The notes: generated from the sequence alone by a model not told the origin. Shown: positions 1 through 64,000, counted from the first letter of the stretch. The stretch is 64,000 bases of DNA from Acidocella sp. (GCA_026224875.1 JAMFRU010000058.1:47390-111389); one strand, 5' to 3'. Program-made: numbers and translations.

Positions 1-44
1 CGGCACCTTTGCTGGCGGCACTGCGGGCGGCGGGGGTGGCATGA
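1..44 (+). CDS. 3' end of an upstream CDS (partial, ...APLLAALRAAGVA*)
   Basis: Open frame from the window start to TGA at 42-44, with a 4-bp ATGA overlap with the next gene. Confidence 0.4.
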   Translation, partial: APLLAALRAAGVA

Positions 45-1126
45 AATCTCTCATCTGGCACTGGGGGCGGCGCGGCGCGGGGCCGATTTTCGCGGCCAGG
101 CTCTATGAGGCGATTGCCGCGTTGCCGGGGCAGGAGGCTGCACTCTCGTTGCCGGTGGCGGCCGAGATATTGGAGGGGCCAGGCGCGCCGCCCTGTGTAT
201 GGACCGAGCCGACCTATGAGAGCCCTCTGGGGTATTTGTGGCAGCGTTTGTTGACCCTGGCGATCGGCGGGCGCACCCGGCGGCGGTTGCGTACTCTGCG
301 CCCGGATATCGCGATTTGCACCATGCCGGCGCTGCTGGATGCGCGGATGCTGGCGGGGCTGGAGGCGTTGGACATTCCGTATGCCGTGATTGTGCATGAT
401 GCGACGGCGCATCCCGGTGATGGGTTGAGTTTTCATGCCACGGACCAGCGCCAGGCTTTACGTGGGGCGCGGCATTTATTCTGCCTCAGCTCGCATGTGG
501 AGGCTGGGCTGCGGCGCAAGGGGTATGGGGCGGGTGGGCAGGGTCTGACCAAGCTCTGGCACCCGCCGATCGGGTTTGCGGCACCGCTGGCGCCGGCACG
601 GGCTTCGGCACGGCCGCATGTGCTGCATTTTGGCCGGCTGCTGCCCTATAAAGGGTTGGACCTGCTCGCCGATGCGATGGCGCTGCTGGGGCCGCGGGAG
701 TTCGATCTGCGGATTTGCGGCGAGGGGCCGAATTCCAGTGCGTTGATGCGGCTGGCGGCCATGCCGGGGGTGAAGGTGGAAAACCGCTGGTTCAGCGATG
801 CCGAGCTGCCGGGGCTGCTGGACTGGGCCGGAGGGGTGGTGCTGCCGTATCGCGAGGCGAGCCAGTCCGGAGTCGCAGCGCTGGCGATTGCCGCGGGGCG
901 CCAGGTGCTGGCGACCAATGTGGGCGGGTTGCCGGAGCAGCTGGGGCATTTGCCTGGGGCGCTGCTGTGCGCGCCGGAGGCGGGGGCGATAGCGGAAGGG
1001 CTGCAGATGATGCTGACCCGGCTGCGCGCCGCGCCGGTGCCCGTTGAGGCGCCGGCATCAAGCCCGGTATCAAGCAGGGGCTGGGAGGATTTTGCCGCCG
1101 CTATGCTGGAGGCTTTACGGGTTTAG
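41..1126 (+). CDS. Glycosyltransferase, GT4-like (group 1)
   Basis: 361 aa; contains HVLHFGRLLPYKGLDLLADAMALL and a C-terminal GT4-like acceptor/nucleotide-sugar region (LPYREASQSGVAALAIAAGRQVLATNVGGLPEQL). Confidence 0.8.
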   Translation: MKSLIWHWGRRGAGPIFAARLYEAIAALPGQEAALSLPVAAEILEGPGAPPCVWTEPTYESPLGYLWQRLLTLAIGGRTRRRLRTLRPDIAICTMPALLDARMLAGLEALDIPYAVIVHDATAHPGDGLSFHATDQRQALRGARHLFCLSSHVEAGLRRKGYGAGGQGLTKLWHPPIGFAAPLAPARASARPHVLHFGRLLPYKGLDLLADAMALLGPREFDLRICGEGPNSSALMRLAAMPGVKVENRWFSDAELPGLLDWAGGVVLPYREASQSGVAALAIAAGRQVLATNVGGLPEQLGHLPGALLCAPEAGAIAEGLQMMLTRLRAAPVPVEAPASSPVSSRGWEDFAAAMLEALRV

Positions 1127-1278
1127 GGGGCAGTAATTCTTTTTAACGGCCACCGCGCCATTCGGGCCGGCGCAACCGGCACGGTAGACGCCATTCGCAC
1201 ATACGGCGGCTGTTGCGGTCAGGGGCGCCAGCTCGAACATGCATGCGGAAGTGAGCAGACAGATGGAAAAAACTTCAT
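1115..1278 (-). pseudogene. Small secreted Cys-rich protein, frameshifted in a T6 tract (reconstructed MKFFSICLLTSACMFELAPLTATAAVCANGVYRAGCAGPNGAVAVKKNYCPLNP)
   Basis: ATG at 1278 preceded by a GAGG-like RBS; adding one T to the TTTTTT run (1267-1272) joins the start to a signal-peptide-like and CANGVYRAGCAGPNGA frame ending at TAA 1117-1115. Confidence 0.5.
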
Positions 1279-1550
1279 TGGCGCCTCTTTAGATTTATTT
1301 GCCGGGCAGTTTTTCGTGCCGCTTTGTACCAGTGGCCTTTGTACCAGCAACCGTAGCGCTGCTTCCATGCTGGCGCCGCAGCGGTTGCTGAACGCGTATA
1401 GGCGGTGCGCGGTAAAGAATTTGCTTGCATCGGGAAAACTCTCGGCGGAATCGGTGTCCGAGGTTTCGGTCCAGCGAGGCGCTTTGTTGCACCCCTCGCC
1501 GCCGCGGCCAGAGTATGCCAGGGCGGGGTTAGTATAAGCTATTGAAAAAA

Positions 1551-1626
1551 TGGCTCCCGAAGTAGGACTCGAACCTACGACAAAGCGATTAACAGTCGCT
1601 TGCTCTACCAGCTGAGCTATTCGGGA
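1551..1626 (-). tRNA. tRNA-Asn (anticodon GTT)
   Basis: Reverse complement TCCCGAATAGCTCAGCTGGTAGAGCAAGCGACTGTTAATCGCTTTGTCGTAGGTTCGAGTCCTACTTCGGGAGCCA folds as a full cloverleaf with encoded CCA. Confidence 0.96.
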
Positions 1627-1766
1627 CCGGTCGCGCGGCTATAGCCAAAGCCAAAGAGGGACGCAAGCCGGGTGGAGAAATTTTTCAGCACGATGACAGG
1701 TGCGATGACAGAGAGGCAGGACCGGTTGATTTTCGTGAGGGGCTTCTCTACATAGCGGGGCATGTT

Positions 1767-1853
1767 GCGGGCGTGGTGGAACTGGTAGACGCGCTGGACT
1801 CAAAATCCTGTTCTGGCAACAGAGTGTCGGTTCGATTCCGACCGCCCGCACCA
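1767..1853 (+). tRNA. tRNA-Leu (anticodon CAA)
   Basis: GCGGGCGTGGTGGAACTGGTAGACGCGCTGGACTCAAAATCC...GGTTCGATTCCGACCGCCCGCACCA; long variable arm and encoded CCA. Confidence 0.95.
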
Positions 1854-1908
1854 GTTTGGTATTTAAGCACAAATTTTAGAAAAACGCTTTGATGGTGGTG
1901 AGTTCACC

Positions 1909-2522
1909 TCATGATTGCGGATTGGCGAGAATTGGATAGCGCGGCCGGTAGGATTTGTACCGGGCTGGATCAGCGGGCCCGCTTCCCAAATCTGGCGCGA
2001 AGTTGATGGTTGATTGATAGAGCAGCTCCATCATGGCGAGCGCTGTGGCCTGTTCCGCATCACCAGCATTCATCCCCTGTTGTTGCACATAGATTTTGTC
2101 CAGATCGACCGCGGCAGGCTGGAGCAGCGTGAACAACTGGTTGAACATGGCCTGATTCTGCGCGCTTTTTTGCGACCAGGTGTAGAGAGTGTCGCGCACC
2201 TGGTCGTGCCGACTGCGCAGCCAGCCGGTCCAGTTGCCGGCCCTGGCCTGCGCCAGCGTGACCAGTGGCATGTTCAGCATGGTCCAACGTACTTCGGTTG
2301 CAAGGTAGGACGTGTCTTGCCTGTCGCTGGGCGCCAGATCGCTGGAGGTGTGCCCTGAATCTGGTCGATCAGCGCCAGGAAGGGTGTGAGCGATGGTTGC
2401 GCGCCGAACGTGCCCATCGAGAGTGGCGGCGGCATCAGATAGGTCTCAAACAGGCAGGCGGGCTGGCCCAGGCTAAAACCGCGCTCGCGGACGCAACACC
2501 GATTTTTAACCGGGAGTGCCAT
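1909..2522 (-). pseudogene. Possible decayed gene of unknown function in two frames (2274-2522 and 1909-2280)
   Basis: Two consecutive minus-strand ORFs in different frames, both protein-like in composition (GTPPAIWRPATGKTRP...; DLGSGPADPARYKSYRPRYPILANPQS), abutting at about 2275. Confidence 0.3.
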
Positions 2523-2722
2523 CGCACCTGGTGCCGTGGTGGAAGCGATGCTGTGCAGGTTCTGGTGACACCGGTACCGTGTTTGTTATCAATGGCGGGC
2601 ATGTGGCAGCGCGCCGGGTGAGCGCGTGGCCGCCGGCGATTTGGCAGGGCTGAGCGATGGTACGAAGATAAGGGTGACGAATTAGGCTAATATGCGCCGT
2701 GGTGATTCTGGCAGTGTCAGGT

Positions 2723-3310
2723 TTACGAAAACGGAATGATCGACAGGCAGATGGATAGAACCGTCGCCTCGCTATCGCCAGTGGAGACGTAGGCATGGCG
2801 CATGGTGCTATCGAAATAGCAACTATCACCTTTGCTGAGCGTGATCGGCGTGTAATGCTCCGTGTGGAGCGCCACCTCGCCTTCGATCACGTACGCAACC
2901 TCCTCGCCGTCATGCACGCTCCACTCTTCAAAAGGCGGCACAATGCGTGTTTTAATGTGCATCACCAATGGCACCATGGATTTTTGCGCGAGGTCCGTGG
3001 CGTGCGCGGCGTAAGTATAGTGGCCGCTTTCGTATACCGGTGCGGTGCCGGCACGGGTTACCACACGGCGGGCCAGTTTTTGCGGCGCGGCTTGGGGCGG
3101 GTCCAGCATATGCACGAAGTTGATGTGCAAAGCGCGTGAGATTTTCAACAGGGTTTCGAAACCCGGTTTCTGCTGCTGATTCTCGATTTTGGAAATAGTG
3201 GAGATGGAGACGCCGCTGGTTTGCGAGAGTTCGTCCAGCGTCAGCCCCTTCGCCTGGCGCAGTGATTTTAGTTTCTTGCAGAAAGCGGTGATGAGTGCGG
3301 CTTCATCCAT
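2723..3310 (-). CDS. XRE-family transcriptional regulator with C-terminal cupin domain
   Basis: HTH LKSLRQAKGLTLDELSQTSGVSISTISKIENQQQKP plus cupin VHDGEEVAYVIEGEVALH...LSKGDSCYFDSTMRHAY; start chosen at MDEAAL rather than the longer ORF start. Confidence 0.87.
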   Translation of the reverse strand: MDEAALITAFCKKLKSLRQAKGLTLDELSQTSGVSISTISKIENQQQKPGFETLLKISRALHINFVHMLDPPQAAPQKLARRVVTRAGTAPVYESGHYTYAAHATDLAQKSMVPLVMHIKTRIVPPFEEWSVHDGEEVAYVIEGEVALHTEHYTPITLSKGDSCYFDSTMRHAYVSTGDSEATVLSICLSIIPFS

Positions 3311-4262
3311 GAGGGTTAGGCCATGTGTTGGATTGCCCGGCGCGGGCGCGGTTGACGGCAAGGGCAAAAATATCGGGCCGTGCGTAATGCCCGGCGGGGT
3401 CGAAGCTTTGCCGGGCCCGATGCAGCGTGGCGCGGTCCAACTGGTGTGAGACAATGCCGGAAATGCCCGGCACCAGCTGCGCAACGATCTCCTGTGTCGG
3501 GCTATAGATGGTGGAGCCGCCGGTAAAAATGGTATCGACACCTTCCGCTGCAAAATCCTTGTAGAATTCAAAATCCGTGGGTACATCGCTAAGCGAAAGC
3601 AAGCCGCAGACGCTGGCGCACCACACGCGGCCTTCCTGTGCCGCAAACAAAGGCAATCCCTTGGTCACGCCCTCATTGCCTGGCCAGACACAAACATGCA
3701 CATCCTCGCCATCCTCATATAGTGTGGCGCGGGCATGGCTCATCCAATTTTCCCAGCAGCTCAACCCGCCCAGGCGCAGGCCGTTGAATTCATGGCAGCG
3801 CAAATCCCGTGCATCGCCGGCCGCCCAGCACAGCCGCTCATCATAGGTGGGCATTAATTTGCGGTGCGCGCCCACGATGCCGCGCTGGGCATCGATGGTG
3901 ACAAGCGTACACCACACGCTGCCGCGCCCGGCCCGGCTGCCGCGCTCATTCACGCCGAGATAAAGCGAGACTTTGTGGTCCCGCGCCGCCTCGGAAATCT
4001 GCCGCAATTCCGGCCCGCCAATTTCAGCCGCGGCTTCGACAAATTGCGCATAGGCATGCTGCTGCCTGGCATCTTCGAAAGCAGCGCCGTTGGTGCGGCA
4101 GACCCAGAATGGATAGCCGGATAAAAATGTTTCGGAAAACACGAGCAGCTCGATGCCGCGTTGTGCTGCCTCGGCAATGGCGCTGGTGATAATCTCCACG
4201 GTGGCCGTTTTATTGCCCCAGGCAGGGCGGAGCTGGGCGATGCCCAGATGCAGGTTGCTCAT
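3303..4262 (-). CDS. Nitrilase / carbon-nitrogen hydrolase family protein
   Basis: 319 aa; nitrilase-like E (LLVFSETFLSGYP), K (HRKLMPTYDER) and C (GGLSCWENWMS) motifs. Confidence 0.88.
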   Translation of the reverse strand: MSNLHLGIAQLRPAWGNKTATVEIITSAIAEAAQRGIELLVFSETFLSGYPFWVCRTNGAAFEDARQQHAYAQFVEAAAEIGGPELRQISEAARDHKVSLYLGVNERGSRAGRGSVWCTLVTIDAQRGIVGAHRKLMPTYDERLCWAAGDARDLRCHEFNGLRLGGLSCWENWMSHARATLYEDGEDVHVCVWPGNEGVTKGLPLFAAQEGRVWCASVCGLLSLSDVPTDFEFYKDFAAEGVDTIFTGGSTIYSPTQEIVAQLVPGISGIVSHQLDRATLHRARQSFDPAGHYARPDIFALAVNRARAGQSNTWPNPHG

Positions 4263-4263
4263 A

Positions 4264-5697
4264 TCAATATACCTCGAAATATTCCTGGTGTTCCCAATCC
4301 GTCACGGCGGAGAGGAAACGGTCGGCCTCGAATGCTTTGATGCTATGGTAATAATGATGAAACGCCTCGCCAAGCTCCTGTTTGAGCATGTCATCCTGCC
4401 GGAAGGTGACAAGCGCCTCCATCAAACTTCCCGGCAATACCGCGCGGTCCGACAAATAGGCAGCGATAACGGGTGGGCCTGGGTCGATGGCGCCATTCAT
4501 GCCTGCGCGCCCGGCCATGATCTGTGAGGCGATATACAGATACGGGTTGGCATTTGGGTCACCAATGCGGTTTTCGATGCGCGAGGCGCCATCGCCCGGG
4601 CCGCCGATGACGCGCAGCATCGCCCCGCGATTTTCCAACGCCCAGGCGGCTTTGAACGGGGCAAACCCATCCGGCCGTTGGCGCTTGTAACCGTTTATGG
4701 TGGGGGTGGTGAGCAGCGACGTGCCGGGCGCGTGTTGCAGCAGGCCGCCTAGGTAGTTCATCCCAGCTGCCGATAATGGGCCGGGCTCGGCATCGGCCAT
4801 GAAAATATTGGCGCCGTTGCGGGTGATGGATTGATGCATATGCCAGCCGGAGGGAAAGGCGTTGGCGATCTTGGGCACGGCCATGAAGCTGGCGTGATAG
4901 CCATGCCGCCGGCACAGCTGCTTGACCGCCGTACGGAACAGCAAAGCCGCATCGGCCGCCTGCATGGCCGGCAGCGGCGAGAAGGTCAGCTCGCACTGGC
5001 CCGGACCCCATTCATCCTCCAGTGAGGCCAAGGGCAGCCCCAAAGCCTCTAAGTTGTTTTGCAGCATGGTGTAGAGCGGCTCTACCTCATCGCCGCGGGT
5101 TTCGGTAAGGTATTGGTAGCCGTGCGCAATGTTGGAGACCAAGGGCGGGGCAGGCGGGTAGCCGCTATCCTCGGGGGCGAGTTTGGGGTCCAGCATTTTG
5201 TACACGTAGAATTCGAACTCGAGCCCGACCGTCATCTCCAGCCCGTCGCTTGCCAGTTTCTCCAGCTGGCCGCGCAAAATCTGGCGGGTGGAAAGCGGGC
5301 AGGGTTTGCCGTTGCGGAAATAGGCATCGGATAGAATCCAGCCGGTGTTCTCCACCCAGGGCAGCATGCGGAAGGTCGCCGGGTCCGGCACGAGAACGCC
5401 ATCCGGCAGGCCGATCATTTCGGGAATATTGAGGTGGTTCTCCGCGCCGAACGGCGGCACGATCGGGTGGTTGGTGGTATCGAAAATCGCGGTGACGAGT
5501 TGGAAATCCTTGCCGGACTTCAGTGCCGAGGCAAATTCCGCCGCCGTGACTGTTTTGCCGCGCACAATGCCGTGCTGGTCGCCCCAGCCGATGCGTATAT
5601 TCCGGATTTTCTCCTTCTCGATCCGGGTCAGCAGTTCGGCCGCCTGCCGGTGCTGCTCCGCCGTCCATAACCCGTGTTTCTCGATAAACCCTGCCAT
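4264..5697 (-). CDS. Glutamine synthetase family protein (gamma-glutamyl ligase type)
   Basis: GLEFEFYVYK, PSGWHMHQS, NANPYLYIASQIMAG motifs; start likely MAGFIEKHGL within the 490-aa ORF. Confidence 0.87.
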   Translation of the reverse strand: MAGFIEKHGLWTAEQHRQAAELLTRIEKEKIRNIRIGWGDQHGIVRGKTVTAAEFASALKSGKDFQLVTAIFDTTNHPIVPPFGAENHLNIPEMIGLPDGVLVPDPATFRMLPWVENTGWILSDAYFRNGKPCPLSTRQILRGQLEKLASDGLEMTVGLEFEFYVYKMLDPKLAPEDSGYPPAPPLVSNIAHGYQYLTETRGDEVEPLYTMLQNNLEALGLPLASLEDEWGPGQCELTFSPLPAMQAADAALLFRTAVKQLCRRHGYHASFMAVPKIANAFPSGWHMHQSITRNGANIFMADAEPGPLSAAGMNYLGGLLQHAPGTSLLTTPTINGYKRQRPDGFAPFKAAWALENRGAMLRVIGGPGDGASRIENRIGDPNANPYLYIASQIMAGRAGMNGAIDPGPPVIAAYLSDRAVLPGSLMEALVTFRQDDMLKQELGEAFHHYYHSIKAFEADRFLSAVTDWEHQEYFEVY

Positions 5698-5773
5698 ACC
5701 CCATCTCCAGCGATCCGAATGAGAGGTATCGTACACAAGAAAATTTTTCGTTCAAGAAAAATATTTGCGCGAG

Positions 5774-6808
5774 TTAGGGCGTTGCTTGAAGTTTGGACTG
5801 GCCAAACGAATTCAGCCCCAGGGCAGTTTCTGGCAGTTTGAGTTCGCCGCGTTTCATCCGCTCGCGCAGGTAGGTGAATATCTGCGCCGTCTGGGCGAAT
5901 AGATGCTCGCCCGCCACCAGTCCTGTCCTCGCGGGATTTTGCGCCGTGACAAAACGCGGCATCGGTACGATCTGCGTCTCGTAATCGAGGGAGAAGAATA
6001 GCGGGAATGAATAGCGTTCTTCGCTGACTTTCCGTACCCGGTGGGTGGTGGCGACAAATGCGCCGTTGGTCCACAGCTCCAGCATATCGCCGATATTCAC
6101 CACGTAGGCATCTGGTATCGGCGGCACGTCTATCCACGCTCCGGCACCGTTCAGCACTTCGAGCCCCGGCGCCGTCGCACGCAGTAATGTGAAACATTCA
6201 TAATCCGTATGCGCGCCAATGCCCGGCCTATCTTCCGCTTCCGCATTATGAGGATAGTGGATCAGCCGCAGCTGGCTTGGCGGCTTGGTCACCAGTGCGT
6301 CGAATGCATCCATGGGTTCGCCGAGTGCTAAGGCGAAACCACGCAGCAATACGCAACCTATCTCGAACGTCGCGTCATAATACGCTGCCACCGCATCGGC
6401 AAAACCGGGCAGGTCGGGCCATTGGTTTGGCCCAAGCAAAGGGTTGCCGGCCAGATAATCCGGGTCGTCTGCGGGTAGGTCGCGGCTTAGATCATAGGCT
6501 TCTTTTTTATCCTTGGTCCCGCCGGCGAAATCTTCCTCACCCTCGGGGACATAGCCGCGGTGGTTGCGGGAGTTGCCAATGTAGACCTTCATTTTTTGAT
6601 CGAGCGATAGCGCGAAAAACCGCTTGGCCGCTGCGAGCATGGCATCGAAGCGCGCCAGGTTCAGCCCGTGCCCGGTAACGTATAAAAAACCAACTTCGCT
6701 GGCGGCGGTCTTCAACGCCGCGGCGGTTTGGGCGATGGCGGAAGCATCCGTGCCGTATAGCGCTGAAATATCAATCACGGGGACGGCGGAGAATGCCTTA
6801 TTCATCAT
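5774..6808 (-). CDS. Isopenicillin N synthase family 2OG-Fe(II)-type oxygenase
   Basis: VPVIDISAL N-terminus, GIGAHTDYECFTLL (HxD), ATTHRVRKVSEERYSFPLFFSLD (distal His and RxS-like motif). Confidence 0.88.
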   Translation of the reverse strand: MMNKAFSAVPVIDISALYGTDASAIAQTAAALKTAASEVGFLYVTGHGLNLARFDAMLAAAKRFFALSLDQKMKVYIGNSRNHRGYVPEGEEDFAGGTKDKKEAYDLSRDLPADDPDYLAGNPLLGPNQWPDLPGFADAVAAYYDATFEIGCVLLRGFALALGEPMDAFDALVTKPPSQLRLIHYPHNAEAEDRPGIGAHTDYECFTLLRATAPGLEVLNGAGAWIDVPPIPDAYVVNIGDMLELWTNGAFVATTHRVRKVSEERYSFPLFFSLDYETQIVPMPRFVTAQNPARTGLVAGEHLFAQTAQIFTYLRERMKRGELKLPETALGLNSFGQSKLQATP

Positions 6809-7635
6809 TCGTTTCCTTCATGAGCCCGCGTTGAGGTGGCGAGCACGGTCGGGTCGCCTTCGCAATGCGTAACATCCCAATGCCGCCCGATTAAAGCGCC
6901 ATCGGCGGCACGGTCCTGGACGATCAATCCATTTTCAGTGAAATGCTGGTCCAGTGTGTCGCCGATTCGGAACGGTAAGGTGGAGGCGGTGATGCGGTAC
7001 CCCGCCGGCGCCACGAGGCCAAAGGATATTTCACAATCGATCAGGGCTTGGGCGGCTTTGATATTCTCGCTCCCCGCCACGCACGCGATGAGATGCTGCT
7101 GTGCCGCAGGGGTTTGCGCACGGTCGCGGGCAAACATGAAATATGCGCCCACGCGCAGGAACCGCCCGTTCACGCCGGTGTTCCGGCAACGCAAGGCCAA
7201 CGAAGCAGTGGGAGCGGCGGTCTCGACCGGGTCGCGATGCCAATGCTCGATATAGGCGATGTCCCGGCCGGTCTCCACCAGTATGTCGTCCTGCCAGTGA
7301 AGCGATCCCGCATCGGAATAAAGTGGTTTTGGTTGGTAATCGATATCTCTCGCCCATTCGAAAAAAGCACCGTCGAAGGTGAAATGCCCAGCGAAACCTT
7401 CCTGGGTGGCAAGGTGCAGGCAGTCTTCGGTCGTCAGGGCAGCAAGTCCGTTCACATGGGAAAAAGTTGGCATTGGAGCCGGCTGACGGAGGTCGCAATA
7501 GGCGCTGTGGCCTTGTAGCCACCGTACCTGGGTGGTGGTGTCACGCGTACCGTTGGGCCATGCGATCAGCGAACGCGTCCAAAGTCCGTGCAATTCGCTG
7601 ATATCTGGTGATGGCGTGCTCGAAGACGAGTTCAT
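6805..7635 (-). CDS. Conserved protein of unknown function (possibly beta-barrel/lipocalin-like, HRI1-like)
   Basis: 276 aa; 4-bp overlaps with both neighbours; W-rich LHGLWTRSLIAWPNG...VRWLQGHSAYCDLRQP. Confidence 0.65.
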   Translation of the reverse strand: MNSSSSTPSPDISELHGLWTRSLIAWPNGTRDTTTQVRWLQGHSAYCDLRQPAPMPTFSHVNGLAALTTEDCLHLATQEGFAGHFTFDGAFFEWARDIDYQPKPLYSDAGSLHWQDDILVETGRDIAYIEHWHRDPVETAAPTASLALRCRNTGVNGRFLRVGAYFMFARDRAQTPAAQQHLIACVAGSENIKAAQALIDCEISFGLVAPAGYRITASTLPFRIGDTLDQHFTENGLIVQDRAADGALIGRHWDVTHCEGDPTVLATSTRAHEGNE

Positions 7636-8996
7636 GCGGGCGTTTCTCCTCCAGAAACCATCCGCTGCAAACGCGCAATGGCGCCCGGCAAGCCGCGTAC
7701 CTTAAGTATACGGCCAGTGGCGTCGTAATCCTCTGCGAGCACTCGGGCGCTCTCGTACACTTCGCCGAGGAGCCCTTGTTTCGCGTAAGGCAGCACAAGC
7801 TCGTCGTCCACCATGGATGTCTCGAAGAAGGCGATGATGGTCTCGCGCAGCGCTGCCACATCGTCCGGTGACTTCGAGGATAGCAAGATGGCATCAGGGT
7901 GTTTGGCAATGAGCGCGATGCGGCCCTCTTCGTCCACCTGGTCGATTTTGTTGAGGAGCAGGAGCGACGGCACGGTATCGGCACCGATTTCCCGCAGCAC
8001 CGTGCGGCTTACCTCCAACTGTGCCGGGTAGGTCGGGTCGGAGGCATCGACCACGAACAGCAGCAACGACGCTTCCAGCGCCTCGTCCAATGTGGATTTG
8101 AACGAGGCCACGAGGTCATGCGGGAGTTGCTTGATGAATCCCACCGTATCCGAGACGAGTACACGCGGCCTCGCTTCCGGTTTTAACGCGCGCACCGTCG
8201 TATCGAGTGTCGCGAAAAGCTGGTCCGCCACCAGTACCTCGCTGCCGGTGAGTGCCCGCATGAGCGAAGATTTCCCGGCGTTGGTGTATCCCACGAGTGC
8301 CACACGCAGCTGGTCGCGGCGGGCCGACCGGCGTAAATCATTGTCGCGCTGGACATGTTCGAGCTCTTCCCGCAACTCGGCCAGGCGATCGCGAATTTTG
8401 CGGCGGTCCAGGTCGAGATCGCTTTCACCGGCACCCACGCCGCGCTTGCGCTCGCCACCTGAGACGGACTCGCGCAGCCGCGGCGCCACATATTTCAGGC
8501 GGGCCATCTCCACTTGCAGCTTGGCTTCGCGCGAGCGGGCGTGGCGGTGGAAAATCTCGACAATCACGCCGGTCCGGTCGAGCACCTGCGCGCCGGTGGC
8601 GTTCTCCAGATTGCGCGCCTGGCTCGGTGAGATCTCATGGTCGACGATGACGAATTCCGGACGGCGGGCGCCGTCCTCGGGTGCGGGGACATCCGGGGTT
8701 GGCGCCTCAGTGGTTTCGAAGCGCTCGCGGGCCTTGGATTTCTGGGGTGAGGTCCATCCGCCCACGACTCCGGTGCCGCCAGTAAGTGCCGCCAATTCGG
8801 CAAGCTTGCCCTTGCCCAATACCGTCAACCCGCCAATGCCGCCACGCTTCTGCGATACTGAGCCCGCGACCTCGTAGCCCAGGGTTTCCACCAGCCGGCC
8901 AAGCTCCTTGAGGCTTGCCTCCTGGGCGGTATCGTCAACGCCATCGAGTTGAACACTGACGAGAATGGCACGCGAGATGGGCTGTTTGGTTTCCAT
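7632..8996 (-). CDS. hflX: GTPase HflX
   Basis: 454 aa; VALVGYTNAGKSSLMRALTG (G1), DTVGFIKQLPHDLVASFKSTLDEA (G3), LLLNKIDQ (G4), N-terminal HflX domain. Confidence 0.93.
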   Translation of the reverse strand: METKQPISRAILVSVQLDGVDDTAQEASLKELGRLVETLGYEVAGSVSQKRGGIGGLTVLGKGKLAELAALTGGTGVVGGWTSPQKSKARERFETTEAPTPDVPAPEDGARRPEFVIVDHEISPSQARNLENATGAQVLDRTGVIVEIFHRHARSREAKLQVEMARLKYVAPRLRESVSGGERKRGVGAGESDLDLDRRKIRDRLAELREELEHVQRDNDLRRSARRDQLRVALVGYTNAGKSSLMRALTGSEVLVADQLFATLDTTVRALKPEARPRVLVSDTVGFIKQLPHDLVASFKSTLDEALEASLLLFVVDASDPTYPAQLEVSRTVLREIGADTVPSLLLLNKIDQVDEEGRIALIAKHPDAILLSSKSPDDVAALRETIIAFFETSMVDDELVLPYAKQGLLGEVYESARVLAEDYDATGRILKVRGLPGAIARLQRMVSGGETPA

Positions 8997-9062
8997 GGCA
9001 TGGAGGTTAACACAAATGCGGCGATAAGCATCGGAGCGGTGGGCAGTTTGCGAGCCGAAGTC

Positions 9063-9797
9063 TCACCGCCGCTGGTTGTCGAAATAGCTGTTCAGGGTGA
9101 ACCGGTAACGCTCGGGCCGGATATAAAATACGGAATATTCGGCCGGCGTGCCGTCGGAGAAATATGAGGTGCGTTCCATGCGCAGTAGCGCCGCACCTGC
9201 CTGAACATGCAGCTGTGGTGCCAGTTCGGCGTCGGCTGCTTGCGCGCCAAGCGTTACATGAGCGCGTTCGAGGCTGCGGCCGGCGAGTTTGCTGAGGATG
9301 CTGTAGGTCGGGCTGGCCTCGGCTTCGGCGCGGGATATGGTGGCGAGTTCCGCCGGCAGAAAGCTCCGGCCAAGGGCAATCGGCTCCTCCGCGATGAGGT
9401 GCAGCCTTTCGAGGACGAGGCAGGGGGCGTGCTGGTTGAATAAAGCCTGAACGGCGGGCGGGGGTGGTCTCAGCTCGAAGGCCAGAATGCGCATCCTGGC
9501 GTCGAACCCTTGCAGCCGCAGCGATTCATGGAAGCTGCGCAGCGTGTCCAGCTCATGGTGGACCTGGCGCCCGGCGACATAGGTACCCTTGCCCTTGCGC
9601 TGCTCGATCAGCCCGCCGCCCGCCAATTCGTCGAGCGCCAGCCGCACCGTTACCCGGCTGACCGCAAAACGCGCACCGATTTTGGCCTCGGACGGCAGCC
9701 GGCCGGTGGGCTCGAATCGGCCATCCGCGATTTCCTCGCGCAGAACTGCGGCAATCTGGCGGTAAAGCGGTGTGGCATTTTCCCTGATGAGCGGCAT
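9063..9797 (-). CDS. GntR-family transcriptional regulator (HutC/UTRA type)
   Basis: MPLIRENATPLYRQIAAVLREEIADGRFEPTGRLPSEAKIGARFAVSRVTVRLALDELAGGGLIEQRKGKGTYV, followed by a UTRA-like domain. Confidence 0.88.
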   Translation of the reverse strand: MPLIRENATPLYRQIAAVLREEIADGRFEPTGRLPSEAKIGARFAVSRVTVRLALDELAGGGLIEQRKGKGTYVAGRQVHHELDTLRSFHESLRLQGFDARMRILAFELRPPPPAVQALFNQHAPCLVLERLHLIAEEPIALGRSFLPAELATISRAEAEASPTYSILSKLAGRSLERAHVTLGAQAADAELAPQLHVQAGAALLRMERTSYFSDGTPAEYSVFYIRPERYRFTLNSYFDNQRR

Positions 9798-9937
9798 ACG
9801 GCGCAATTTACCCTGGCCTGATCCGGGAGGAGTCCCAGGATGATTATAAGGCAGGCGAGGCGCTTGTCGATGTGGCGCTTGCCAACATGTATTATAATGT
9901 ATTATATTCCCGTCTATACAGATTGAAATACTAGGCA

Positions 9938-10777
9938 ATGCACTTTCACCCTTTGGATACGTCACCCCCCGTACTTTCGGCAGAGCAGCTGGGCTTCGGC
10001 TATCCAGGGGGCGGCGAGGTATTTTCCGGCCTCTCGTTAACGGTGCGGCGGGGTGAGTTTCTGGCGCTGGTAGGGCCTTCCGGCTGCGGCAAGACGACAT
10101 TGCTGAATCTGCTGTCCGGGTTTCTGAAGCCGTCCACCGGAAGCGTCAGGGTTGATGGGGTGGAGGTTTTTCCGGAGCTTCCCGCACTTGGCTACGTGTT
10201 CCAGACGCCCAATCTCTTCCCATGGCTTACGGTGTTGGCCAACGTCCGGTTTGGCCTGCGCATGGCGGGCACCATGCCGGCCTCGCGGCAGCACCAGCGG
10301 GCGATGGAGTATCTGGCGCTCGTCGGCCTGGCGGATGTCGCGGATTTTCTGCCGCACCAGCTTTCCGGCGGGATGCGCCAGCGCGTGGCTTTGGCCCGTG
10401 CGTTGGTGCTGGAGCCGCGGATTTTGCTGATGGACGAGCCTTTCGCGGCACTCGACGCCATATCGCGCCTCAGCATGCAGGAAGAGCTGTTGCGCATCTG
10501 GCGCGCGCTGGGGCAGGCGATTATTTTTATAACGCATGATCTGGATGAGGCTGTGTTTCTGGCCGACCGTGTGCTCGTGCTCGGCGCGGCGCCGCAGGGC
10601 ATATGCGGTGCATTTGATATCGATTTGCCGCGCCCGCGCGACGCGCTCGATACCCGCCGTTCCGAACGGTTCTTGGCATATCGTGCACAGATTTCCGATC
10701 GTATCGCGGCGCTGACGGGCAGCAGCCGTGCGATTTCTTCCCCTCCCGCCAGGATGTTTGCGCATGAGACGATTTAA
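9938..10777 (+). CDS. ABC transporter ATP-binding protein (nitrate/sulfonate/taurine type)
   Basis: Walker [13 protein letters not shown], signature [15 protein letters not shown], Walker [13 protein letters not shown]. Confidence 0.92.
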
Positions 10778-11774
10778 CGTAACGAAACGCGGCCTGATGG
10801 CGGCGGTACTTGCCTTTTGTGCCGTGCTGCCCGTGCGGGCAGCAAATCCACCGTTGCGGATTGGTTATGTGTTTGCGATGGCGAACGCCCCGGTGCTGAT
10901 TGCCAGCCAGGAAGGGTTTTTCAAGGCGCAGGGGCTGCAGGTGCAACTAACACCTTTTGCGGATGGTCCCGCCATTCAGCAGGCTATCGCCGCCGGCCGG
11001 ATTGACGTGGCCTATACCGGCGCGCCGCCTGTGTACCAATGGTACGCGCATGGGCTGGATCTGCGCATACTGGCCATGGTTAATTACGGCCAGGCAGCGC
11101 TGGTGGCCCGCAGTGATGGGCCGATTCACACACTTGGTGATTTGCGGGGGCGCCGCATCGCGGATACCAGCCGGGGCAGCGGCATGGATGTGCTGCTGCG
11201 CGGCTTTGTGTTGCAGGACACAGCGAAACTCGACCCGGAGAAGGATGTATCGCTTGTGCAGATGCCGGTCGGCAACATGAATACGGCACTTGCCGCCGGC
11301 GTGGTCGATGCTGCCTTCGAATGGGAGCCGTTCGTGAGCCAGGAGGCACTTCGCGGATCAGGCCGGGTGGTCTTCAACGTCAACCAGGCACTGCCGTTTT
11401 ATCCTTGGTACGTTATTGCCAGCACTACGGCGGTGATCAATCAGCGGCCGGACGATCTCATAAAATTGTTGCGGGCGAACCATGCGGCGATTGCGTTTCT
11501 CAACGATCATGTCGCGCAGTCTGACGAAATCATCGCGACGGCATTCAAGCTGCAACCGGAGAAATCTCCTGGTGGCACGGTGGTGACACCGGTGCAGATT
11601 GTTACTGCCGCACGCAGCCGGTTGGGATGGTCGGACAAGTTGGCGGCGCCCGATATCGCCTTCATCCAGCGGCTGATGAATTACTCCTTCCAGATGGGGC
11701 TGCTGCCGCGGCCTCTGAAAGCCAATGATGTCATCGACACCAGTCTTTTCGCGCGCGCTGTCACGCAGCACTAA
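10764..11774 (+). CDS. ABC transporter substrate-binding protein (aliphatic sulfonate/nitrate-like)
   Basis: Signal peptide [26 protein letters not shown], then RIGYVFAMANAPVLIASQEGFFKAQGLQVQL. Confidence 0.87.
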   Translation: MRRFNVTKRGLMAAVLAFCAVLPVRAANPPLRIGYVFAMANAPVLIASQEGFFKAQGLQVQLTPFADGPAIQQAIAAGRIDVAYTGAPPVYQWYAHGLDLRILAMVNYGQAALVARSDGPIHTLGDLRGRRIADTSRGSGMDVLLRGFVLQDTAKLDPEKDVSLVQMPVGNMNTALAAGVVDAAFEWEPFVSQEALRGSGRVVFNVNQALPFYPWYVIASTTAVINQRPDDLIKLLRANHAAIAFLNDHVAQSDEIIATAFKLQPEKSPGGTVVTPVQIVTAARSRLGWSDKLAAPDIAFIQRLMNYSFQMGLLPRPLKANDVIDTSLFARAVTQH

Positions 11775-11787
11775 TGCGGGTGCCGGC

Positions 11788-12540
11788 GTGAGATTCCCCC
11801 GGCCGTCCTGGCGTTGGGCCTCTTTGCCGGCGCTGCTGCTGGTTTGGATTGCCGCGGCCTCGAGCGTGCCCGCCTATGTGTTGCCGCAGCCATGGGATGT
11901 GGCGGCGGAAGGGTGGCGTGGAATCCAGGATGGCTCGCTGTTTCACCAGCTTGCCGCCAGCCTGTTGCGGGAGGCCGGCGGGTTCGGTGCTGCCACGGTG
12001 GTTGCTTTCGCGCTGGGAATTTCCGGTGCGGTCTCGCGTGGGTTCCGCGAATTCATGGCGCCGCTCAACAGCCTGTTCATGTCCATTCCGCCGATCGCCT
12101 GGGCGCCGCTCTCGATGATTTTCTTTGGCATTGGCTATCTCTCGATTGTCGTGGTCATTTTTGTCGCGGCACTGTTCCCGATGGTGCTGGCGCTGCAGGA
12201 AGGGTTGCTGACGATCCAGGAGGGCAATCTGCGCGCCGCGCGCACATTGGGCGCGAACCGGTTCCAGCTCATCTGCTATGTTTACCTGCCGGCCTCGCAA
12301 CCTTTCATCATCGCGGCGCTGCGGATTGGCTTCTCCCAGGCCTGGCGGGCTCTGGTTGCAGCGGAAATGATCGGCGCCTCGCAGGGCATCGGCTGGATGG
12401 TGGCGATGGGCGGGCAAACCGGGAATTCAAGCGAGGTCATTCTCGGGATTTCGCTCATTGGACTTATGGCATGGCTCATGGAGAGCCTTGTTTTTCGCCG
12501 CATCGAGCGCCGCTATGAGGGCTGGCGCGCACAATCGTGA
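11788..12540 (+). CDS. ABC transporter permease (SsuC/TauC-like)
   Basis: AARTLGANRFQLICYVYLPASQPFIIAALRIGFSQAWRALVAAEM (EAA-like loop); GTG start at 11788 likely, ORF opens at 11725. Confidence 0.86.
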   Translation: MRFPRPSWRWASLPALLLVWIAAASSVPAYVLPQPWDVAAEGWRGIQDGSLFHQLAASLLREAGGFGAATVVAFALGISGAVSRGFREFMAPLNSLFMSIPPIAWAPLSMIFFGIGYLSIVVVIFVAALFPMVLALQEGLLTIQEGNLRAARTLGANRFQLICYVYLPASQPFIIAALRIGFSQAWRALVAAEMIGASQGIGWMVAMGGQTGNSSEVILGISLIGLMAWLMESLVFRRIERRYEGWRAQS

Positions 12541-12550
12541 GGATCAGATC

Positions 12551-14920
12551 ATGGATAGCATAATACGCAACGAAAAAAGTACTGGTGTTATCGCTCCTGT
12601 GGGGTTGCACGACCATATCAAATCACTGCCGTTCCTCGGGCGCCTCGCGCTGGACCGCAAACAACTGGTGGCCGGCGAATGGACCGAGCTGACACTGACC
12701 TATGTGATCGGCGGGGTTGGCCTGGCGGACGGCGCCTGGCTCAAACTTGCCTTCAGATTCTATTCCGATTGGGCGCTGTTTCAGACCTCCGATCCGCGTG
12801 GGGCTAATTATGTTTCGGCGGAATATCACGCCGCGCCGCTGCTGCCCGGGCAGAGTCCATCGACCGTGCAGGCGCTGAAAGTCCGGTTTGACCAAAAGGG
12901 TCATGAGAGGCCATTTCAGAAGGCCGTGATCATTGATATCGTCGATGGATATCTGAACCCCGGGGACCGTATTGTCATCCGTCTCGGTGACCGGCGGCAG
13001 GGCGGAGCGGGCACGCGGGTGCAAAGTTTCGCGGAACAGAATTTCCGCTTCCGCATGTTCGTCGATCCGCTCGGTAGTTCCAAATTCGCGGAGGTTCCGG
13101 GCGATTGCGTGGTGCAGATTGTGCCGGGCGCGCCGGCTGTTTTGCAGCTCATAGCACCTCGCCTTGCAGCACCGGGGCAGAAGTTTGATGCGCGTGTTCG
13201 CATAGATGATATCTGGGGCAATACCTGCCGGGATCTGGCTTTGACGGGACGGCTGACGATTACCGGCCCAGGCGGCGACACGCAGGTTGTGGCGCTCGAT
13301 TTTCCGGGGCAAGGCTGGGCGGTTGCGCTGCTGCGGGATGTAGCGCTGGCGGGGCAGGGGGAATACCGGCTGCTGGCCGAGATCGATAGCCTGTCCGTGC
13401 CGCCGGTCACGGCCTATGTGCAGATTGAGCCGGCGGCGAACGGGTTACGGACATTCTATGCCGATCTGCATGTGCATTCGGAAGACACTGTGGGAACCAA
13501 CGACACGCCTTATAATTTAACCTATGGCCGTGATGTCGCCGGGCTCGATGTGCTGGGATATACCGTTAATGATTTCAATATTACTGAATCGAAATGGATT
13601 AAGTCGGTCGAGCTGATTTCGGCGCTGAATGAGCCCGGCCGGTTTGTGTGTTATCCGGGAACCGAATGGTGTGGCAATTCCGCTGCCGGCGGCGACCGCA
13701 ATGTGGTGTTTCTGCGCGATGGCACACCGCGGTTTCCGTTCGATGCGCAGGGTAATTCATTGCGCTCTTTCGAATGGAACGAATTCACCGCTGGCACGTT
13801 AAAGCCGGGGCTGTGGCCCGTCAATGAGCTGTGGGCAGCCTATGCGGATGACCCGGAAGGCCATCTGATGATCCCGCATGTTGGAGGCCGCCGCTGCATC
13901 TTTGATTGGCACCATCCCGAACTGGAACGGCTGACGGAGATTACCTCGGCCTGGGGGCAGTTCCACTGGAGTTATGTGAATGCGCTGAGTAGGGGGTACC
14001 GCGTTGGGGCTTCGGCGGCGAGCGATGAGCACCAGGGCCGGCCGGGCGGCGGTGCGCCGGCTACTGCCGTATTTGGGTCACGTGGCGGACTTACCGGCGT
14101 TCTCGCTGAAACATTGGACCGTGCTGCCATTGGCCGTGCCCTGCGCGCGCGGCGTACGTTTGCAACCACGGGTGAGCGCAGTTTCGCAAGCTTGCGCCAA
14201 GGCGATGTTTGGATGGGCGAAGAGGCGCAGGCGGATCCGGATTTGCCGCTGGCCTATCGGCTGCTTGGCGATGAAGGCTGGGAGGAGATCAGCCTCTACG
14301 ATGCCGATCGCTGCATCTGGTCGCGCAATCTGCATCATGAGGCCGGCGTTTCGGCGCAACGCATTCGCATTCGTTTCGGTGGCGCCAGGATCAAGGACCG
14401 CTACCGGGCCGCGGTCTGGAGCGGCGAAATCTGCATGAAGGGTGCTACGATTCTCGATGTGCAGGGCGTTGGTTTCGACCATCCCGAGCAGAATTTCTGG
14501 CGCGACGGCGCAACCATTGTACGCTTCGTCACGCAGACGCATGGTGATACGGATGCGGTCGAACTGGTGTTGTCCAGCCTGGAAGGATGCCGGATTGAGA
14601 TTCGCGCCGACATAGCAGGATACGCGAAGGTCGGGGATCCGCTGCATCCGCCGCCGCATGTACACGCGCCGTCTGTCGCTTTCGCACTATCGGGTACGGA
14701 GCTTATCGAGCAGGGCGGCGCCATGCTCGATATTCCCGGCGCGGAACTGAAGCTTTCTATCGACCGCCTTACCGACGCAGCTTTGCCCAGGGATGTGGCG
14801 GGTGAGATCGATTTTCGGACTCTGGCGTTGGATGTACAACGGGAGTACGCGCTATTTATAACGGCACGGCAGCGCAATCAATCGCGGGTTTGGACCTCTC
14901 CGTTATTCCTGCGCTGCTGA
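12551..14920 (+). CDS. DUF3604-like protein (predicted metal-dependent, PHP-like)
   Basis: FYADLHVHSEDTVGTNDTPYNLTYGRDVAGLDVLGYTVNDFNI resembles DUF3604 YFGDLHxHS... proteins; about 789 aa. Confidence 0.72.
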   Translation: MDSIIRNEKSTGVIAPVGLHDHIKSLPFLGRLALDRKQLVAGEWTELTLTYVIGGVGLADGAWLKLAFRFYSDWALFQTSDPRGANYVSAEYHAAPLLPGQSPSTVQALKVRFDQKGHERPFQKAVIIDIVDGYLNPGDRIVIRLGDRRQGGAGTRVQSFAEQNFRFRMFVDPLGSSKFAEVPGDCVVQIVPGAPAVLQLIAPRLAAPGQKFDARVRIDDIWGNTCRDLALTGRLTITGPGGDTQVVALDFPGQGWAVALLRDVALAGQGEYRLLAEIDSLSVPPVTAYVQIEPAANGLRTFYADLHVHSEDTVGTNDTPYNLTYGRDVAGLDVLGYTVNDFNITESKWIKSVELISALNEPGRFVCYPGTEWCGNSAAGGDRNVVFLRDGTPRFPFDAQGNSLRSFEWNEFTAGTLKPGLWPVNELWAAYADDPEGHLMIPHVGGRRCIFDWHHPELERLTEITSAWGQFHWSYVNALSRGYRVGASAASDEHQGRPGGGAPATAVFGSRGGLTGVLAETLDRAAIGRALRARRTFATTGERSFASLRQGDVWMGEEAQADPDLPLAYRLLGDEGWEEISLYDADRCIWSRNLHHEAGVSAQRIRIRFGGARIKDRYRAAVWSGEICMKGATILDVQGVGFDHPEQNFWRDGATIVRFVTQTHGDTDAVELVLSSLEGCRIEIRADIAGYAKVGDPLHPPPHVHAPSVAFALSGTELIEQGGAMLDIPGAELKLSIDRLTDAALPRDVAGEIDFRTLALDVQREYALFITARQRNQSRVWTSPLFLRC

Positions 14921-14981
14921 GTGGGTGCCGGTGAGGGGCGCGTGCCCGGAATGATTTTGGACAAACTCCTGACCTGTCTCC

Positions 14982-16073
14982 TTACGCGGCGATGCTGGAG
15001 GTAGGACGGCTCGCGACAGCCTCGCGTACCAGGGGGATCAGCTCTTCGCCATATTGGATGGCATCCTCCAACGGGTCGAAACCGCGGATGAGGAAGGTGG
15101 TGACGCCGAGGTCGTAATAATCGAGCAGTGCTTCGGCCACCTGCGCGCCGGTGCCGACCAGCCCGGTGCTGTTGCCTTGCGCCCCGGTGATGCGGGCAAA
15201 GCCGGTCCACAGGCGCTTGTCCAGCCGGTCACCCTGGCCGGCGGCGTGCAACAGCCTGGCCGCGCCCTCGCTGCCTGGTGCGCCGGCAAAATCGCTTAGG
15301 CCGAGCTTGGCACGCTCCGCTCTGGTTCGTTCTAGAATGGCGTCAGCACGGGCCCAGGCTGCATCTTCAGTGCGGGCCAGAATCGGGCGTAACGACAGGC
15401 TGAACGCGATGGTGCGGCCATGCCGCGCCGCTGCGGCACGTACGCGGGTGACCTGCTCGCGTACCTGTTCAAGTGTTTCGCCGAACAAAGCGTAGATATC
15501 GGCATATTTGCCGGCGGCCTCGATAGCCGCGGGAGATGAGCCGCCGAAAAAGATGGGGATATGCGGCTTCTGCACCGGCTTTTCAGAAATGAAGCCGCCT
15601 TTGAAACGGTAGTATTTTCCTTCATGGTCGAACGGCGCCTCCGCGGTCCAGAGCCGGCGCAGCAGGCTGACATATTCATCCGTTCGGGCGTAGCGCTCGT
15701 CCTTGTTCAGGAAATCGCCGTCGCGCTGCTGTTCGGTATCGTCCGCACCAGAAATGACATGCACTGAGGCACGGCCGCGCGAAAGATTGTCGATGGTGGC
15801 CAGGGTGCGGGCGGCAAGAGTGGGGGCGACGAAGCCGGGGCGGTGCGCCAGCATGATACCGAGTTTTTCCGTTACGGCGGCAACATATGTGCCGAGATGC
15901 AGACCGTCCGGCTGGGTGGAGCCATAGCCGATCAGCACACGATCAAATCCCGCGGCCTCATGCGCCTGGGCGAAGCGTTTCAGATAGTCGACATCGAATA
16001 ATCCGGTCTCGGCGCGGAAGGCGATGTTTGCCGGATTGCGATGGGCGACGAGCCCCGTGAACGATATTGTCAT
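14982..16073 (-). CDS. LLM-class flavin-dependent monooxygenase (alkanesulfonate monooxygenase-like)
   Basis: RPGFVAPTLAARTLATIDNLSRGRASVHVISG, KDERYARTDEYV, WTAEAPFDHEGKYYRF; SsuD-like. Confidence 0.86.
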   Translation of the reverse strand: MTISFTGLVAHRNPANIAFRAETGLFDVDYLKRFAQAHEAAGFDRVLIGYGSTQPDGLHLGTYVAAVTEKLGIMLAHRPGFVAPTLAARTLATIDNLSRGRASVHVISGADDTEQQRDGDFLNKDERYARTDEYVSLLRRLWTAEAPFDHEGKYYRFKGGFISEKPVQKPHIPIFFGGSSPAAIEAAGKYADIYALFGETLEQVREQVTRVRAAAARHGRTIAFSLSLRPILARTEDAAWARADAILERTRAERAKLGLSDFAGAPGSEGAARLLHAAGQGDRLDKRLWTGFARITGAQGNSTGLVGTGAQVAEALLDYYDLGVTTFLIRGFDPLEDAIQYGEELIPLVREAVASRPTSSIAA

Positions 16074-16189
16074 GACTGACGTCTCCGTGGGAATTTGAAG
16101 TTTGGTTTTGGCCTTGGGGCCAGTGCAAAGCAAATGAGTTATTCTTATGGGTTGATGAGTATCACAGAAGAGTTGTAAAATATTCCCGT

Positions 16190-16427
16190 ACGCCAATGGC
16201 GCGAGGAAACTTGTACGCAGGGCGTTGAAGCCCGGCGTGGCGTGGCGTGGCGGTGGGCGCTGGGTACGCGCAGGCCGAGGGTGATGTTTTACCGCACCGC
16301 TTCCAGGGCAGCAGGCGCGGGGTGAGATTGCGCAGCACGATATTGGCGCCGAATTGCCGCGTCAGGCCACGTACCTCCACCGCATATTCGTTGCGTGTTG
16401 TTGTGCGGTTTCGATCTCTGCCAGCAT
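16190..16427 (-). pseudogene. Remnant of an SsuB-like ABC ATPase lacking Walker A
   Basis: Minus-strand AVEVRGLTRQFGANIVLRNL fused directly to (P)RLLPWK.. and then, in another frame, NITLGLRVPSA; ATG at 16427 lies 9 bp after the permease stop. Confidence 0.7.
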
Positions 16428-16435
16428 GTTTATAT

Positions 16436-17260
16436 CTAAAACCCTTTTTCCGGGATGATGGAGGGGCGCCAGGAGAGAAGGTGCCGCTCCAGCGCGCGTA
16501 CCGCCTGGTCCGTGGCCAGGCCAAGAAAAGCATAGATGAGAAGCCCGTCGAAGATGATATCAGTGCGGAGAAAATCACGTGCATTCATGACCAGATAGCC
16601 GATGCCGGCGGAGGCGTTGACTTGCTCGGCGACGACCAGGCTGATCCAGGATATGCCGAAGGCCTGGCGCAGTCCGGTGAGGAAGCCAGGCAATGCGGCG
16701 GGGAGGATGACGTGCCAAATCGTTTCGACCTGCGAGAGGCCGAGGATGGAGGCGGATTCCAGTAATTTACGGTCGGCCCCACGCACGGCGGAAAACAGGT
16801 TCAGATAGATGGGAAAGACGCTGCCCAGCGCGATGAGGATGATCTTTGGCGTCTCGCCGATGCCGAACCATAATATCATCAGCGGGATTAGGGCGAGATG
16901 CGGCAGGGTGCGGGCCATCTGCACTGTGGCGTCTATGGCATCTTCGCCGGCGCGTGAGAGGCTGGCGGCGAGGCCCAGTATGGTGCCCGCGGCAACGCCG
17001 CAGCTCAACCCCAAGACCACGCGCTGCAGCGAGATGAGCAGGTTCGGCCATAACTGTCCGGTAATGGTCAACTGCCAGAAACTCTGTACCACTGCGAGCG
17101 GCGTTGGCATGATATGCGCATCGACATAGCCGTAAGCGGTAAGCCAGTACCATATGACAACGATACTGAGAGGTACCGCGATACGGCGTAGTAGCGTGGC
17201 GGGAATAAAGCGGCCCAGCCGCAGGGTGAAGGGAGTGCCTGCGGATAATGTGACGGACAT
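16436..17260 (-). CDS. ABC transporter permease (SsuC/TauC-like)
   Basis: 274 aa, hydrophobic; LESASILGLSQVETIWHVILPAALPGFLTGLRQAFGISWISLVVAE. Confidence 0.87.
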   Translation of the reverse strand: MSVTLSAGTPFTLRLGRFIPATLLRRIAVPLSIVVIWYWLTAYGYVDAHIMPTPLAVVQSFWQLTITGQLWPNLLISLQRVVLGLSCGVAAGTILGLAASLSRAGEDAIDATVQMARTLPHLALIPLMILWFGIGETPKIILIALGSVFPIYLNLFSAVRGADRKLLESASILGLSQVETIWHVILPAALPGFLTGLRQAFGISWISLVVAEQVNASAGIGYLVMNARDFLRTDIIFDGLLIYAFLGLATDQAVRALERHLLSWRPSIIPEKGF

Positions 17261-17267
17261 TTAGACC

Positions 17268-18212
17268 TCAGATCAGAGTAGTATCGAAATAAGGCCGCAC
17301 ATTGGTGCCGCTTGGCAGCAGCCCGGCTTTGGCAAACGTGTCTGCCACAGCCTGGGCGGATGCGATGGCGGCATCATTCACCGGCACGACCTGGTCCGGC
17401 TGGCTCTGGTGCTCCAGCTCGGCCTTCACATATTCCGGTTTTACCTGGATTACGCCTTCAAGAGCCGTCTCCCATTGCGGCTTATGCGCTTCCAGCCAGT
17501 CATAAGTCCGGCCCACCCGCGCTACGTAATCTTTCACCACCGGCCGCAGCGCAGGGTCGGCTAGTGCCGCCGGGGATGCGCCAAGCAGATAATTGCCGGA
17601 TAAGATGCCCTGGGCCGTACGCAGCACACGGGCATTATTGGCGGCCTTGGCTTCCTCGATGGCATAGCCATAGATCGCCCAGGCATCGAGCTGGCCGGCG
17701 GAGAAAGCTGCGGCGCCATCGGTGGGGTTAAGGCTGATGGGCTGGATGTCGGAAAACGTGAGCCCGGCCTGCCAGAGCATGCGCAACAGGTAATAATGTG
17801 AGGTGGTGGCGCGTACATAGCCGACACGCTTGCCTTTTAGCCCGGCAATATCCGTTATGGTTGAGGTTTTTGGCACGAGCACCACTTGGTCGTTTACATC
17901 GCCCTTCAGTACCGCCACGGCCCGCACCTGTGCGCCAGAAGCCGCGGCGAAAGCCTGCGGGATTTCGCTCCAGCTGCCGTAGTCCAGCGCGCCGCCGTTC
18001 ATGGCCTCGATGATCAGCTGGCCAGAGGTGAACTCGAAATATTTTACCTGGTATGGTGTTGCCGATTCGCCAGCCAGTGGCAGTAGGGTTTCGTCTTGGC
18101 CACGGTATGTACCAACACGTAACGTTACATTTCCGGCACGAGCAATGTAGGGGGCAGCCAGTGTGGCGGCACCTAAAGCAAGGATGGTGCGGCGGGTGAG
18201 CGTCTTGCTCAT
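17268..18212 (-). CDS. ABC transporter substrate-binding protein (sulfonate-like)
   Basis: Tat-like N-terminus MSKTLTRRTILALGAATLAAPYIARA; NMT1/SsuA-like fold residues (LKGKRVGYVRATTSHYYLLRML). Confidence 0.87.
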   Translation of the reverse strand: MSKTLTRRTILALGAATLAAPYIARAGNVTLRVGTYRGQDETLLPLAGESATPYQVKYFEFTSGQLIIEAMNGGALDYGSWSEIPQAFAAASGAQVRAVAVLKGDVNDQVVLVPKTSTITDIAGLKGKRVGYVRATTSHYYLLRMLWQAGLTFSDIQPISLNPTDGAAAFSAGQLDAWAIYGYAIEEAKAANNARVLRTAQGILSGNYLLGASPAALADPALRPVVKDYVARVGRTYDWLEAHKPQWETALEGVIQVKPEYVKAELEHQSQPDQVVPVNDAAIASAQAVADTFAKAGLLPSGTNVRPYFDTTLI

Positions 18213-18225
18213 GGTGGTCCCCAAT

Positions 18226-19185
18226 TCAATAGCCCCTGGCGGGCGGCACGATGTTGAGCAGGACTTCGCCGGCCAGGTACCGGCGCAGGTTCTCGCACAG
18301 CAGTTCGCCTTGCGCCGCGCGGTTGCTGCCGCTCCAGGAAATATGCGGTGAGAGGCGCACATTTGGATGGGTGTACAACGCATGGCCAGGCGGCAAAGGT
18401 TCCGGCTCCGTTACATCAAGCGTGGCGCTGCCGACCTGGCCCGAGGCGAGGGCGGCGAGCAGCGCGTCATGGTCGAGTATGCGGCCGCGGGCGATGTTGA
18501 CCAGATGCACGCCAGGTTTTACGCGGGCGAAGGCGGCAGGGCCGATTAGCCCCGATGTTGCGGCGGTGAGCGGCAAAGCGATGACCAGATGATCGGCGCT
18601 GGTCAGCACCGCATCCAGCCCGGCAAAGCGCACGCCGGGCGGCGGTGTACCGCCGGAGCGGTTGAAGGCCAGTATGTCCATGCCAAAGGGCAAGGCACGG
18701 GCTGCAATCTCCTGGCCGATGCTGCCAAAACCGAGGAGGCCCAGGGTTTTGCCTTTGAGCGTGCCGAGGCTGGGTTTGGGCAACCAGGCCTCAGCGCTGT
18801 TTATCCAGATATCCGGCAGGCGTTTCGCCTGTGCGAGCAGTGCGGCCAGCGTGAATTCGGCGATGGCCACGCTGTTGCTGCCACGCCCGCAGGTGACAAG
18901 TGGCACATCGAATACCCAGGGTGGAAATTCATCCACCCCGGTGGAGACGGTGTGCAGCCAGCGCAGCCTTCCAGGCCAGCCCGGTGGCTTCTGATCCGGC
19001 ACCACAACGTTGCCGCCCCGCGGCGGTACGGCAAAAAGAATCTCCGCTTGCTCCGGAACCTCCCATGCCGTGGCGGGGGGCAGCGCCTGGAGTGCCACCC
19101 CGCCGGGCAGGCCCGTCAGGAGTGACAGGAAGGGCTCCGGCAGCTGATGCGCGATGAGCAAGGGTGTAGTGAGCACTGAGGACAT
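18226..19185 (-). CDS. D-2-hydroxyacid dehydrogenase (NAD-dependent)
   Basis: LGLLGFGSIGQEIAARALPFGM Rossmann motif; VNIARGRILDHDALLAAL; DVTEPEPLPPGHALYTHPNVRLSPHIS. Confidence 0.9.
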   Translation of the reverse strand: MSSVLTTPLLIAHQLPEPFLSLLTGLPGGVALQALPPATAWEVPEQAEILFAVPPRGGNVVVPDQKPPGWPGRLRWLHTVSTGVDEFPPWVFDVPLVTCGRGSNSVAIAEFTLAALLAQAKRLPDIWINSAEAWLPKPSLGTLKGKTLGLLGFGSIGQEIAARALPFGMDILAFNRSGGTPPPGVRFAGLDAVLTSADHLVIALPLTAATSGLIGPAAFARVKPGVHLVNIARGRILDHDALLAALASGQVGSATLDVTEPEPLPPGHALYTHPNVRLSPHISWSGSNRAAQGELLCENLRRYLAGEVLLNIVPPARGY

Positions 19186-19198
19186 GATTCCCTCCATG

Positions 19199-21547
19199 TT
19201 AGTAGGTATAGGCAAGTTTGAAGAACACGGTGCGCGGCGGGTTGACCGGGCCTTCCCACAGATTGGGCGTACCGCTCCAGGACAGACTCTGATAACTTAC
19301 GCGGTTGGTCAGATTTTGCCCGGTGATGATCGCTGTCCAATGTTTGTTGGGCAACTGATAGCTGGCGAAAGCATCGACGAAGGCTTGAGGATGGATCTCG
19401 CCCTGGCCGTAGTTAAAGACATCCGAGTAATAGGAGGTTTCATAGGAAATATCGGAACCGAATGTGATTTGACCAGGAATATCAAGCGGAATTTGATAAT
19501 TGGCGGCGCCGTAAAGCTGCCAGCGCGGGGCGAACGGAAGCTGGTTGCCGGTGGCACTCACCACTGTGCCGGTGTTCACGCTGGTGCCGGGGTTGGGGAA
19601 ACTATCGAAACGGCTCCAGAGATAGCTTGCATTGCCCGTTAGCGTGAGCCCATCCACAGGCTGCGCGACGGATTCGAGCTCGAACCCGTCAGAATGCGCG
19701 GAATTCACATTCGAGCGCACGGTTACAAGCCCGCCGGTGACAGGGCTGATTACCGATGCGGTTTCCTGCAGGCCGGTGTAGTCGTTGTAGAACAAAGTGC
19801 CGTTCAGGCGTAGCCGGTGGTTGAGCCAGTCGGTTTTGATTCCGGCTTCATAGGTTGTTACGTTTTCCTGGTTATACGGCAGTGCCGTTGGCAATGAGGA
19901 GGCGCGGTTGTTGAAGCCGCCGGCATCGAAACCTTCGGCAATGCTGCCATAAGCGAAAATACCTGGTGTGAACTGGTAGGACAGGCCGTATTTCGGCGTA
20001 AAAGAGTACCAGGTTTTATTGCCGGAATAGGAGAAGTTATTCTTCAGCGCGGCATTCTCGGTGGCTGTGTTGGTTGATGAAGGTGTGAGCTGGATGCCTT
20101 GAAAATTGTCATACACACCCTGGAATTGGAAACCCCGATTCTCGATGGTATAACGCCCGCCTAATGTAGCTGTGAGCTTATCGGTCAAATGATAATCCCC
20201 CTGCGCATAGGCGGCGTAATCGGTGGTTTTGGTATCGGCGATCTGATCTTCGGGGAAGGCCGGTGTGCCGCCGCCGGCGGGCGAGACGACATAGCCGATG
20301 CGGTTGGAGGCGAAGTTTTCATGCAACAGATAAAGGCCGGTGGCGAAATCGAATTTGTCGTAATTACCGAGCAGCTGAAATTCCTGTGTTAACTCCTGCT
20401 CGCGATAGACGATGTAGTTGTCCGAAATCGATACCAGCGCAGGAAAGGGAGCGGCGAGCGATGCGGGTGTGCCATTATATTCCACCAGCGGCTGACCGTC
20501 GTTATTGTAGTTCACGGGGTTTTGCGAAAAACCACGATAGGCGCTGATGGATTTGAATGTCAGGTTTGGGTTGATGGTATAGACGAGCCTGTTGGAGACG
20601 CCGCCGACCCAGGAATCGTTTTTCGGACCTTGCGAGGCGTAACTGTCGTTCAAATTCGTCTGGCCATAAATGGGATGGGCCAATGTGCCGCCGATGATCG
20701 GTTTCACTGGAGAATAGAAGTCGGCACCGGAATAATCGAGCACGCCATCGGCCTCCACCTCATCGGTGAGGTCGGGGGTGATTTTGACCAGTACTTTAGC
20801 GCGTGCGCCGTTGGTGTTCTGGTTGTTCACGCGCTGACCGATCGTCGGGTCGTAATTATAACCCTCGTGCTGGTCGTGAGCGAAAGCGATGCTGGCGTCG
20901 ACCTTGCCCGGTATGATTGGACCGGCGGCATAGGCATGCAGGTTGACGGCGCCAAAAGTGCCGCCGCCGACATCGAAATTACCTTCGGGCGTGTCGGTTG
21001 GGTCGCGGGTAATGTAGCGGATGGCGCCGGCGTCGGCATTCTCGCCGAACAGCGTGCCCTGCGGCCCGCGCAGAACTTCGACGCGTTCCAAATCGGTCAG
21101 ATCCGTCATGCCGTTGATGGCGCGCGGCAGATATACGTCGTCAAGATATTGCGCGATGTTCGGATCGAAAATCGGATCGGCATCGCCGATGCCGCGGATG
21201 AAGAAGATCTGTGTCAACGGCGTAATACCTGAGCGCGTGATCAACACACCTGGCGTTTTGCCGGCGAGGTCGCGTGCGGTTGTCAAGTTTTGTTGCTGGA
21301 TCTGCTGGGGGGTGATCACGGTGACGGCGACAGGGGTTTTTTGCAGCTTTGTGCTGTGCCTTGTTGCGGTAACGATGATGTCTTTCAGTCCTGGCTGCTC
21401 GGCCGGAGGCGGCGTATTTTGCGCCCGTGCGATGCTGGCATTCCCCACCGCGAGGAAGGCAGCTGATGCCAGCAAACCGGCGCGAATTGCTGTACTACCA
21501 GCACCGCGCGCGCTGCCCTTTGCCTTCGTATGACCCAAACGCTGCAT
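19199..21547 (-). CDS. TonB-dependent receptor
   Basis: IIVTATRHSTKLQKTPVAVTVI plug start, LERVEVLRGPQGTLFGENADAGAIRY, C-terminal aromatic ...VFFKLAYTY. Confidence 0.94.
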   Translation of the reverse strand: MQRLGHTKAKGSARGAGSTAIRAGLLASAAFLAVGNASIARAQNTPPPAEQPGLKDIIVTATRHSTKLQKTPVAVTVITPQQIQQQNLTTARDLAGKTPGVLITRSGITPLTQIFFIRGIGDADPIFDPNIAQYLDDVYLPRAINGMTDLTDLERVEVLRGPQGTLFGENADAGAIRYITRDPTDTPEGNFDVGGGTFGAVNLHAYAAGPIIPGKVDASIAFAHDQHEGYNYDPTIGQRVNNQNTNGARAKVLVKITPDLTDEVEADGVLDYSGADFYSPVKPIIGGTLAHPIYGQTNLNDSYASQGPKNDSWVGGVSNRLVYTINPNLTFKSISAYRGFSQNPVNYNNDGQPLVEYNGTPASLAAPFPALVSISDNYIVYREQELTQEFQLLGNYDKFDFATGLYLLHENFASNRIGYVVSPAGGGTPAFPEDQIADTKTTDYAAYAQGDYHLTDKLTATLGGRYTIENRGFQFQGVYDNFQGIQLTPSSTNTATENAALKNNFSYSGNKTWYSFTPKYGLSYQFTPGIFAYGSIAEGFDAGGFNNRASSLPTALPYNQENVTTYEAGIKTDWLNHRLRLNGTLFYNDYTGLQETASVISPVTGGLVTVRSNVNSAHSDGFELESVAQPVDGLTLTGNASYLWSRFDSFPNPGTSVNTGTVVSATGNQLPFAPRWQLYGAANYQIPLDIPGQITFGSDISYETSYYSDVFNYGQGEIHPQAFVDAFASYQLPNKHWTAIITGQNLTNRVSYQSLSWSGTPNLWEGPVNPPRTVFFKLAYTY

Positions 21548-21832
21548 AAAAAACCCCTGATTACTGCGGCTTGCCGTATCCGGCATAACCTTAATTGACT
21601 ATAAGACAAGTGGGGAATGATGCGGCAGACGCGGGGTGTAAAGTTTAATCTTATCATCAACTCATGAGAAATTCTAAAGTATCTGTTTTTAAAGAAAAAT
21701 ACGAAATAATTTTCTTTTTGTGGGGTTAAAAATAGAAAATTCCGGCACAAATAATATATGCTTCTGTTCGTTCATATTTGACGAGACATATAATATGACT
21801 ATCATATTTATAGGATATACTCGGGATAGGTC

Positions 21833-22984
21833 ATGGATTCTTACGAAGCATCGGCTGGTGCTGCTCTCGCGGAGATCAGCCAGCATTTGGCGGCTAGTGC
21901 CGCGCAATATGACCGCAGCGGCGCTTTCCCGCATGAAAACTTTGCGTATTTGCGCGAGGAGCGGCTGGTTGGTCTGCCGGCTGAACGCATTTTGGCTGGT
22001 GCCGCTTTGCCGCTGCCGCAGGCCCGTAAAATTATTGCGGCGGTGGCGCGCGGTGAACCTTCGACCGCGCTGGTACTTATCATGACCTATCTCTTCGTGC
22101 TGCAGGCGGCGCAGAATCCGCATTGGCAGCCGCATGTGCGGCGCATGGTGCTGGAGGATATTGCGGCTAACGGCACGCTGGCCAACGCGTTGCGGGTGGA
22201 GCCGGAGCTGGGTACGCCGGTGCGTGGGGGGCTGCCGAAGACCACGGCGCGGCGCGTGGAGGGCGGGTTTCGCGTTTCTGGCCGCAAACTTTATTCCACG
22301 GGCAGTCCGGCTTTGTATTGGATGGGCGTATGGGGGCGCACGGATGATGAAGAACCGCTGGTCGGTACGTTTCTGGTGCCGGCAGATTCGCCTGGTATTC
22401 ACATTGAGCAAACATGGGATCAGCTTGGCCTGCGCGCTTCGGGCAGCCATGATGTGATTTTCGATGATGTGTTTATTCCTGAAGAATATGCCGTGGATAT
22501 TCGCCCGCCGGCTGCTTGGGCGGCGGAGCGCGCGCCGGAATTGCTGGCGTGGATGTCCGTGTTGCTGGGTACGCTTTATGATGCGGTGGCGCGTAATGCA
22601 CGGGACTGGCTGGTGGAGTTTGCGTTGACGCGCGCGCCTGCCAATCTCGGTGCGCCGCTCTCTACTCTGCCACGTTTTCAGGAGGCATTGGGGGAGATCG
22701 ACGCGCTGTTGCATGTTAATCAAGTTCTTCTGGATCGTATCAGCAACGCTCCATTCGAAACGGTGACCGCGATCGACAGTAATTTTCTAAAATACACCGT
22801 CACCAACAATGCCATTAAAGTGGCGGAGAAGGCGCTGGCTCTCACCGGCAATCCGGGGCTGGCGCGCGGCAATCCGTTGGAGCGGCATTACCGCGATGCG
22901 TTGTGCGGGCGTGTACACTCGCCGCAGGACGATACCATTCTCTTAACCGCCGGCCGCGCGGCCTTTGCCGCCGCCCGCCCTTAA
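21833..22984 (+). CDS. Acyl-CoA dehydrogenase-like flavoprotein (SfnB/DszC-like)
   Basis: 383 aa; GGFRVSGRKLYSTGSPALYWMGVWGRTDDEEPLVGTFLVPADSPGIHIEQTWDQLGLRASGSHDVIFDDVFIP. Confidence 0.83.
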   Translation: MDSYEASAGAALAEISQHLAASAAQYDRSGAFPHENFAYLREERLVGLPAERILAGAALPLPQARKIIAAVARGEPSTALVLIMTYLFVLQAAQNPHWQPHVRRMVLEDIAANGTLANALRVEPELGTPVRGGLPKTTARRVEGGFRVSGRKLYSTGSPALYWMGVWGRTDDEEPLVGTFLVPADSPGIHIEQTWDQLGLRASGSHDVIFDDVFIPEEYAVDIRPPAAWAAERAPELLAWMSVLLGTLYDAVARNARDWLVEFALTRAPANLGAPLSTLPRFQEALGEIDALLHVNQVLLDRISNAPFETVTAIDSNFLKYTVTNNAIKVAEKALALTGNPGLARGNPLERHYRDALCGRVHSPQDDTILLTAGRAAFAAARP

Positions 22985-22995
22985 AGGAGCATACC

Positions 22996-23808
22996 ATGCC
23001 CGATACTGCTTATACCCAGTTGCGTTCCGCACCGCCCATCCGTAATTCCGCGCCGCCGCAGCGGGGGTTGCCGGAGCCGGGGCCGAGTTTTGAGGAGATT
23101 CGTCTGTTCCGCAAACAGCGCCTGGCAGCCGGCCTGCGCCTGTTTGCGCTGTATGGTTTCGACCATGGGCCGGCCGGGCATATTACCGTGCGTGATCCGG
23201 AGTGGCATGACCATTTCTGGATCAATCCGTTTGGCCAATATTTTGGCCATGTGCGTGTGTCGGATCTGCTGCTGGTCAATCACGATGGCGATATCGTGAT
23301 TGGCGACCGGCAGGTAAACCAAGCGGGATTTCAGATCCATTCCGCCATCCATCGTGCCCGGCCCGATGTGCATGGCGTGGCGCATTCGCATTCGCCATAT
23401 GGCAAGACATTCTCCACCTTGCGCAAGTTTCTCGACCCGCTGACGCAGGATTCCGCTGGCTTTTATCGGCGCCAGGCTTTGTCCACTTTTACCGGCGTGG
23501 TGTTGAACGAAACCCAGGCGCAGCAGATTGTGCAGGATGCCGGTGATAAGGATTTTATCATCCTCGAAAATCATGGTTTCCTTACCGCGGGGGCTTCGGT
23601 GGAGTCTGCGGTATGGCATTTCATCGCGCTGGAAGATGCCGCGCGGGTGCAGTTGCTGGCGCAAGCCGCGGGTACGCCTGTACCGCTCTCGCACGAAGTG
23701 GCGGATTTTACCGCCGGCCAGTATCGGCGCCATGCCGATGGCGGACGTTTTGCTTTCCAGACGCTTTACGAACGGATTGTTCGCGAGCAGCCGGATCTGC
23801 TGGATTGA
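22996..23808 (+). CDS. Class II aldolase/adducin family protein
   Basis: FDHGPAGHITVRDPEW, HGVAHSHSPYGKTFSTL, FIILENHGFLTAGASVESAVWHFIALEDAARVQLLA. Confidence 0.88.
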   Translation: MPDTAYTQLRSAPPIRNSAPPQRGLPEPGPSFEEIRLFRKQRLAAGLRLFALYGFDHGPAGHITVRDPEWHDHFWINPFGQYFGHVRVSDLLLVNHDGDIVIGDRQVNQAGFQIHSAIHRARPDVHGVAHSHSPYGKTFSTLRKFLDPLTQDSAGFYRRQALSTFTGVVLNETQAQQIVQDAGDKDFIILENHGFLTAGASVESAVWHFIALEDAARVQLLAQAAGTPVPLSHEVADFTAGQYRRHADGGRFAFQTLYERIVREQPDLLD

Positions 23809-23908
23809 TCCGGGCTTAAGGCAGAGTGAGCGAAACTCATTTTATGCTGCGGCTAGGCTGGGGTAGTCTATATTGCGAAGCGGCGAATGCCGCGTGAGGA
23901 GTGTTATC

Positions 23909-25006
23909 ATGGGTTTGGAATTCATCGGCTATATCGGCAATCACAATGCCTCGGAGACCACGCGGCACTCTGGGCCGGTGATTGACCGGAACCATATTGA
24001 AACGGTTGCGAAGGCGCATGAGCTGGCCGGGTTCGACCGTGCGCTGCTTGCATTCCATTCCTGGTCGCCGGATTGCTTGCAGATTGGCCAGCATGCGGCT
24101 TCGGTAACTGAAAAACTCGGTATTTTTGTAGCACAGCGCCCTGGGTTTACCGCACCGACCGTAGCGGCGCGGCAATTTGCCACGCTTGATGCGCTCTATC
24201 CCGGCCGGTTCTCACTCAATGTCATCACCGGTGGCGACCATGCCGAGCTGGTGCAGGATGGGAATACCGTGGCGGATAAGGATGAGCGCTATGCTCGCAC
24301 CAATGAGTTTCTCGATATCGTGCGGGCAGAATGGACAGCGGAGAAACCCTTCGATTATCACGGCAAATATTATCAGGTTGAGCGAGGGTTTTCGCAGGTG
24401 AGGCCGAGCAAGCCCATCGACATATTCATTGCCGGCGCGTCTGAGGCCGCGATTGATACCGCTGGCCGCCATGCCGATGTGTTTGCGCTGTGGGCCGAGG
24501 ATTACGACTCCGTGCGTGGCCAGCTTGCCAAAGTGCGCGCCGCAACCACGAAATATGGGCGGCCGGTACCGGAATTCTCGCTCTCGCTGCGGCCGATTAT
24601 TGCCGATACGGAAAAACTGGCATGGGAGAAGGCGGAATATATTCTGGAAAAGGCACGAAAATTACAGGATGCCGCCGGTTTTGCTCGCGATGGCGCGCCG
24701 CCGAATGTGGGCTCGCGGCGATTGATCGATCTTGCCACCAAGGGGAGCCGCCACGACAAATATCTTTGGACCGGCATTGCCGGACTGACCGGGGCCAAGG
24801 GCAATTCGACCTCGCTGGTGGGTACGCCGGACCAGGTGGCTGAGGGGCTGCTGGATTACTGGGATCTTGGCGTGCAGAAATTTCTGATCCGCGGTTTCGA
24901 TCCGATTATTGATGCCCTCGAATATGGCCGCGAAATTCTGCCGAGGGTGCGCGCCTTGGTGGCGCAGCGTGGTGAGCGGCACTCTGCTGCGCGCTCTGCC
25001 GCGTAA
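23909..25006 (+). CDS. LLM-class flavin-dependent monooxygenase (alkanesulfonate monooxygenase-like)
   Basis: Same motifs as the 14982-16073 protein: KDERYARTNEFLDIVRAEWTAEKPFDYHGKYYQVERGF, GNSTSLVGTPDQVAEGLLDYWDLGVQKFLIRGFDP. Confidence 0.88.
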   Translation: MGLEFIGYIGNHNASETTRHSGPVIDRNHIETVAKAHELAGFDRALLAFHSWSPDCLQIGQHAASVTEKLGIFVAQRPGFTAPTVAARQFATLDALYPGRFSLNVITGGDHAELVQDGNTVADKDERYARTNEFLDIVRAEWTAEKPFDYHGKYYQVERGFSQVRPSKPIDIFIAGASEAAIDTAGRHADVFALWAEDYDSVRGQLAKVRAATTKYGRPVPEFSLSLRPIIADTEKLAWEKAEYILEKARKLQDAAGFARDGAPPNVGSRRLIDLATKGSRHDKYLWTGIAGLTGAKGNSTSLVGTPDQVAEGLLDYWDLGVQKFLIRGFDPIIDALEYGREILPRVRALVAQRGERHSAARSAA

Positions 25007-25584
25007 TGGCAAATATCGAACGCCTACGGGTTTTTGCCGCCCATGCCGCGCAATCCGTGGCGTTGCATGGGCGCAATGAGGCTGCCGTGCTTGCGGCGAT
25101 TACCCCGGCTTTGGCCACGCTGATCGCACACGATGATTTTTTACCGGAGGCCTACACCAAACCTGATCCGAAATATTATCAGCAATATCTGCTCTATGGC
25201 GATCCGGCGCAGAATCTCTCCATCGTTAGTTTTGTGTGGGGGCCGGGGCAGAAAACGCCGGTGCATAATCATCGTGTGTGGGGGCTGGTCGGTATTTTGC
25301 GCGGCGGTGAGCTGAGTGCAGATTTTACCGAGCGCGAGGGCAGGCTTGTGCCTGGCGCCACGGAATTGCTATCGCCGGGCCGGGTTGTTGCTGTCTCGCC
25401 GCGGCTGGGCGATATTCATCAGATTGCCAATGCCTATGATGATGCGGTGTCGATCAGCATCCATGTCTATGGTGGTAATATTGGCCGCATCCGGCGCGAG
25501 GTGTTTTTACCTGAAACGGGCGAGGTCAAACCTTTCGTCTCCGGCTATGTCAATACGGATGTACCGAATCTCTGGGCTGCATAA
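25006..25584 (+). CDS. Cysteine dioxygenase-like cupin (thiol dioxygenase family)
   Basis: VSFVWGPGQKTPVHNHRVWGLVGILRGGEL; GDIHQIANAYDDAVSISIHVYGG. Confidence 0.82.
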   Translation: MANIERLRVFAAHAAQSVALHGRNEAAVLAAITPALATLIAHDDFLPEAYTKPDPKYYQQYLLYGDPAQNLSIVSFVWGPGQKTPVHNHRVWGLVGILRGGELSADFTEREGRLVPGATELLSPGRVVAVSPRLGDIHQIANAYDDAVSISIHVYGGNIGRIRREVFLPETGEVKPFVSGYVNTDVPNLWAA

Positions 25585-27152
25585 TGAGTTTTAAAAATAC
25601 CACGCCGTCTGTTCTACGCACTCTATGGCGCAGCAATGCCGAGGTGGCGCTGTTCGACCTGCGCGAAGAGGGGCCGTATTCGCTGGCTCATCCGTTCTGG
25701 GCGGTCTCGCTGCCCTTGGCACAGATCGAGCTGCGTATCCGCGCACTGGTGCCGCGCAAAAATGCGCCGATCGTGGTGTATGATGATGGTGAAGGGCTGA
25801 CGCAGCGCGGGGCGGAACGCATCGCCGCACTTGGTTACACCGATGTGTCGATATTGGACGGCGGGTTGGCGGCTTATCGGGAATTGGGCGAAGTGTTCCG
25901 GGATGTTAACGTGCCTTCCAAGGCTTTTGGGGAGCTGGTGGAATCGATCCGTCATACCCCGTCCGCCGGGGCGGAGGAGATCAAACATCTCATCGAGACC
26001 GAGCCTGACCTTGTGGTGTTGGATGGCAGGCGGTTCGAAGAATACCGCACCATGAGCATTCCGCGCGGGCGCTCCGTGCCGAATGGCGAGCTGGCGCTGC
26101 GGGTGCATGACATCGCGCCAAACCCCGATACGACCATTGTGATTAATTGCGCCGGGCGTACGCGCTCGATCATTGGCACCCAGACGCTCGTCAACCTTGG
26201 CCTACCCAACCGTGTGTTGGCTTTGCGCAATGGCACCATTGGCTGGACGCTGGCAGGGCAGGCGCTGGAGCGCGGCAAGACTGAGCGTTTTCCCGCCACC
26301 ACGGCAGCAGGGCATGAGCGCGCGCGCAATGCCGCACAGGCCTATGCAGCGCGGGCAGGAGTGCCGGTAATCGATGCGGCCACCCTCGCTGCCTGGCGTG
26401 CCGAGGCTGCCAGCCGCACGCTCTATTTGCTCGACGTACGCACGCCGGAAGAGTTTCTCTCTGGCCATGCTGAGGGGTTTGCCTCCGCGCCCGGCGGGCA
26501 GCTGGTACAGGCCACCGATGAATGGGTGGCGGTGCGCGGCGGCCGGCTGGTGCTGTTCGATGATGACGGTGTGCGCGCCCGCAGTACCGCCGCCTGGCTG
26601 CGGCAATTGGGCTGGGATGCAACAGTACTGGCGCAGGATGCGATTCCGGCGGATGATAGGACACCGCCTTTGCCTGTCTTCATCAACCCGCCACCGGTGC
26701 CCGCCATCAGCGCTGCGGTGTTGCAGGTGGACCGTGAAAGTTTTGAGATCGTTGATCTTGGCCCGAGCCCGCTGTATCGCGCGGGGCATATTCCTGGCGC
26801 CTGGTTTCTGGCCGGTTCGCAGCTTGGTGACCTTGCCAATATTCCCGGCACGGCGCCGCTCGTTATTACTTCCGCCGATGGTAAGCTGGCTGCCGCGCAT
26901 GCTGCCGATATTGCGGCTGCTACGCAGCGCGAAGTGTTGTGGTTACGGGGTGGCAACAAGGGGTGGGTGGAGGCCGGCTCCAAATTGGATGTTGCACCCG
27001 GCTGGGCCAGCGCGCCGGAGGATGTTTATAAGCGGCCCTACGAGGGTACCGATAATCAGGCGGCCGCCATGCAGGCCTATATCGATTGGGAGCTGCAGCT
27101 TGTAGCCCAGCTGGCCAATGATGGCGTCAGCAATTTCCATGTTATCCGCTGA
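25584..27152 (+). CDS. Multi-domain rhodanese-like protein (four domains)
   Basis: 522 aa; repeated DxR...G(H/F)IPG-type units; one catalytic Cys loop INCAGRTRSIIG. Confidence 0.85.
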   Translation: MSFKNTTPSVLRTLWRSNAEVALFDLREEGPYSLAHPFWAVSLPLAQIELRIRALVPRKNAPIVVYDDGEGLTQRGAERIAALGYTDVSILDGGLAAYRELGEVFRDVNVPSKAFGELVESIRHTPSAGAEEIKHLIETEPDLVVLDGRRFEEYRTMSIPRGRSVPNGELALRVHDIAPNPDTTIVINCAGRTRSIIGTQTLVNLGLPNRVLALRNGTIGWTLAGQALERGKTERFPATTAAGHERARNAAQAYAARAGVPVIDAATLAAWRAEAASRTLYLLDVRTPEEFLSGHAEGFASAPGGQLVQATDEWVAVRGGRLVLFDDDGVRARSTAAWLRQLGWDATVLAQDAIPADDRTPPLPVFINPPPVPAISAAVLQVDRESFEIVDLGPSPLYRAGHIPGAWFLAGSQLGDLANIPGTAPLVITSADGKLAAAHAADIAAATQREVLWLRGGNKGWVEAGSKLDVAPGWASAPEDVYKRPYEGTDNQAAAMQAYIDWELQLVAQLANDGVSNFHVIR

Positions 27153-28677
27153 AGCCGATGTGCTCATCATCGGCGGTGGCATGGCCGCTGCCTGGGCCGC
27201 CGTTGGAGCGGCGCTTGGCGGGGCCAATGTCATCATGGTTGATAAAGGTGCTGTCGGCACCAGCGGTGTTACCGCGACGGCCGGGCCAAACCATTGGTGG
27301 GTAGCGCCAAAGCAGCGCGAGCAGGCGGTGACCCAGCGCCAGGGCCAGGCTTTGGGTCTGGGTGAGGCGAGCTGGATGCATCGTATTCTGGAACAGACAT
27401 GGGAAACCCTCCCCAGTTTGGCGCGGTTCTATGAGTTTTGCGTGAATGATACCGGTGTTACCGTATATAATTCCGTTCGTGGACCGGAATATATGCGTGG
27501 CTTGCGGCAATATGCATTGAGTTTGGGTGTGCGTATTCTCGACCATTCTCCGGCGCTTGAATTGCTGCTGCAACGCGGCGCCATTGCCGGGGCGCGTGGT
27601 GAGCGGTTGCAGGCACGGGAGGAATGGGAAATCCGCGCCCCGGCCGTGATTCTCGCAACAGGCGGCTGCGCTTTCAACGGCGCGCTGCTTGGTAGCCGCA
27701 CCAATACTGGCGATGGTTATCTGCTCGCGGCGGAAACCGGTGTGGCGCTCTCGGGCATGGAATTTTCCAGCCAGTTTACGGTAGCACCGGCTTTCTCGAC
27801 CATGACGCGGGCGATGTCCTATGTGTACGCCACATATTACGATGCCGCCGGCCGGGTGGTGCAACCCTCCGGCGATGTGCAGAGGCTGCGCTTTCTCGCG
27901 GAGGCTTTACGCAACGGGCCGGTGTATGCCGATTTCTCCCGCATGCCGCAGGACATACGCGACCGCCTGCCCACGATCTCGCCCAATGTGCTGCCGGTAT
28001 TCCGCCGCCAGGGCATTGATCCGTTCACTGATAAATTCCCCATCGCTCTGGTTTCGGAGGGCACGATACGCGGTGTTGGCGGGTTGGTGCTGGAGTCTGA
28101 GGATTGCGAAACCTCTACGCCCGGCCTGTTTGCTGTTGGTGATGCCGCATCGCGCGAAGCGGTTACCGGCGCGATTTCCGGTGGTGGTGCCGTGAACTCT
28201 GCCTGGGCTTTGTCCTCGGGCATCTGGTCTGGCCGCGCCGCGGCGCGGCTGGCAAAACAGGGTGTGCGGTACGGCGCCATCGAGCGCACCGGCCAGGCTG
28301 GGTTGCGGCCGTTGCAATCGGCACGGAATTTGGACACCGGCGCATTGGCCGCCACTGTACGAGAACAGGCAACGGATTTCTCCACCACCTTCTTCCGCGA
28401 TGATACCAACCTGCGCCGCGCCTTGAACGTGTTGGATTCGCAATGGGGTGAAATCCGCACGCATCTTGCAGGTGGTTTGCGCGCCCGAGAGGCAGCCTCA
28501 CTCACCGCCACGTCGCGCTGGTGCCTCAGTGCGGCACTGCACCGGCGCGAGAGCCGCGGCATTCATACGCGCGAGGATTTTCCAGGTGCCGCGCCACATC
28601 TGGCAAAGCGGCAAATTCTGCGGGGCGTGGATAATATCGACTCCAGCTTTGCCTCGGCCGAGGAGATGGCGGCATGA
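27118..28677 (+). CDS. FAD-dependent oxidoreductase, fumarate reductase/AprA-like flavoprotein
   Basis: ADVLIIGGGMAAAWAAVGAALGGANVIMVDKG FAD motif; PAVILATGGCAFNGALLGSRTNTGDGYLLAAETGVALSGMEFSSQF; GLFAVGDAASREAVTGAISGGGAV. Start may be slightly downstream of 27118. Confidence 0.84.
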   Translation: MMASAISMLSAEADVLIIGGGMAAAWAAVGAALGGANVIMVDKGAVGTSGVTATAGPNHWWVAPKQREQAVTQRQGQALGLGEASWMHRILEQTWETLPSLARFYEFCVNDTGVTVYNSVRGPEYMRGLRQYALSLGVRILDHSPALELLLQRGAIAGARGERLQAREEWEIRAPAVILATGGCAFNGALLGSRTNTGDGYLLAAETGVALSGMEFSSQFTVAPAFSTMTRAMSYVYATYYDAAGRVVQPSGDVQRLRFLAEALRNGPVYADFSRMPQDIRDRLPTISPNVLPVFRRQGIDPFTDKFPIALVSEGTIRGVGGLVLESEDCETSTPGLFAVGDAASREAVTGAISGGGAVNSAWALSSGIWSGRAAARLAKQGVRYGAIERTGQAGLRPLQSARNLDTGALAATVREQATDFSTTFFRDDTNLRRALNVLDSQWGEIRTHLAGGLRAREAASLTATSRWCLSAALHRRESRGIHTREDFPGAAPHLAKRQILRGVDNIDSSFASAEEMAA

Positions 28678-29021
28678 TTGAATTGTTGTTCGAGGATTTG
28701 TGCACGCAATGTAATGAATGCGTCGTTAAATGTCCGTCCAATGTATTCGATGCGGTGCCGGGCGCGGCCCCGGTGATCGCGCGGCCACTCGATTGCCAGA
28801 CCTGCTATATGTGCGAGATGTACTGCCAGGACGATGCAATTTTCATTGGTTCAGACTACGAGAAACAGAATATGCCAGACCCTGAGGTGGTGCGCGCGGC
28901 CGGCTGGCTGGGCGAGTTGCGGCGTAACAGTGGCTGGGATGAATGGGCGGCCGACCCGCAATATAAAAACCAGATGTGGTATATGAGCGAGGTTTTCAAA
29001 CGCGGCCTAGCGGGTGGATAA
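28674..29021 (+). CDS. Ferredoxin family protein, 2x[4Fe-4S] (AprB-like)
   Basis: CTQCNECVVKCP and CQTCYMCEMYCQDDAIFI; 4-bp overlap with the preceding flavoprotein gene. Confidence 0.88.
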   Translation: MIELLFEDLCTQCNECVVKCPSNVFDAVPGAAPVIARPLDCQTCYMCEMYCQDDAIFIGSDYEKQNMPDPEVVRAAGWLGELRRNSGWDEWAADPQYKNQMWYMSEVFKRGLAGG

Positions 29022-29033
29022 TGGAGAGGTAGC

Positions 29034-29696
29034 ATGACTGAAAATAGTTTGAATGAACAATTCACGGCTTTGCATGAGCATCGCGTGCAGACGATGAATC
29101 CCGTTGATCTTGATATCAACATCCGCCAGCGGGAATATCTCGTGGCGCATGCAAACCGCGATGCGTTTCCCAAGCCGGGCGATAAAGTGCCGGATTTCAC
29201 ATTGCCGGATGTGGATGGCGGCAGCGTGGTGCTGGCGGAATTATTGGTCAAAGGCCCGGTGGTGCTGGTGTTTTTCCGTTTCGCCGGCTGCCCCGCATGC
29301 AATATTGCGCTGCCGTATTATGAGCGCGCGCTCTACCCGGAACTGGCCGCACGGGGTGCCACTTTGCTGGCCTTGAGCCCGCAGGTGCCGGAGAAGCTTG
29401 GAGAAATTAAGACCCGGCATAATCTTTCTTTCCATATTGCTTCGGACACGGACAATCGTCTGGGAAAACATTTCGGTATCGTGTTTTCACCGACCGAGGA
29501 GGCCAGGGCAAATGCCGAAGCCAAGGGCTCGAATATGGGCGAGACCACGGGTACCGGCACGTGGGAGCTGCCGATGCCGGCGGTAATTGTGATCGGGCAG
29601 GATGGGGTTATCCGCTATGCCGATGTGAGCCCGGATTGGCTGGTGCGCACGGAGGCGGGGGATATTCTGGCAGCATTGGAACCGGCGCTAAGCTGA
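29034..29696 (+). CDS. Peroxiredoxin-like (AhpC/TSA family) protein
   Basis: VPDFTLPDVDGGSVVLAELLVKGPVVLVFFRFAGCPACNIALPYYERAL. Confidence 0.88.
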   Translation: MTENSLNEQFTALHEHRVQTMNPVDLDINIRQREYLVAHANRDAFPKPGDKVPDFTLPDVDGGSVVLAELLVKGPVVLVFFRFAGCPACNIALPYYERALYPELAARGATLLALSPQVPEKLGEIKTRHNLSFHIASDTDNRLGKHFGIVFSPTEEARANAEAKGSNMGETTGTGTWELPMPAVIVIGQDGVIRYADVSPDWLVRTEAGDILAALEPALS

Positions 29697-29804
29697 AGGC
29701 GGCAGATTCGCTCAGGGGCGGGCTTGCATAATACTACTTATTGGGTAGATATATGGTCCCTACTCTTAACGGTAGATCATGCACCATCTTCTTAGTACCG
29801 TCCC

Positions 29805-30644
29805 ATGGCGGTGAATATTCCCATGGAGCTGCTGCGTAGCTTCGTCGCCATTATTGACACCGGTTCAATGCTGCAGGCCACCGAGCGCGTGTTCCTCACG
29901 CAATCCGCGCTCTCGCTGCAGATGCGCCGGTTGGAAGATCTTGTGCGCCAGCCATTGTTCAACCGCCAGGGGCGCCGGCTGCGGCTTACCCCGGCGGGAG
30001 AGCGGCTGCTGCGTACCGCGCGCGATATTCTGAGCCTCAACGATCAGGTGCTTGCCGCTCTACAGGGCCAGGCGCTTTCCGGCTCCGTGCGCCTTGGCAT
30101 GAACCAGGATTTCGCCGAGATTTTCCTCCCCGGCGTGCTGAATGAGTTCATCACCTCCTACCCTGAAATCCAGACCCAGGTGCGGGTCGGCGGCAGCCAG
30201 GAGCTGCTTGACCTGCTCTCCAACGGCCAGCTGGATCTCGTACTCTGCGTACGCCCCGAGGATGACCCGAAACTGCTGAAAACCGTGCCGATGGGATGGT
30301 TCGGCCATATGCATCTGCTGGAGCGCGACGTGCTGCCGCTGGCCCTGCTGGAGCCGCCCTGCCTGTTCCGTGCCGCCGCTCTGGCCCGGCTGGAGGCCTC
30401 CGGGCGGCGCTTCCGCGTGCTGGTGGAAACCGCCAGCCTGTCGGGCATCCGTGCCGCGGTACAGGCGGGGCTTGCCATCACCTGCCGCGGCCCGCTGTTC
30501 GCCGAGGTCGCCCCCTTGCTCCCGGCCGACGCGCTGCCGTCACTCTCCCGTGCCGGCTATGCAATCTATGATGCACCCGTACCATCGCCCGCCACCAGCC
30601 GGTTGGAGACATTGCTGCGGCAAGCGGTGCTGGCCCTGAACTGA
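29805..30644 (+). CDS. LysR-family transcriptional regulator
   Basis: N-terminal HTH ELLRSFVAIIDTGSMLQATERVFLTQSALSLQMRRLEDLVRQPLFNRQGRRLRLTPAGERLL. Confidence 0.92.
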   Translation: MAVNIPMELLRSFVAIIDTGSMLQATERVFLTQSALSLQMRRLEDLVRQPLFNRQGRRLRLTPAGERLLRTARDILSLNDQVLAALQGQALSGSVRLGMNQDFAEIFLPGVLNEFITSYPEIQTQVRVGGSQELLDLLSNGQLDLVLCVRPEDDPKLLKTVPMGWFGHMHLLERDVLPLALLEPPCLFRAAALARLEASGRRFRVLVETASLSGIRAAVQAGLAITCRGPLFAEVAPLLPADALPSLSRAGYAIYDAPVPSPATSRLETLLRQAVLALN

Positions 30645-30698
30645 CGAAGGTGGATGACGGTTCTGGAAGCGGGCGGCTGGAGGCGCTAGGCTGGCGGC

Positions 30699-31520
30699 AT
30701 GACGCCACTCACCGGACTCCATGAGTTTATCGATCGCTATAGGCGTCTCTTTATCCTGACCGGCGCGGGGTGCAGCACAAACTCTGGTCTGCCTGATTAT
30801 CGTGATGCCGGGGGTAATTGGAAGCGCGCGCAGCCGATGACCTATCAGGTCTTCATGGGCGATGCGGCGGCGCGGCAGCGTTACTGGGCGCGCAGTATGA
30901 CTGGCTGGCCGCGCTTTGAGAGGACCCAGCCCAACGGCGCGCATTACGCGCTTGCACGGCTGGAGGAGATGGGCAAATGCGAGCTGCTGCTGACCCAGAA
31001 TGTCGATCGGCTGCATCAGGCGGCTGGCAGCACCCGTGTGGTGGATCTGCATGGGCGGCTCGATCTGGTCCGCTGCATGGGGTGCGAGCAGCGCATTTCC
31101 CGGGCCGCGTTTCAGGAGGAGCTGGTTCGGCTTAATCCGGCTTGGGCCGGGGTGGAAGCGGGCTTCGCACCGGATGGCGATGCCGATATTGAAGCCGCCG
31201 ATTTTTCGTCCTTCGTAATCCCGGTTTGCCGGGACTGCGGTGGGGTGCTCAAGCCGGATGTCGTGTTTTATGGTGAGAACGTGCCGCGCGAGCGGGTTGA
31301 GGCCGGCGTGGGACATCTCGCTCAGGCCGATGCCATGCTGATCGTGGGGTCTTCCCTCATGGTCTGGTCCGGTTTTCGCTTCGTCCAGGCGGCCGCGCGC
31401 GCGGGTAAAACCATTGCCGCAATCAATCTTGGGCACACCCGTGCGGATGTGTTGCTCTCGTTCAAGGTGGAGCAATCCTGCGACGAGGCGTTGGCCTTCC
31501 TGCTGCGGCCGGCCGCGTAA
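30699..31520 (+). CDS. Sir2-family NAD-dependent protein deacylase
   Basis: LTGAGCSTNSGLPDYR, TQNVDRLHQAAG, zinc Cys pairs CMGC/CRDC, PDVVFYGENVP, VGSSLMVWSGF. Confidence 0.92.
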   Translation: MTPLTGLHEFIDRYRRLFILTGAGCSTNSGLPDYRDAGGNWKRAQPMTYQVFMGDAAARQRYWARSMTGWPRFERTQPNGAHYALARLEEMGKCELLLTQNVDRLHQAAGSTRVVDLHGRLDLVRCMGCEQRISRAAFQEELVRLNPAWAGVEAGFAPDGDADIEAADFSSFVIPVCRDCGGVLKPDVVFYGENVPRERVEAGVGHLAQADAMLIVGSSLMVWSGFRFVQAAARAGKTIAAINLGHTRADVLLSFKVEQSCDEALAFLLRPAA

Positions 31521-31552
31521 AAAAGGCCCCGGCAAATGCCGGGGCCTTTTTT
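31519..31552. terminator. Bidirectional rho-independent terminator
   Basis: AAAAAAGGCCCCGGCAAATGCCGGGGCCTTTTTT perfect hairpin with flanking A/T tracts between convergent genes. Confidence 0.92.
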
Positions 31553-31557
31553 ATTGG

Positions 31558-32331
31558 TTATGTCCAGCCGTGATTTACACTGCCGCGCCGCCCCCATTGG
31601 GCTTTGGCGGCGCGCTCGGTGAGGGCGCCAAACCCCAGGCCGAGTGTTGCCCACATGATGGCCTGCATGCCCAGCGAATCGATCCGGAAATGCCACAACA
31701 CCACGGCGGGGAAGCCGGCGGGGACTTCGTTGATCGGCGGCAGGAACGCCGCCACCAATGCCACCGCGACGATGTAGCCGCCGGCCGACCAGAGGGACGC
31801 AGCCCATTCGCCGTGTTTGGAGGCGAGATGCTTGCGTACCATCACCGCCAAAACCATAGCGGCGATCGACAGCACCATCATGGAAAAATACAATTCCGTG
31901 CGAATGCCGATCGTATCCGGATGCCCGACCGAGGGTGGATTTGCCGGGTATTTCAGATTGGGCACGATATACATGCAGATGATGCCGCCCAGCGCCAGTA
32001 AGGCCGAAGTCGTGCGCGGGCTGAGACGGCCGGCGCGCCCATTAACATAGGCGAAAACCAGCGCGAACAGCCCGCCGAAGGCGGTGCTGTACACCATCAC
32101 GCCTGTCAGCAGGCCGAAGCTCGCCTGCACCTGCCGGCTGACGAGCACAGGTTCCACGACGTCGTGGATGCCTTTCGTCGCATCGGCCTGGACCTTGGCT
32201 TTGTCCATTGCGGATTCGAACGCGATGGCGCGATCGACCTGTGGTTCACCGTAAATTTTGGCGAAACTGAAAACGAGAAGCCCCGCGAGCAAGCCGCACA
32301 GCATCCCACGGATGAGGAGGGTTCTGACCAT
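31558..32331 (-). CDS. cbtA: CbtA family cobalt transporter protein
   Basis: 257 aa membrane protein directly after a CbtB-like gene and a cobalamin riboswitch; FSFAKIYGEPQVDRAI typical of CbtA. Confidence 0.86.
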   Translation of the reverse strand: MVRTLLIRGMLCGLLAGLLVFSFAKIYGEPQVDRAIAFESAMDKAKVQADATKGIHDVVEPVLVSRQVQASFGLLTGVMVYSTAFGGLFALVFAYVNGRAGRLSPRTTSALLALGGIICMYIVPNLKYPANPPSVGHPDTIGIRTELYFSMMVLSIAAMVLAVMVRKHLASKHGEWAASLWSAGGYIVAVALVAAFLPPINEVPAGFPAVVLWHFRIDSLGMQAIMWATLGLGFGALTERAAKAQWGRRGSVNHGWT

Positions 32332-32346
32332 GATTTTCGGCCCCTA

Positions 32347-32553
32347 TTAGTGACAGGGGAAACCAAGCAGATGGCGGCTGTCATGCACCCATTCGTGTAC
32401 ATACATGCCGGGGATGATCGATGTGGCACCTTCCTCCGCGCCGACGAAATAGATCGCCAGGAGCATGAGGGCGCCGAAAATCAGCCAGGGGATGATCTCG
32501 CCTACGGGGATGGGTTGCGAGACGGTACCGGTATCGATGGAAATGTCAGACAT
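32347..32553 (-). CDS. cbtB: CbtB family cobalt transporter subunit
   Basis: One TM helix plus C-terminal HEWVHDSRHLLGFPCH. Confidence 0.86.
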   Translation of the reverse strand: MSDISIDTGTVSQPIPVGEIIPWLIFGALMLLAIYFVGAEEGATSIIPGMYVHEWVHDSRHLLGFPCH

Positions 32554-32594
32554 ATAAGTAACTCCTGGGATCAAGCGTCCTGGTGGAAGAAGAA

Positions 32595-32724
32595 AACACC
32601 ACGGGAGGGTCTGACTTCCGGCTTCCTCATCAGGGTTTTGATAAGTAACCGATTACAGTGGCGCGACCGCGCCGGATTTGCACCGGCTTCCCGATCCATG
32701 GCTAAAACGGTGTACGCTTTGGAT
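32595..32724 (-). promoter_or_regulatory. Cobalamin riboswitch (upstream of cbtBA)
   Basis: Reverse complement GGGAAGCCGGTGCAAATCCGGCGCGGTCGCGCCACTGTAATCGG...GGAAGCCGGAAGTCAGACCC; B12-box GCCACTG at 32656-32662. Confidence 0.92.
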
Positions 32725-32767
32725 TTTTACCGGTCAATGAAAACGTGAATGAAGCGGGATTCGTGAA

Positions 32768-33340
32768 ATGACGTTGCTGACAGCGCGCCTGACCTTGATC
32801 TGCCACGGTGCGACTCGCGCCATGCGAGAGGCGGCTTTTCCGGGCGATGAGCCGCTGGAGCCGCAAGCTCTTGCGAAGGCCGCGGCACTGGCGCCGTTGT
32901 TGCGGCGGGTCGATGCGGCGTGGTCCAGCCCGGCGCGGCGTGCTCTGGAAACAGCCATGGCACTTGGCCTGGCGGTAGAAACTGAAGCGGCGTTGGCGGA
33001 TATCGATGTGGGGGCCTGGGGCGGCAGATCACTTGCCGATGTCGAGGCCAGCGATCCCGCCGGTCTTGCCAGCTGGATGAGCGATGCGGCGGCTTGCCCG
33101 CATGGCGGGGAGACGATTGTTGCGTTGATCCACCGGGTGGCCGGTTGGCTTGAGATGATGAAAGGCGCCGAGGGCCGCATATTTACCGTCACGCATCCTG
33201 CCGTCATCCGCGCTGCCGTTGTTATCGCACTGGATGCACCGCCGGCTTCATTCTGGCGCATCGACGTCGAACCGCTCTGTTTTGTCCGGCTGCAGGGCCG
33301 GGCGGGCCGTTGGACGCTGCGCTCCCTCGGCACGCGTTGA
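32768..33340 (+). CDS. Histidine phosphatase family protein (alpha-ribazole phosphatase candidate)
   Basis: LTLICHGATRAMREAAFPGDEPL, AWSSPARRALETAMALGL, TVTHPAVIRAAVV; located between two cobalamin riboswitches. Confidence 0.82.
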   Translation: MTLLTARLTLICHGATRAMREAAFPGDEPLEPQALAKAAALAPLLRRVDAAWSSPARRALETAMALGLAVETEAALADIDVGAWGGRSLADVEASDPAGLASWMSDAAACPHGGETIVALIHRVAGWLEMMKGAEGRIFTVTHPAVIRAAVVIALDAPPASFWRIDVEPLCFVRLQGRAGRWTLRSLGTR

Positions 33341-33373
33341 CAGGGGTAAGGGTGGCCGATACCCTGAAATGGA

Positions 33374-33550
33374 TGGTCCTTCATTTGAGAAGGTGAATAG
33401 GGAATGCGGTGCGAGCCGGGCTTCATGCCAGTCTCAATACCGCAGCTGCCCCCGCAACTGTAAGCGGAAAGCTCTCGTCTATCGGTCACTGGATTTTGGT
33501 CCGGGAAGGCTGACGGGAGCGTTCGATCCGCGAGCCAGGAGACCTGCCAT
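33374..33550 (+). promoter_or_regulatory. Cobalamin riboswitch (upstream of DUF1636-cobWN operon)
   Basis: AGGGAATGCGGTGCGAGCC...AATACCGCAGCTGCCCCCGCAACTGTAAGCGG...CACTGG...GGGAAGGCTGACGGGAGCG...GAGCCAGGAGACCTGCC. Confidence 0.95.
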
Positions 33551-33667
33551 CAAGACTAACACTGGCCAGGCGGGGCGCCCGGGCGAGTTTTATGTGCCAC
33601 GGTTCGGCATATTGTTTTGGCAGGTCCGCGCCCCGGCCTGGTACGCTATGCGTGCATTGGGGAGAGT

Positions 33668-34048
33668 GTGTCGAAGCCTGTTTCAGCCGTGCTGCATGTT
33701 TGTGTAACCTGCAAAGCCGGGACCGAATCCGAGCCGCGCCCTGGGCAGGAGCTGTATGACGTGCTGGGTGCGTTGCTGCGGGACGAGGTGGAATTGCGCC
33801 CGGTATCCTGCCTCGCCGCCTGCGAGCATGGCTGCACGGCGGCGATTTTTATGCCCGGCAAGAATTTCGGCTATCTGCTGGGCGGGCTGAGTGCCGATAT
33901 CGCCCCGGATATTCTCGACTACGCGCGCATCTACGCCGCGTCCGCCACTGGCGCCGTGATGCCCTCGCGTCGCGCCCCTTCGCTCGCCAATGCCATTTTG
34001 AGCCGCTTTCCGGCTTATGGGCTCGAACCCACAAAGGACTTCCCATGA
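33668..34048 (+). CDS. DUF1636 family metal-binding-like protein
   Basis: VLHVCVTCKAG...VSCLAACEHGCTAAIFMPGKNFGYLLGGL, directly upstream of cobW; GTG start likely at 33668. Confidence 0.78.
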   Translation: MSKPVSAVLHVCVTCKAGTESEPRPGQELYDVLGALLRDEVELRPVSCLAACEHGCTAAIFMPGKNFGYLLGGLSADIAPDILDYARIYAASATGAVMPSRRAPSLANAILSRFPAYGLEPTKDFP

Positions 34049-35121
34049 ATAATCACGCTCAACTGCAAGCGGCGAAAATCCCGACCACGATCATCACCGG
34101 CTTTCTGGGTGCCGGCAAAACCACGCTGGTGCGGCATATTCTGGAAAACGCCGGTGGGCGCCGCTTGGCCGTGATCGTGAATGAATTCGGCGCGCGTGGG
34201 GTGGATGGCGAGATATTGCAGACTTGCGGGCTGGCGGCGTGCCCGGAGACGGATATCGTGGAACTCGCGAATGGCTGTTTGTGCTGCACCGTGGCGGATG
34301 ATTTTGTGCCGACGATCGAGGCGCTGATGGATCGCCCGAACCCGCCGGAGTATATTTTGATCGAGACATCCGGCCTTGCTCTGCCCAAGCCTTTGATCAA
34401 GGCGTTCGGCTGGCCCAGCATCCGCTCGCGGCTCACGGTGGATGGGGTAATCGCGGTGGTGGATGGGCCGGCGGTGGCGGCGGGGCGGTTTGCCGATGAT
34501 CCGGCGGAGGTTGCGCGCCAGCGGGCGGCGGACCCGTCGCTCGACCATGATAACCCGTTGGCGGAGGTATATGAGGACCAGATCCGCGCGGCCGATCTGG
34601 TGATTTTGAACAAGGCCGACCTGCTGGATGCGGATGCGTTGGCGAGGGTGCGGGCGATGATCGAGGAAACCTTGCCGCGCGCGACAAAAATGGTTGCGGC
34701 GACGGATGGGCGGCTGGACCTGGATGTGCTGCTCGGGCTGGCGGTGGGAGCAGAAAATGATCTCGCGGCGAGGCCGTCGCATCATGATGCCGAGGATGGT
34801 GCGCATGAGCATGATGATTTTACGAGTTTCGTTGTGAGTGTGCCCGAATTGACGGCGCCGGATTTGTTGCTGGCGCGGCTTGGGGCAGCGGTGGCGGCGC
34901 ATGATGTGCTGCGGGTGAAGGGTTTTCTCGCCGTGCAGGGAAAACCGTTGCGATTGGAGGTGCAGGGCGTGGGTTCGCGCTTCCGGCAGAATTTTACCCG
35001 CGCCTGGCGGGCGGATGAGGCGCGCGAAGGGCATCTGGTGGTGATCGGCCGGAGCGGGATGGACCGTGCTGGAATTGAAACCATGATCTCGGCCGAGATC
35101 GAAACGAAGATCGCGGGATAG
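34045..35121 (+). CDS. cobW: Cobalamin biosynthesis GTPase CobW
   Basis: TTIITGFLGAGKTTLVRHIL, ELANGCLCCTVADDF (CxCC), LNKADLLD; next to cobN. Confidence 0.93.
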   Translation: MNNHAQLQAAKIPTTIITGFLGAGKTTLVRHILENAGGRRLAVIVNEFGARGVDGEILQTCGLAACPETDIVELANGCLCCTVADDFVPTIEALMDRPNPPEYILIETSGLALPKPLIKAFGWPSIRSRLTVDGVIAVVDGPAVAAGRFADDPAEVARQRAADPSLDHDNPLAEVYEDQIRAADLVILNKADLLDADALARVRAMIEETLPRATKMVAATDGRLDLDVLLGLAVGAENDLAARPSHHDAEDGAHEHDDFTSFVVSVPELTAPDLLLARLGAAVAAHDVLRVKGFLAVQGKPLRLEVQGVGSRFRQNFTRAWRADEAREGHLVVIGRSGMDRAGIETMISAEIETKIAG

Positions 35122-35128
35122 CGGCGCG

Positions 35129-38100
35129 ATGCACATATTGTTCCGGGAACAGCGTCATCTGGATGAGGCCGCGGCAGCGGTCGATCTGGGGCAGAGCCCG
35201 GCGGATGTGGTGCTGTTGTCGTTCTCCGATGCCGATCTGGGTGCTGCTGCCATGGCCTGGGGGCGGATGGGGGATGAACGGCCGGGGCTGCGGCTGGCCA
35301 ATCTTGGGCAGTTGCGCCATCCGCTCTCGGTGGATTTATATGCCGAGCAGGTGTTGAGCCGCGCCAAGTGCGTGGTGGCGCGGCTGTTGGGCGGGGTGGA
35401 TTACTGGCGCTATGGCTGCGAGGAACTGCTGGCTTTGTGCAGGGCGGAGGGTAAGCCGCTGGCGATGATTTCCGGCGATGGCGTGGATGATGCGCGGTTG
35501 CAGGATTTTTCCACCGTATCGCCGCAGGTTCGGTTGGCTTTTGACGGGTATTTTCGCGAGGGAGGCCCGGAAAACTGGGCGAATGGGTTGTTGCTGGCGG
35601 GCTCGTTGGCTGGGCTATGCGCGCCGCCCGCGCAGATGCCTGCGCAGATGCCTGCGCCCGTGCCACGTTTTGGGGAGCATACGCTGGCAGCAGAGGGCGC
35701 GCCGGATGCGCCTTTGGCAGCGATGGTCTTTTACCGCTCGCATCTGCTCTCGGGCGATATCGCGCCGCTGGAGGCGCTGGCCGAAGCGCTGGTGATGCGC
35801 GGCATGCGCTGCCGGGCGATTTATGTGGACAGTCTTAAGGCGCCCGAGACCGGCGTGTTTGTGGCGGCGGTGTTGGGCAAATGGCGTCCGGCGGTGGTGC
35901 TGAATGCGACGGCGTTTGCCGCGCGCGGGCCGCATGGTTCGCCGCTGGATAAAGCCGGGTGCCCGGTGCTGCAGGTGATTCTGGCGGGTTCGACGGAAGA
36001 GGGCTGGCGCAATTCCACGCGCGGGCTCTCGCCGGCGGATATGGCGATGCAGATTGTGCTGCCGGAATGCGACGGGCGGCTCTCGACCAGTGCGATTTCG
36101 TTCAAGACGCCGGGCATGCAGGTGCAGGGGCTGGAGTTTGCCCAGACATTGCATATTCCTGTCCCAGCCCAGGTGGCGTTGGTAGCAGACCGGGCGGCGG
36201 GGTGGGTGCGGCTGGCGCAGACACCAGCGGGGCAGAGGCGGGTCGCGATTGTGCTGTCGGATTATCCGGGGGCGGCGGGGGCGCAGGGGCAGATCGGCCA
36301 TGCCGTCGGGCTGGATAGCTTTAAAAGCCTCGACAATATGGCGGGGCTTTTACGCGCGAATTTCTATGATGTGCCGGCGGGGAATGTCGCCGCCTTGCGC
36401 GAAATTGCTCCGCAGGCGTTTTTGACCCTGGCGGATTACGAAAGGCTTTTTGCCACGCTGCCCGGGAATGTGCAGGCGCGGGTGCGGGCGGCCTGGGGCG
36501 AGCCTGCCGAGGACCCCGCTTTGGCAAATGGCGCGTTCGTGCTGCCATATTTGCGGCGGGGAAAACTGATCGTGGCGGTGCAGCCGGATCGTGGTGCCGC
36601 GCAGGAGAAAAAAGCCTCCTATCACGATCCGGATCTGCCGCCGCGCCATCTTTATGTCGCGTTCTATCTGTGGCTGCGGCTGGAGGTGCAAATTCATGCG
36701 TTGGTGCATTTAGGGACGCATGGCACGCTGGAATGGCTGCCGGGCAAGGCGCTGGCACCGGACCCGGAGAATTGCTTTCCGGCGGCACTCTGTGGTGGTT
36801 TGCCGGTGATCTACCCGTTTATTGTGAACAACCCAGGCGAAGCAGCGGTGGCGCGGCGGCGTCTGGGGGCGGTGGTGCTCGGGCATCTGACGCCGCCGCT
36901 GAAATCGGCGGGCGTGCATGGTGAGGCGGCAGCGCTTGAGCGGCTGATCGATGATTATGCGGCGGCGGATGGTCTGGACCGGCGGCGCACCGAAATGCTG
37001 CGCGTAGAAATTCTAAGCCGTGCGGCGGCGGCGGGGCTGTTGGAAGAGAGCGGCTGCGCGCGCGGCATGCCGGCGGATGACGCGCTGGCGCGGCTGGATG
37101 CGTATCTCTGCGATGTGAAAGAGCTGCAAATCCGCGATGGGCTGCATGTGTTTGGCCAATCCCCCATATTTGAACGGCGTTCATCTCTTCTGGCAGCAAT
37201 GGCTGATGCTTCTCCTGGCGCAGATCCAACGGCAGTCGCCACGGCGCTGGACGCCTGTGCGCAAAGCGAAGCCAACGGATTTCTGGCCGCACTGGATGGG
37301 CGCTTCGTAGCACCCGGCCCGGCGGGCGCGCCGACGCGCGGGCGGGTGGATGTGCTGCCGACCGGGCGCAATCTGTTCAGCCTGGACCCGCGCACCACGC
37401 CGACGCGCGCTGCCATGGTGCTGGGGCGCAAATCCGCCGAGGCGATTTTGCGCCGGCATCTGCAGGAGCAAGGGGACTGGCCGCGCAGCCTGGTGATCGA
37501 CCTTTGGGGCAGTGCGGCACTGCGCACCGGCGGCGAGGATTTGGCGCTCGCCTTTGTGCTGATGGGAGCAGAGCCGGTCTGGGATGAGGGGTCGAGCCGG
37601 ATCAGCGGGGTGGAAATTGTGCCGCTGGCGGTGCTCGACCGGCCGCGCGTGGATGTGACCTTGCGGATTTCCGGCCTGTTCCGCGATGCGTTCGAGACAC
37701 AGATGACGATGTTCGACCTGGCGGTGCAAAGCATTGCCGCGCGCGATGAGCCGGGGGAGTGGAACCGGCTGGCGCAGGCGGCGGCGGGGCTGGTAGGGGC
37801 GGAATTGCGGCAGGCCACGGCGCGGATTTTTGGCGCGGCACCTGGGGCTTACGGCGCGGGGGTGACCGGGCTGATCCATGCCGAGGCGTTCGAGGATAAA
37901 ACCGCGCTGGGTGAGGCCTATTTGGCGGCATCCTCCTTTGCCTATGGGCAGGGTTTGGAGGGTGTGGCGGACGCGCCTGGCTTTGCGGCTCTGGTCGCGG
38001 GGGCTGATGCGTTCGTGCATCAGCAGGATCATGCCGAGGTGGATATTCTGGATGGGTTGGATTTCGCGGCCTTCGAGGGTGGGTTCGCTGCTGCTGCGGC

Positions 38101-38491
38101 GGCTCTGGGGGCATCGCCTGCGCTGTACCATGTGGATAATGCCATTCCGGATGCGCCGCGCGTGCGGGCCTTGCGTGAAGAGATTGTGCGGGTGGTCAGG
38201 GGGCGGGCTGCCAATCCGGAATGGATCGCGGGGATGATGCGGCATGATTATCGCGGGGCGGGCGAGATCAGCCGGGCACTGGACGGGTTGTATGCGTTTG
38301 CGGCGACCGTGCCGGGGCGGTTTGATGCGCAGTTCGAGCTGATGTTTGAAGCGACTTTGGGCAATGCGGCGGTGGATGAGTTTTTACGTCACGCCAACCC
38401 GGCGGCGCACGCGGCGATGCAGGAGCGGTTTCGCAACGCCGTGGCGCGGGGGCTTTGGCACAGCCGGCGCAACAGTGCGGCGCTGGCATGA
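35129..38491 (+). CDS. cobN: Cobaltochelatase subunit CobN
   Basis: 1120 aa; [54 protein letters not shown] and cob gene context. Confidence 0.95.
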   Translation: [1120 protein letters not shown]

Positions 38492-39630
38492 AGACCCGCG
38501 GCTGGTGCCCCGATTTATACACGCCGATGGCAGCGGGCGATGGGGTTTTGGTGCGCGTAAAACCAGAAGTGGCGGGGGTGAGTGCTGCGCAGCTGCGGAT
38601 GCTGGCCGATGCGGTGGAGAGTTGTGGGTCCGGGCGGGTGGAGATCACAAACCGGGGGAATTTTCAGGTACGCGGGCTCTCGGGTGAGACCGTGCCGGCA
38701 TTTGCCAAAGCGATGTTGGCGGCGGGGCTGGCCAGTGCCGATTCGGCGGTCGAGCGGCGGCGCAATATTTTGCTCCATGTCCCGGTTGAGCCCGAGATGC
38801 TGCGGATTGCGCGGGCGCTTGAGGCTTGGGTGAAGGCCGATGAGAGCCTGGTCGCCCTGCCGGGAAAATTTGGTTTTGCCGTGGGCGGGATGGGGGCGGA
38901 TATCAATGTGCTCCCGGGTGGTGTGGTGCTGCCGGGAGGGTATGCCACGGCGGTGGAGCCGGTCACGGCCGTGCAGGCGCTGACCCGGGCTTTTTTGCAT
39001 CTGGCCGGAACGGATGTGACACGTATGGCGACCTTGGTTGCGGCCGTTGGCGCGGAGGCGGTGTTTACCGAGGCGGGGCTGCCGATGCAGGTGGTTCAGC
39101 TGCCGGATGCCGTGCCGCAGGTTGGGCCGATGGCCGGCGGTTTTGGGCTCGGCGTGGGATTTGGTCAGCTGGATGCGGCGATACTGCGCGACGGGGCCGG
39201 GTTGGCGGAGCGATTTGGGGACGGCTGGCTGCGGACGACTAGTGCGCGCAGTCTTGTGGTAATGGGAACCGGCGATAATACCGATGCAATCGCCATAGAG
39301 GCTGAAGCCGCCGGTTTCATCATTGCGCCGGACGATGTGCGATTGCGGATTGTTGCCTGTGCTGGCCTGCCCGCCTGTCCGCAGGGGCTGGTGGATGCGC
39401 GGGCTGTCGCAACCCGGCTGGTGCCGCATTGGGCGGGGACCGGGGTGCTGCATGTTTCGGCTTGCTCCAAAGGCTGTGCGGTGCCCGGCGGGGCGGCGGT
39501 TACGTTGGTGGCGGAGGGGAAGACCTACAACGTGGTGCTGAACGGACGGGCGCGGGACGTGCCGGCAGTTGCCGGGCTCTCATTGGACGAAACGGTGCAA
39601 TGGATGCGAGAGAGGCGGCTGTGCCAATGA
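38488..39630 (+). CDS. cobG: Precorrin-3B synthase CobG
   Basis: Sulfite/nitrite reductase-like; RVEITNRGNFQVRGL, CAGLPACPQG and CSKGC iron-sulfur/siroheme motifs. Confidence 0.92.
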   Translation: MKTRGWCPDLYTPMAAGDGVLVRVKPEVAGVSAAQLRMLADAVESCGSGRVEITNRGNFQVRGLSGETVPAFAKAMLAAGLASADSAVERRRNILLHVPVEPEMLRIARALEAWVKADESLVALPGKFGFAVGGMGADINVLPGGVVLPGGYATAVEPVTAVQALTRAFLHLAGTDVTRMATLVAAVGAEAVFTEAGLPMQVVQLPDAVPQVGPMAGGFGLGVGFGQLDAAILRDGAGLAERFGDGWLRTTSARSLVVMGTGDNTDAIAIEAEAAGFIIAPDDVRLRIVACAGLPACPQGLVDARAVATRLVPHWAGTGVLHVSACSKGCAVPGGAAVTLVAEGKTYNVVLNGRARDVPAVAGLSLDETVQWMRERRLCQ

Positions 39631-39652
39631 GTGAGCGCGCGAGTGAGAACAC

Positions 39653-40276
39653 ATGAGAAACTATATCCGCGACGGTGCGGCGATTTATGCGGAGTCTTTT
39701 GCGACGATCCGGCGCGAGGCTGATCTGAGAGGGTTCTCGGCGGAGGAGGCGCGCGTCGTGGTGCGGATGATCCATGCCTGTGGTGTGGTCGATCTGCCAG
39801 GTGATGTGCGGTTTGGCGGCGGGTTTGTGGAAGCGGCCAGGGCGGCGCTGCTGGCAGGCGCGCCGGTGCTGTGTGACTCCGAGATGGTGGCGCATGGCAT
39901 AACGCGCGCGCGGCTGCCGGCGAAGAACGAGGTGATCTGCACTTTGCGCGCGGCGGAAACCCAGGCGCTTGCGGCGCGGATCGGCAACACCCGCTCGGCG
40001 GCGGCGCTCGATTTATGGGGCGAACGGATGGCGGGTGCGGTGGTTGCCATCGGCAATGCGCCGACGGCGTTGTTTCATCTGCTGGAATTGCTGGATGCGG
40101 GTGCAGCCCCGCCGGCGGCGATCATCGGTATTCCGGTGGGGTTTGTGGGGGCGGCGGAGTCTAAGGTGGCGCTCGCGGCTGACAGCCGTGTGCCGTTCGT
40201 GATCGTGCAAGGCCGGCGCGGCGGGAGTGCGATGGCGGCAGCGGCCGTAAATGCGCTGGCGAGCGAGGCGGAATAA
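39653..40276 (+). CDS. cobH: Precorrin-8X methylmutase CobH
   Basis: YIRDGAAIYAESFATIRREADL, VVRMIHACGVVDLPGDVRF, PTALFHLLELLDAGAAPPAAIIGIPVGFVGAAESK. Confidence 0.95.
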   Translation: MRNYIRDGAAIYAESFATIRREADLRGFSAEEARVVVRMIHACGVVDLPGDVRFGGGFVEAARAALLAGAPVLCDSEMVAHGITRARLPAKNEVICTLRAAETQALAARIGNTRSAAALDLWGERMAGAVVAIGNAPTALFHLLELLDAGAAPPAAIIGIPVGFVGAAESKVALAADSRVPFVIVQGRRGGSAMAAAAVNALASEAE

Positions 40277-40995
40277 TGCCGGAGGGGCGGTTTTATATTC
40301 TGGGGCTAGGGCCTGGTGACCCTGAATTGATGACGCTCAAAGCCGCGCGCATCTTGGGCCAGGTGCCGGTTGTGGCGTTTTTCGCGAAACGAGGGCGTGT
40401 AGGCCATGCGCGCACCATCGTGGATGGGCAGTTGCGCAAGGATGCCGAGGAGCTGCGCCTGGAATATCCTTTTACCACCGAGGTTGATGTGGCGAGTCCG
40501 CGTTACCTGGCGGAGATGGGCGTGTTTTATGAGGCCTGTGCGGATAAGCTACGGGAGCATTTGCAGGAAGGCCGGGATGTTGCGCTGCTGTGCGAAGGGG
40601 ACCCGTTTCTCTACGGCTCGGCGATGTATTTGTTCGACCGGCTGGAGGGCGCGGAAATTGTTCCGGGCGTGAGTGGTATGAGCGGATGCTGGAGCCGCGC
40701 TGGTGTGCCGATGGTGCATGGCGATGATGTGCTGGCCGTGCTGCCCGGCACGCTGGATGAAGAAACATTGACTGCCCGCTTAAAACTTTGCGATGCGGCG
40801 GTGTTGATGAAGGTTGGGCGCAACTTGCCGAAAATCTGCGATGCGCTGCGTGCGGCCGGGCTGTTCGAGCGGGCAGTTTATATCGAGCGCGGGACGATGG
40901 CGGATGAGCTGGTGATAAAACTGGCCGATCGCGGGGACGGCCCGGCGCCGTATTTCTCGATGGTGCTGGTGCCGGGGCGGCAACGCGCGCGATGA
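40276..40995 (+). CDS. cobI: Precorrin-2 C20-methyltransferase CobI
   Basis: YILGLGPGDPELMTLKAARIL; LCEGDPFLYGSAMYLFDRL; VPGVSGMSGCWSRAGVPM. Confidence 0.94.
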   Translation: MPEGRFYILGLGPGDPELMTLKAARILGQVPVVAFFAKRGRVGHARTIVDGQLRKDAEELRLEYPFTTEVDVASPRYLAEMGVFYEACADKLREHLQEGRDVALLCEGDPFLYGSAMYLFDRLEGAEIVPGVSGMSGCWSRAGVPMVHGDDVLAVLPGTLDEETLTARLKLCDAAVLMKVGRNLPKICDALRAAGLFERAVYIERGTMADELVIKLADRGDGPAPYFSMVLVPGRQRAR

Positions 40996-41744
40996 GCGGG
41001 AAATTATTCATCATTGGTCTTGGGCCAGGGGATGCGGCGATGCTGACACCGCAAGCCGCAAACGCGCTGGCACAGGCAACTGATCTGGTGGGCTACGGGC
41101 CTTATGTGGTGCGCGCGCCGGAGCGGGTAGGGCAGATACGGCACATATCCGATAATCGCGAGGAGCTGGACCGGGCCCGGCATGCGCTGGAGATGGCAGC
41201 GGCGGGGCGTGTGGTCGCCGTACTTTCCGCCGGCGATGCGGGTGTGTTCGGCATGGCGAGTGCTGTGTTTGAGGCGATTGATAAAGGCGAACCGGCATGG
41301 CGGGGGCTGGAGGTTGAGGTGGTTGCCGGGGTTTCCGCCATGTTCGCGGCGGCGGCCCGGGTGGGGGCGTTTTTGGGGCATGATTTTTGCGCCATCTCGC
41401 TCTCCGACAATTTGAAACCCTGGGCGTTGGTGCTGCAAAGATTGCGGGTAGCGGCTGAGGCTGGGTTCGCGATGGCATTGTACAATCCACACTCCGGGGC
41501 GCGGCCCTGGCAGCTGAATGCGGCTTTTGAAGTGCTGCGTGAAATTCTGCCGCCGGCGACGCCGGTGGTGTTTGCTACCGCAGTAAGCCGGGCGGATGAG
41601 CGGGTTTATATTACGACGCTGGCGGAGGCGGAATCTTCGCGCGCCGATATGCGTACGCTGGTGCTGGTAGGTACGGCGGAAACCAAGCTCGTCGAGCGGC
41701 CTGGGCGGGAGCCCTGGGTTTATGCGCCCCGGAGCGTAGCGTGA
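40992..41744 (+). CDS. cobJ: Precorrin-3B C17-methyltransferase CobJ
   Basis: FIIGLGPGDAAMLTPQAANAL; VLSAGDAGVFGMASAVFEA; LYNPHSGARPWQL. Confidence 0.94.
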   Translation: MSGKLFIIGLGPGDAAMLTPQAANALAQATDLVGYGPYVVRAPERVGQIRHISDNREELDRARHALEMAAAGRVVAVLSAGDAGVFGMASAVFEAIDKGEPAWRGLEVEVVAGVSAMFAAAARVGAFLGHDFCAISLSDNLKPWALVLQRLRVAAEAGFAMALYNPHSGARPWQLNAAFEVLREILPPATPVVFATAVSRADERVYITTLAEAESSRADMRTLVLVGTAETKLVERPGREPWVYAPRSVA

Positions 41745-42502
41745 TGCAGAGTTTCGAGCCACGCGAGCGCGCCCGGCGCATCCCCGGTTTTTACGGCGTT
41801 GAGGCCGGTGACATCCGGCCATTCCGGCCGTGCAACCATGATGACCGGCAAACCCAGCGCCCGCGCGGCGTGCAGTTTCGATTCAGTGGCGGTACCGCCC
41901 GAATTTTTCGTAACGATCACCTCGATGCGATGTTCGGCAAGCAACTGCTGGTCCTCGATTTGCGTGAACGGCCCGCGCGCGGTGACGATTTTTGCGCGCG
42001 GCGGCAGGGTTTCGGGTGGCGGAGCATCGACGCTGCGGATGAGGTAATCGTGCCATGGCGTGGCGGCGAAGGGGGCGAGGTCTTTTCGGCCGATTGTCAG
42101 CAGGACACGGCGCGGGCTGTTGCCCAGAGCGGCGGCGGCCTTGGTCATGCCGGCCACCTCGCGCCAGTTGTCGCCTTGTTTGGCCTGCCAGGCGGGGCGC
42201 TCGATAAAAAGCAGCGGGATTTGCGTGGCACGTCCGGCGGCGGTGGCATTGGCGCGCATCTGCACGGCGAAGGGGTGGGTGGCGATAATCAGCGCCTGGA
42301 TGTTCTGCTCTTCGATATAGCTGGTGAGGCCCGCGACCCCGCCGAAACCGCCGCTGCGCCAGGGAATGTCCGGCAGGCGCGGCGAAGCGGTAACGCCGGC
42401 CAGCGAGAGCATCGGACTGAAACGCGAATTGCCCGCCAGCAGCCCGGCCAAAGCGGAGGCTTCGCCGGTGCCGCCCAGGATGAGGATTTTTAACGGTGGC
42501 AT
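41720..42502 (-). CDS. cobK: Precorrin-6A reductase CobK
   Basis: ILILGGTGEASALAGLLAG, ATHPFAVQMRANATAAG, VTKNSGGTATESKLHAARALGLPVIMVARP. Confidence 0.93.
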   Translation of the reverse strand: MPPLKILILGGTGEASALAGLLAGNSRFSPMLSLAGVTASPRLPDIPWRSGGFGGVAGLTSYIEEQNIQALIIATHPFAVQMRANATAAGRATQIPLLFIERPAWQAKQGDNWREVAGMTKAAAALGNSPRRVLLTIGRKDLAPFAATPWHDYLIRSVDAPPPETLPPRAKIVTARGPFTQIEDQQLLAEHRIEVIVTKNSGGTATESKLHAARALGLPVIMVARPEWPDVTGLNAVKTGDAPGALAWLETLHHATLRGA

Positions 42503-43737
42503 TGCCTAGCAATACCGACCTCCCGGCCGCGCCGCCATGGCTGACCATTTTGGGCATTGGCGAAGATGGCCCCGATGGGCTGAGTTCTCCGGCGCGGTTG
42601 CTGTTGGGGCAGGCGCGCCTGGTGGTGGGTGGGGCGCGGCATCTGGCACTGGCGGACCGGCTCATCCAAGGCGAGCGCATGGCTTGGCCGAGCCCGATGG
42701 CCGGCGGCGTGGCGGCAATTCTCGCGCGGCGTCCGGCGCCGGTAGTAGTGCTGGCGTCTGGCGATCCTTTTTTTGACGGCGTGGGGGTGATGTTGGCGGC
42801 GGCCGTGCCATTGGGCGAATTTTTGTCGATCCCGGCGGCCTCATCGGTGTCGCTGGCGTTGTCCCGGCTCGGTTGGTCCATGCGGCGGACGGCGAATATT
42901 TCCCTCTGCGGGCGGCCGCTCGCGGCTTTGGCCCCGCTGCTGCAGCCTGGGCGCAATGTTTTGGCGTTTTCGGCAGATGCCACGACGCCGGCGGCCGTTG
43001 CCGGGTATTTATGTGAGCGCGGGTTCGGGGCTTCGCGTCTGCATGTGCTGGAGGCGCTTGGCGGGCCACGGGAGAGAGTGCGCACGGCATTGGCGGCGGG
43101 GTTTGACCTTGCAGAGTGCCATCCGCTCAACCTGGTGGCGATAGAGGTGGTGGCGGGGCCGGATGCGCAGGTGATCCCGCTCAGCACCGGGCTGCCGGAT
43201 GACATGTTCGAGCATGACGGGCAGATCACCAAGCGGGAAATCCGTGCCGTGACGCTCTCGGCGCTGGCGCCACGGGCGGGCGAAATACTATGGGATGTCG
43301 GCTGCGGATCGGGTTCGATTGCGATTGAATGGATGCTGCGCCACCCTGAGAACATGGCCTATGGCGTGGAATCCGACCCCGCGCGGGCGGCACGGATTGC
43401 CCGCAATGCGGTGATGCTCGGCGTGCCGGGGCTGCGGGTGGTGGAAGGACGTGCGCCGGAGGTGCTGGCGGATTTACCGCCGCCCGATGCGGTGTTTTTG
43501 GGCGGAGGTGCGCACCTGCCGGGGATGATCGAGACGTGCTGGCATGCGCTGCGGCCGGGCGGCAGGCTGCTTGCCAATGCGGTGGTGATCGAGACCGAGG
43601 CTGCGCTGTTTGCGGCGGTGCAGAAATATGGCGGCACGCTGACGCGGCTTTCGGTTGAGCGGCTGGATAATATCGGCACGCTGCATGGGTTCCGGCCCGG
43701 CATGACTGTGACGCAATGGGCGGCGGTGAAAGCATGA
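42496..43737 (+). CDS. cobL: Precorrin-6Y C5,15-methyltransferase (decarboxylating) CobL
   Basis: CbiE-like half (TILGIGEDGPDGLSSPAR) fused to CbiT-like half (ILWDVGCGSGSIAIEWML). Confidence 0.95.
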   Translation: MALPSNTDLPAAPPWLTILGIGEDGPDGLSSPARLLLGQARLVVGGARHLALADRLIQGERMAWPSPMAGGVAAILARRPAPVVVLASGDPFFDGVGVMLAAAVPLGEFLSIPAASSVSLALSRLGWSMRRTANISLCGRPLAALAPLLQPGRNVLAFSADATTPAAVAGYLCERGFGASRLHVLEALGGPRERVRTALAAGFDLAECHPLNLVAIEVVAGPDAQVIPLSTGLPDDMFEHDGQITKREIRAVTLSALAPRAGEILWDVGCGSGSIAIEWMLRHPENMAYGVESDPARAARIARNAVMLGVPGLRVVEGRAPEVLADLPPPDAVFLGGGAHLPGMIETCWHALRPGGRLLANAVVIETEAALFAAVQKYGGTLTRLSVERLDNIGTLHGFRPGMTVTQWAAVKA

Positions 43738-44090
43738 TCGTCGCGGGGGTGGGATTTTCCACTGGGGCGCTGGCGGAAGATATTGTGGCGGTGGTGCAAG
43801 CGGCGGGTGTGGCGGCACAGGTGTTGGCGGCGCCGGATTTTAAGGACAGCGCGGCATTGCATGCGGCGGCGAAGGCATTGGCACTGCCGTTGGTGCTGAT
43901 TACCCGTGCCGCACTTGAGGAGGTGCAGCCGCGCTGTGCCAATTTTTCGGACCGGGCCGAGGCAGCGGTGGGGCTGGCCAGCGTGGCGGAGGCTTGTGCG
44001 CTGGCAGGGGCGGGGCCGAACAGCCGGTTGCTTGTCGCGCGGATATCGAAGGGTCGCGCGACTTGTGCGCTGGCGGAGGGGTTTGAATGA
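43734..44090 (+). CDS. cobE: CobE / CbiG C-terminal-like cobalamin biosynthesis protein
   Basis: [23 protein letters not shown]...[38 protein letters not shown]. Confidence 0.86.
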
Positions 44091-44833
44091 CAGTGCATTT
44101 CATCGGCGCGGGGCCGGGGGCGGCGGATCTGATCACGTTACGTGGCCGGAACCTGCTGCGGAGCTGCCCGGTCTGCCTTTATGCCGGCTCCATCGTACCG
44201 CCGGAATTGCTGGCGCATTGCCCGGAGGGCGCGCGGCTGGTGGATACGGCATCGCTGGACCTTGACCAGATCGAGGCGGAGTACGTGCGCGCCGAGGCTG
44301 AGGGCCAAGATGTGGCGCGGCTGCATTCGGGGGATTTATCCATTTATAGCGCCGTGGCCGAGCAAATGCGGCGGCTGCAACGGCTGGGCATTGCTTATAC
44401 GCTTACCCCTGGCGTGCCTGCGTTTGCCGCCGCTGCTGCGGCTCTGGGGCGGGAGCTGACCGTGCCGGCGCTGGCGCAGAGCGTGGTGCTGACCAGGCTT
44501 TCGGGCCGCGCTTCCGCTATGCCGCCTAGCGAAACGCTGGCAGCTTTTGCCGTGACGGGGGCGACGCTGGCGATCCATCTGGCGATCCACCGGCTGGACG
44601 AGATCGTGGCCACGCTAAAACCATTTTATGGCGCGGATTGCCCGGTGGCGGTGATGGTGCGGGTGAGCTGGCCGGACGAGCAGGTTTTTAGGGGCACTTT
44701 GGACGATATCTGCGGCGTGGTGGCGGGCGTTGAACGGACAGCGCTGATACTGGTCGGGCGGGCGTTGGCGCCGGAAGATTTCCGGGAGAGTGCTTTGTAC
44801 GATCCGGATTACACGCGGCGGTTCCGCGTATGA
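44087..44833 (+). CDS. cobM: Precorrin-4 C11-methyltransferase CobM
   Basis: [59 protein letters not shown]. Confidence 0.95.
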
Positions 44834-45909
44834 GCGGGAGCAAAACCAGAGCTTCCCTGCAATTGCCCCTTGCGATCGAACAGCAGGATTTCGAGTTCCA
44901 TGCCGGTATCTTCCAGCACGGCCGCGGCTACTTCCCAGGCTTGCGCGGCAATGGCGTCGCCCAGCGCGGTGCCGTGTGCGGCGGCCAGCTCGAAAGCCTC
45001 GGCGGCGGTGTTGGCGTGGCGGATTTTTGCGGCGATGTCCGGGTGGCACCCGGCGGTTTCAGCCATAATGGCGAGGGCTGGAAAATCCACCTCGCCGCGT
45101 TTGGAGTGCAGATCCAGCCGGCCTTGCGCGAGCTTGGTCATTTTCGCCACCCCGCCGGCGATGGTGACGCGAGGGATGGGGTGGGATTTGAGATATTTGA
45201 GCGTGCCACCGACGAAATCACCCATGTCGAGCAAAGCTGTCTCGGGCAGGTGGTGCAAAGCGCGGACGGCCTGCTCGGAAGTATTCCCGGTGCTGCCAGC
45301 GACATGGGTGAGGCCGGAAGCACGCGCGACATCGATGCCGCGGTGGATGGAATGTATCCAGGCGGAGCAGGAATAGGGGATGACGATTCCGGTGGTGCCA
45401 AGGATGGAGAGCCCGCCCACGATGCCAAGACGGCCGTTCAGCGTGCGCGTGGCCAGGACCTCGCCGCCGGGTATGGAGATTTCCACCGTGACGTCGCAAG
45501 GGTTGGCGAGTTCCATGATGGCGGCGGTGATCATCTGGCGCGGCACGGGGTTGATGGCGGGCTCGCCGGGCGGGATGGCGAGGCCGGGGCGGGTAACCGT
45601 GCCGACGCCGGGGCCGGCGCGGAACGTTATACCAGTGCCGGGGGGTGCCAAGGTGATGGTGACCCGGATCAGCGCGCCATGGGTGACATCCGGGTCGTCC
45701 CCCGCATCCTTCACCACCGCAACGGTGGCTGTGGTGGCGGTGTGAGTCCATTCGGCGAGGGCGAAGGCAGCGATTTTCCCGCCGGGGAGGGTGATTTCAA
45801 CCGGGTCCGGGAAGTGGCCGGTGAGGATTGCGGCGTAGGCAGCCTTGGCCGCCGCCGTCGCGCAAGCACCGGTCGTCCAGCCGCAGCGCAGCGAGGGTTC
45901 GGCTTCCAT
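44809..45909 (-). CDS. cbiD: Cobalt-precorrin-5B (C1)-methyltransferase CbiD
   Basis: [54 protein letters not shown]. Confidence 0.94.
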
Positions 45910-45947
45910 GTGGGTTGGTATACGAATTGTTACCGGCGGGGGGAAGC

Positions 45948-47270
45948 GTGAGGGGGTTCATCATCGGTGCGCCGCGTTCGGGCAGTGGCAAGACCACGCT
46001 GACTTTGGCGCTGCTGGCGGCGGCGCGGCGGCGGGGGATTGCCGTGCGCGCGGCCAAATCCGGGCCGGATTATATCGACCCGGCGTTTCATGAGGCAGCA
46101 ACGGGTTATCCCAGTTTCAATCTGGATAGCTGGGCGATGGATAAGGGCCAGCTTGGCGTCGTGGTGGGTTATGCGGCGTCTGGGGCGGTGGTGCTGGTCA
46201 TTGAATCCTCGATGGGGTTGTTTGACGGCGTGGCCGGGCCGGACGGGCGCACCGGGGCGGGGGCGGATCTGGCGGCGGGGCTGGGACTGCCGGTGGTGCT
46301 GATCCTCGATGTATCGGGGCATTCGCAGACAGCCGCGGCGGTGGCGCGGGGGTTTGTGGGGCATGTGCCGGGGGTGAATATTGCCGGGGTAGTGCTGAAC
46401 CGGGTGGCGAGCGAGCGGCACCGGCTGGGTGTGGTTGAGGCGATGGTGAAGGTGGGCATGCCGGTGCTCGGGTCGATCCCGCGTGATGCGGTGGCAGCAC
46501 TCCCTGAGCGGCATCTGGGGTTGGTGCAGGCGCTGGAGCACCCGGATTTGCCCGCGCAGCTGGAGCGGTTGGCGGATATGGCGGAAGCCTGCCTGGATGT
46601 GCCTGCGATTTTTGCTCTGGGAGGAGCATTTGCGCCCGGCGTTGCCGGCAGCACGGTATTGCCGCCGCCGGGGCAGCGCGTGGCGATGGCACGGGATGAG
46701 GCGTTCAGCTTCATCTACGCCCATTTGCTGGAGGGCTGGCGGCGGGCTGGGAGCGAAATTATGTTTTTCTCGCCGCTGAATGATGAGGCGCCGCCAGTGG
46801 ATTGCGATAGCTGCTGGCTGCCGGGTGGATATCCGGAGTTGCATGCGGGGCGGCTGGCGTCGGCGTTGCGTTTTAAAGCCGGGCTCGCTGCATTTGCGGA
46901 GAGCCGGCCAGTGCATGGCGAATGTGGCGGCTACATGGTGCTGGGCGAAACCCTGCAAAGCGCTGACGGGCAGGTTCACGCGATGGCGGGGCTGCTAAGC
47001 CATGAAACGAGTTTTGCCAAGCGGAAGATGAATTTAGGTTATCGCCAGGCGGTGATGTTGGCGGACAGCCCGCTGGGGCCGAAAGGCGCGCATGTGCGCG
47101 GGCATGAGTTTCATTACGCCGCCGTAGTAATGCCGGGCACGGATGTGCCGCTGGCGGCATTGCGTGATGGCTTGGGCAATGTGATTGGGCCCAGCGGGGC
47201 CAAACGCGGGCAGGTGAGCGGGGCGTTTTTTCATGCCATCGCCGCCGGTGGCGAGGATGTGTTGGCATGA
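45948..47270 (+). CDS. cobB: Hydrogenobyrinate a,c-diamide synthase CobB
   Basis: FIIGAPRSGSGKTTLTLALLAAARRRG, AAKSGPDYIDPAFHEAATG, GGYPELHAGRLA, HGECGGYMVLGE; GTG start at 45948 likely. Confidence 0.94.
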   Translation: MRGFIIGAPRSGSGKTTLTLALLAAARRRGIAVRAAKSGPDYIDPAFHEAATGYPSFNLDSWAMDKGQLGVVVGYAASGAVVLVIESSMGLFDGVAGPDGRTGAGADLAAGLGLPVVLILDVSGHSQTAAAVARGFVGHVPGVNIAGVVLNRVASERHRLGVVEAMVKVGMPVLGSIPRDAVAALPERHLGLVQALEHPDLPAQLERLADMAEACLDVPAIFALGGAFAPGVAGSTVLPPPGQRVAMARDEAFSFIYAHLLEGWRRAGSEIMFFSPLNDEAPPVDCDSCWLPGGYPELHAGRLASALRFKAGLAAFAESRPVHGECGGYMVLGETLQSADGQVHAMAGLLSHETSFAKRKMNLGYRQAVMLADSPLGPKGAHVRGHEFHYAAVVMPGTDVPLAALRDGLGNVIGPSGAKRGQVSGAFFHAIAAGGEDVLA

Positions 47271-47908
47271 CGGAACCGGATTTTGCAGCATCTGAATTTT
47301 TTCCGGCACTCGTGGAATTGTTGCGTTGGCGGCGAGATGTGCGGCGGTTTCTGCCGGATGCGATTGCGGACGAAGAGCTGCTGGATTTGTTGCGGGTGGC
47401 GCAGCTGGCGCCCTCGGTGGGATTGAGCCAGCCCTGGCGTTTTGTGCGTGTGCGGGGTGAAGCGGCGCGGGCAGCGGTACGGGAGAATTTTGCGCGGTGC
47501 AATGCGGCGGCACTTGCGGGGTATGAAGGTGAGGACGCGGCGGTTTACGCCGGATTAAAATTATCCGGGCTGAATGATGCGCCGGTGCAGCTTGCCGTGT
47601 TTTGCGAGACCAATGGCGAGGCCGGACGCGGGCTGGGGCGGCGGACCATGCCGGAGATGGCTGAGTATTCCGTGGTGGCGGCAGTGCATACGCTCTGGCT
47701 TGCGGCGCGGGCCAAGGGCATCGGCATGGGCTGGGTTTCGATACTGGAACCGGAGGGCGTTACAGCCGCGCTCAGCGTGCCGGAGGGCTGGCGGCTGGTG
47801 GCGTATCTATGTCTTGGCCGGCCGGTGGAGGTGCATGTGGACCCGGAGCTGGACCGGGCGGGGTGGGAGAGGCGCACGCCGCTGGAAGATGTGTTTTTGG
47901 AGCGCTAA
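47267..47908 (+). CDS. bluB: 5,6-dimethylbenzimidazole synthase BluB
   Basis: LLRWRRDVRRFLPDAIADEELLDLLRVAQLAPSVGLSQPWRFVRV; GMGWVSILEPEGVTAALSVPEGWRLVAYLCLGRP. Confidence 0.94.
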   Translation: MTEPDFAASEFFPALVELLRWRRDVRRFLPDAIADEELLDLLRVAQLAPSVGLSQPWRFVRVRGEAARAAVRENFARCNAAALAGYEGEDAAVYAGLKLSGLNDAPVQLAVFCETNGEAGRGLGRRTMPEMAEYSVVAAVHTLWLAARAKGIGMGWVSILEPEGVTAALSVPEGWRLVAYLCLGRPVEVHVDPELDRAGWERRTPLEDVFLER

Positions 47909-48399
47909 AGGTCCAGGGTGAATAGCGCGCCTTGCCCGGCCTCGCGGCCACGGCCGATGGCGGCGATGGCGGCACTCATGCGTCCGTTGCGGTTTAGCAG
48001 CGTATCGGCGAGGGCGATCATTAAGGGGTTGGGTGTGGCTTCCGGTGCGGTATCGCGGAGTTGTTGGGCGAGGGCGGCTTCCGTGCCGGGGGCGCTGCGT
48101 TGGCAGGCGATGATGTAGGCGGCGGCGGTGGAGCGGCTGATCCCGGCCCAGCAATGAGCCAGGAACGAGGCCTCGCCGGACCAGTTTTTGGCGAAATCTA
48201 TCAGCGTTTCTATGTCCGTCGAGCTGGCTGTGGTTAGTCCTTTTGCCGGCGCGTTGATGTCGTTGAAGCGCAGGATGAGGTGGTTTGCGGCGGGGCACAC
48301 GGGTGGTGCGGCGTCCGGAGAAATCAGGCTCAGTACGTGCGAGGGTTGCGCCGCTAAGGCATTATCCAGATCGGCGAGTGGGCAGACGATCAGTTTCAA
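47905..48399 (-). CDS. Tyrosine/dual-specificity phosphatase-like protein
   Basis: Catalytic loop HCWAGISRSTAAAYI (CX5R); TTG start overlaps the upstream cobS stop by 4 bp. Confidence 0.8.
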   Translation of the reverse strand: MKLIVCPLADLDNALAAQPSHVLSLISPDAAPPVCPAANHLILRFNDINAPAKGLTTASSTDIETLIDFAKNWSGEASFLAHCWAGISRSTAAAYIIACQRSAPGTEAALAQQLRDTAPEATPNPLMIALADTLLNRNGRMSAAIAAIGRGREAGQGALFTLDL

Positions 48400-49160
48400 T
48401 AGGCAATTCCGAAATGTGCTGCGCAGCCCAACAGGAAACCGGCTTCACATAATTGTTCGACAGCCCCCAGAACATCGCCGCGCTGGCCGCCGATGAGTTT
48501 TTTGGCGAGGCGCGCCATGGCCCAGGTGATGGCGGCGCAGAGTATTAAAGCGAGCAGAATGTTTGTAGGGCGTAGCAGGAGCAATGGCCAAGCGGCGAGT
48601 AATAATGCAGTGCACGTTTCTACGCGTGTTGGCGGTTGGTCGTGGGTACTGAGTTTGGCCGAGGCGGGATCGCCGGCATAGGGTAATGTGTGCATGATTG
48701 TTACGGCTGCGGCGCGGGCCACACCATGTGCGGCGATGAGGCTGCAGGCGGCGAGCCAGGGGGATAAAATGGCGAGGCAGCTGAGCTTTAGAAGGGTACA
48801 GAAACCGAGCGCCAGTATGCCATAAGTGCCGATGCTGCTGTCCTTCATGATTGCCAGGCGCTGGGTGGGATTGTGCCCGCCGCCAAACCCGTCGGCGGTG
48901 TCTGCCAGGCCATCTTCATGCAGCGCGCCGGTGAGAAAGGTTGCCGTGAGAAGGGCGAGAGCGGCGGCAATCCACATGGCCCAGAAGTGAGCGGCGAGCA
49001 GCAACACCGCCGCCGCGAGCAAGCCGACGAACTGGCCCACCAGCGGGAAATAGCGCGCGCTGCGGTTAATCCAATCGGGGCGAAAATCCGGCTGGGCGGG
49101 CACTGGCAGGCGCGTTAAAAACTGCACGGCAAAGAGCAGCAGCGACAGTTGGCGGGACAT
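48396..49160 (-). CDS. cobS: Adenosylcobinamide-GDP ribazoletransferase CobS (cobV)
   Basis: LLFAVQFLTRLPVPAQPDF, TGALHEDGLADTADGFGGGHNPTQRLAIMKDSSIGTYGILALGF. Confidence 0.94.
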   Translation of the reverse strand: MSRQLSLLLFAVQFLTRLPVPAQPDFRPDWINRSARYFPLVGQFVGLLAAAVLLLAAHFWAMWIAAALALLTATFLTGALHEDGLADTADGFGGGHNPTQRLAIMKDSSIGTYGILALGFCTLLKLSCLAILSPWLAACSLIAAHGVARAAAVTIMHTLPYAGDPASAKLSTHDQPPTRVETCTALLLAAWPLLLLRPTNILLALILCAAITWAMARLAKKLIGGQRGDVLGAVEQLCEAGFLLGCAAHFGIAY

Positions 49161-49161
49161 G

Positions 49162-50193
49162 TTACAGTCGGCCGTTGAGAACATCGTCGAGGCTGGCGAT
49201 GTCGGTAAGGATGCGGGCGGCGGCACGCAATAGCGGCACGCAGAGCAACCCGCCGGTGCCTTCGCCCAGCCGCAAGTCGAGATCGAGGAGCGGGGTGGCA
49301 CCGATGGAGTCTAGCATCAGCCGGTGGCCGGCTTCGGCTGAGCAATGCGCGAAGATGCAGTAGGGCTGCACCTCGGGAGCCAGGCGGATGGCGGCGAGGG
49401 CTGCGGCGGTGGCAATAAAACCGTCCACCAACACCGCGGTTTTGGCCTGGGCGGCGCCGAGCACGGCACCGGCCATCATGGCGATTTCGAAGCCGCCGAA
49501 TTCGGCCAGCACGTCCAGAGGTGCGGTTGCGGTGGTGCGGGCGGCGGCGCGCTCCAGCGTGGCGCGTTTGCGCGCGAGGCCGGCGGCATCATGCCCGGTG
49601 CCGGCGCCAACACAGGCGGCGAGCGGGGCCGGGGAGAGGCGGTGCATGAGCAAAGCGGCGGAAGCGGTATTGCCTATGCCCATTTCACCCAGGGCAATGA
49701 CATCGAACCCTTCCGCTGCGGCGTTTTTCGCGATGGTAGCGCCGCGTGTAATGGCTTCTTCGCATTGAGCCAGTGTCATCGCCGGTTCGACGGCGGCGTT
49801 GCGCGTGCCCTGGGCAATTTTTTGGTCCAGCTGGCCCGGGTGCGGGGGGAGCTGTGCGGCGACACCGGCATCCACCACGCGGATTTCCGTGTCTGTGGCG
49901 CTGGCAAAAGCATTGGCACTGGCTTTTCCGGCCAAGAAGGTTTGCACCATGGCGACGGTGACGCTGGCTGGGTAGGCGGAAACGCCTTCCTGCGTCAGCC
50001 CGTGGTCACCGGCGAAGACGAGCAGGATGGCGCGTCGCAGTTGCGGGTCGAGGCGCTGTTGGATGAGACCGAGCTGCAAAGCGAGCGCTTCCATCCGGCC
50101 GAGTGAGCCAGGGGGTTTGGCGAGGCCGTCCAGTTTGGTGCGCAGGGCGGGTTCCAGAGTGCGGTCGATGGCGGGGATGGCGAATTGGGTCAT
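49162..50193 (-). CDS. cobT: Nicotinate-nucleotide-dimethylbenzimidazole phosphoribosyltransferase
   Basis: KLDGLAKPPGSLGRMEALA, VFAGDHGLTQEGVSAYPASVTVAMVQ, ALGEMGIGNTASAALLMHRL, LRLGEGTGGLLCVPLL. Confidence 0.96.
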   Translation of the reverse strand: MTQFAIPAIDRTLEPALRTKLDGLAKPPGSLGRMEALALQLGLIQQRLDPQLRRAILLVFAGDHGLTQEGVSAYPASVTVAMVQTFLAGKASANAFASATDTEIRVVDAGVAAQLPPHPGQLDQKIAQGTRNAAVEPAMTLAQCEEAITRGATIAKNAAAEGFDVIALGEMGIGNTASAALLMHRLSPAPLAACVGAGTGHDAAGLARKRATLERAAARTTATAPLDVLAEFGGFEIAMMAGAVLGAAQAKTAVLVDGFIATAAALAAIRLAPEVQPYCIFAHCSAEAGHRLMLDSIGATPLLDLDLRLGEGTGGLLCVPLLRAAARILTDIASLDDVLNGRL

Positions 50194-51671
50194 GCAAAAC
50201 TCCGGGAAAATGCGGCGGGCAGGCCGGCGAGCTCTGCCAGGCCCGGGATGTCGAAGGATTTGGCCAGGGCTGCGGCGATTTCGTCCAGAGCTGCGTCCAC
50301 GACGGTGCTGTGGTCGGTAGCGTTGGCGGTTGCATCTAGGGATTTTAGAATCGCGGCGCGAACGCTGCCTTGCTGGAACAGGCCGTGGATGTAGCAGCCG
50401 GCGATGCGGCCGTTGGCGGAGATGGCACCTTGCGGGCCGGCGGTTGTGTGCAGGAAAGGGCGTGACGTGTCCGGCCCGGTGGTGCGGCCGACGTGGATTT
50501 CATAGCCCACGAAAGCGGCGTGTTCCGCGGTGAGGTGGCCTTGCGTGGGGGTGAGGATTTTTTCGCCGGTGAGGGTGGTTTCGACATCGAGCAGGCCAAG
50601 GCCGGGGGCTTCGCCGGGCGGGCCTTCGATGCCGTCGGGGTCGATGACACGGCGGCCGAGCATCTGGTAGCCGCCGCATAGGCCAAGCACACGGCCGCCA
50701 CGGCGGATATGGGCGGCGAGGTCGATGTCCCAGCCTTCGGCGCGGAACATGGCGAGGTCCGCGATGGTGGATTTGCTGCCGGGCAGGATGATGAGGTCCG
50801 CATCGCCGGGGAGGGCGGTGCCGGGTTGGATGAAGGTGAAGTCCACGGCGGGCTCGTGCTGGAGCGGGTCGAAATCGTCGAAATTGGCGATACGGGAGAG
50901 GCGGGGGACCACTATTTTCACGAGCCCGCCAAGGCCGGGTTGGGGCTTATCGAGCGCCACCGCGTCTTCGGCAGGCAAGCGGCGGGCGGCGGGCAGGAAC
51001 GGGGCCATGCCGTAATCGCGCCAGCCGGTGCGGAGAGAAATTTCTTCGCGGCCGGTGGCGAAGAGGGCCGGGTCGCCGCGGAATTTGTTGATGAGAAAAC
51101 CCTTGATCATGGCGCGGTCGCCTTCCTCCAGCACGGTATGCGCGCCGACCAAAGCGGCGATGACATGGCCGCGGTCGATGTCGCCGGTGAGGATGACGGG
51201 GACACCCGCCGCGCGAGCGAAGCCCATGTTGGCGATGTCGCCTTTGCGGAGGTTGATTTCGGCAGGGCTGCCCGCACCTTCCACCAGCACTAGGTCGCAT
51301 TCGGCTTCGAGTTTGCGGAAACTCTCTAGGCAGATATCAAGCAGCAGGGCCTTGCGCTGCTGGTAGTTGGCGGCACTCCAGCTGCCGTGCATCTGGCCGC
51401 GTACGATGAGCTGGGCGCCGGTCTCGCTTTGCGGTTTCAGCAGCACGGGGTTCATGTGTACGCTGGCTTGTGTGCGGCAGGCGAGCGCCTGCAGGGCCTG
51501 GGCGCGGCCGATCTCGCCGCCATCGGCGGTTACGGCGGCATTGTTGGACATGTTCTGGGATTTGAACGGGCGCACGGTGAGGCCGTGGTTGGTGAAAAGG
51601 CGGCACAGCCCGGCAACCAGCATGGATTTGCCGACATCGGAGCCGCAGCCTTGGATCATCAAAGCCGCCAT
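50190..51671 (-). CDS. cobQ: Cobyric acid synthase CobQ
   Basis: ALMIQGCGSDVGKSMLVAGLCRLF, FKSQNMSNNA, LIILPGSKSTIADLAMFR, GLCGGYQMLGRRV. Confidence 0.96.
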   Translation of the reverse strand: MAALMIQGCGSDVGKSMLVAGLCRLFTNHGLTVRPFKSQNMSNNAAVTADGGEIGRAQALQALACRTQASVHMNPVLLKPQSETGAQLIVRGQMHGSWSAANYQQRKALLLDICLESFRKLEAECDLVLVEGAGSPAEINLRKGDIANMGFARAAGVPVILTGDIDRGHVIAALVGAHTVLEEGDRAMIKGFLINKFRGDPALFATGREEISLRTGWRDYGMAPFLPAARRLPAEDAVALDKPQPGLGGLVKIVVPRLSRIANFDDFDPLQHEPAVDFTFIQPGTALPGDADLIILPGSKSTIADLAMFRAEGWDIDLAAHIRRGGRVLGLCGGYQMLGRRVIDPDGIEGPPGEAPGLGLLDVETTLTGEKILTPTQGHLTAEHAAFVGYEIHVGRTTGPDTSRPFLHTTAGPQGAISANGRIAGCYIHGLFQQGSVRAAILKSLDATANATDHSTVVDAALDEIAAALAKSFDIPGLAELAGLPAAFSRSFA

Positions 51672-52612
51672 GCGAGCGCTCCTGCGGCGGCCAGGGCCCA
51701 GAGCAGGACACAGGCGATGAGGTAGATGCGTAAGCCCCGGCCGAGTTCGGTCGTGCCCGGGGCGGCGCCGTCGCCGAACCAGGGGCGGGGGTAGGATTGG
51801 CCGTCGTAGGTTGTTGGGCCGCCGAGACGGATTTTTAATCCCCCGGCTAAGGCTGCTTCCGGCCAGCCGGCGTTGGGGGAGGCGTGGTGTTTTGCGTCGC
51901 GCAGCATGATGAGCCAGCCGCCGCCGGCTGCCAGTGCGAGCAGCGCGCCGGAAAGCCGGGCGGGGATGAGGTTGGCGAGATCGTCCGTGCGGGCGGCGGC
52001 CCAGCCGAAAGCGAGGAAGCGCGGATCGCGATGGCCGATGATACTGTCGGCGGTGTTGATGATTTTGTACGCGAACAGCCCGGCCAGCCCGGTGAAAAAC
52101 AGCCAGAAGGCGGGGGCGACGATGCCGTCGCAGAAACTCTCGGCCAGGCTTTCCAGCGCTGCGACGGCGACGCCGTGCTCATCCAGCGTTGCGGTGTCGC
52201 GCCCGACGATATGGCTGACGGTTTTGCGGGCGGCAGGCAGGTCGCCCGCCTGTAAGGCCGTGTGGACGGCGGCGACATGGATGTAGAGGCTGCGCTGGGC
52301 GAGGCCGATTGTGGCGACGAAGACGGTGGCGAGCGCTGCCCAAATGTTTCTGCGCCCCCAGGCATCGATGAGGCAGCCGAGTAGTGCGGCACAGCTTGCA
52401 ACAAGCAAGAGCGCCGCCACGCCGGAGAGGCGGCGGCGTGCCGCAGTCAACTCCGGATGGTTCCAGCGTTCCTCAAGCGCGTTTATGGCGTGCCCGGCCC
52501 AGACGACGGGATGCGGGACGAGGCGATGCAGCCGGTCCGGATAACCAATAGCCGCTTCCAGCATAAGGGCTGCCAGGGCCCGCCAGGCGTCAAATTCCGG
52601 AGCAAGACTCAA
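51659..52612 (-). CDS. cobD: Adenosylcobinamide-phosphate synthase (CobD/CbiB)
   Basis: AAIGYPDRLHRLVPHPVVWAGHAINALE, YKIINTADSIIGHRDPRFLAFGWAAARTDDLANLIPARL. Confidence 0.94.
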   Translation of the reverse strand: MSLAPEFDAWRALAALMLEAAIGYPDRLHRLVPHPVVWAGHAINALEERWNHPELTAARRRLSGVAALLLVASCAALLGCLIDAWGRRNIWAALATVFVATIGLAQRSLYIHVAAVHTALQAGDLPAARKTVSHIVGRDTATLDEHGVAVAALESLAESFCDGIVAPAFWLFFTGLAGLFAYKIINTADSIIGHRDPRFLAFGWAAARTDDLANLIPARLSGALLALAAGGGWLIMLRDAKHHASPNAGWPEAALAGGLKIRLGGPTTYDGQSYPRPWFGDGAAPGTTELGRGLRIYLIACVLLWALAAAGALAWRL

Positions 52613-53226
52613 AAATCGACACCGCGCTGGGCTTTGATGCCTTGCTGGAACGGGTGTTTGATCATTGTCATCTCGGTTACCAGCTCGGCGATTTCCAATA
52701 GCTCCGGTTTGGCGTCGCGGCCGGTGACGCAGATGTGCTTGTCGCGCGGGCGGTCTTTTAAAGCCGCCACAACGGTTGCTAGGTCGAGATAATCATAGCG
52801 CAGGGCGACATTCAGTTCGTCCAGTAGTACAAAATCGAGCTCCGGATCGGCGATCATCTCCAGGGATTTTTGCCAGGCGGCTTGTGCGGCGGCAACATCG
52901 CGGGCGCGGTCCTGGGTGTCCCAGGTAAAGCCCTCGCCCATGATTTCCAGCCGCACCTGATCGGGGAAACGCGCGAAAAAACGGCGCTCGCCGGTGATCC
53001 ATTTGCCTTTGATGTACTGCACGATGCCGACGCGCTGGCCCCAGCCCAAAGCGCGGGCGACCATGCCGAAACCGGCGGTGGATTTACCCTTGCCGGCACC
53101 GGTGTGGACGAGCAACAGGCCCTCTGTCCGGGTCTTACTCTGCATCATCACATCGCGCTCGGCTTTTACCGCTTTGCGTTCCTCGGCATGTAGGCGGTTG
53201 CGTTCGGTCTCGGTATCTTCGGTCAT
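52609..53226 (-). CDS. cobO: Cob(I)yrinic acid a,c-diamide adenosyltransferase CobO
   Basis: LLLVHTGAGKGKSTAGFGMVARALGWGQRVGIVQYIKGKW; DFVLLDELNVALRYDYLDL; RPRDKHICVTGRDA. Confidence 0.95.
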   Translation of the reverse strand: MTEDTETERNRLHAEERKAVKAERDVMMQSKTRTEGLLLVHTGAGKGKSTAGFGMVARALGWGQRVGIVQYIKGKWITGERRFFARFPDQVRLEIMGEGFTWDTQDRARDVAAAQAAWQKSLEMIADPELDFVLLDELNVALRYDYLDLATVVAALKDRPRDKHICVTGRDAKPELLEIAELVTEMTMIKHPFQQGIKAQRGVDF

Positions 53227-54233
53227 GCGATCCCCTGTTGCAGTGCCGCTTGCAGGCGGGACCATGCAGCCTCGTTGCCCGGCAGGCCGAAGCGCAGCCA
53301 GTTTGGCTCCTGGGCGAATGGGCGGATGAGCAGGCCGTTTCTGGCCAGATGTGTAAACCATTTTGCGGCGTTCGGCGTGCTGGCGAGCCGGAACAGGCTG
53401 GTGCCGCCTACCAGTTTTAGTCCGGCGCTGACGAGCATTGCATCCAGCCGGCCGGCATCCTGTTGCAGGCGCGTGCGGGTGTCGCGGATCCATTCCGGTG
53501 CGGTGTAGGCATGTGTTCCGGCGGCCAGGGCCTCGGCGGAGACGGGCCAGTCGCCGAAGGCAGCGCGGACTCCGGCTATGATGCCGGGGCCGGCGATGAC
53601 GAAACCGAGCCGCACGCCCGCCAGGCCGAAGAATTTGCCGAATGAACGCAGGACGATCAGCCGGTCATGCGCCTGGGGCGCGACGCTGAGTTCCGGTGTG
53701 ATATCACCAAAGGATTCATCGACGATGAGCAGGCGGGTGCGGGCCAAGCCGGTCAGCACGTCAGGTGGCGTTTCTCGTCCGTCCGGGTTGTTGGGGTTGA
53801 CGATGACCAGCGCACTGGTTGCGGGCAGGGCTTCCAGCGCGGCGGCGGTGTGGACAATACGGCCGGCGGCACCCCAAGCCTCTGCATGCCCGCCGTAGGT
53901 GGGGGAGAGGATGCCGACATCTGGCGCCCCGGTGAGGCGCGGCAGCAGGCGCAGGCCGAATTCAGCGCCTGGAATGGCCGCAATCCGGGCCGGGTCCACG
54001 CCGAAATAGGCGGCGGCGGTGGCTTCCAGGGCGGCCGTCTCCTGCGGGTCCGGCAGGCGTTGCAAAGCGGCGAAATCGGCGCGCGGGCCGGTCCAGCCAT
54101 GCGGGTTGATGCCGGTGGAGAGGTCGATCCAGGGCAGGGGGGCGTGAGGAAAGGACGCGGCGGCCTCGCCCATGCGCCCGCCATGGCGGAAATAGCCGGG
54201 CGCGTTCATCCGCCGTATCTCACTGTCGTGCAA
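53223..54233 (-). CDS. cobC: Threonine-phosphate decarboxylase CobC
   Basis: HGGRMGEAAASFPHAPLPWIDLSTGINPHGW; PLP Lys region VLRSFGKFFGLAGVRLGFVIA. Confidence 0.92.
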   Translation of the reverse strand: MHDSEIRRMNAPGYFRHGGRMGEAAASFPHAPLPWIDLSTGINPHGWTGPRADFAALQRLPDPQETAALEATAAAYFGVDPARIAAIPGAEFGLRLLPRLTGAPDVGILSPTYGGHAEAWGAAGRIVHTAAALEALPATSALVIVNPNNPDGRETPPDVLTGLARTRLLIVDESFGDITPELSVAPQAHDRLIVLRSFGKFFGLAGVRLGFVIAGPGIIAGVRAAFGDWPVSAEALAAGTHAYTAPEWIRDTRTRLQQDAGRLDAMLVSAGLKLVGGTSLFRLASTPNAAKWFTHLARNGLLIRPFAQEPNWLRFGLPGNEAAWSRLQAALQQGIA

Positions 54234-54321
54234 CGCATCGCGATCTCCCGCCGTGAAGCGACGAACTATCGCTTATGGCGTGTAATGGGTAGAGGATGAC
54301 GAGGTCAATCTGGAGGCGCCT

Positions 54322-54831
54322 GTGGCGGTGACACTCGTGCTCGGCGGCGCACGCTCGGGCAAAAGCAGTTTTGCGCAGGCGCAGGCGGAAGCAGCCGGGC
54401 AGGGCGGCAGGCTGGTGATGATCGCGACCGGTCAGGCGCTGGATGAGGAGATGCGGCAGCGGATTGAGCAGCATCGGGCCGAACGGGGTGAGGCCTGGGT
54501 GACGGTGGAGGCGCCGGTTGATCTGCTGGCGGCACTTGGCGCGTTACGGCGGGGGGATGTGGCGGTGGTGGATTGCCTGACCCTGTGGCTGACCAATCTG
54601 ATGCTGGCGGATATGGATTTGGAAGCCGCAGCAGGTGCGCTGGTGGCGGCCGTACAGGCGATGCAAAACCCGCTTTGGCTGGTGTCCAACGAGGTGGGGC
54701 TCGGGATTGTGCCGGAAAACACCATGGCGCGGCGGTTTCGCGATGCGGCAGGGCGGCTGCACCGGCAATTGGCGGCGGTGGCGGATCATGTCGTGCTGGT
54801 GGTGGCGGGCCTGCCGGTGGTTGTGAAGTGA
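54322..54831 (+). CDS. cobP: Bifunctional adenosylcobinamide kinase/guanylyltransferase CobP (CobU)
   Basis: VTLVLGGARSGKSSFAQAQAEA, RAERGEAWVTVEAP, VDCLTLWLTNLM, LVSNEVGLGIVPENTMARRFRDAAGRLHR. Confidence 0.96.
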   Translation: MAVTLVLGGARSGKSSFAQAQAEAAGQGGRLVMIATGQALDEEMRQRIEQHRAERGEAWVTVEAPVDLLAALGALRRGDVAVVDCLTLWLTNLMLADMDLEAAAGALVAAVQAMQNPLWLVSNEVGLGIVPENTMARRFRDAAGRLHRQLAAVADHVVLVVAGLPVVVK

Positions 54832-54837
54832 GGCGGG

Positions 54838-56028
54838 TTACGCAGCGCGAGGCTTGGCGGGGCGTTTTATGAAAGCGGGGCGTTTTATGAAAACGGCCAC
54901 CATGCGCGCGAGAACGCCGGTCCAGGCCTTATCCACCCAGGCCAACGGCAAAGCGAACACCACAGTCAAAACCATGGTGACGACCCCCGCCACCAATACG
55001 GCGCCGGTTGTGCCCAGTGCCGCGGCCGTGCCTATAAAACTTGCGGCACCGGCGGAAAGCATAATCGGCACATGCACCAGATAAAGCGGGAATGATAACA
55101 GCCCCAGCCATACAGCCCATTTTTTCGAAAAGAGACGGCACAGAAAGGGATTGCCAAGGAGCACCATGATGATCAGTGCGGCGCTGACGTCCCAAACGAA
55201 ATGGGCGGTTTCGCCGGCGGGCATAAGCGCTTTTATCGGCGCGTGAATATGGTGGTTCTCAGCGCTGCTGAAGCAGAACAAATAAAGCCCGGCGATGATC
55301 GCGATTGCCGCCTGGATGTTGGAAAATTCAGGCATTCTGTTTTCGGCAAACAGCATCGCCAAGACCGTGCCCACCAGAAAATCGGAAAAATAGGTCATGG
55401 GAAAGGAGATGCCTACAGCGGCCATCGTGGCAGCTATGGCGGTGAGGCGCAGCGGCCAGCTTTTTAAAGCGAACAGCACGGGGGCGGCGATAAAAACGGC
55501 GAAACTGCCGAACAGCTCAATCCGCATGGTCCAAAGCGGTGAATCAAACTTTACGTCACCGTATAGAAATACCTCATACAGCCCGTTTCGCAGCGCGGCC
55601 AACCAGGAAATATCATGGCCATGCAGCGGCGCGTTAAAATGGCTGGCCATCCATGTATTGCCGGTGACCGCCGCTGCTTGTTCATAATAATCCTGGCTCA
55701 GCACGATCGTGGCCCAGGAGAACAGGCAGGCGATGGTGGTGAGGGCGGCGAGCCTCGGCCAGCGCTTCAGCAGCGAGGTAAGCACCCGCGCCATGCTGCG
55801 ATCCTTGCCAAACGGCAGGCTGAGAATAAAACCGGAGAGGACGAAAAACACCGATACAGCGGCGCCGCCGTTCAGCAGCCAGCGGTGCAATTGGTTCAAT
55901 ATATCCAGGCTGCCATGGTCGGGCGGCACCAGCCCGCGCACCATGTGGCCTAGCATCACGACCACGGCGGCGATGCCGCGCAGGCCTTCCAACGGCACCA
56001 GCCTGCTGGTCTTCTCTTCCCGCATCAT
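54838..56028 (-). CDS. Acyltransferase family 3 (OafA-like) membrane protein
   Basis: PLEGLRGIAAVVVMLGHMVRGLVP; FFVLSGFILSLPFGKDRS; multiple TM segments. Confidence 0.88.
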   Translation of the reverse strand: MMREEKTSRLVPLEGLRGIAAVVVMLGHMVRGLVPPDHGSLDILNQLHRWLLNGGAAVSVFFVLSGFILSLPFGKDRSMARVLTSLLKRWPRLAALTTIACLFSWATIVLSQDYYEQAAAVTGNTWMASHFNAPLHGHDISWLAALRNGLYEVFLYGDVKFDSPLWTMRIELFGSFAVFIAAPVLFALKSWPLRLTAIAATMAAVGISFPMTYFSDFLVGTVLAMLFAENRMPEFSNIQAAIAIIAGLYLFCFSSAENHHIHAPIKALMPAGETAHFVWDVSAALIIMVLLGNPFLCRLFSKKWAVWLGLLSFPLYLVHVPIMLSAGAASFIGTAAALGTTGAVLVAGVVTMVLTVVFALPLAWVDKAWTGVLARMVAVFIKRPAFIKRPAKPRAA

Positions 56029-56223
56029 GCTCGTTTATTAGCAGCTTGGTGCCTCCCGTATAGCTGCCTACCTCAACGAATGCGCCCAGCCCCTTGATGT
56101 CAATAAGTTAAAACTAAGCAAATATTCGTAAAATAGCTTCCCTATGGTAAAGCCATGCGGTTGCGAGCCCCGCCGAAGCACCATCTAACGTTATGCTGGG
56201 GCCAGCACCACAGGGAGACCCGT

Positions 56224-57363
56224 ATGACGACGTCCGATGATAACTCTGCATCCGCTGGCACCTGGCTGAGATCGGGTGAGTCGGCAATGACACCAGGCCA
56301 GAAATATGCCTGCCTGGTGGCCGTGCTGCTGTTGATCCTCGGCGCCTTGTTCACCTTGCGCGAGTTTCTGCCGGCGCTGACCTGGACGGTGATTTTCGCC
56401 ATCGCCCTTTGGCCGTTATTCCAGCGGCTGGCGCAGCGCTGGCCCGGCCACCGGAAAGCCCTGCTGCCTGGGCTGTTTGTGGTGGGCGTCACGATTATTT
56501 TCGTGCTGCCGATTATCGTCATCGCCGTGCCGCTGGCGGCCGACGCGCATGCTGCCCTGCAATGGTGGCAGCAGGTGCGGCAATCTGGCATCGCCCCGCC
56601 GGAATTGCTCATGCGCCTGCCGCATGGCGCGCAGCTTACGGCAATGTGGGAGCAGCAGCTGGGCCAGCCGGAGCAGATTTCCGTGCTCACCAAGGGTGCC
56701 ATCCACGGTGGCGGGGCCAAGGTGGCTGGGGTGATCGGCCGGGAAACCATCCATCGGCTGGTGCTGTTCGGCTTCATGCTGCTCGGCCTGTTCTTCTTCC
56801 TGCGCGGCTCCGAGGACGTGCTCAAACAGCTGAAAGTGGGCAGCCGCCGGGCTTTTGGCAGCGCCGGCGAAGATGTCGCCCAGCAGATTATCAGCTCCGT
56901 GCATGGTACGGTGAACGGGCTGGTTCTGGTCGGGCTGGGGGAGGGGCTGTTGCTGGGCCTGGCCTATCTGGCAGCGGGGGTGCCACACCCAACGTTATTC
57001 GGGTTGCTCACCGCGATTCTTGCCATGGTGCCATTTGGCGCGGCCGTGGCGATTATTGTGGCAACGCTGGCGCTGCTGGCACAGGGCAAGATCGTGGCCG
57101 GAATTATCATTCTCGTGCTGGGTATCGTGGTGACCTTTGTGGCTGATCATTTCATCCGGCCGGTGCTCATCGGTGGTGCGACCCGGCTGCCGTTTATATG
57201 GGTGCTGCTCGGCATATTGGGCGGTGTCACCGCCTGGGGGCTGGTTGGGCTGTTTGTCGGGCCGGCGATCATGGCGGCGCTGATTTTGATCTGGCGGGAA
57301 TGGATCGGCGCTGAGAAGGGGCCGATCAATCCGGAATCGTTTGAAATTGTTGACGAGATTTGA
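56224..57363 (+). CDS. AI-2E family transporter
   Basis: Multi-TM protein; PTLFGLLTAILAMVPFGAAVAIIVATLALL; VADHFIRPVLIGGATRLPFIWVLLGILGGVTAWGLVGLFVGPAIMA. Confidence 0.9.
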   Translation: MTTSDDNSASAGTWLRSGESAMTPGQKYACLVAVLLLILGALFTLREFLPALTWTVIFAIALWPLFQRLAQRWPGHRKALLPGLFVVGVTIIFVLPIIVIAVPLAADAHAALQWWQQVRQSGIAPPELLMRLPHGAQLTAMWEQQLGQPEQISVLTKGAIHGGGAKVAGVIGRETIHRLVLFGFMLLGLFFFLRGSEDVLKQLKVGSRRAFGSAGEDVAQQIISSVHGTVNGLVLVGLGEGLLLGLAYLAAGVPHPTLFGLLTAILAMVPFGAAVAIIVATLALLAQGKIVAGIIILVLGIVVTFVADHFIRPVLIGGATRLPFIWVLLGILGGVTAWGLVGLFVGPAIMAALILIWREWIGAEKGPINPESFEIVDEI

Positions 57364-57381
57364 ATTTTTAGGAGTTCTGTC

Positions 57382-57744
57382 ATGGTAGAACGCAGCATCA
57401 AAATCCCCGGTCCCGATCACCCCATCACGATCGAGAAAAACCCCCGCCGCGTTACGGTAAAACTTGGCGGCGCTGTGCTGGTGGATACGCGTGACGCACT
57501 GATATTGCGTGAAGCGAGCTACCCTGGGGTGCAGTACATTCCGCGCGCCGATACCGATATGACGCAGCTGACACGGAACGACCACACCACCTATTGTCCG
57601 TTCAAGGGCGAGTGCTCGTATTACAGTTTAAAAGGTGCCGCAAACGCCGTATGGAGCTACGAAGCGCCATACGCCGCCGTCGAGGCGATCCGCGATCATC
57701 TGGCGTTTTACCCTGACCGTGTCGAGATCGCCGAAACCGATTGA
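57382..57744 (+). CDS. DUF427 domain-containing protein
   Basis: RVTVKLGGAVLVDTRDALILREASYPGVQYIPRADTDM...TTYCPFKGECSYYSL...WSYEAPYAAVEAIRDHLAFYPDRVEI. Confidence 0.9.
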   Translation: MVERSIKIPGPDHPITIEKNPRRVTVKLGGAVLVDTRDALILREASYPGVQYIPRADTDMTQLTRNDHTTYCPFKGECSYYSLKGAANAVWSYEAPYAAVEAIRDHLAFYPDRVEIAETD

Positions 57745-58811
57745 TGAGATTTTCCGGCGCTGTTCAGCGGCGCATTGCTGCGCATACGATGCCGCAATTT
57801 GGTTGGCGGGGCGGAGAACCAGAGGTTACATCGCCTGGTTAATACTGAAGGTTCCGCGAAACCCAGCCGCTCCGAAATGCTGGAGAATTCGAGGTCCGTG
57901 TGCTGGATATAATAGAGCATGGCATCGCGGCGTATGTCGTCCTTGATCTGCTGGAAGGACGTGCCTTCCGCGATCAGCCGGCGGTGCAATGTGCGGGTAT
58001 GCATGTTGAATTTGGCCGCAACCGCTTCATTCGTGCAATGCCCGGTGCCGAGAAATTGAATGACCCAGCCGCGCACCTGCACCGGGAGCGGCGGCAGATG
58101 CTGGGGAAACGCGGTATCGATAAAGGAGGTTGCGGCTTGATACGTTGTCGGGTCCGGATTGGTGATCGGGCAGGCCATGTCCTGTTCGGAAAACACCACG
58201 CCATCCTCGTTCTGGCCGAACAATATCTCGCAGCCGTAATAGCGGCGGTAAACCTCGGGCGGTGATATGGGCTGGTGGCGGAAATGAATTTTGCGCGCGC
58301 GCACATAGCCGCCGGTGATTTCCATTGCCCCGAGGCTGCCGAGGAGCAGGATTTGCTCGATGGCCTGGGTTTTATTGGGGATGCGGTCGAGCAGAATGTC
58401 ATGGCCGGAGAACACGGCTTTTTCCTGGCGGCAAGGCCGTAGCCAGATGCGGGCGGAAAGGCTATGCGCGTAATTATGCGTGGTGACATACGTCAGCGCT
58501 TCGCCAAAACTCCGTGAATTTTTCATCACCGGCCCGAGCGGGCCATAGATATCGCAGCCGCCCTGGCGCCACGCCAGACGCATGCCGAAATCCGGGCAAT
58601 TCAGCGCGGCGGCGGCAAGTTCCAGGAGCTGGATGGTCTGCCGGTAGCTTGCTTCCAGCGTCTCGCCGGGCACATATCCAGCCTCTATGCCGGCCTGGTG
58701 CAGCAGCAGTGCGGGCTGGCCGCCCAGTTCCTCGACCAGTTCGGGAAAGAAGCGGAGCATGCTGGCGTGCAGAGCATCCACCGCATCCCCTTGGGCTTCG
58801 GGCTGGCTCAT
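57708..58811 (-). CDS. AraC-family transcriptional regulator (arabinose-binding-like N-terminus)
   Basis: FGMRLAWRQGGCDIYGPLGPVMKNSRSFGEALTYVTTHNYAHS; C-terminal HTH FNMHTRTLHRRLIAEGTSFQQIKDDIRRDAMLYYIQHTDLEFSSISERLGFAEPS. Confidence 0.87.
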   Translation of the reverse strand: MSQPEAQGDAVDALHASMLRFFPELVEELGGQPALLLHQAGIEAGYVPGETLEASYRQTIQLLELAAAALNCPDFGMRLAWRQGGCDIYGPLGPVMKNSRSFGEALTYVTTHNYAHSLSARIWLRPCRQEKAVFSGHDILLDRIPNKTQAIEQILLLGSLGAMEITGGYVRARKIHFRHQPISPPEVYRRYYGCEILFGQNEDGVVFSEQDMACPITNPDPTTYQAATSFIDTAFPQHLPPLPVQVRGWVIQFLGTGHCTNEAVAAKFNMHTRTLHRRLIAEGTSFQQIKDDIRRDAMLYYIQHTDLEFSSISERLGFAEPSVLTRRCNLWFSAPPTKLRHRMRSNAPLNSAGKSHQSVSAISTRSG

Positions 58812-59104
58812 ACCTCAGAAAATCTTGCGGCAGAGGATTTAAAATATCGGTGCAGCGTCTGGATGTTTGCCATGCTACTCTTCAAACCGGTTGCCAAAGC
58901 GGGCGCCACGTTCCGTGCGATCACATTATTGACGAGAATATCGAGCCGGCCTTGCTCTTTGGCAACGTGCTCGAATAGAGAAGCGATCTGCGCATCATCG
59001 CCATGATCAACGGCGATGCCCTTGCCAATGCCGCGACTGGCACCCGTCACGAGGGCGATTTTCCCCTTGAGCGTATCCACCCTAGCGGGCCTCAGCCGTG
59101 GCAT
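58808..59104 (-). pseudogene. Internally deleted short-chain dehydrogenase (SDR) remnant
   Basis: LKGKIALVTGASRGIGKGIA joined directly to VDHGDDAQIASLFEHVAKEQGRLDILVNNV; catalytic Tyr/Lys region absent. Confidence 0.7.
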
Positions 59105-60935
59105 CGGCCTTCGTCAGCTCCAGTCCTTCGAGGCCGCCGCCATCGCGCCATGTTTTCAGCACTGTCTCGTAAGCGTACCAGCCTGGGCCATAAACATCGC
59201 CAGCATAGGAGCGAAGTTTTTCCGAGCTCTCAGCATTAAAATAGCTCGGTGTGCATTCGCGCGAGAAGGCCGAGTGATCATAGGCGGTCTCGTGCATATG
59301 CTTCACCCAGTCATCCTGCGCCTGCTGGCTGGGCTCGGCCGCGTTCACACCGCGGCCGGTAAGTTCCTTGATGATATGGGCAATGTGGAGATCATGCAGA
59401 TCCATCTGCTCGGTCGTGCTGGCATTCAGCGCGCTTTGCACGTAGCCGGTAAAATACATGTTTGGAAAACCGCGCGTCATGATGCCGTGCAGCGTCGTAT
59501 AACCATCGCGCCAATGGTCGTAGAGGGACTTACCGTTGCGGCCCTCGATCACATCAATCCCCCAGCGCCGGTCGAGATCGCTGCTGACCTCAAAGCCGGA
59601 GGCAAAGATCATGCAATCAATCTTATATTCCACGCCGTTCGCAACGAACCCTTTTTCCGTCATGCGCTCCACGCCGTGCGTTGCCGACACATCGATCAGT
59701 TTCACATTCGGGCGGTTGAAGGTGGGATAAAAATCATCGTTCGAAGCCGGGCGCTTGCAGAGATAACGATACCACGGCTTCAACGCATTGGCCGTCTCTT
59801 TCTCCGTCACCAGCGATTCAACGCGGGCGCGCAGACGTTCCATCACGCGGTAATCCATCTGCTCGCGCCGTGCCACGGCCTGCGCCGGTGTCAGTGCCGG
59901 CCAGCCTTCCGCGGCGAATTCATCGGCGAGATTGCGCGTGATTTCCGTCCAGATATCGCAGATCAGATCAGCCTCGGGCGTGGGAATCCCTTCCATCGCC
60001 AGACGATGAAAATTCTTCTTCCGGTCCTGCTGCCAGCCCGGCTGCAGGGTTTTTACCCATTCCATATCGGTCGGCGGATTCACGCGTTCATCAACGGTTG
60101 AGGGCGTACGCTGCAGCACGTAAAGCTGCTTGGCATATTTGCCGAGATACGGCACCGCCTGCACGGAGGTCGCCCCGGTGCCGATGATGGCGACGCGCTT
60201 ATCGGCCAGTTTATCGAGCTGCGGGTCGCGGTTATTGCCGCCGGTATAGCCGTAATCCCAACGGCTGCTGTGGAACATCTTGCCTTTGAATTCGGCAATG
60301 CCCGGAAGGCCCGGTAGTTTGGGAATGTTCAGCAGCCCGTTGGCCATAATCACATGCCGCGCACGAATATCATCGCCGCGATCGGTCGTGACATGCCAGC
60401 GCTGGATGGCATCATCCCAGCGCAGACCCGTGACCAGTGTTTGAAAAACCTCATTGCCGCCCAGCTCGAATTTTTTAACGATCAGCTTGAAATAATCATA
60501 AATCTCATAACCCGAGGCGAATTTCTTCGTAGGCATAAAACCGGTTTCTTCGAGCAGCGGTAAATAGCAATAGGCGTCATTATCGCATTGCAGGCCCGGG
60601 TAGCGGTTCCAGTACCAAACCCCGCCCCAATCGCCGGAATGGTCGATGTTGCGGAAGTTGGTAATGCCGGCTTTTTTTAAATGATAAGCCGCGAGCAGCC
60701 CGGTCCAGCCAGCACCCAGAATGGCGACATCGAGATCCTCGGACATGGCCTCACGCGGCTTGAACGGCGTATGCGGATCCTGCGCGTACACATCCTCAAA
60801 CTCGCCAGTGGCGCGGACATATTGGTTGGTGGCCGCGCGCATCACGCGCTTATCGCGCTCGTGCAGATAACGCCCGCGGAGCGATGCGATATCGACAGTC
60901 TCGGGCGGGGGAACGATGGTTGGCTGACAGGTCAT
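59082..60935 (-). CDS. Flavin-containing monooxygenase / Baeyer-Villiger monooxygenase-like protein
   Basis: LDVAILGAGWTGLLAAYHL; FKGKMFHSSRWDYG (FxGxxxHxxxW); VAIIGTGATSVQAVPYLGKYAKQLYVLQRTPS. Confidence 0.9.
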   Translation of the reverse strand: MTCQPTIVPPPETVDIASLRGRYLHERDKRVMRAATNQYVRATGEFEDVYAQDPHTPFKPREAMSEDLDVAILGAGWTGLLAAYHLKKAGITNFRNIDHSGDWGGVWYWNRYPGLQCDNDAYCYLPLLEETGFMPTKKFASGYEIYDYFKLIVKKFELGGNEVFQTLVTGLRWDDAIQRWHVTTDRGDDIRARHVIMANGLLNIPKLPGLPGIAEFKGKMFHSSRWDYGYTGGNNRDPQLDKLADKRVAIIGTGATSVQAVPYLGKYAKQLYVLQRTPSTVDERVNPPTDMEWVKTLQPGWQQDRKKNFHRLAMEGIPTPEADLICDIWTEITRNLADEFAAEGWPALTPAQAVARREQMDYRVMERLRARVESLVTEKETANALKPWYRYLCKRPASNDDFYPTFNRPNVKLIDVSATHGVERMTEKGFVANGVEYKIDCMIFASGFEVSSDLDRRWGIDVIEGRNGKSLYDHWRDGYTTLHGIMTRGFPNMYFTGYVQSALNASTTEQMDLHDLHIAHIIKELTGRGVNAAEPSQQAQDDWVKHMHETAYDHSAFSRECTPSYFNAESSEKLRSYAGDVYGPGWYAYETVLKTWRDGGGLEGLELTKADATAEAR

Positions 60936-60972
60936 ATTTCTCGGAGCCTTTTCAAGACAATGCCGGCGCGGA

Positions 60973-61512
60973 TCAGCTCGCGCTGCCGGCAAAAAATTTA
61001 ATGCTGTAATCGCCATGCGCCCGGCCGGAAAAATGCCCGGCGCTGAACGCCATGCCCATCACGCCTTGGGACCAGTCGATGGAAAGGCCGAACTCCTGGT
61101 ACCAATCATACAGCATCACACGGTTGGCGATGCGCCACTCGCCGCCGCGCCTCTCCAGAACATCGAGGTAACGCCCGCCGATGCAGGTATCGCGCTCCTC
61201 CGCGCTCATGTTGACGCGGTGGTAGGAAATAACCTGGGTTTCCGCGCGGGCAGTATCGCCCTCCAGCTGGATATAGCTTTGGCCCAGCACATGCTGCGTG
61301 CAGGGGATGGCCGGGGACCCCGGCACGACCCAGGCCAGATATTCGTCGAAATTCCCGGCGAACACACCGTAATCGGTGATCGAATCCGGCCAATAGGCTT
61401 TTGTAATCATTGAGGCATCACGCCGGTCTTCACCACGCGCCAGACCTATGATGCATTCCCGGATCTTGTCGCGATCCAAAAGCGCTGCCAGTCCATCAAG
61501 GTCAACATCCAT
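60973..61512 (-). CDS. SnoaL-like/NTF2-fold (nuclear transport factor 2 family) protein
   Basis: DREKIRECIIGLARGEDRRDASMITKAYWPDSITDYG-like N-terminus (window reads LLDRDKIREC...) and GGRYLDVLERRGGEWRIANRVMLYDWY. Confidence 0.82.
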   Translation of the reverse strand: MDVDLDGLAALLDRDKIRECIIGLARGEDRRDASMITKAYWPDSITDYGVFAGNFDEYLAWVVPGSPAIPCTQHVLGQSYIQLEGDTARAETQVISYHRVNMSAEERDTCIGGRYLDVLERRGGEWRIANRVMLYDWYQEFGLSIDWSQGVMGMAFSAGHFSGRAHGDYSIKFFAGSAS

Positions 61513-61743
61513 GATCCGTTCCCTTATCCAGGCCGCATTTATGCAGGTGGCATCGTTGGGAGACATGGTATCCATCGCCAGCCCAGGCCGCTTGACCAAT
61601 TCAGACAAAACACGCACCGCGGGCCCTCGTCCAGCCCAAAGGGAAGGGGGATAAGGAAAAACCGCTGGCAATTTTATGATCTATGGTATATCGCATCTCA
61701 TAAATCGGCCGCGACCCAATGTTTTGCGCCGGCACAACGGGAG

Positions 61744-62946
61744 ATGAAGATGGACGGGAATTCGGCAGGCTGCCCTGTTCACCAGGGCAGGGACGACCGC
61801 AAAAGTGCCAAGGTCGCCGAGGCGAGCGCGGACATGCATACCGGCACCCGCGTGATCGGAAATTTTGTCGCGGCGCGCGATCTGCTGCGCTCACCGAAAA
61901 TGCGCCAGGCCGGTGCATCGATCGAGCATGTTGATCTCAGCAAGCCGGACGAAATATCGTTCTTCTTCCTGGATGGCGAGATACATCGCAAGCGCCGCGC
62001 CGCCGTGGCGGGGCTGTTCGCACCGAAAACGATCGTAACGCGGCATCACGTGGTGATGAACCGCGCGATCGATGAAATCACCGCTGATCTGCAAAAGCGT
62101 GGGTCGGCGCCGCTCGATGAGATGAGCTGGCAGATGGCCGTGGATGTGGCGGCCGATATCGTCGGCTTGACGGATAGTGACAGCAACAGAAACCTCGCGA
62201 TTCGTGTGCGCAAGGTGCTTGATGCCTCGATCCGCCAGCGCAAGGGGTTTTTCAGCAAGCTGGTGCTGAATGCCAGAATGCTCATTGCGGTCGGCAGATT
62301 TTACAAGCACGATATGCTGCCGGCAATTGCCGCGCGCAAAATCCAGCCCAAGGACGATGTGCTCTCCCATCTGGTGAAGGAGAATTACTCCAAGCGCGGC
62401 ATGATCATGGAATGCCTGAGCTATGGTGGCGCCGGCATGCTGACCACACGCGAGTTCATCGTGATGTGTGCCTGGCATTTGTTCGACAACCAGCCCCTGC
62501 GCGAGCGTTTTCTCTCAGGCGAGGAGAGCGATCAGTTTGCCATATTGGAAGAAATCCTCCGCCTTGAGCCAGTGGCGGCATTCCTCCAGCGGCGCGTGGC
62601 CGAACCATTCGAGGAGGCCAACGGCACGGCGTTGAAGGAGGGTGAGGTTGTCTCCATCAGCATCCGCGATGCAAATGTTGATGAAGCCATCACGGGCCCA
62701 TGCCCGTTCGAGCTCGACCCCGACCGTGGCAAAAGAATGAAGGTTATTGGCCCATTTATGAGCTTTGGCGACGGGCCGCACCGCTGCCCCGGCGCGCAGG
62801 TGGCGATGCACGAGACACGGATTTTCCTCGACAGGCTGTTTCGCCTCCCGGGCGTCAGGCTTGTCTCCGCCCCGGCCGTTTCATGGAACCCGAATATCCA
62901 TGGCTACGAGCTGCGCGGCGCCGTCGTCGCCTGCGATCCGGCTTAA
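61744..62946 (+). CDS. Cytochrome P450
   Basis: Heme loop SFGDGPHRCPGAQVAMHETRIFLDRLF; ExxR region EEILRLEPVAAFLQRRV. Confidence 0.93.
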   Translation: MKMDGNSAGCPVHQGRDDRKSAKVAEASADMHTGTRVIGNFVAARDLLRSPKMRQAGASIEHVDLSKPDEISFFFLDGEIHRKRRAAVAGLFAPKTIVTRHHVVMNRAIDEITADLQKRGSAPLDEMSWQMAVDVAADIVGLTDSDSNRNLAIRVRKVLDASIRQRKGFFSKLVLNARMLIAVGRFYKHDMLPAIAARKIQPKDDVLSHLVKENYSKRGMIMECLSYGGAGMLTTREFIVMCAWHLFDNQPLRERFLSGEESDQFAILEEILRLEPVAAFLQRRVAEPFEEANGTALKEGEVVSISIRDANVDEAITGPCPFELDPDRGKRMKVIGPFMSFGDGPHRCPGAQVAMHETRIFLDRLFRLPGVRLVSAPAVSWNPNIHGYELRGAVVACDPA

Positions 62947-62947
62947 C

Positions 62948-63268
62948 ATGCCGCGTATCCAGTTCATTGCCGCTGATGGCAGTGAGGAATTCATCGACGC
63001 CGTGGTGGGGCTCTCACTTATGGAAAATGCCGTATCCAACGGTATTGAAGCCATAAGGGCGGTTTGCGGCGGCAACGCCTATTGCGGGACATGCCGTGTG
63101 TATGTTGACCCCGCCTGGCGCGCGGTTACCGGCGAGGTTACCGAGATGGAACTGCCGTTGATTGAGGCAACAGATGACACCACCCCCGGTGTGCGGCTGG
63201 CGTGCCAAATCCCCGTTACCCCGGCGCTCGATGGCCTTATCGTCCGCACGCCGCTGTCGCAGGAGTGA
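62948..63268 (+). CDS. 2Fe-2S ferredoxin
   Basis: MPRIQFIAADGSEEFIDAVVGLSLMENAVSNGIEAIRAVCGGNAYCGTCRVYV... with a C-terminal RLACQIPVTPALDGLIVRTP. Confidence 0.92.
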   Translation: MPRIQFIAADGSEEFIDAVVGLSLMENAVSNGIEAIRAVCGGNAYCGTCRVYVDPAWRAVTGEVTEMELPLIEATDDTTPGVRLACQIPVTPALDGLIVRTPLSQE

Positions 63269-63330
63269 GCGTTACCTAATGGCGTAGCCGGGCCGCCGAT
63301 ACGCGCTTTAATATTGCGATAAGGTGCCGC

Positions 63331-63875
63331 TTAGGCGCCAAATGCCTTTTGTAGAAACGCAATACCAGCACCGAGAATGACATCATCGATGCTGTGGCCA
63401 AGCTGCGGCGAGAGGATTGTCTGCACGGGAATGCTTGCCGCTTTCAAGGCGGCCTCCGCATCCCGGGAGAGGAAGGCGGGCACCACCTGGTCGGCGCCGC
63501 CGTGCCCGAGCAGCACCGGCGCATGGTTTTTCATCTCTGCCTGTAAAGTGTCAGGGTCGACGAGTGCGCCGGACAACGCCAATATGGCGCGTGGCGCCAC
63601 GGGCCGGCGCAATCCGGTGAACAGTACCATCATGGCCCCCTGGCTGAAGCCGATCAACGCGGAGGCGGTGGGCGGCAGTGCATATTTTTCGAGCTGTTGA
63701 TCGATAAATTCATTCAATACCGGTGCTGCGTTGCGAACACCCGCTGCCAGCTTGGCGGGGCTCCGATCGGTGAGTGAAAACCATTGCCTTCCCATGGGCG
63801 CCATATCGTATGGCTCCGGCCCGTTCGGGGAGATGAATACAGCATCGGGCAGCACATTTCCCAAATAAGGGGCAG
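63331..63875 (-). pseudogene. Alpha/beta hydrolase (phospholipase/carboxylesterase family), 5'-truncated
   Basis: ASALIGFSQGAMMVLFTGLRR and LLGHGGADQVVP; N-terminal nucleophile-preceding HGxG segment missing, sequence switches to IS30-like DNA at about 63875. Confidence 0.75.
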
Positions 63876-64000
63876 GTGGGTTCAACTGATGAGCGCAACG
63901 GCCTGAGCGAATGTAGCTCCTGGCGTCTGAAAGCCAAGGGTTTTTCTGGGTCGAGTATTTAGCTTGAGCGCGACGTCGTTGAGGTCGTCCTGGTTGTAGA
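63876..64000 (-). mobile_element. 3' end of an IS30-family-like transposase gene (partial, continues past the window)
   Basis: Minus-strand frame YNQDDLNDVALKLNTRPRKTLGFQTPGATFAQAVALIS* (stop at 63884-63882), typical of IS30-family transposase C-termini. Confidence 0.82.

Follow-up and report, generated by a model that had tools for sequence, protein, structure and literature searches.

The 64,000-nucleotide stretch of Acidocella sp. DNA that was analyzed (hereafter the window) contains a tight operon on the plus strand, in which genes for an SfnB-like protein, an aldolase, an LLM monooxygenase, a thiol-dioxygenase-like protein, a rhodanese, a flavoprotein, a ferredoxin and a peroxiredoxin follow one another in this order, with a LysR gene after them (Table 1). 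A first-pass annotation of this DNA had described the flavoprotein and ferredoxin genes as overlapping reading frames, the second with two 4Fe-4S motifs, located downstream of a rhodanese and a thiol dioxygenase. Both reading frames, their overlap and both motifs were present as it had described, and the rhodanese and dioxygenase genes lie directly upstream, the dioxygenase match being weak. The two LLM monooxygenases of the window are 50% identical to each other, and the four-domain rhodanese is also kept beside homologous flavoprotein-ferredoxin pairs at four other loci (L014, L062, L073 and L075). No Rfam match, whether to a riboswitch or to another RNA control element, was found near any flavoprotein locus searched.

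Table 1. Genes in and around the flavoprotein-ferredoxin operon (window coordinates)
Feature	Coordinates	Strand	Remarks
Second NitT/TauT-type ABC system	9938..12540	+	Parts: ATPase, substrate-binding protein (SBP), permease
ATPase of second ABC system	9938-10777	+	
SsuA-family SBP of second ABC system	10728-11774	+	161.8 bits, just under cut-off
Permease of second ABC system	11725-12540	+	By similarity only
Second SsuD-like LLM monooxygenase	14982..16196	-	TIGR03565 235 bits, below cut-off 518
SsuC-like sulfonate ABC permease	16436..17260	-	NF008470 250 bits, below cut-off 347
SsuA-family sulfonate-binding protein	17268..18383	-	TIGR01728 153.5 bits, narrowly missing cut-off 163.5
D-2-hydroxyacid dehydrogenase family protein	18226..19215	-	
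TonB-dependent receptor	19199..21586	-	Divergent from operon; PF00593/PF07715; 87% orthologue in L014
SfnB/DszC-like acyl-CoA-dehydrogenase-fold oxidoreductase	21833..22984	+	TIGR04022 (SfnB) 78 bits, NF042439 82 bits, both below cut-offs
Class II aldolase/adducin family protein	22987..23808	+	NF004855 337.9 bits, cut-off 255 passed
SsuD/SfnG-like LLM flavin-dependent monooxygenase	23873..25006	+	TIGR03565 180.5 bits, below cut-off 518; PF00296
Cysteine-dioxygenase-like thiol dioxygenase	25006..25584	+	Weak: PF05995 21.3 bits, just under cut-off 23
Protein with four rhodanese domains	25584..27152	+	PF00581 (Pfam), four stretches
AsfA-like FAD flavoprotein	27118..28677	+	519 aa; true start possibly 27139
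AsfB-like 2x[4Fe-4S] ferredoxin	28674..29021	+	115 aa; 4-bp overlap with AsfA-like gene
Peroxiredoxin (AhpC/TSA)	29034..29696	+	PF00578; last gene of operon, 12 bp past ferredoxin gene
LysR-type regulator	29805..30644	+	PF00126/PF03466; 94% orthologue in L014

Pfam searches identified FAD_binding_2 (3.6e-16) and a piece of the fumarate-reductase C-terminal domain Succ_DH_flav_C in the flavoprotein, and Fer4/Fer4_9 domains in the ferredoxin. The flavoprotein start at 27118 may be seven codons too early, because the copy at locus L014, which is 86% identical, begins at the equivalent of Met8 (27139). Both cluster motifs of the ferredoxin are complete (C10-x2-C13-x2-C16-x3-C20-P and C41-x2-C44-x2-C47-x3-C51), and all eight cysteines are invariant across 32 homologues. 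The flavoprotein and ferredoxin genes were adjacent, mostly overlapping by a few bases, at all 34 homologous loci first collected, which span Alpha- and Betaproteobacteria, Actinomycetota, Bacillota and Cyanobacteriota, and both genes co-occurred at 20 of 20 further genome loci versus none of 20 control loci; the pairing is therefore no chance event. At two loci (L033 and L067) the ferredoxin gene precedes the flavoprotein gene and still adjoins it, as in all homologous loci examined.

The window flavoprotein reached no curated NCBIfam equivalog cut-off, and its best models were TfrA (108 bits, cut-off 718) and NadB (94 bits, cut-off 452.75). An AlphaFold model of the protein (pLDDT 86) displayed the superfamily fold, with TM values of 0.80 for FrdA, 0.79/0.74 for the Methanothermococcus PAPS reductase (MtPAPSR, 8a8o) and 0.67 for AprA (2fja), and as modeled the protein appears about equally near FrdA and 8a8o and further from 2fja. 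The ranking of TfrA and NadB and the presence of FrdA among the top fold matches would suit a fumarate reductase, L-aspartate oxidase or thiol:fumarate reductase merely placed beside sulfur genes, but such an identity is very improbable, as the scores are far under the cut-offs, the association with sulfur genes holds across phyla, and the catalytic His and Arg positions of SdhA/NadB are lost. In the alignment these catalytic columns show H242 replaced by Y or F, T by a gap, H354 by E and R399 by H, V, Q or I, and the column of SdhA R286 holds R in 21 of 48 homologues and E in the window protein. The window flavoprotein thus has superfamily and fold in common with SdhA, FrdA, NadB and TfrA but lacks their dicarboxylate-binding residues and the covalent-FAD His.

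Comparison with dissimilatory APS reductase was based on an alignment of 48 family members with 12 fetched AprA sequences, PDB 2fja and 8a8o. The AprA residues that hold APS (N74, Q145, W234, R265 and H398) were found in all 12 AprA sequences and in none of the 48 homologues. The ferredoxin carries CQTCYMC where AprB has CWECYSC, replacing the electron-transfer Trp with Gln; Gln occupies this position in at least 90% of the 32 ferredoxin homologues, and Trp occupies it in the six of six AprB motifs found. PF12139, the dissimilatory APS reductase C-terminal domain present in AprB, was absent from the window ferredoxin by Pfam analysis, and was not found in the host genome by a search that matched no control genome either. 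Five other residues of the flavoprotein, R318 (in EGTVRGTGG), R346, N360, W363 and R457, are fully or almost fully conserved within the family and absent from AprA, PAPSR, SdhA and NadB in the alignment.

A first, quick tree placed the family beside AprA (support 83), but this sister relation was withdrawn after a better-rooted tree with more outgroups resolved the family as a separate deep branch (100/99) outside AprA plus SDH/NadB (94/87). Neither forced grouping was rejected (AU p 0.095 for the one with AprA, and 0.222), and the position of the family relative to these groups is therefore tentative. The family was never found inside the AprA clade, and the better-rooted tree lends no support to a particular tie with AprA. 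Of the AprA/AprB-like pair proposed by the first-pass annotation, what stands is a fumarate-reductase/AprA-superfamily flavoprotein with a 2x[4Fe-4S] ferredoxin, whereas a particular affinity to AprA finds no support in the tree with better outgroups; the distinct clade that it had considered is borne out by the deep branch. Its suggestion of AprA-type chemistry on APS or sulfite is not supported, given the absence of the APS-binding residues and the Gln at the AprB Trp position.

The window pair resembles AprBA (2fja) and the PAPS reductase (8a8o), the latter of similar size to the window flavoprotein, in combining a fumarate-reductase-superfamily FAD subunit of similar fold with a 2x[4Fe-4S] subunit, but differs from them in lacking the APS/PAPS-binding residues, the AprB Trp and the AprB C-terminal domain, and in forming its own deep clade. 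That the pair is a true APS reductase or a sulfite-oxidizing AprBA-type enzyme would be consistent with the shared two-subunit cofactor architecture, the fold matches to 8a8o and 2fja and the sulfur setting, but is extremely improbable given the differences listed, an AprA model score of 37.7 bits against a cut-off of 557 (NCBIfam), the lack of a specific AprA grouping in the better-rooted tree, and the possession of PAPS_reduct-family genes by the host. These genes and sulfite-reductase-family genes are located on other contigs of the host genome, which also rules out the pair as a stand-in for a missing CysH or sulfite reductase. Residues, curated scores and trees together led to the rejection of APS reductase, fumarate reductase and aspartate oxidase as candidates.

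A different group of systems (L111-L114 and L116) likewise encodes an FAD protein and a ferredoxin beside TauT-type ABC genes, but these proteins group with AprA/PAPSR (100/99), retain AprA N74 and H398 and the ferredoxin Trp, and do not belong to the family of the window pair. Their flavoproteins are annotated as fumarate reductase/succinate dehydrogenase flavoprotein in plasmid records.

Such a pair was already known by name and from genetics, as AsfA/AsfB of arylsulfonate use, a connection that the first-pass annotation had not made. In the original 1999 report, a non-user reportedly became able to use arylsulfonates when given asfRAB, and the authors are said to have proposed electron transport in partnership with an oxygenase of lower specificity. 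The megaplasmid (CHR2) of Cupriavidus metallidurans CH34 encodes only one homologue of the flavoprotein, with a ferredoxin gene after it; the window proteins are 40% (flavoprotein, over 96%) and 50% (ferredoxin) identical to this pair. The CH34 pair was placed at Rmet_4334/5, within about one gene, by counting genes between two published anchors: the pyridine nucleotide-disulphide oxidoreductase Rmet_4310 comes 22 called genes earlier and cbbR3 (Rmet_4365) 29 later, and gene 29 after the pair encodes a LysR protein with CbbR as its best NCBIfam match. No TauD gene turned up at the distance from the pair expected for the published Rmet_4409, which was the sole anchor that did not fit. Rmet_4334/5 were published as 'reductase-ferredoxin AsfA/AsfB' (PMC2864759). 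The L111 type is not favored as the real AsfAB, since the window's flavoprotein family occurs once on CHR2, where AsfA/AsfB were reported, and C. metallidurans is in none of the 60 matches listed for the L111 type.

The asf cluster of P. putida S-313 consists of a LysR regulator, the reductase/ferredoxin, a binding protein and an ABC transporter; asfA insertions abolish the use of aromatic but not of aliphatic sulfonates, and the pathway is described as oxygenation for which ssu is also needed (PMC4267179). The order flavoprotein, ferredoxin, SBP, permeases, ATPase at five homologous loci (L027, L028, L030, L058 and L065) is close to this published arrangement. The window likewise combines the ferredoxin gene directly after, and overlapping, the flavoprotein gene with an SsuC-like permease, a LysR gene at 29805 and SBPs of the SsuA family whose scores fall slightly short of the cut-off. 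Judged from these sequence features, the window pair is very probably a member of the AsfA/AsfB family, and it is likely to act in organosulfur scavenging. Unlike the known asfRABC clusters, the window operon adds LLM monooxygenase, SfnB-like, aldolase, thiol dioxygenase, rhodanese and peroxiredoxin genes, and the substrate of the window copy may differ from that of CH34 AsfA, because the two share only 40% identity and fall in different subclades.

The sulfonate locus proposed by the first-pass annotation was confirmed by the SsuA-family SBPs and SsuC-like permease of the window and by the neighborhoods of homologous pairs. SsuA/TauA-type SBPs were encoded at 16 of 20 homologous loci versus none of 20 loci picked at random from the same genomes (p=8e-8); the counts were 11 versus 2 for LLM monooxygenases and 7 versus 0 for SfnB/ACAD proteins. 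Which genes were scored was not decided blindly, because the reference proteins were taken from the window and from other family loci. SBPs beside the pair exceed the curated SsuA cut-off at L012 and L006, and four LLM neighbors of homologous pairs exceed the NtaA/DmoA cut-off. The window copy falls in a subclade whose loci usually include LLM monooxygenases (15 of 20 loci, versus 6 of 25 in the rest of the family); cupin/CDO genes (7 loci) and class II aldolase genes (8 loci) were found nearby in this subclade versus at no locus in the rest.

The two proteins of the AsfAB-family pair probably work together to obtain sulfur from sulfonates beyond the reach of ordinary SsuD systems, and may do so by supplying electrons to LLM-type C-S cleavage; aromatic sulfonates are the known AsfAB case of such substrates (PMC4267179). 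AsfB would draw electrons from a cellular donor and relay them by way of its two clusters to the FAD bound by AsfA, whose pocket would be of its own kind, neither an APS nor a dicarboxylate pocket. With these electrons AsfA would assist an LLM-type FMNH2-dependent monooxygenase in C-S cleavage, candidates being the enzymes encoded at 23873-25006 and 14982-16196, and the released sulfite would be reduced by the ordinary sulfite reductase of the host. Neither common flavin reductase family was found on the window's contig, though it encodes two LLM monooxygenases, and this fits an electron-supply role, but other reductases are present elsewhere in the host genome. A BLAST search for flavin reductases across 20 loci gave no match, a result of little weight as only three of the six queries were sound.

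Direct catalysis by AsfA also fits, because there are 19 loci that contain the pair and ABC genes and no LLM gene within about 8 kb. In solved relatives such as FrdA, NadB and AprA, the flavoprotein subunit is the catalytic one. By analogy AsfA itself might transform the sulfonate at its FAD, with AsfB only feeding electrons and the monooxygenases serving other compounds, and the family's own invariant polar residues (R318, R346, N360, W363 and R457), the lack of any recognized sulfur gene beside the pair in Rhodococcus and Nocardia, and an operon of Paracoccus denitrificans PD1222 that keeps its LLM gene without the pair all favor this possibility. It is nevertheless somewhat unlikely, as the P. 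putida pathway is described as an oxygenation that also needs ssu (PMC4267179), and oxygenases could act from elsewhere in the genome. On balance we lean, with reserve, towards electron supply rather than direct catalysis by AsfA. A further proposal, that AsfA represents a catalytic branch of the fumarate-reductase superfamily in its own right, performing a flavin step on the sulfonate at a site formed by R318, R346, N360 and W363, and that the subclade of the window now handles a different organosulfur compound in place of aromatic sulfonates, together with LLM monooxygenase, thiol dioxygenase and rhodanese, is distinctly doubtful.

According to reviews, most soil sulfur is organic, asfA serves as a marker gene for aromatic desulfonation in soils, and AsfAB is described only as an electron-transfer system. 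The family is thus known genetically but poorly understood. The present analysis links it to the fumarate-reductase/AprA fold, shows which pockets are missing and names the invariant residues that are its own.

The pair family is sparse: among genomes from the same family 12 of 300 carry it, among those from the same phylum 11 of 399, and among six other species of the genus none. It is also found in Rhodococcus, Nocardia, Pseudonocardia, Cohnella, Paenibacillus and Nostoc; this patchy distribution points to horizontal spread. The nearest copy (86%), that of L014, is in a MAG with the gene order of the window. P. denitrificans PD1222 keeps the LLM-ABC-cupin-rhodanese operon known from P. methylovorus and P. 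yeei (81-94% protein identity) and has lost just the flavoprotein and ferredoxin genes; a scar made up of the initial 32 flavoprotein codons persists between the genes for the ATPase and the cupin. The pair is therefore an optional module, dispensable to an operon that otherwise stays intact, and it is not the fixed electron supply of that LLM monooxygenase. The existence of the Paracoccus operon with and without the pair, together with the named residues, offers direct routes to testing how AsfAB acts. In Haematobacter massiliensis, the site with the LLM and ABC genes likewise lacks the pair, and another plasmid carries a related one.

A second AprA-like family, distinct from that of the window pair, was found in other genomes at loci L111-L114 and L116, where a 580-aa FAD protein is encoded together with a CWYC-containing ferredoxin, next to TauT-type ABC genes. 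This family is common on plasmids (Paraburkholderia, rhizobia, Acinetobacter and cyanobacteria). In the tree its FAD proteins fall together with AprA and the PAPS reductase PAPSR (support 100/99), but they conserve the APS residues only in part. HEAT-repeat-like and TauD-like ORFs were identified nearby by eye. Another FAD protein and ferredoxin pair, at L115 (G556:C59), has the ferredoxin gene first and adjoins ORFs identified by eye as Rieske-oxygenase-like and branched-chain-type ABC; it forms a long branch of uncertain position in the tree.

In Paracoccus denitrificans PD1222, the scar of a lost flavoprotein gene lies in a sulfur operon that is conserved apart from this loss. Copper genes (CopC/CopD/YcnI) are located between two LLM-ABC sets in the sulfonate operon of Paracoccus and Rhizobium (L006, L007, L022, L023, L147). 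In Cupriavidus, Agrobacterium and Rhizobium etli, the neighbourhood of the pair includes a fatty acid desaturase gene (L137:3984-5015, L029:503-1474, L034:481-1491).

In the window, two divergent cobalamin riboswitches immediately adjoin the sulfonate island, with CobW-like GTPase and CobN-like genes (named by eye) downstream of the right one. The 820-aa ORF is located between the two SsuA-type clusters.

Coordinates of the scar and of window features
Feature	Location	Strand	Remark
Flavoprotein gene scar	L147:12888-12983 (NC_008688.1)		P. denitrificans PD1222
820-aa ORF	window 12458-14920	+	nearly without family match; weak DUF3604
Cobalamin riboswitch, left	window 32583-32727	-	38.8 bits
Cobalamin riboswitch, right	window 33357-33565	+	129.5 bits
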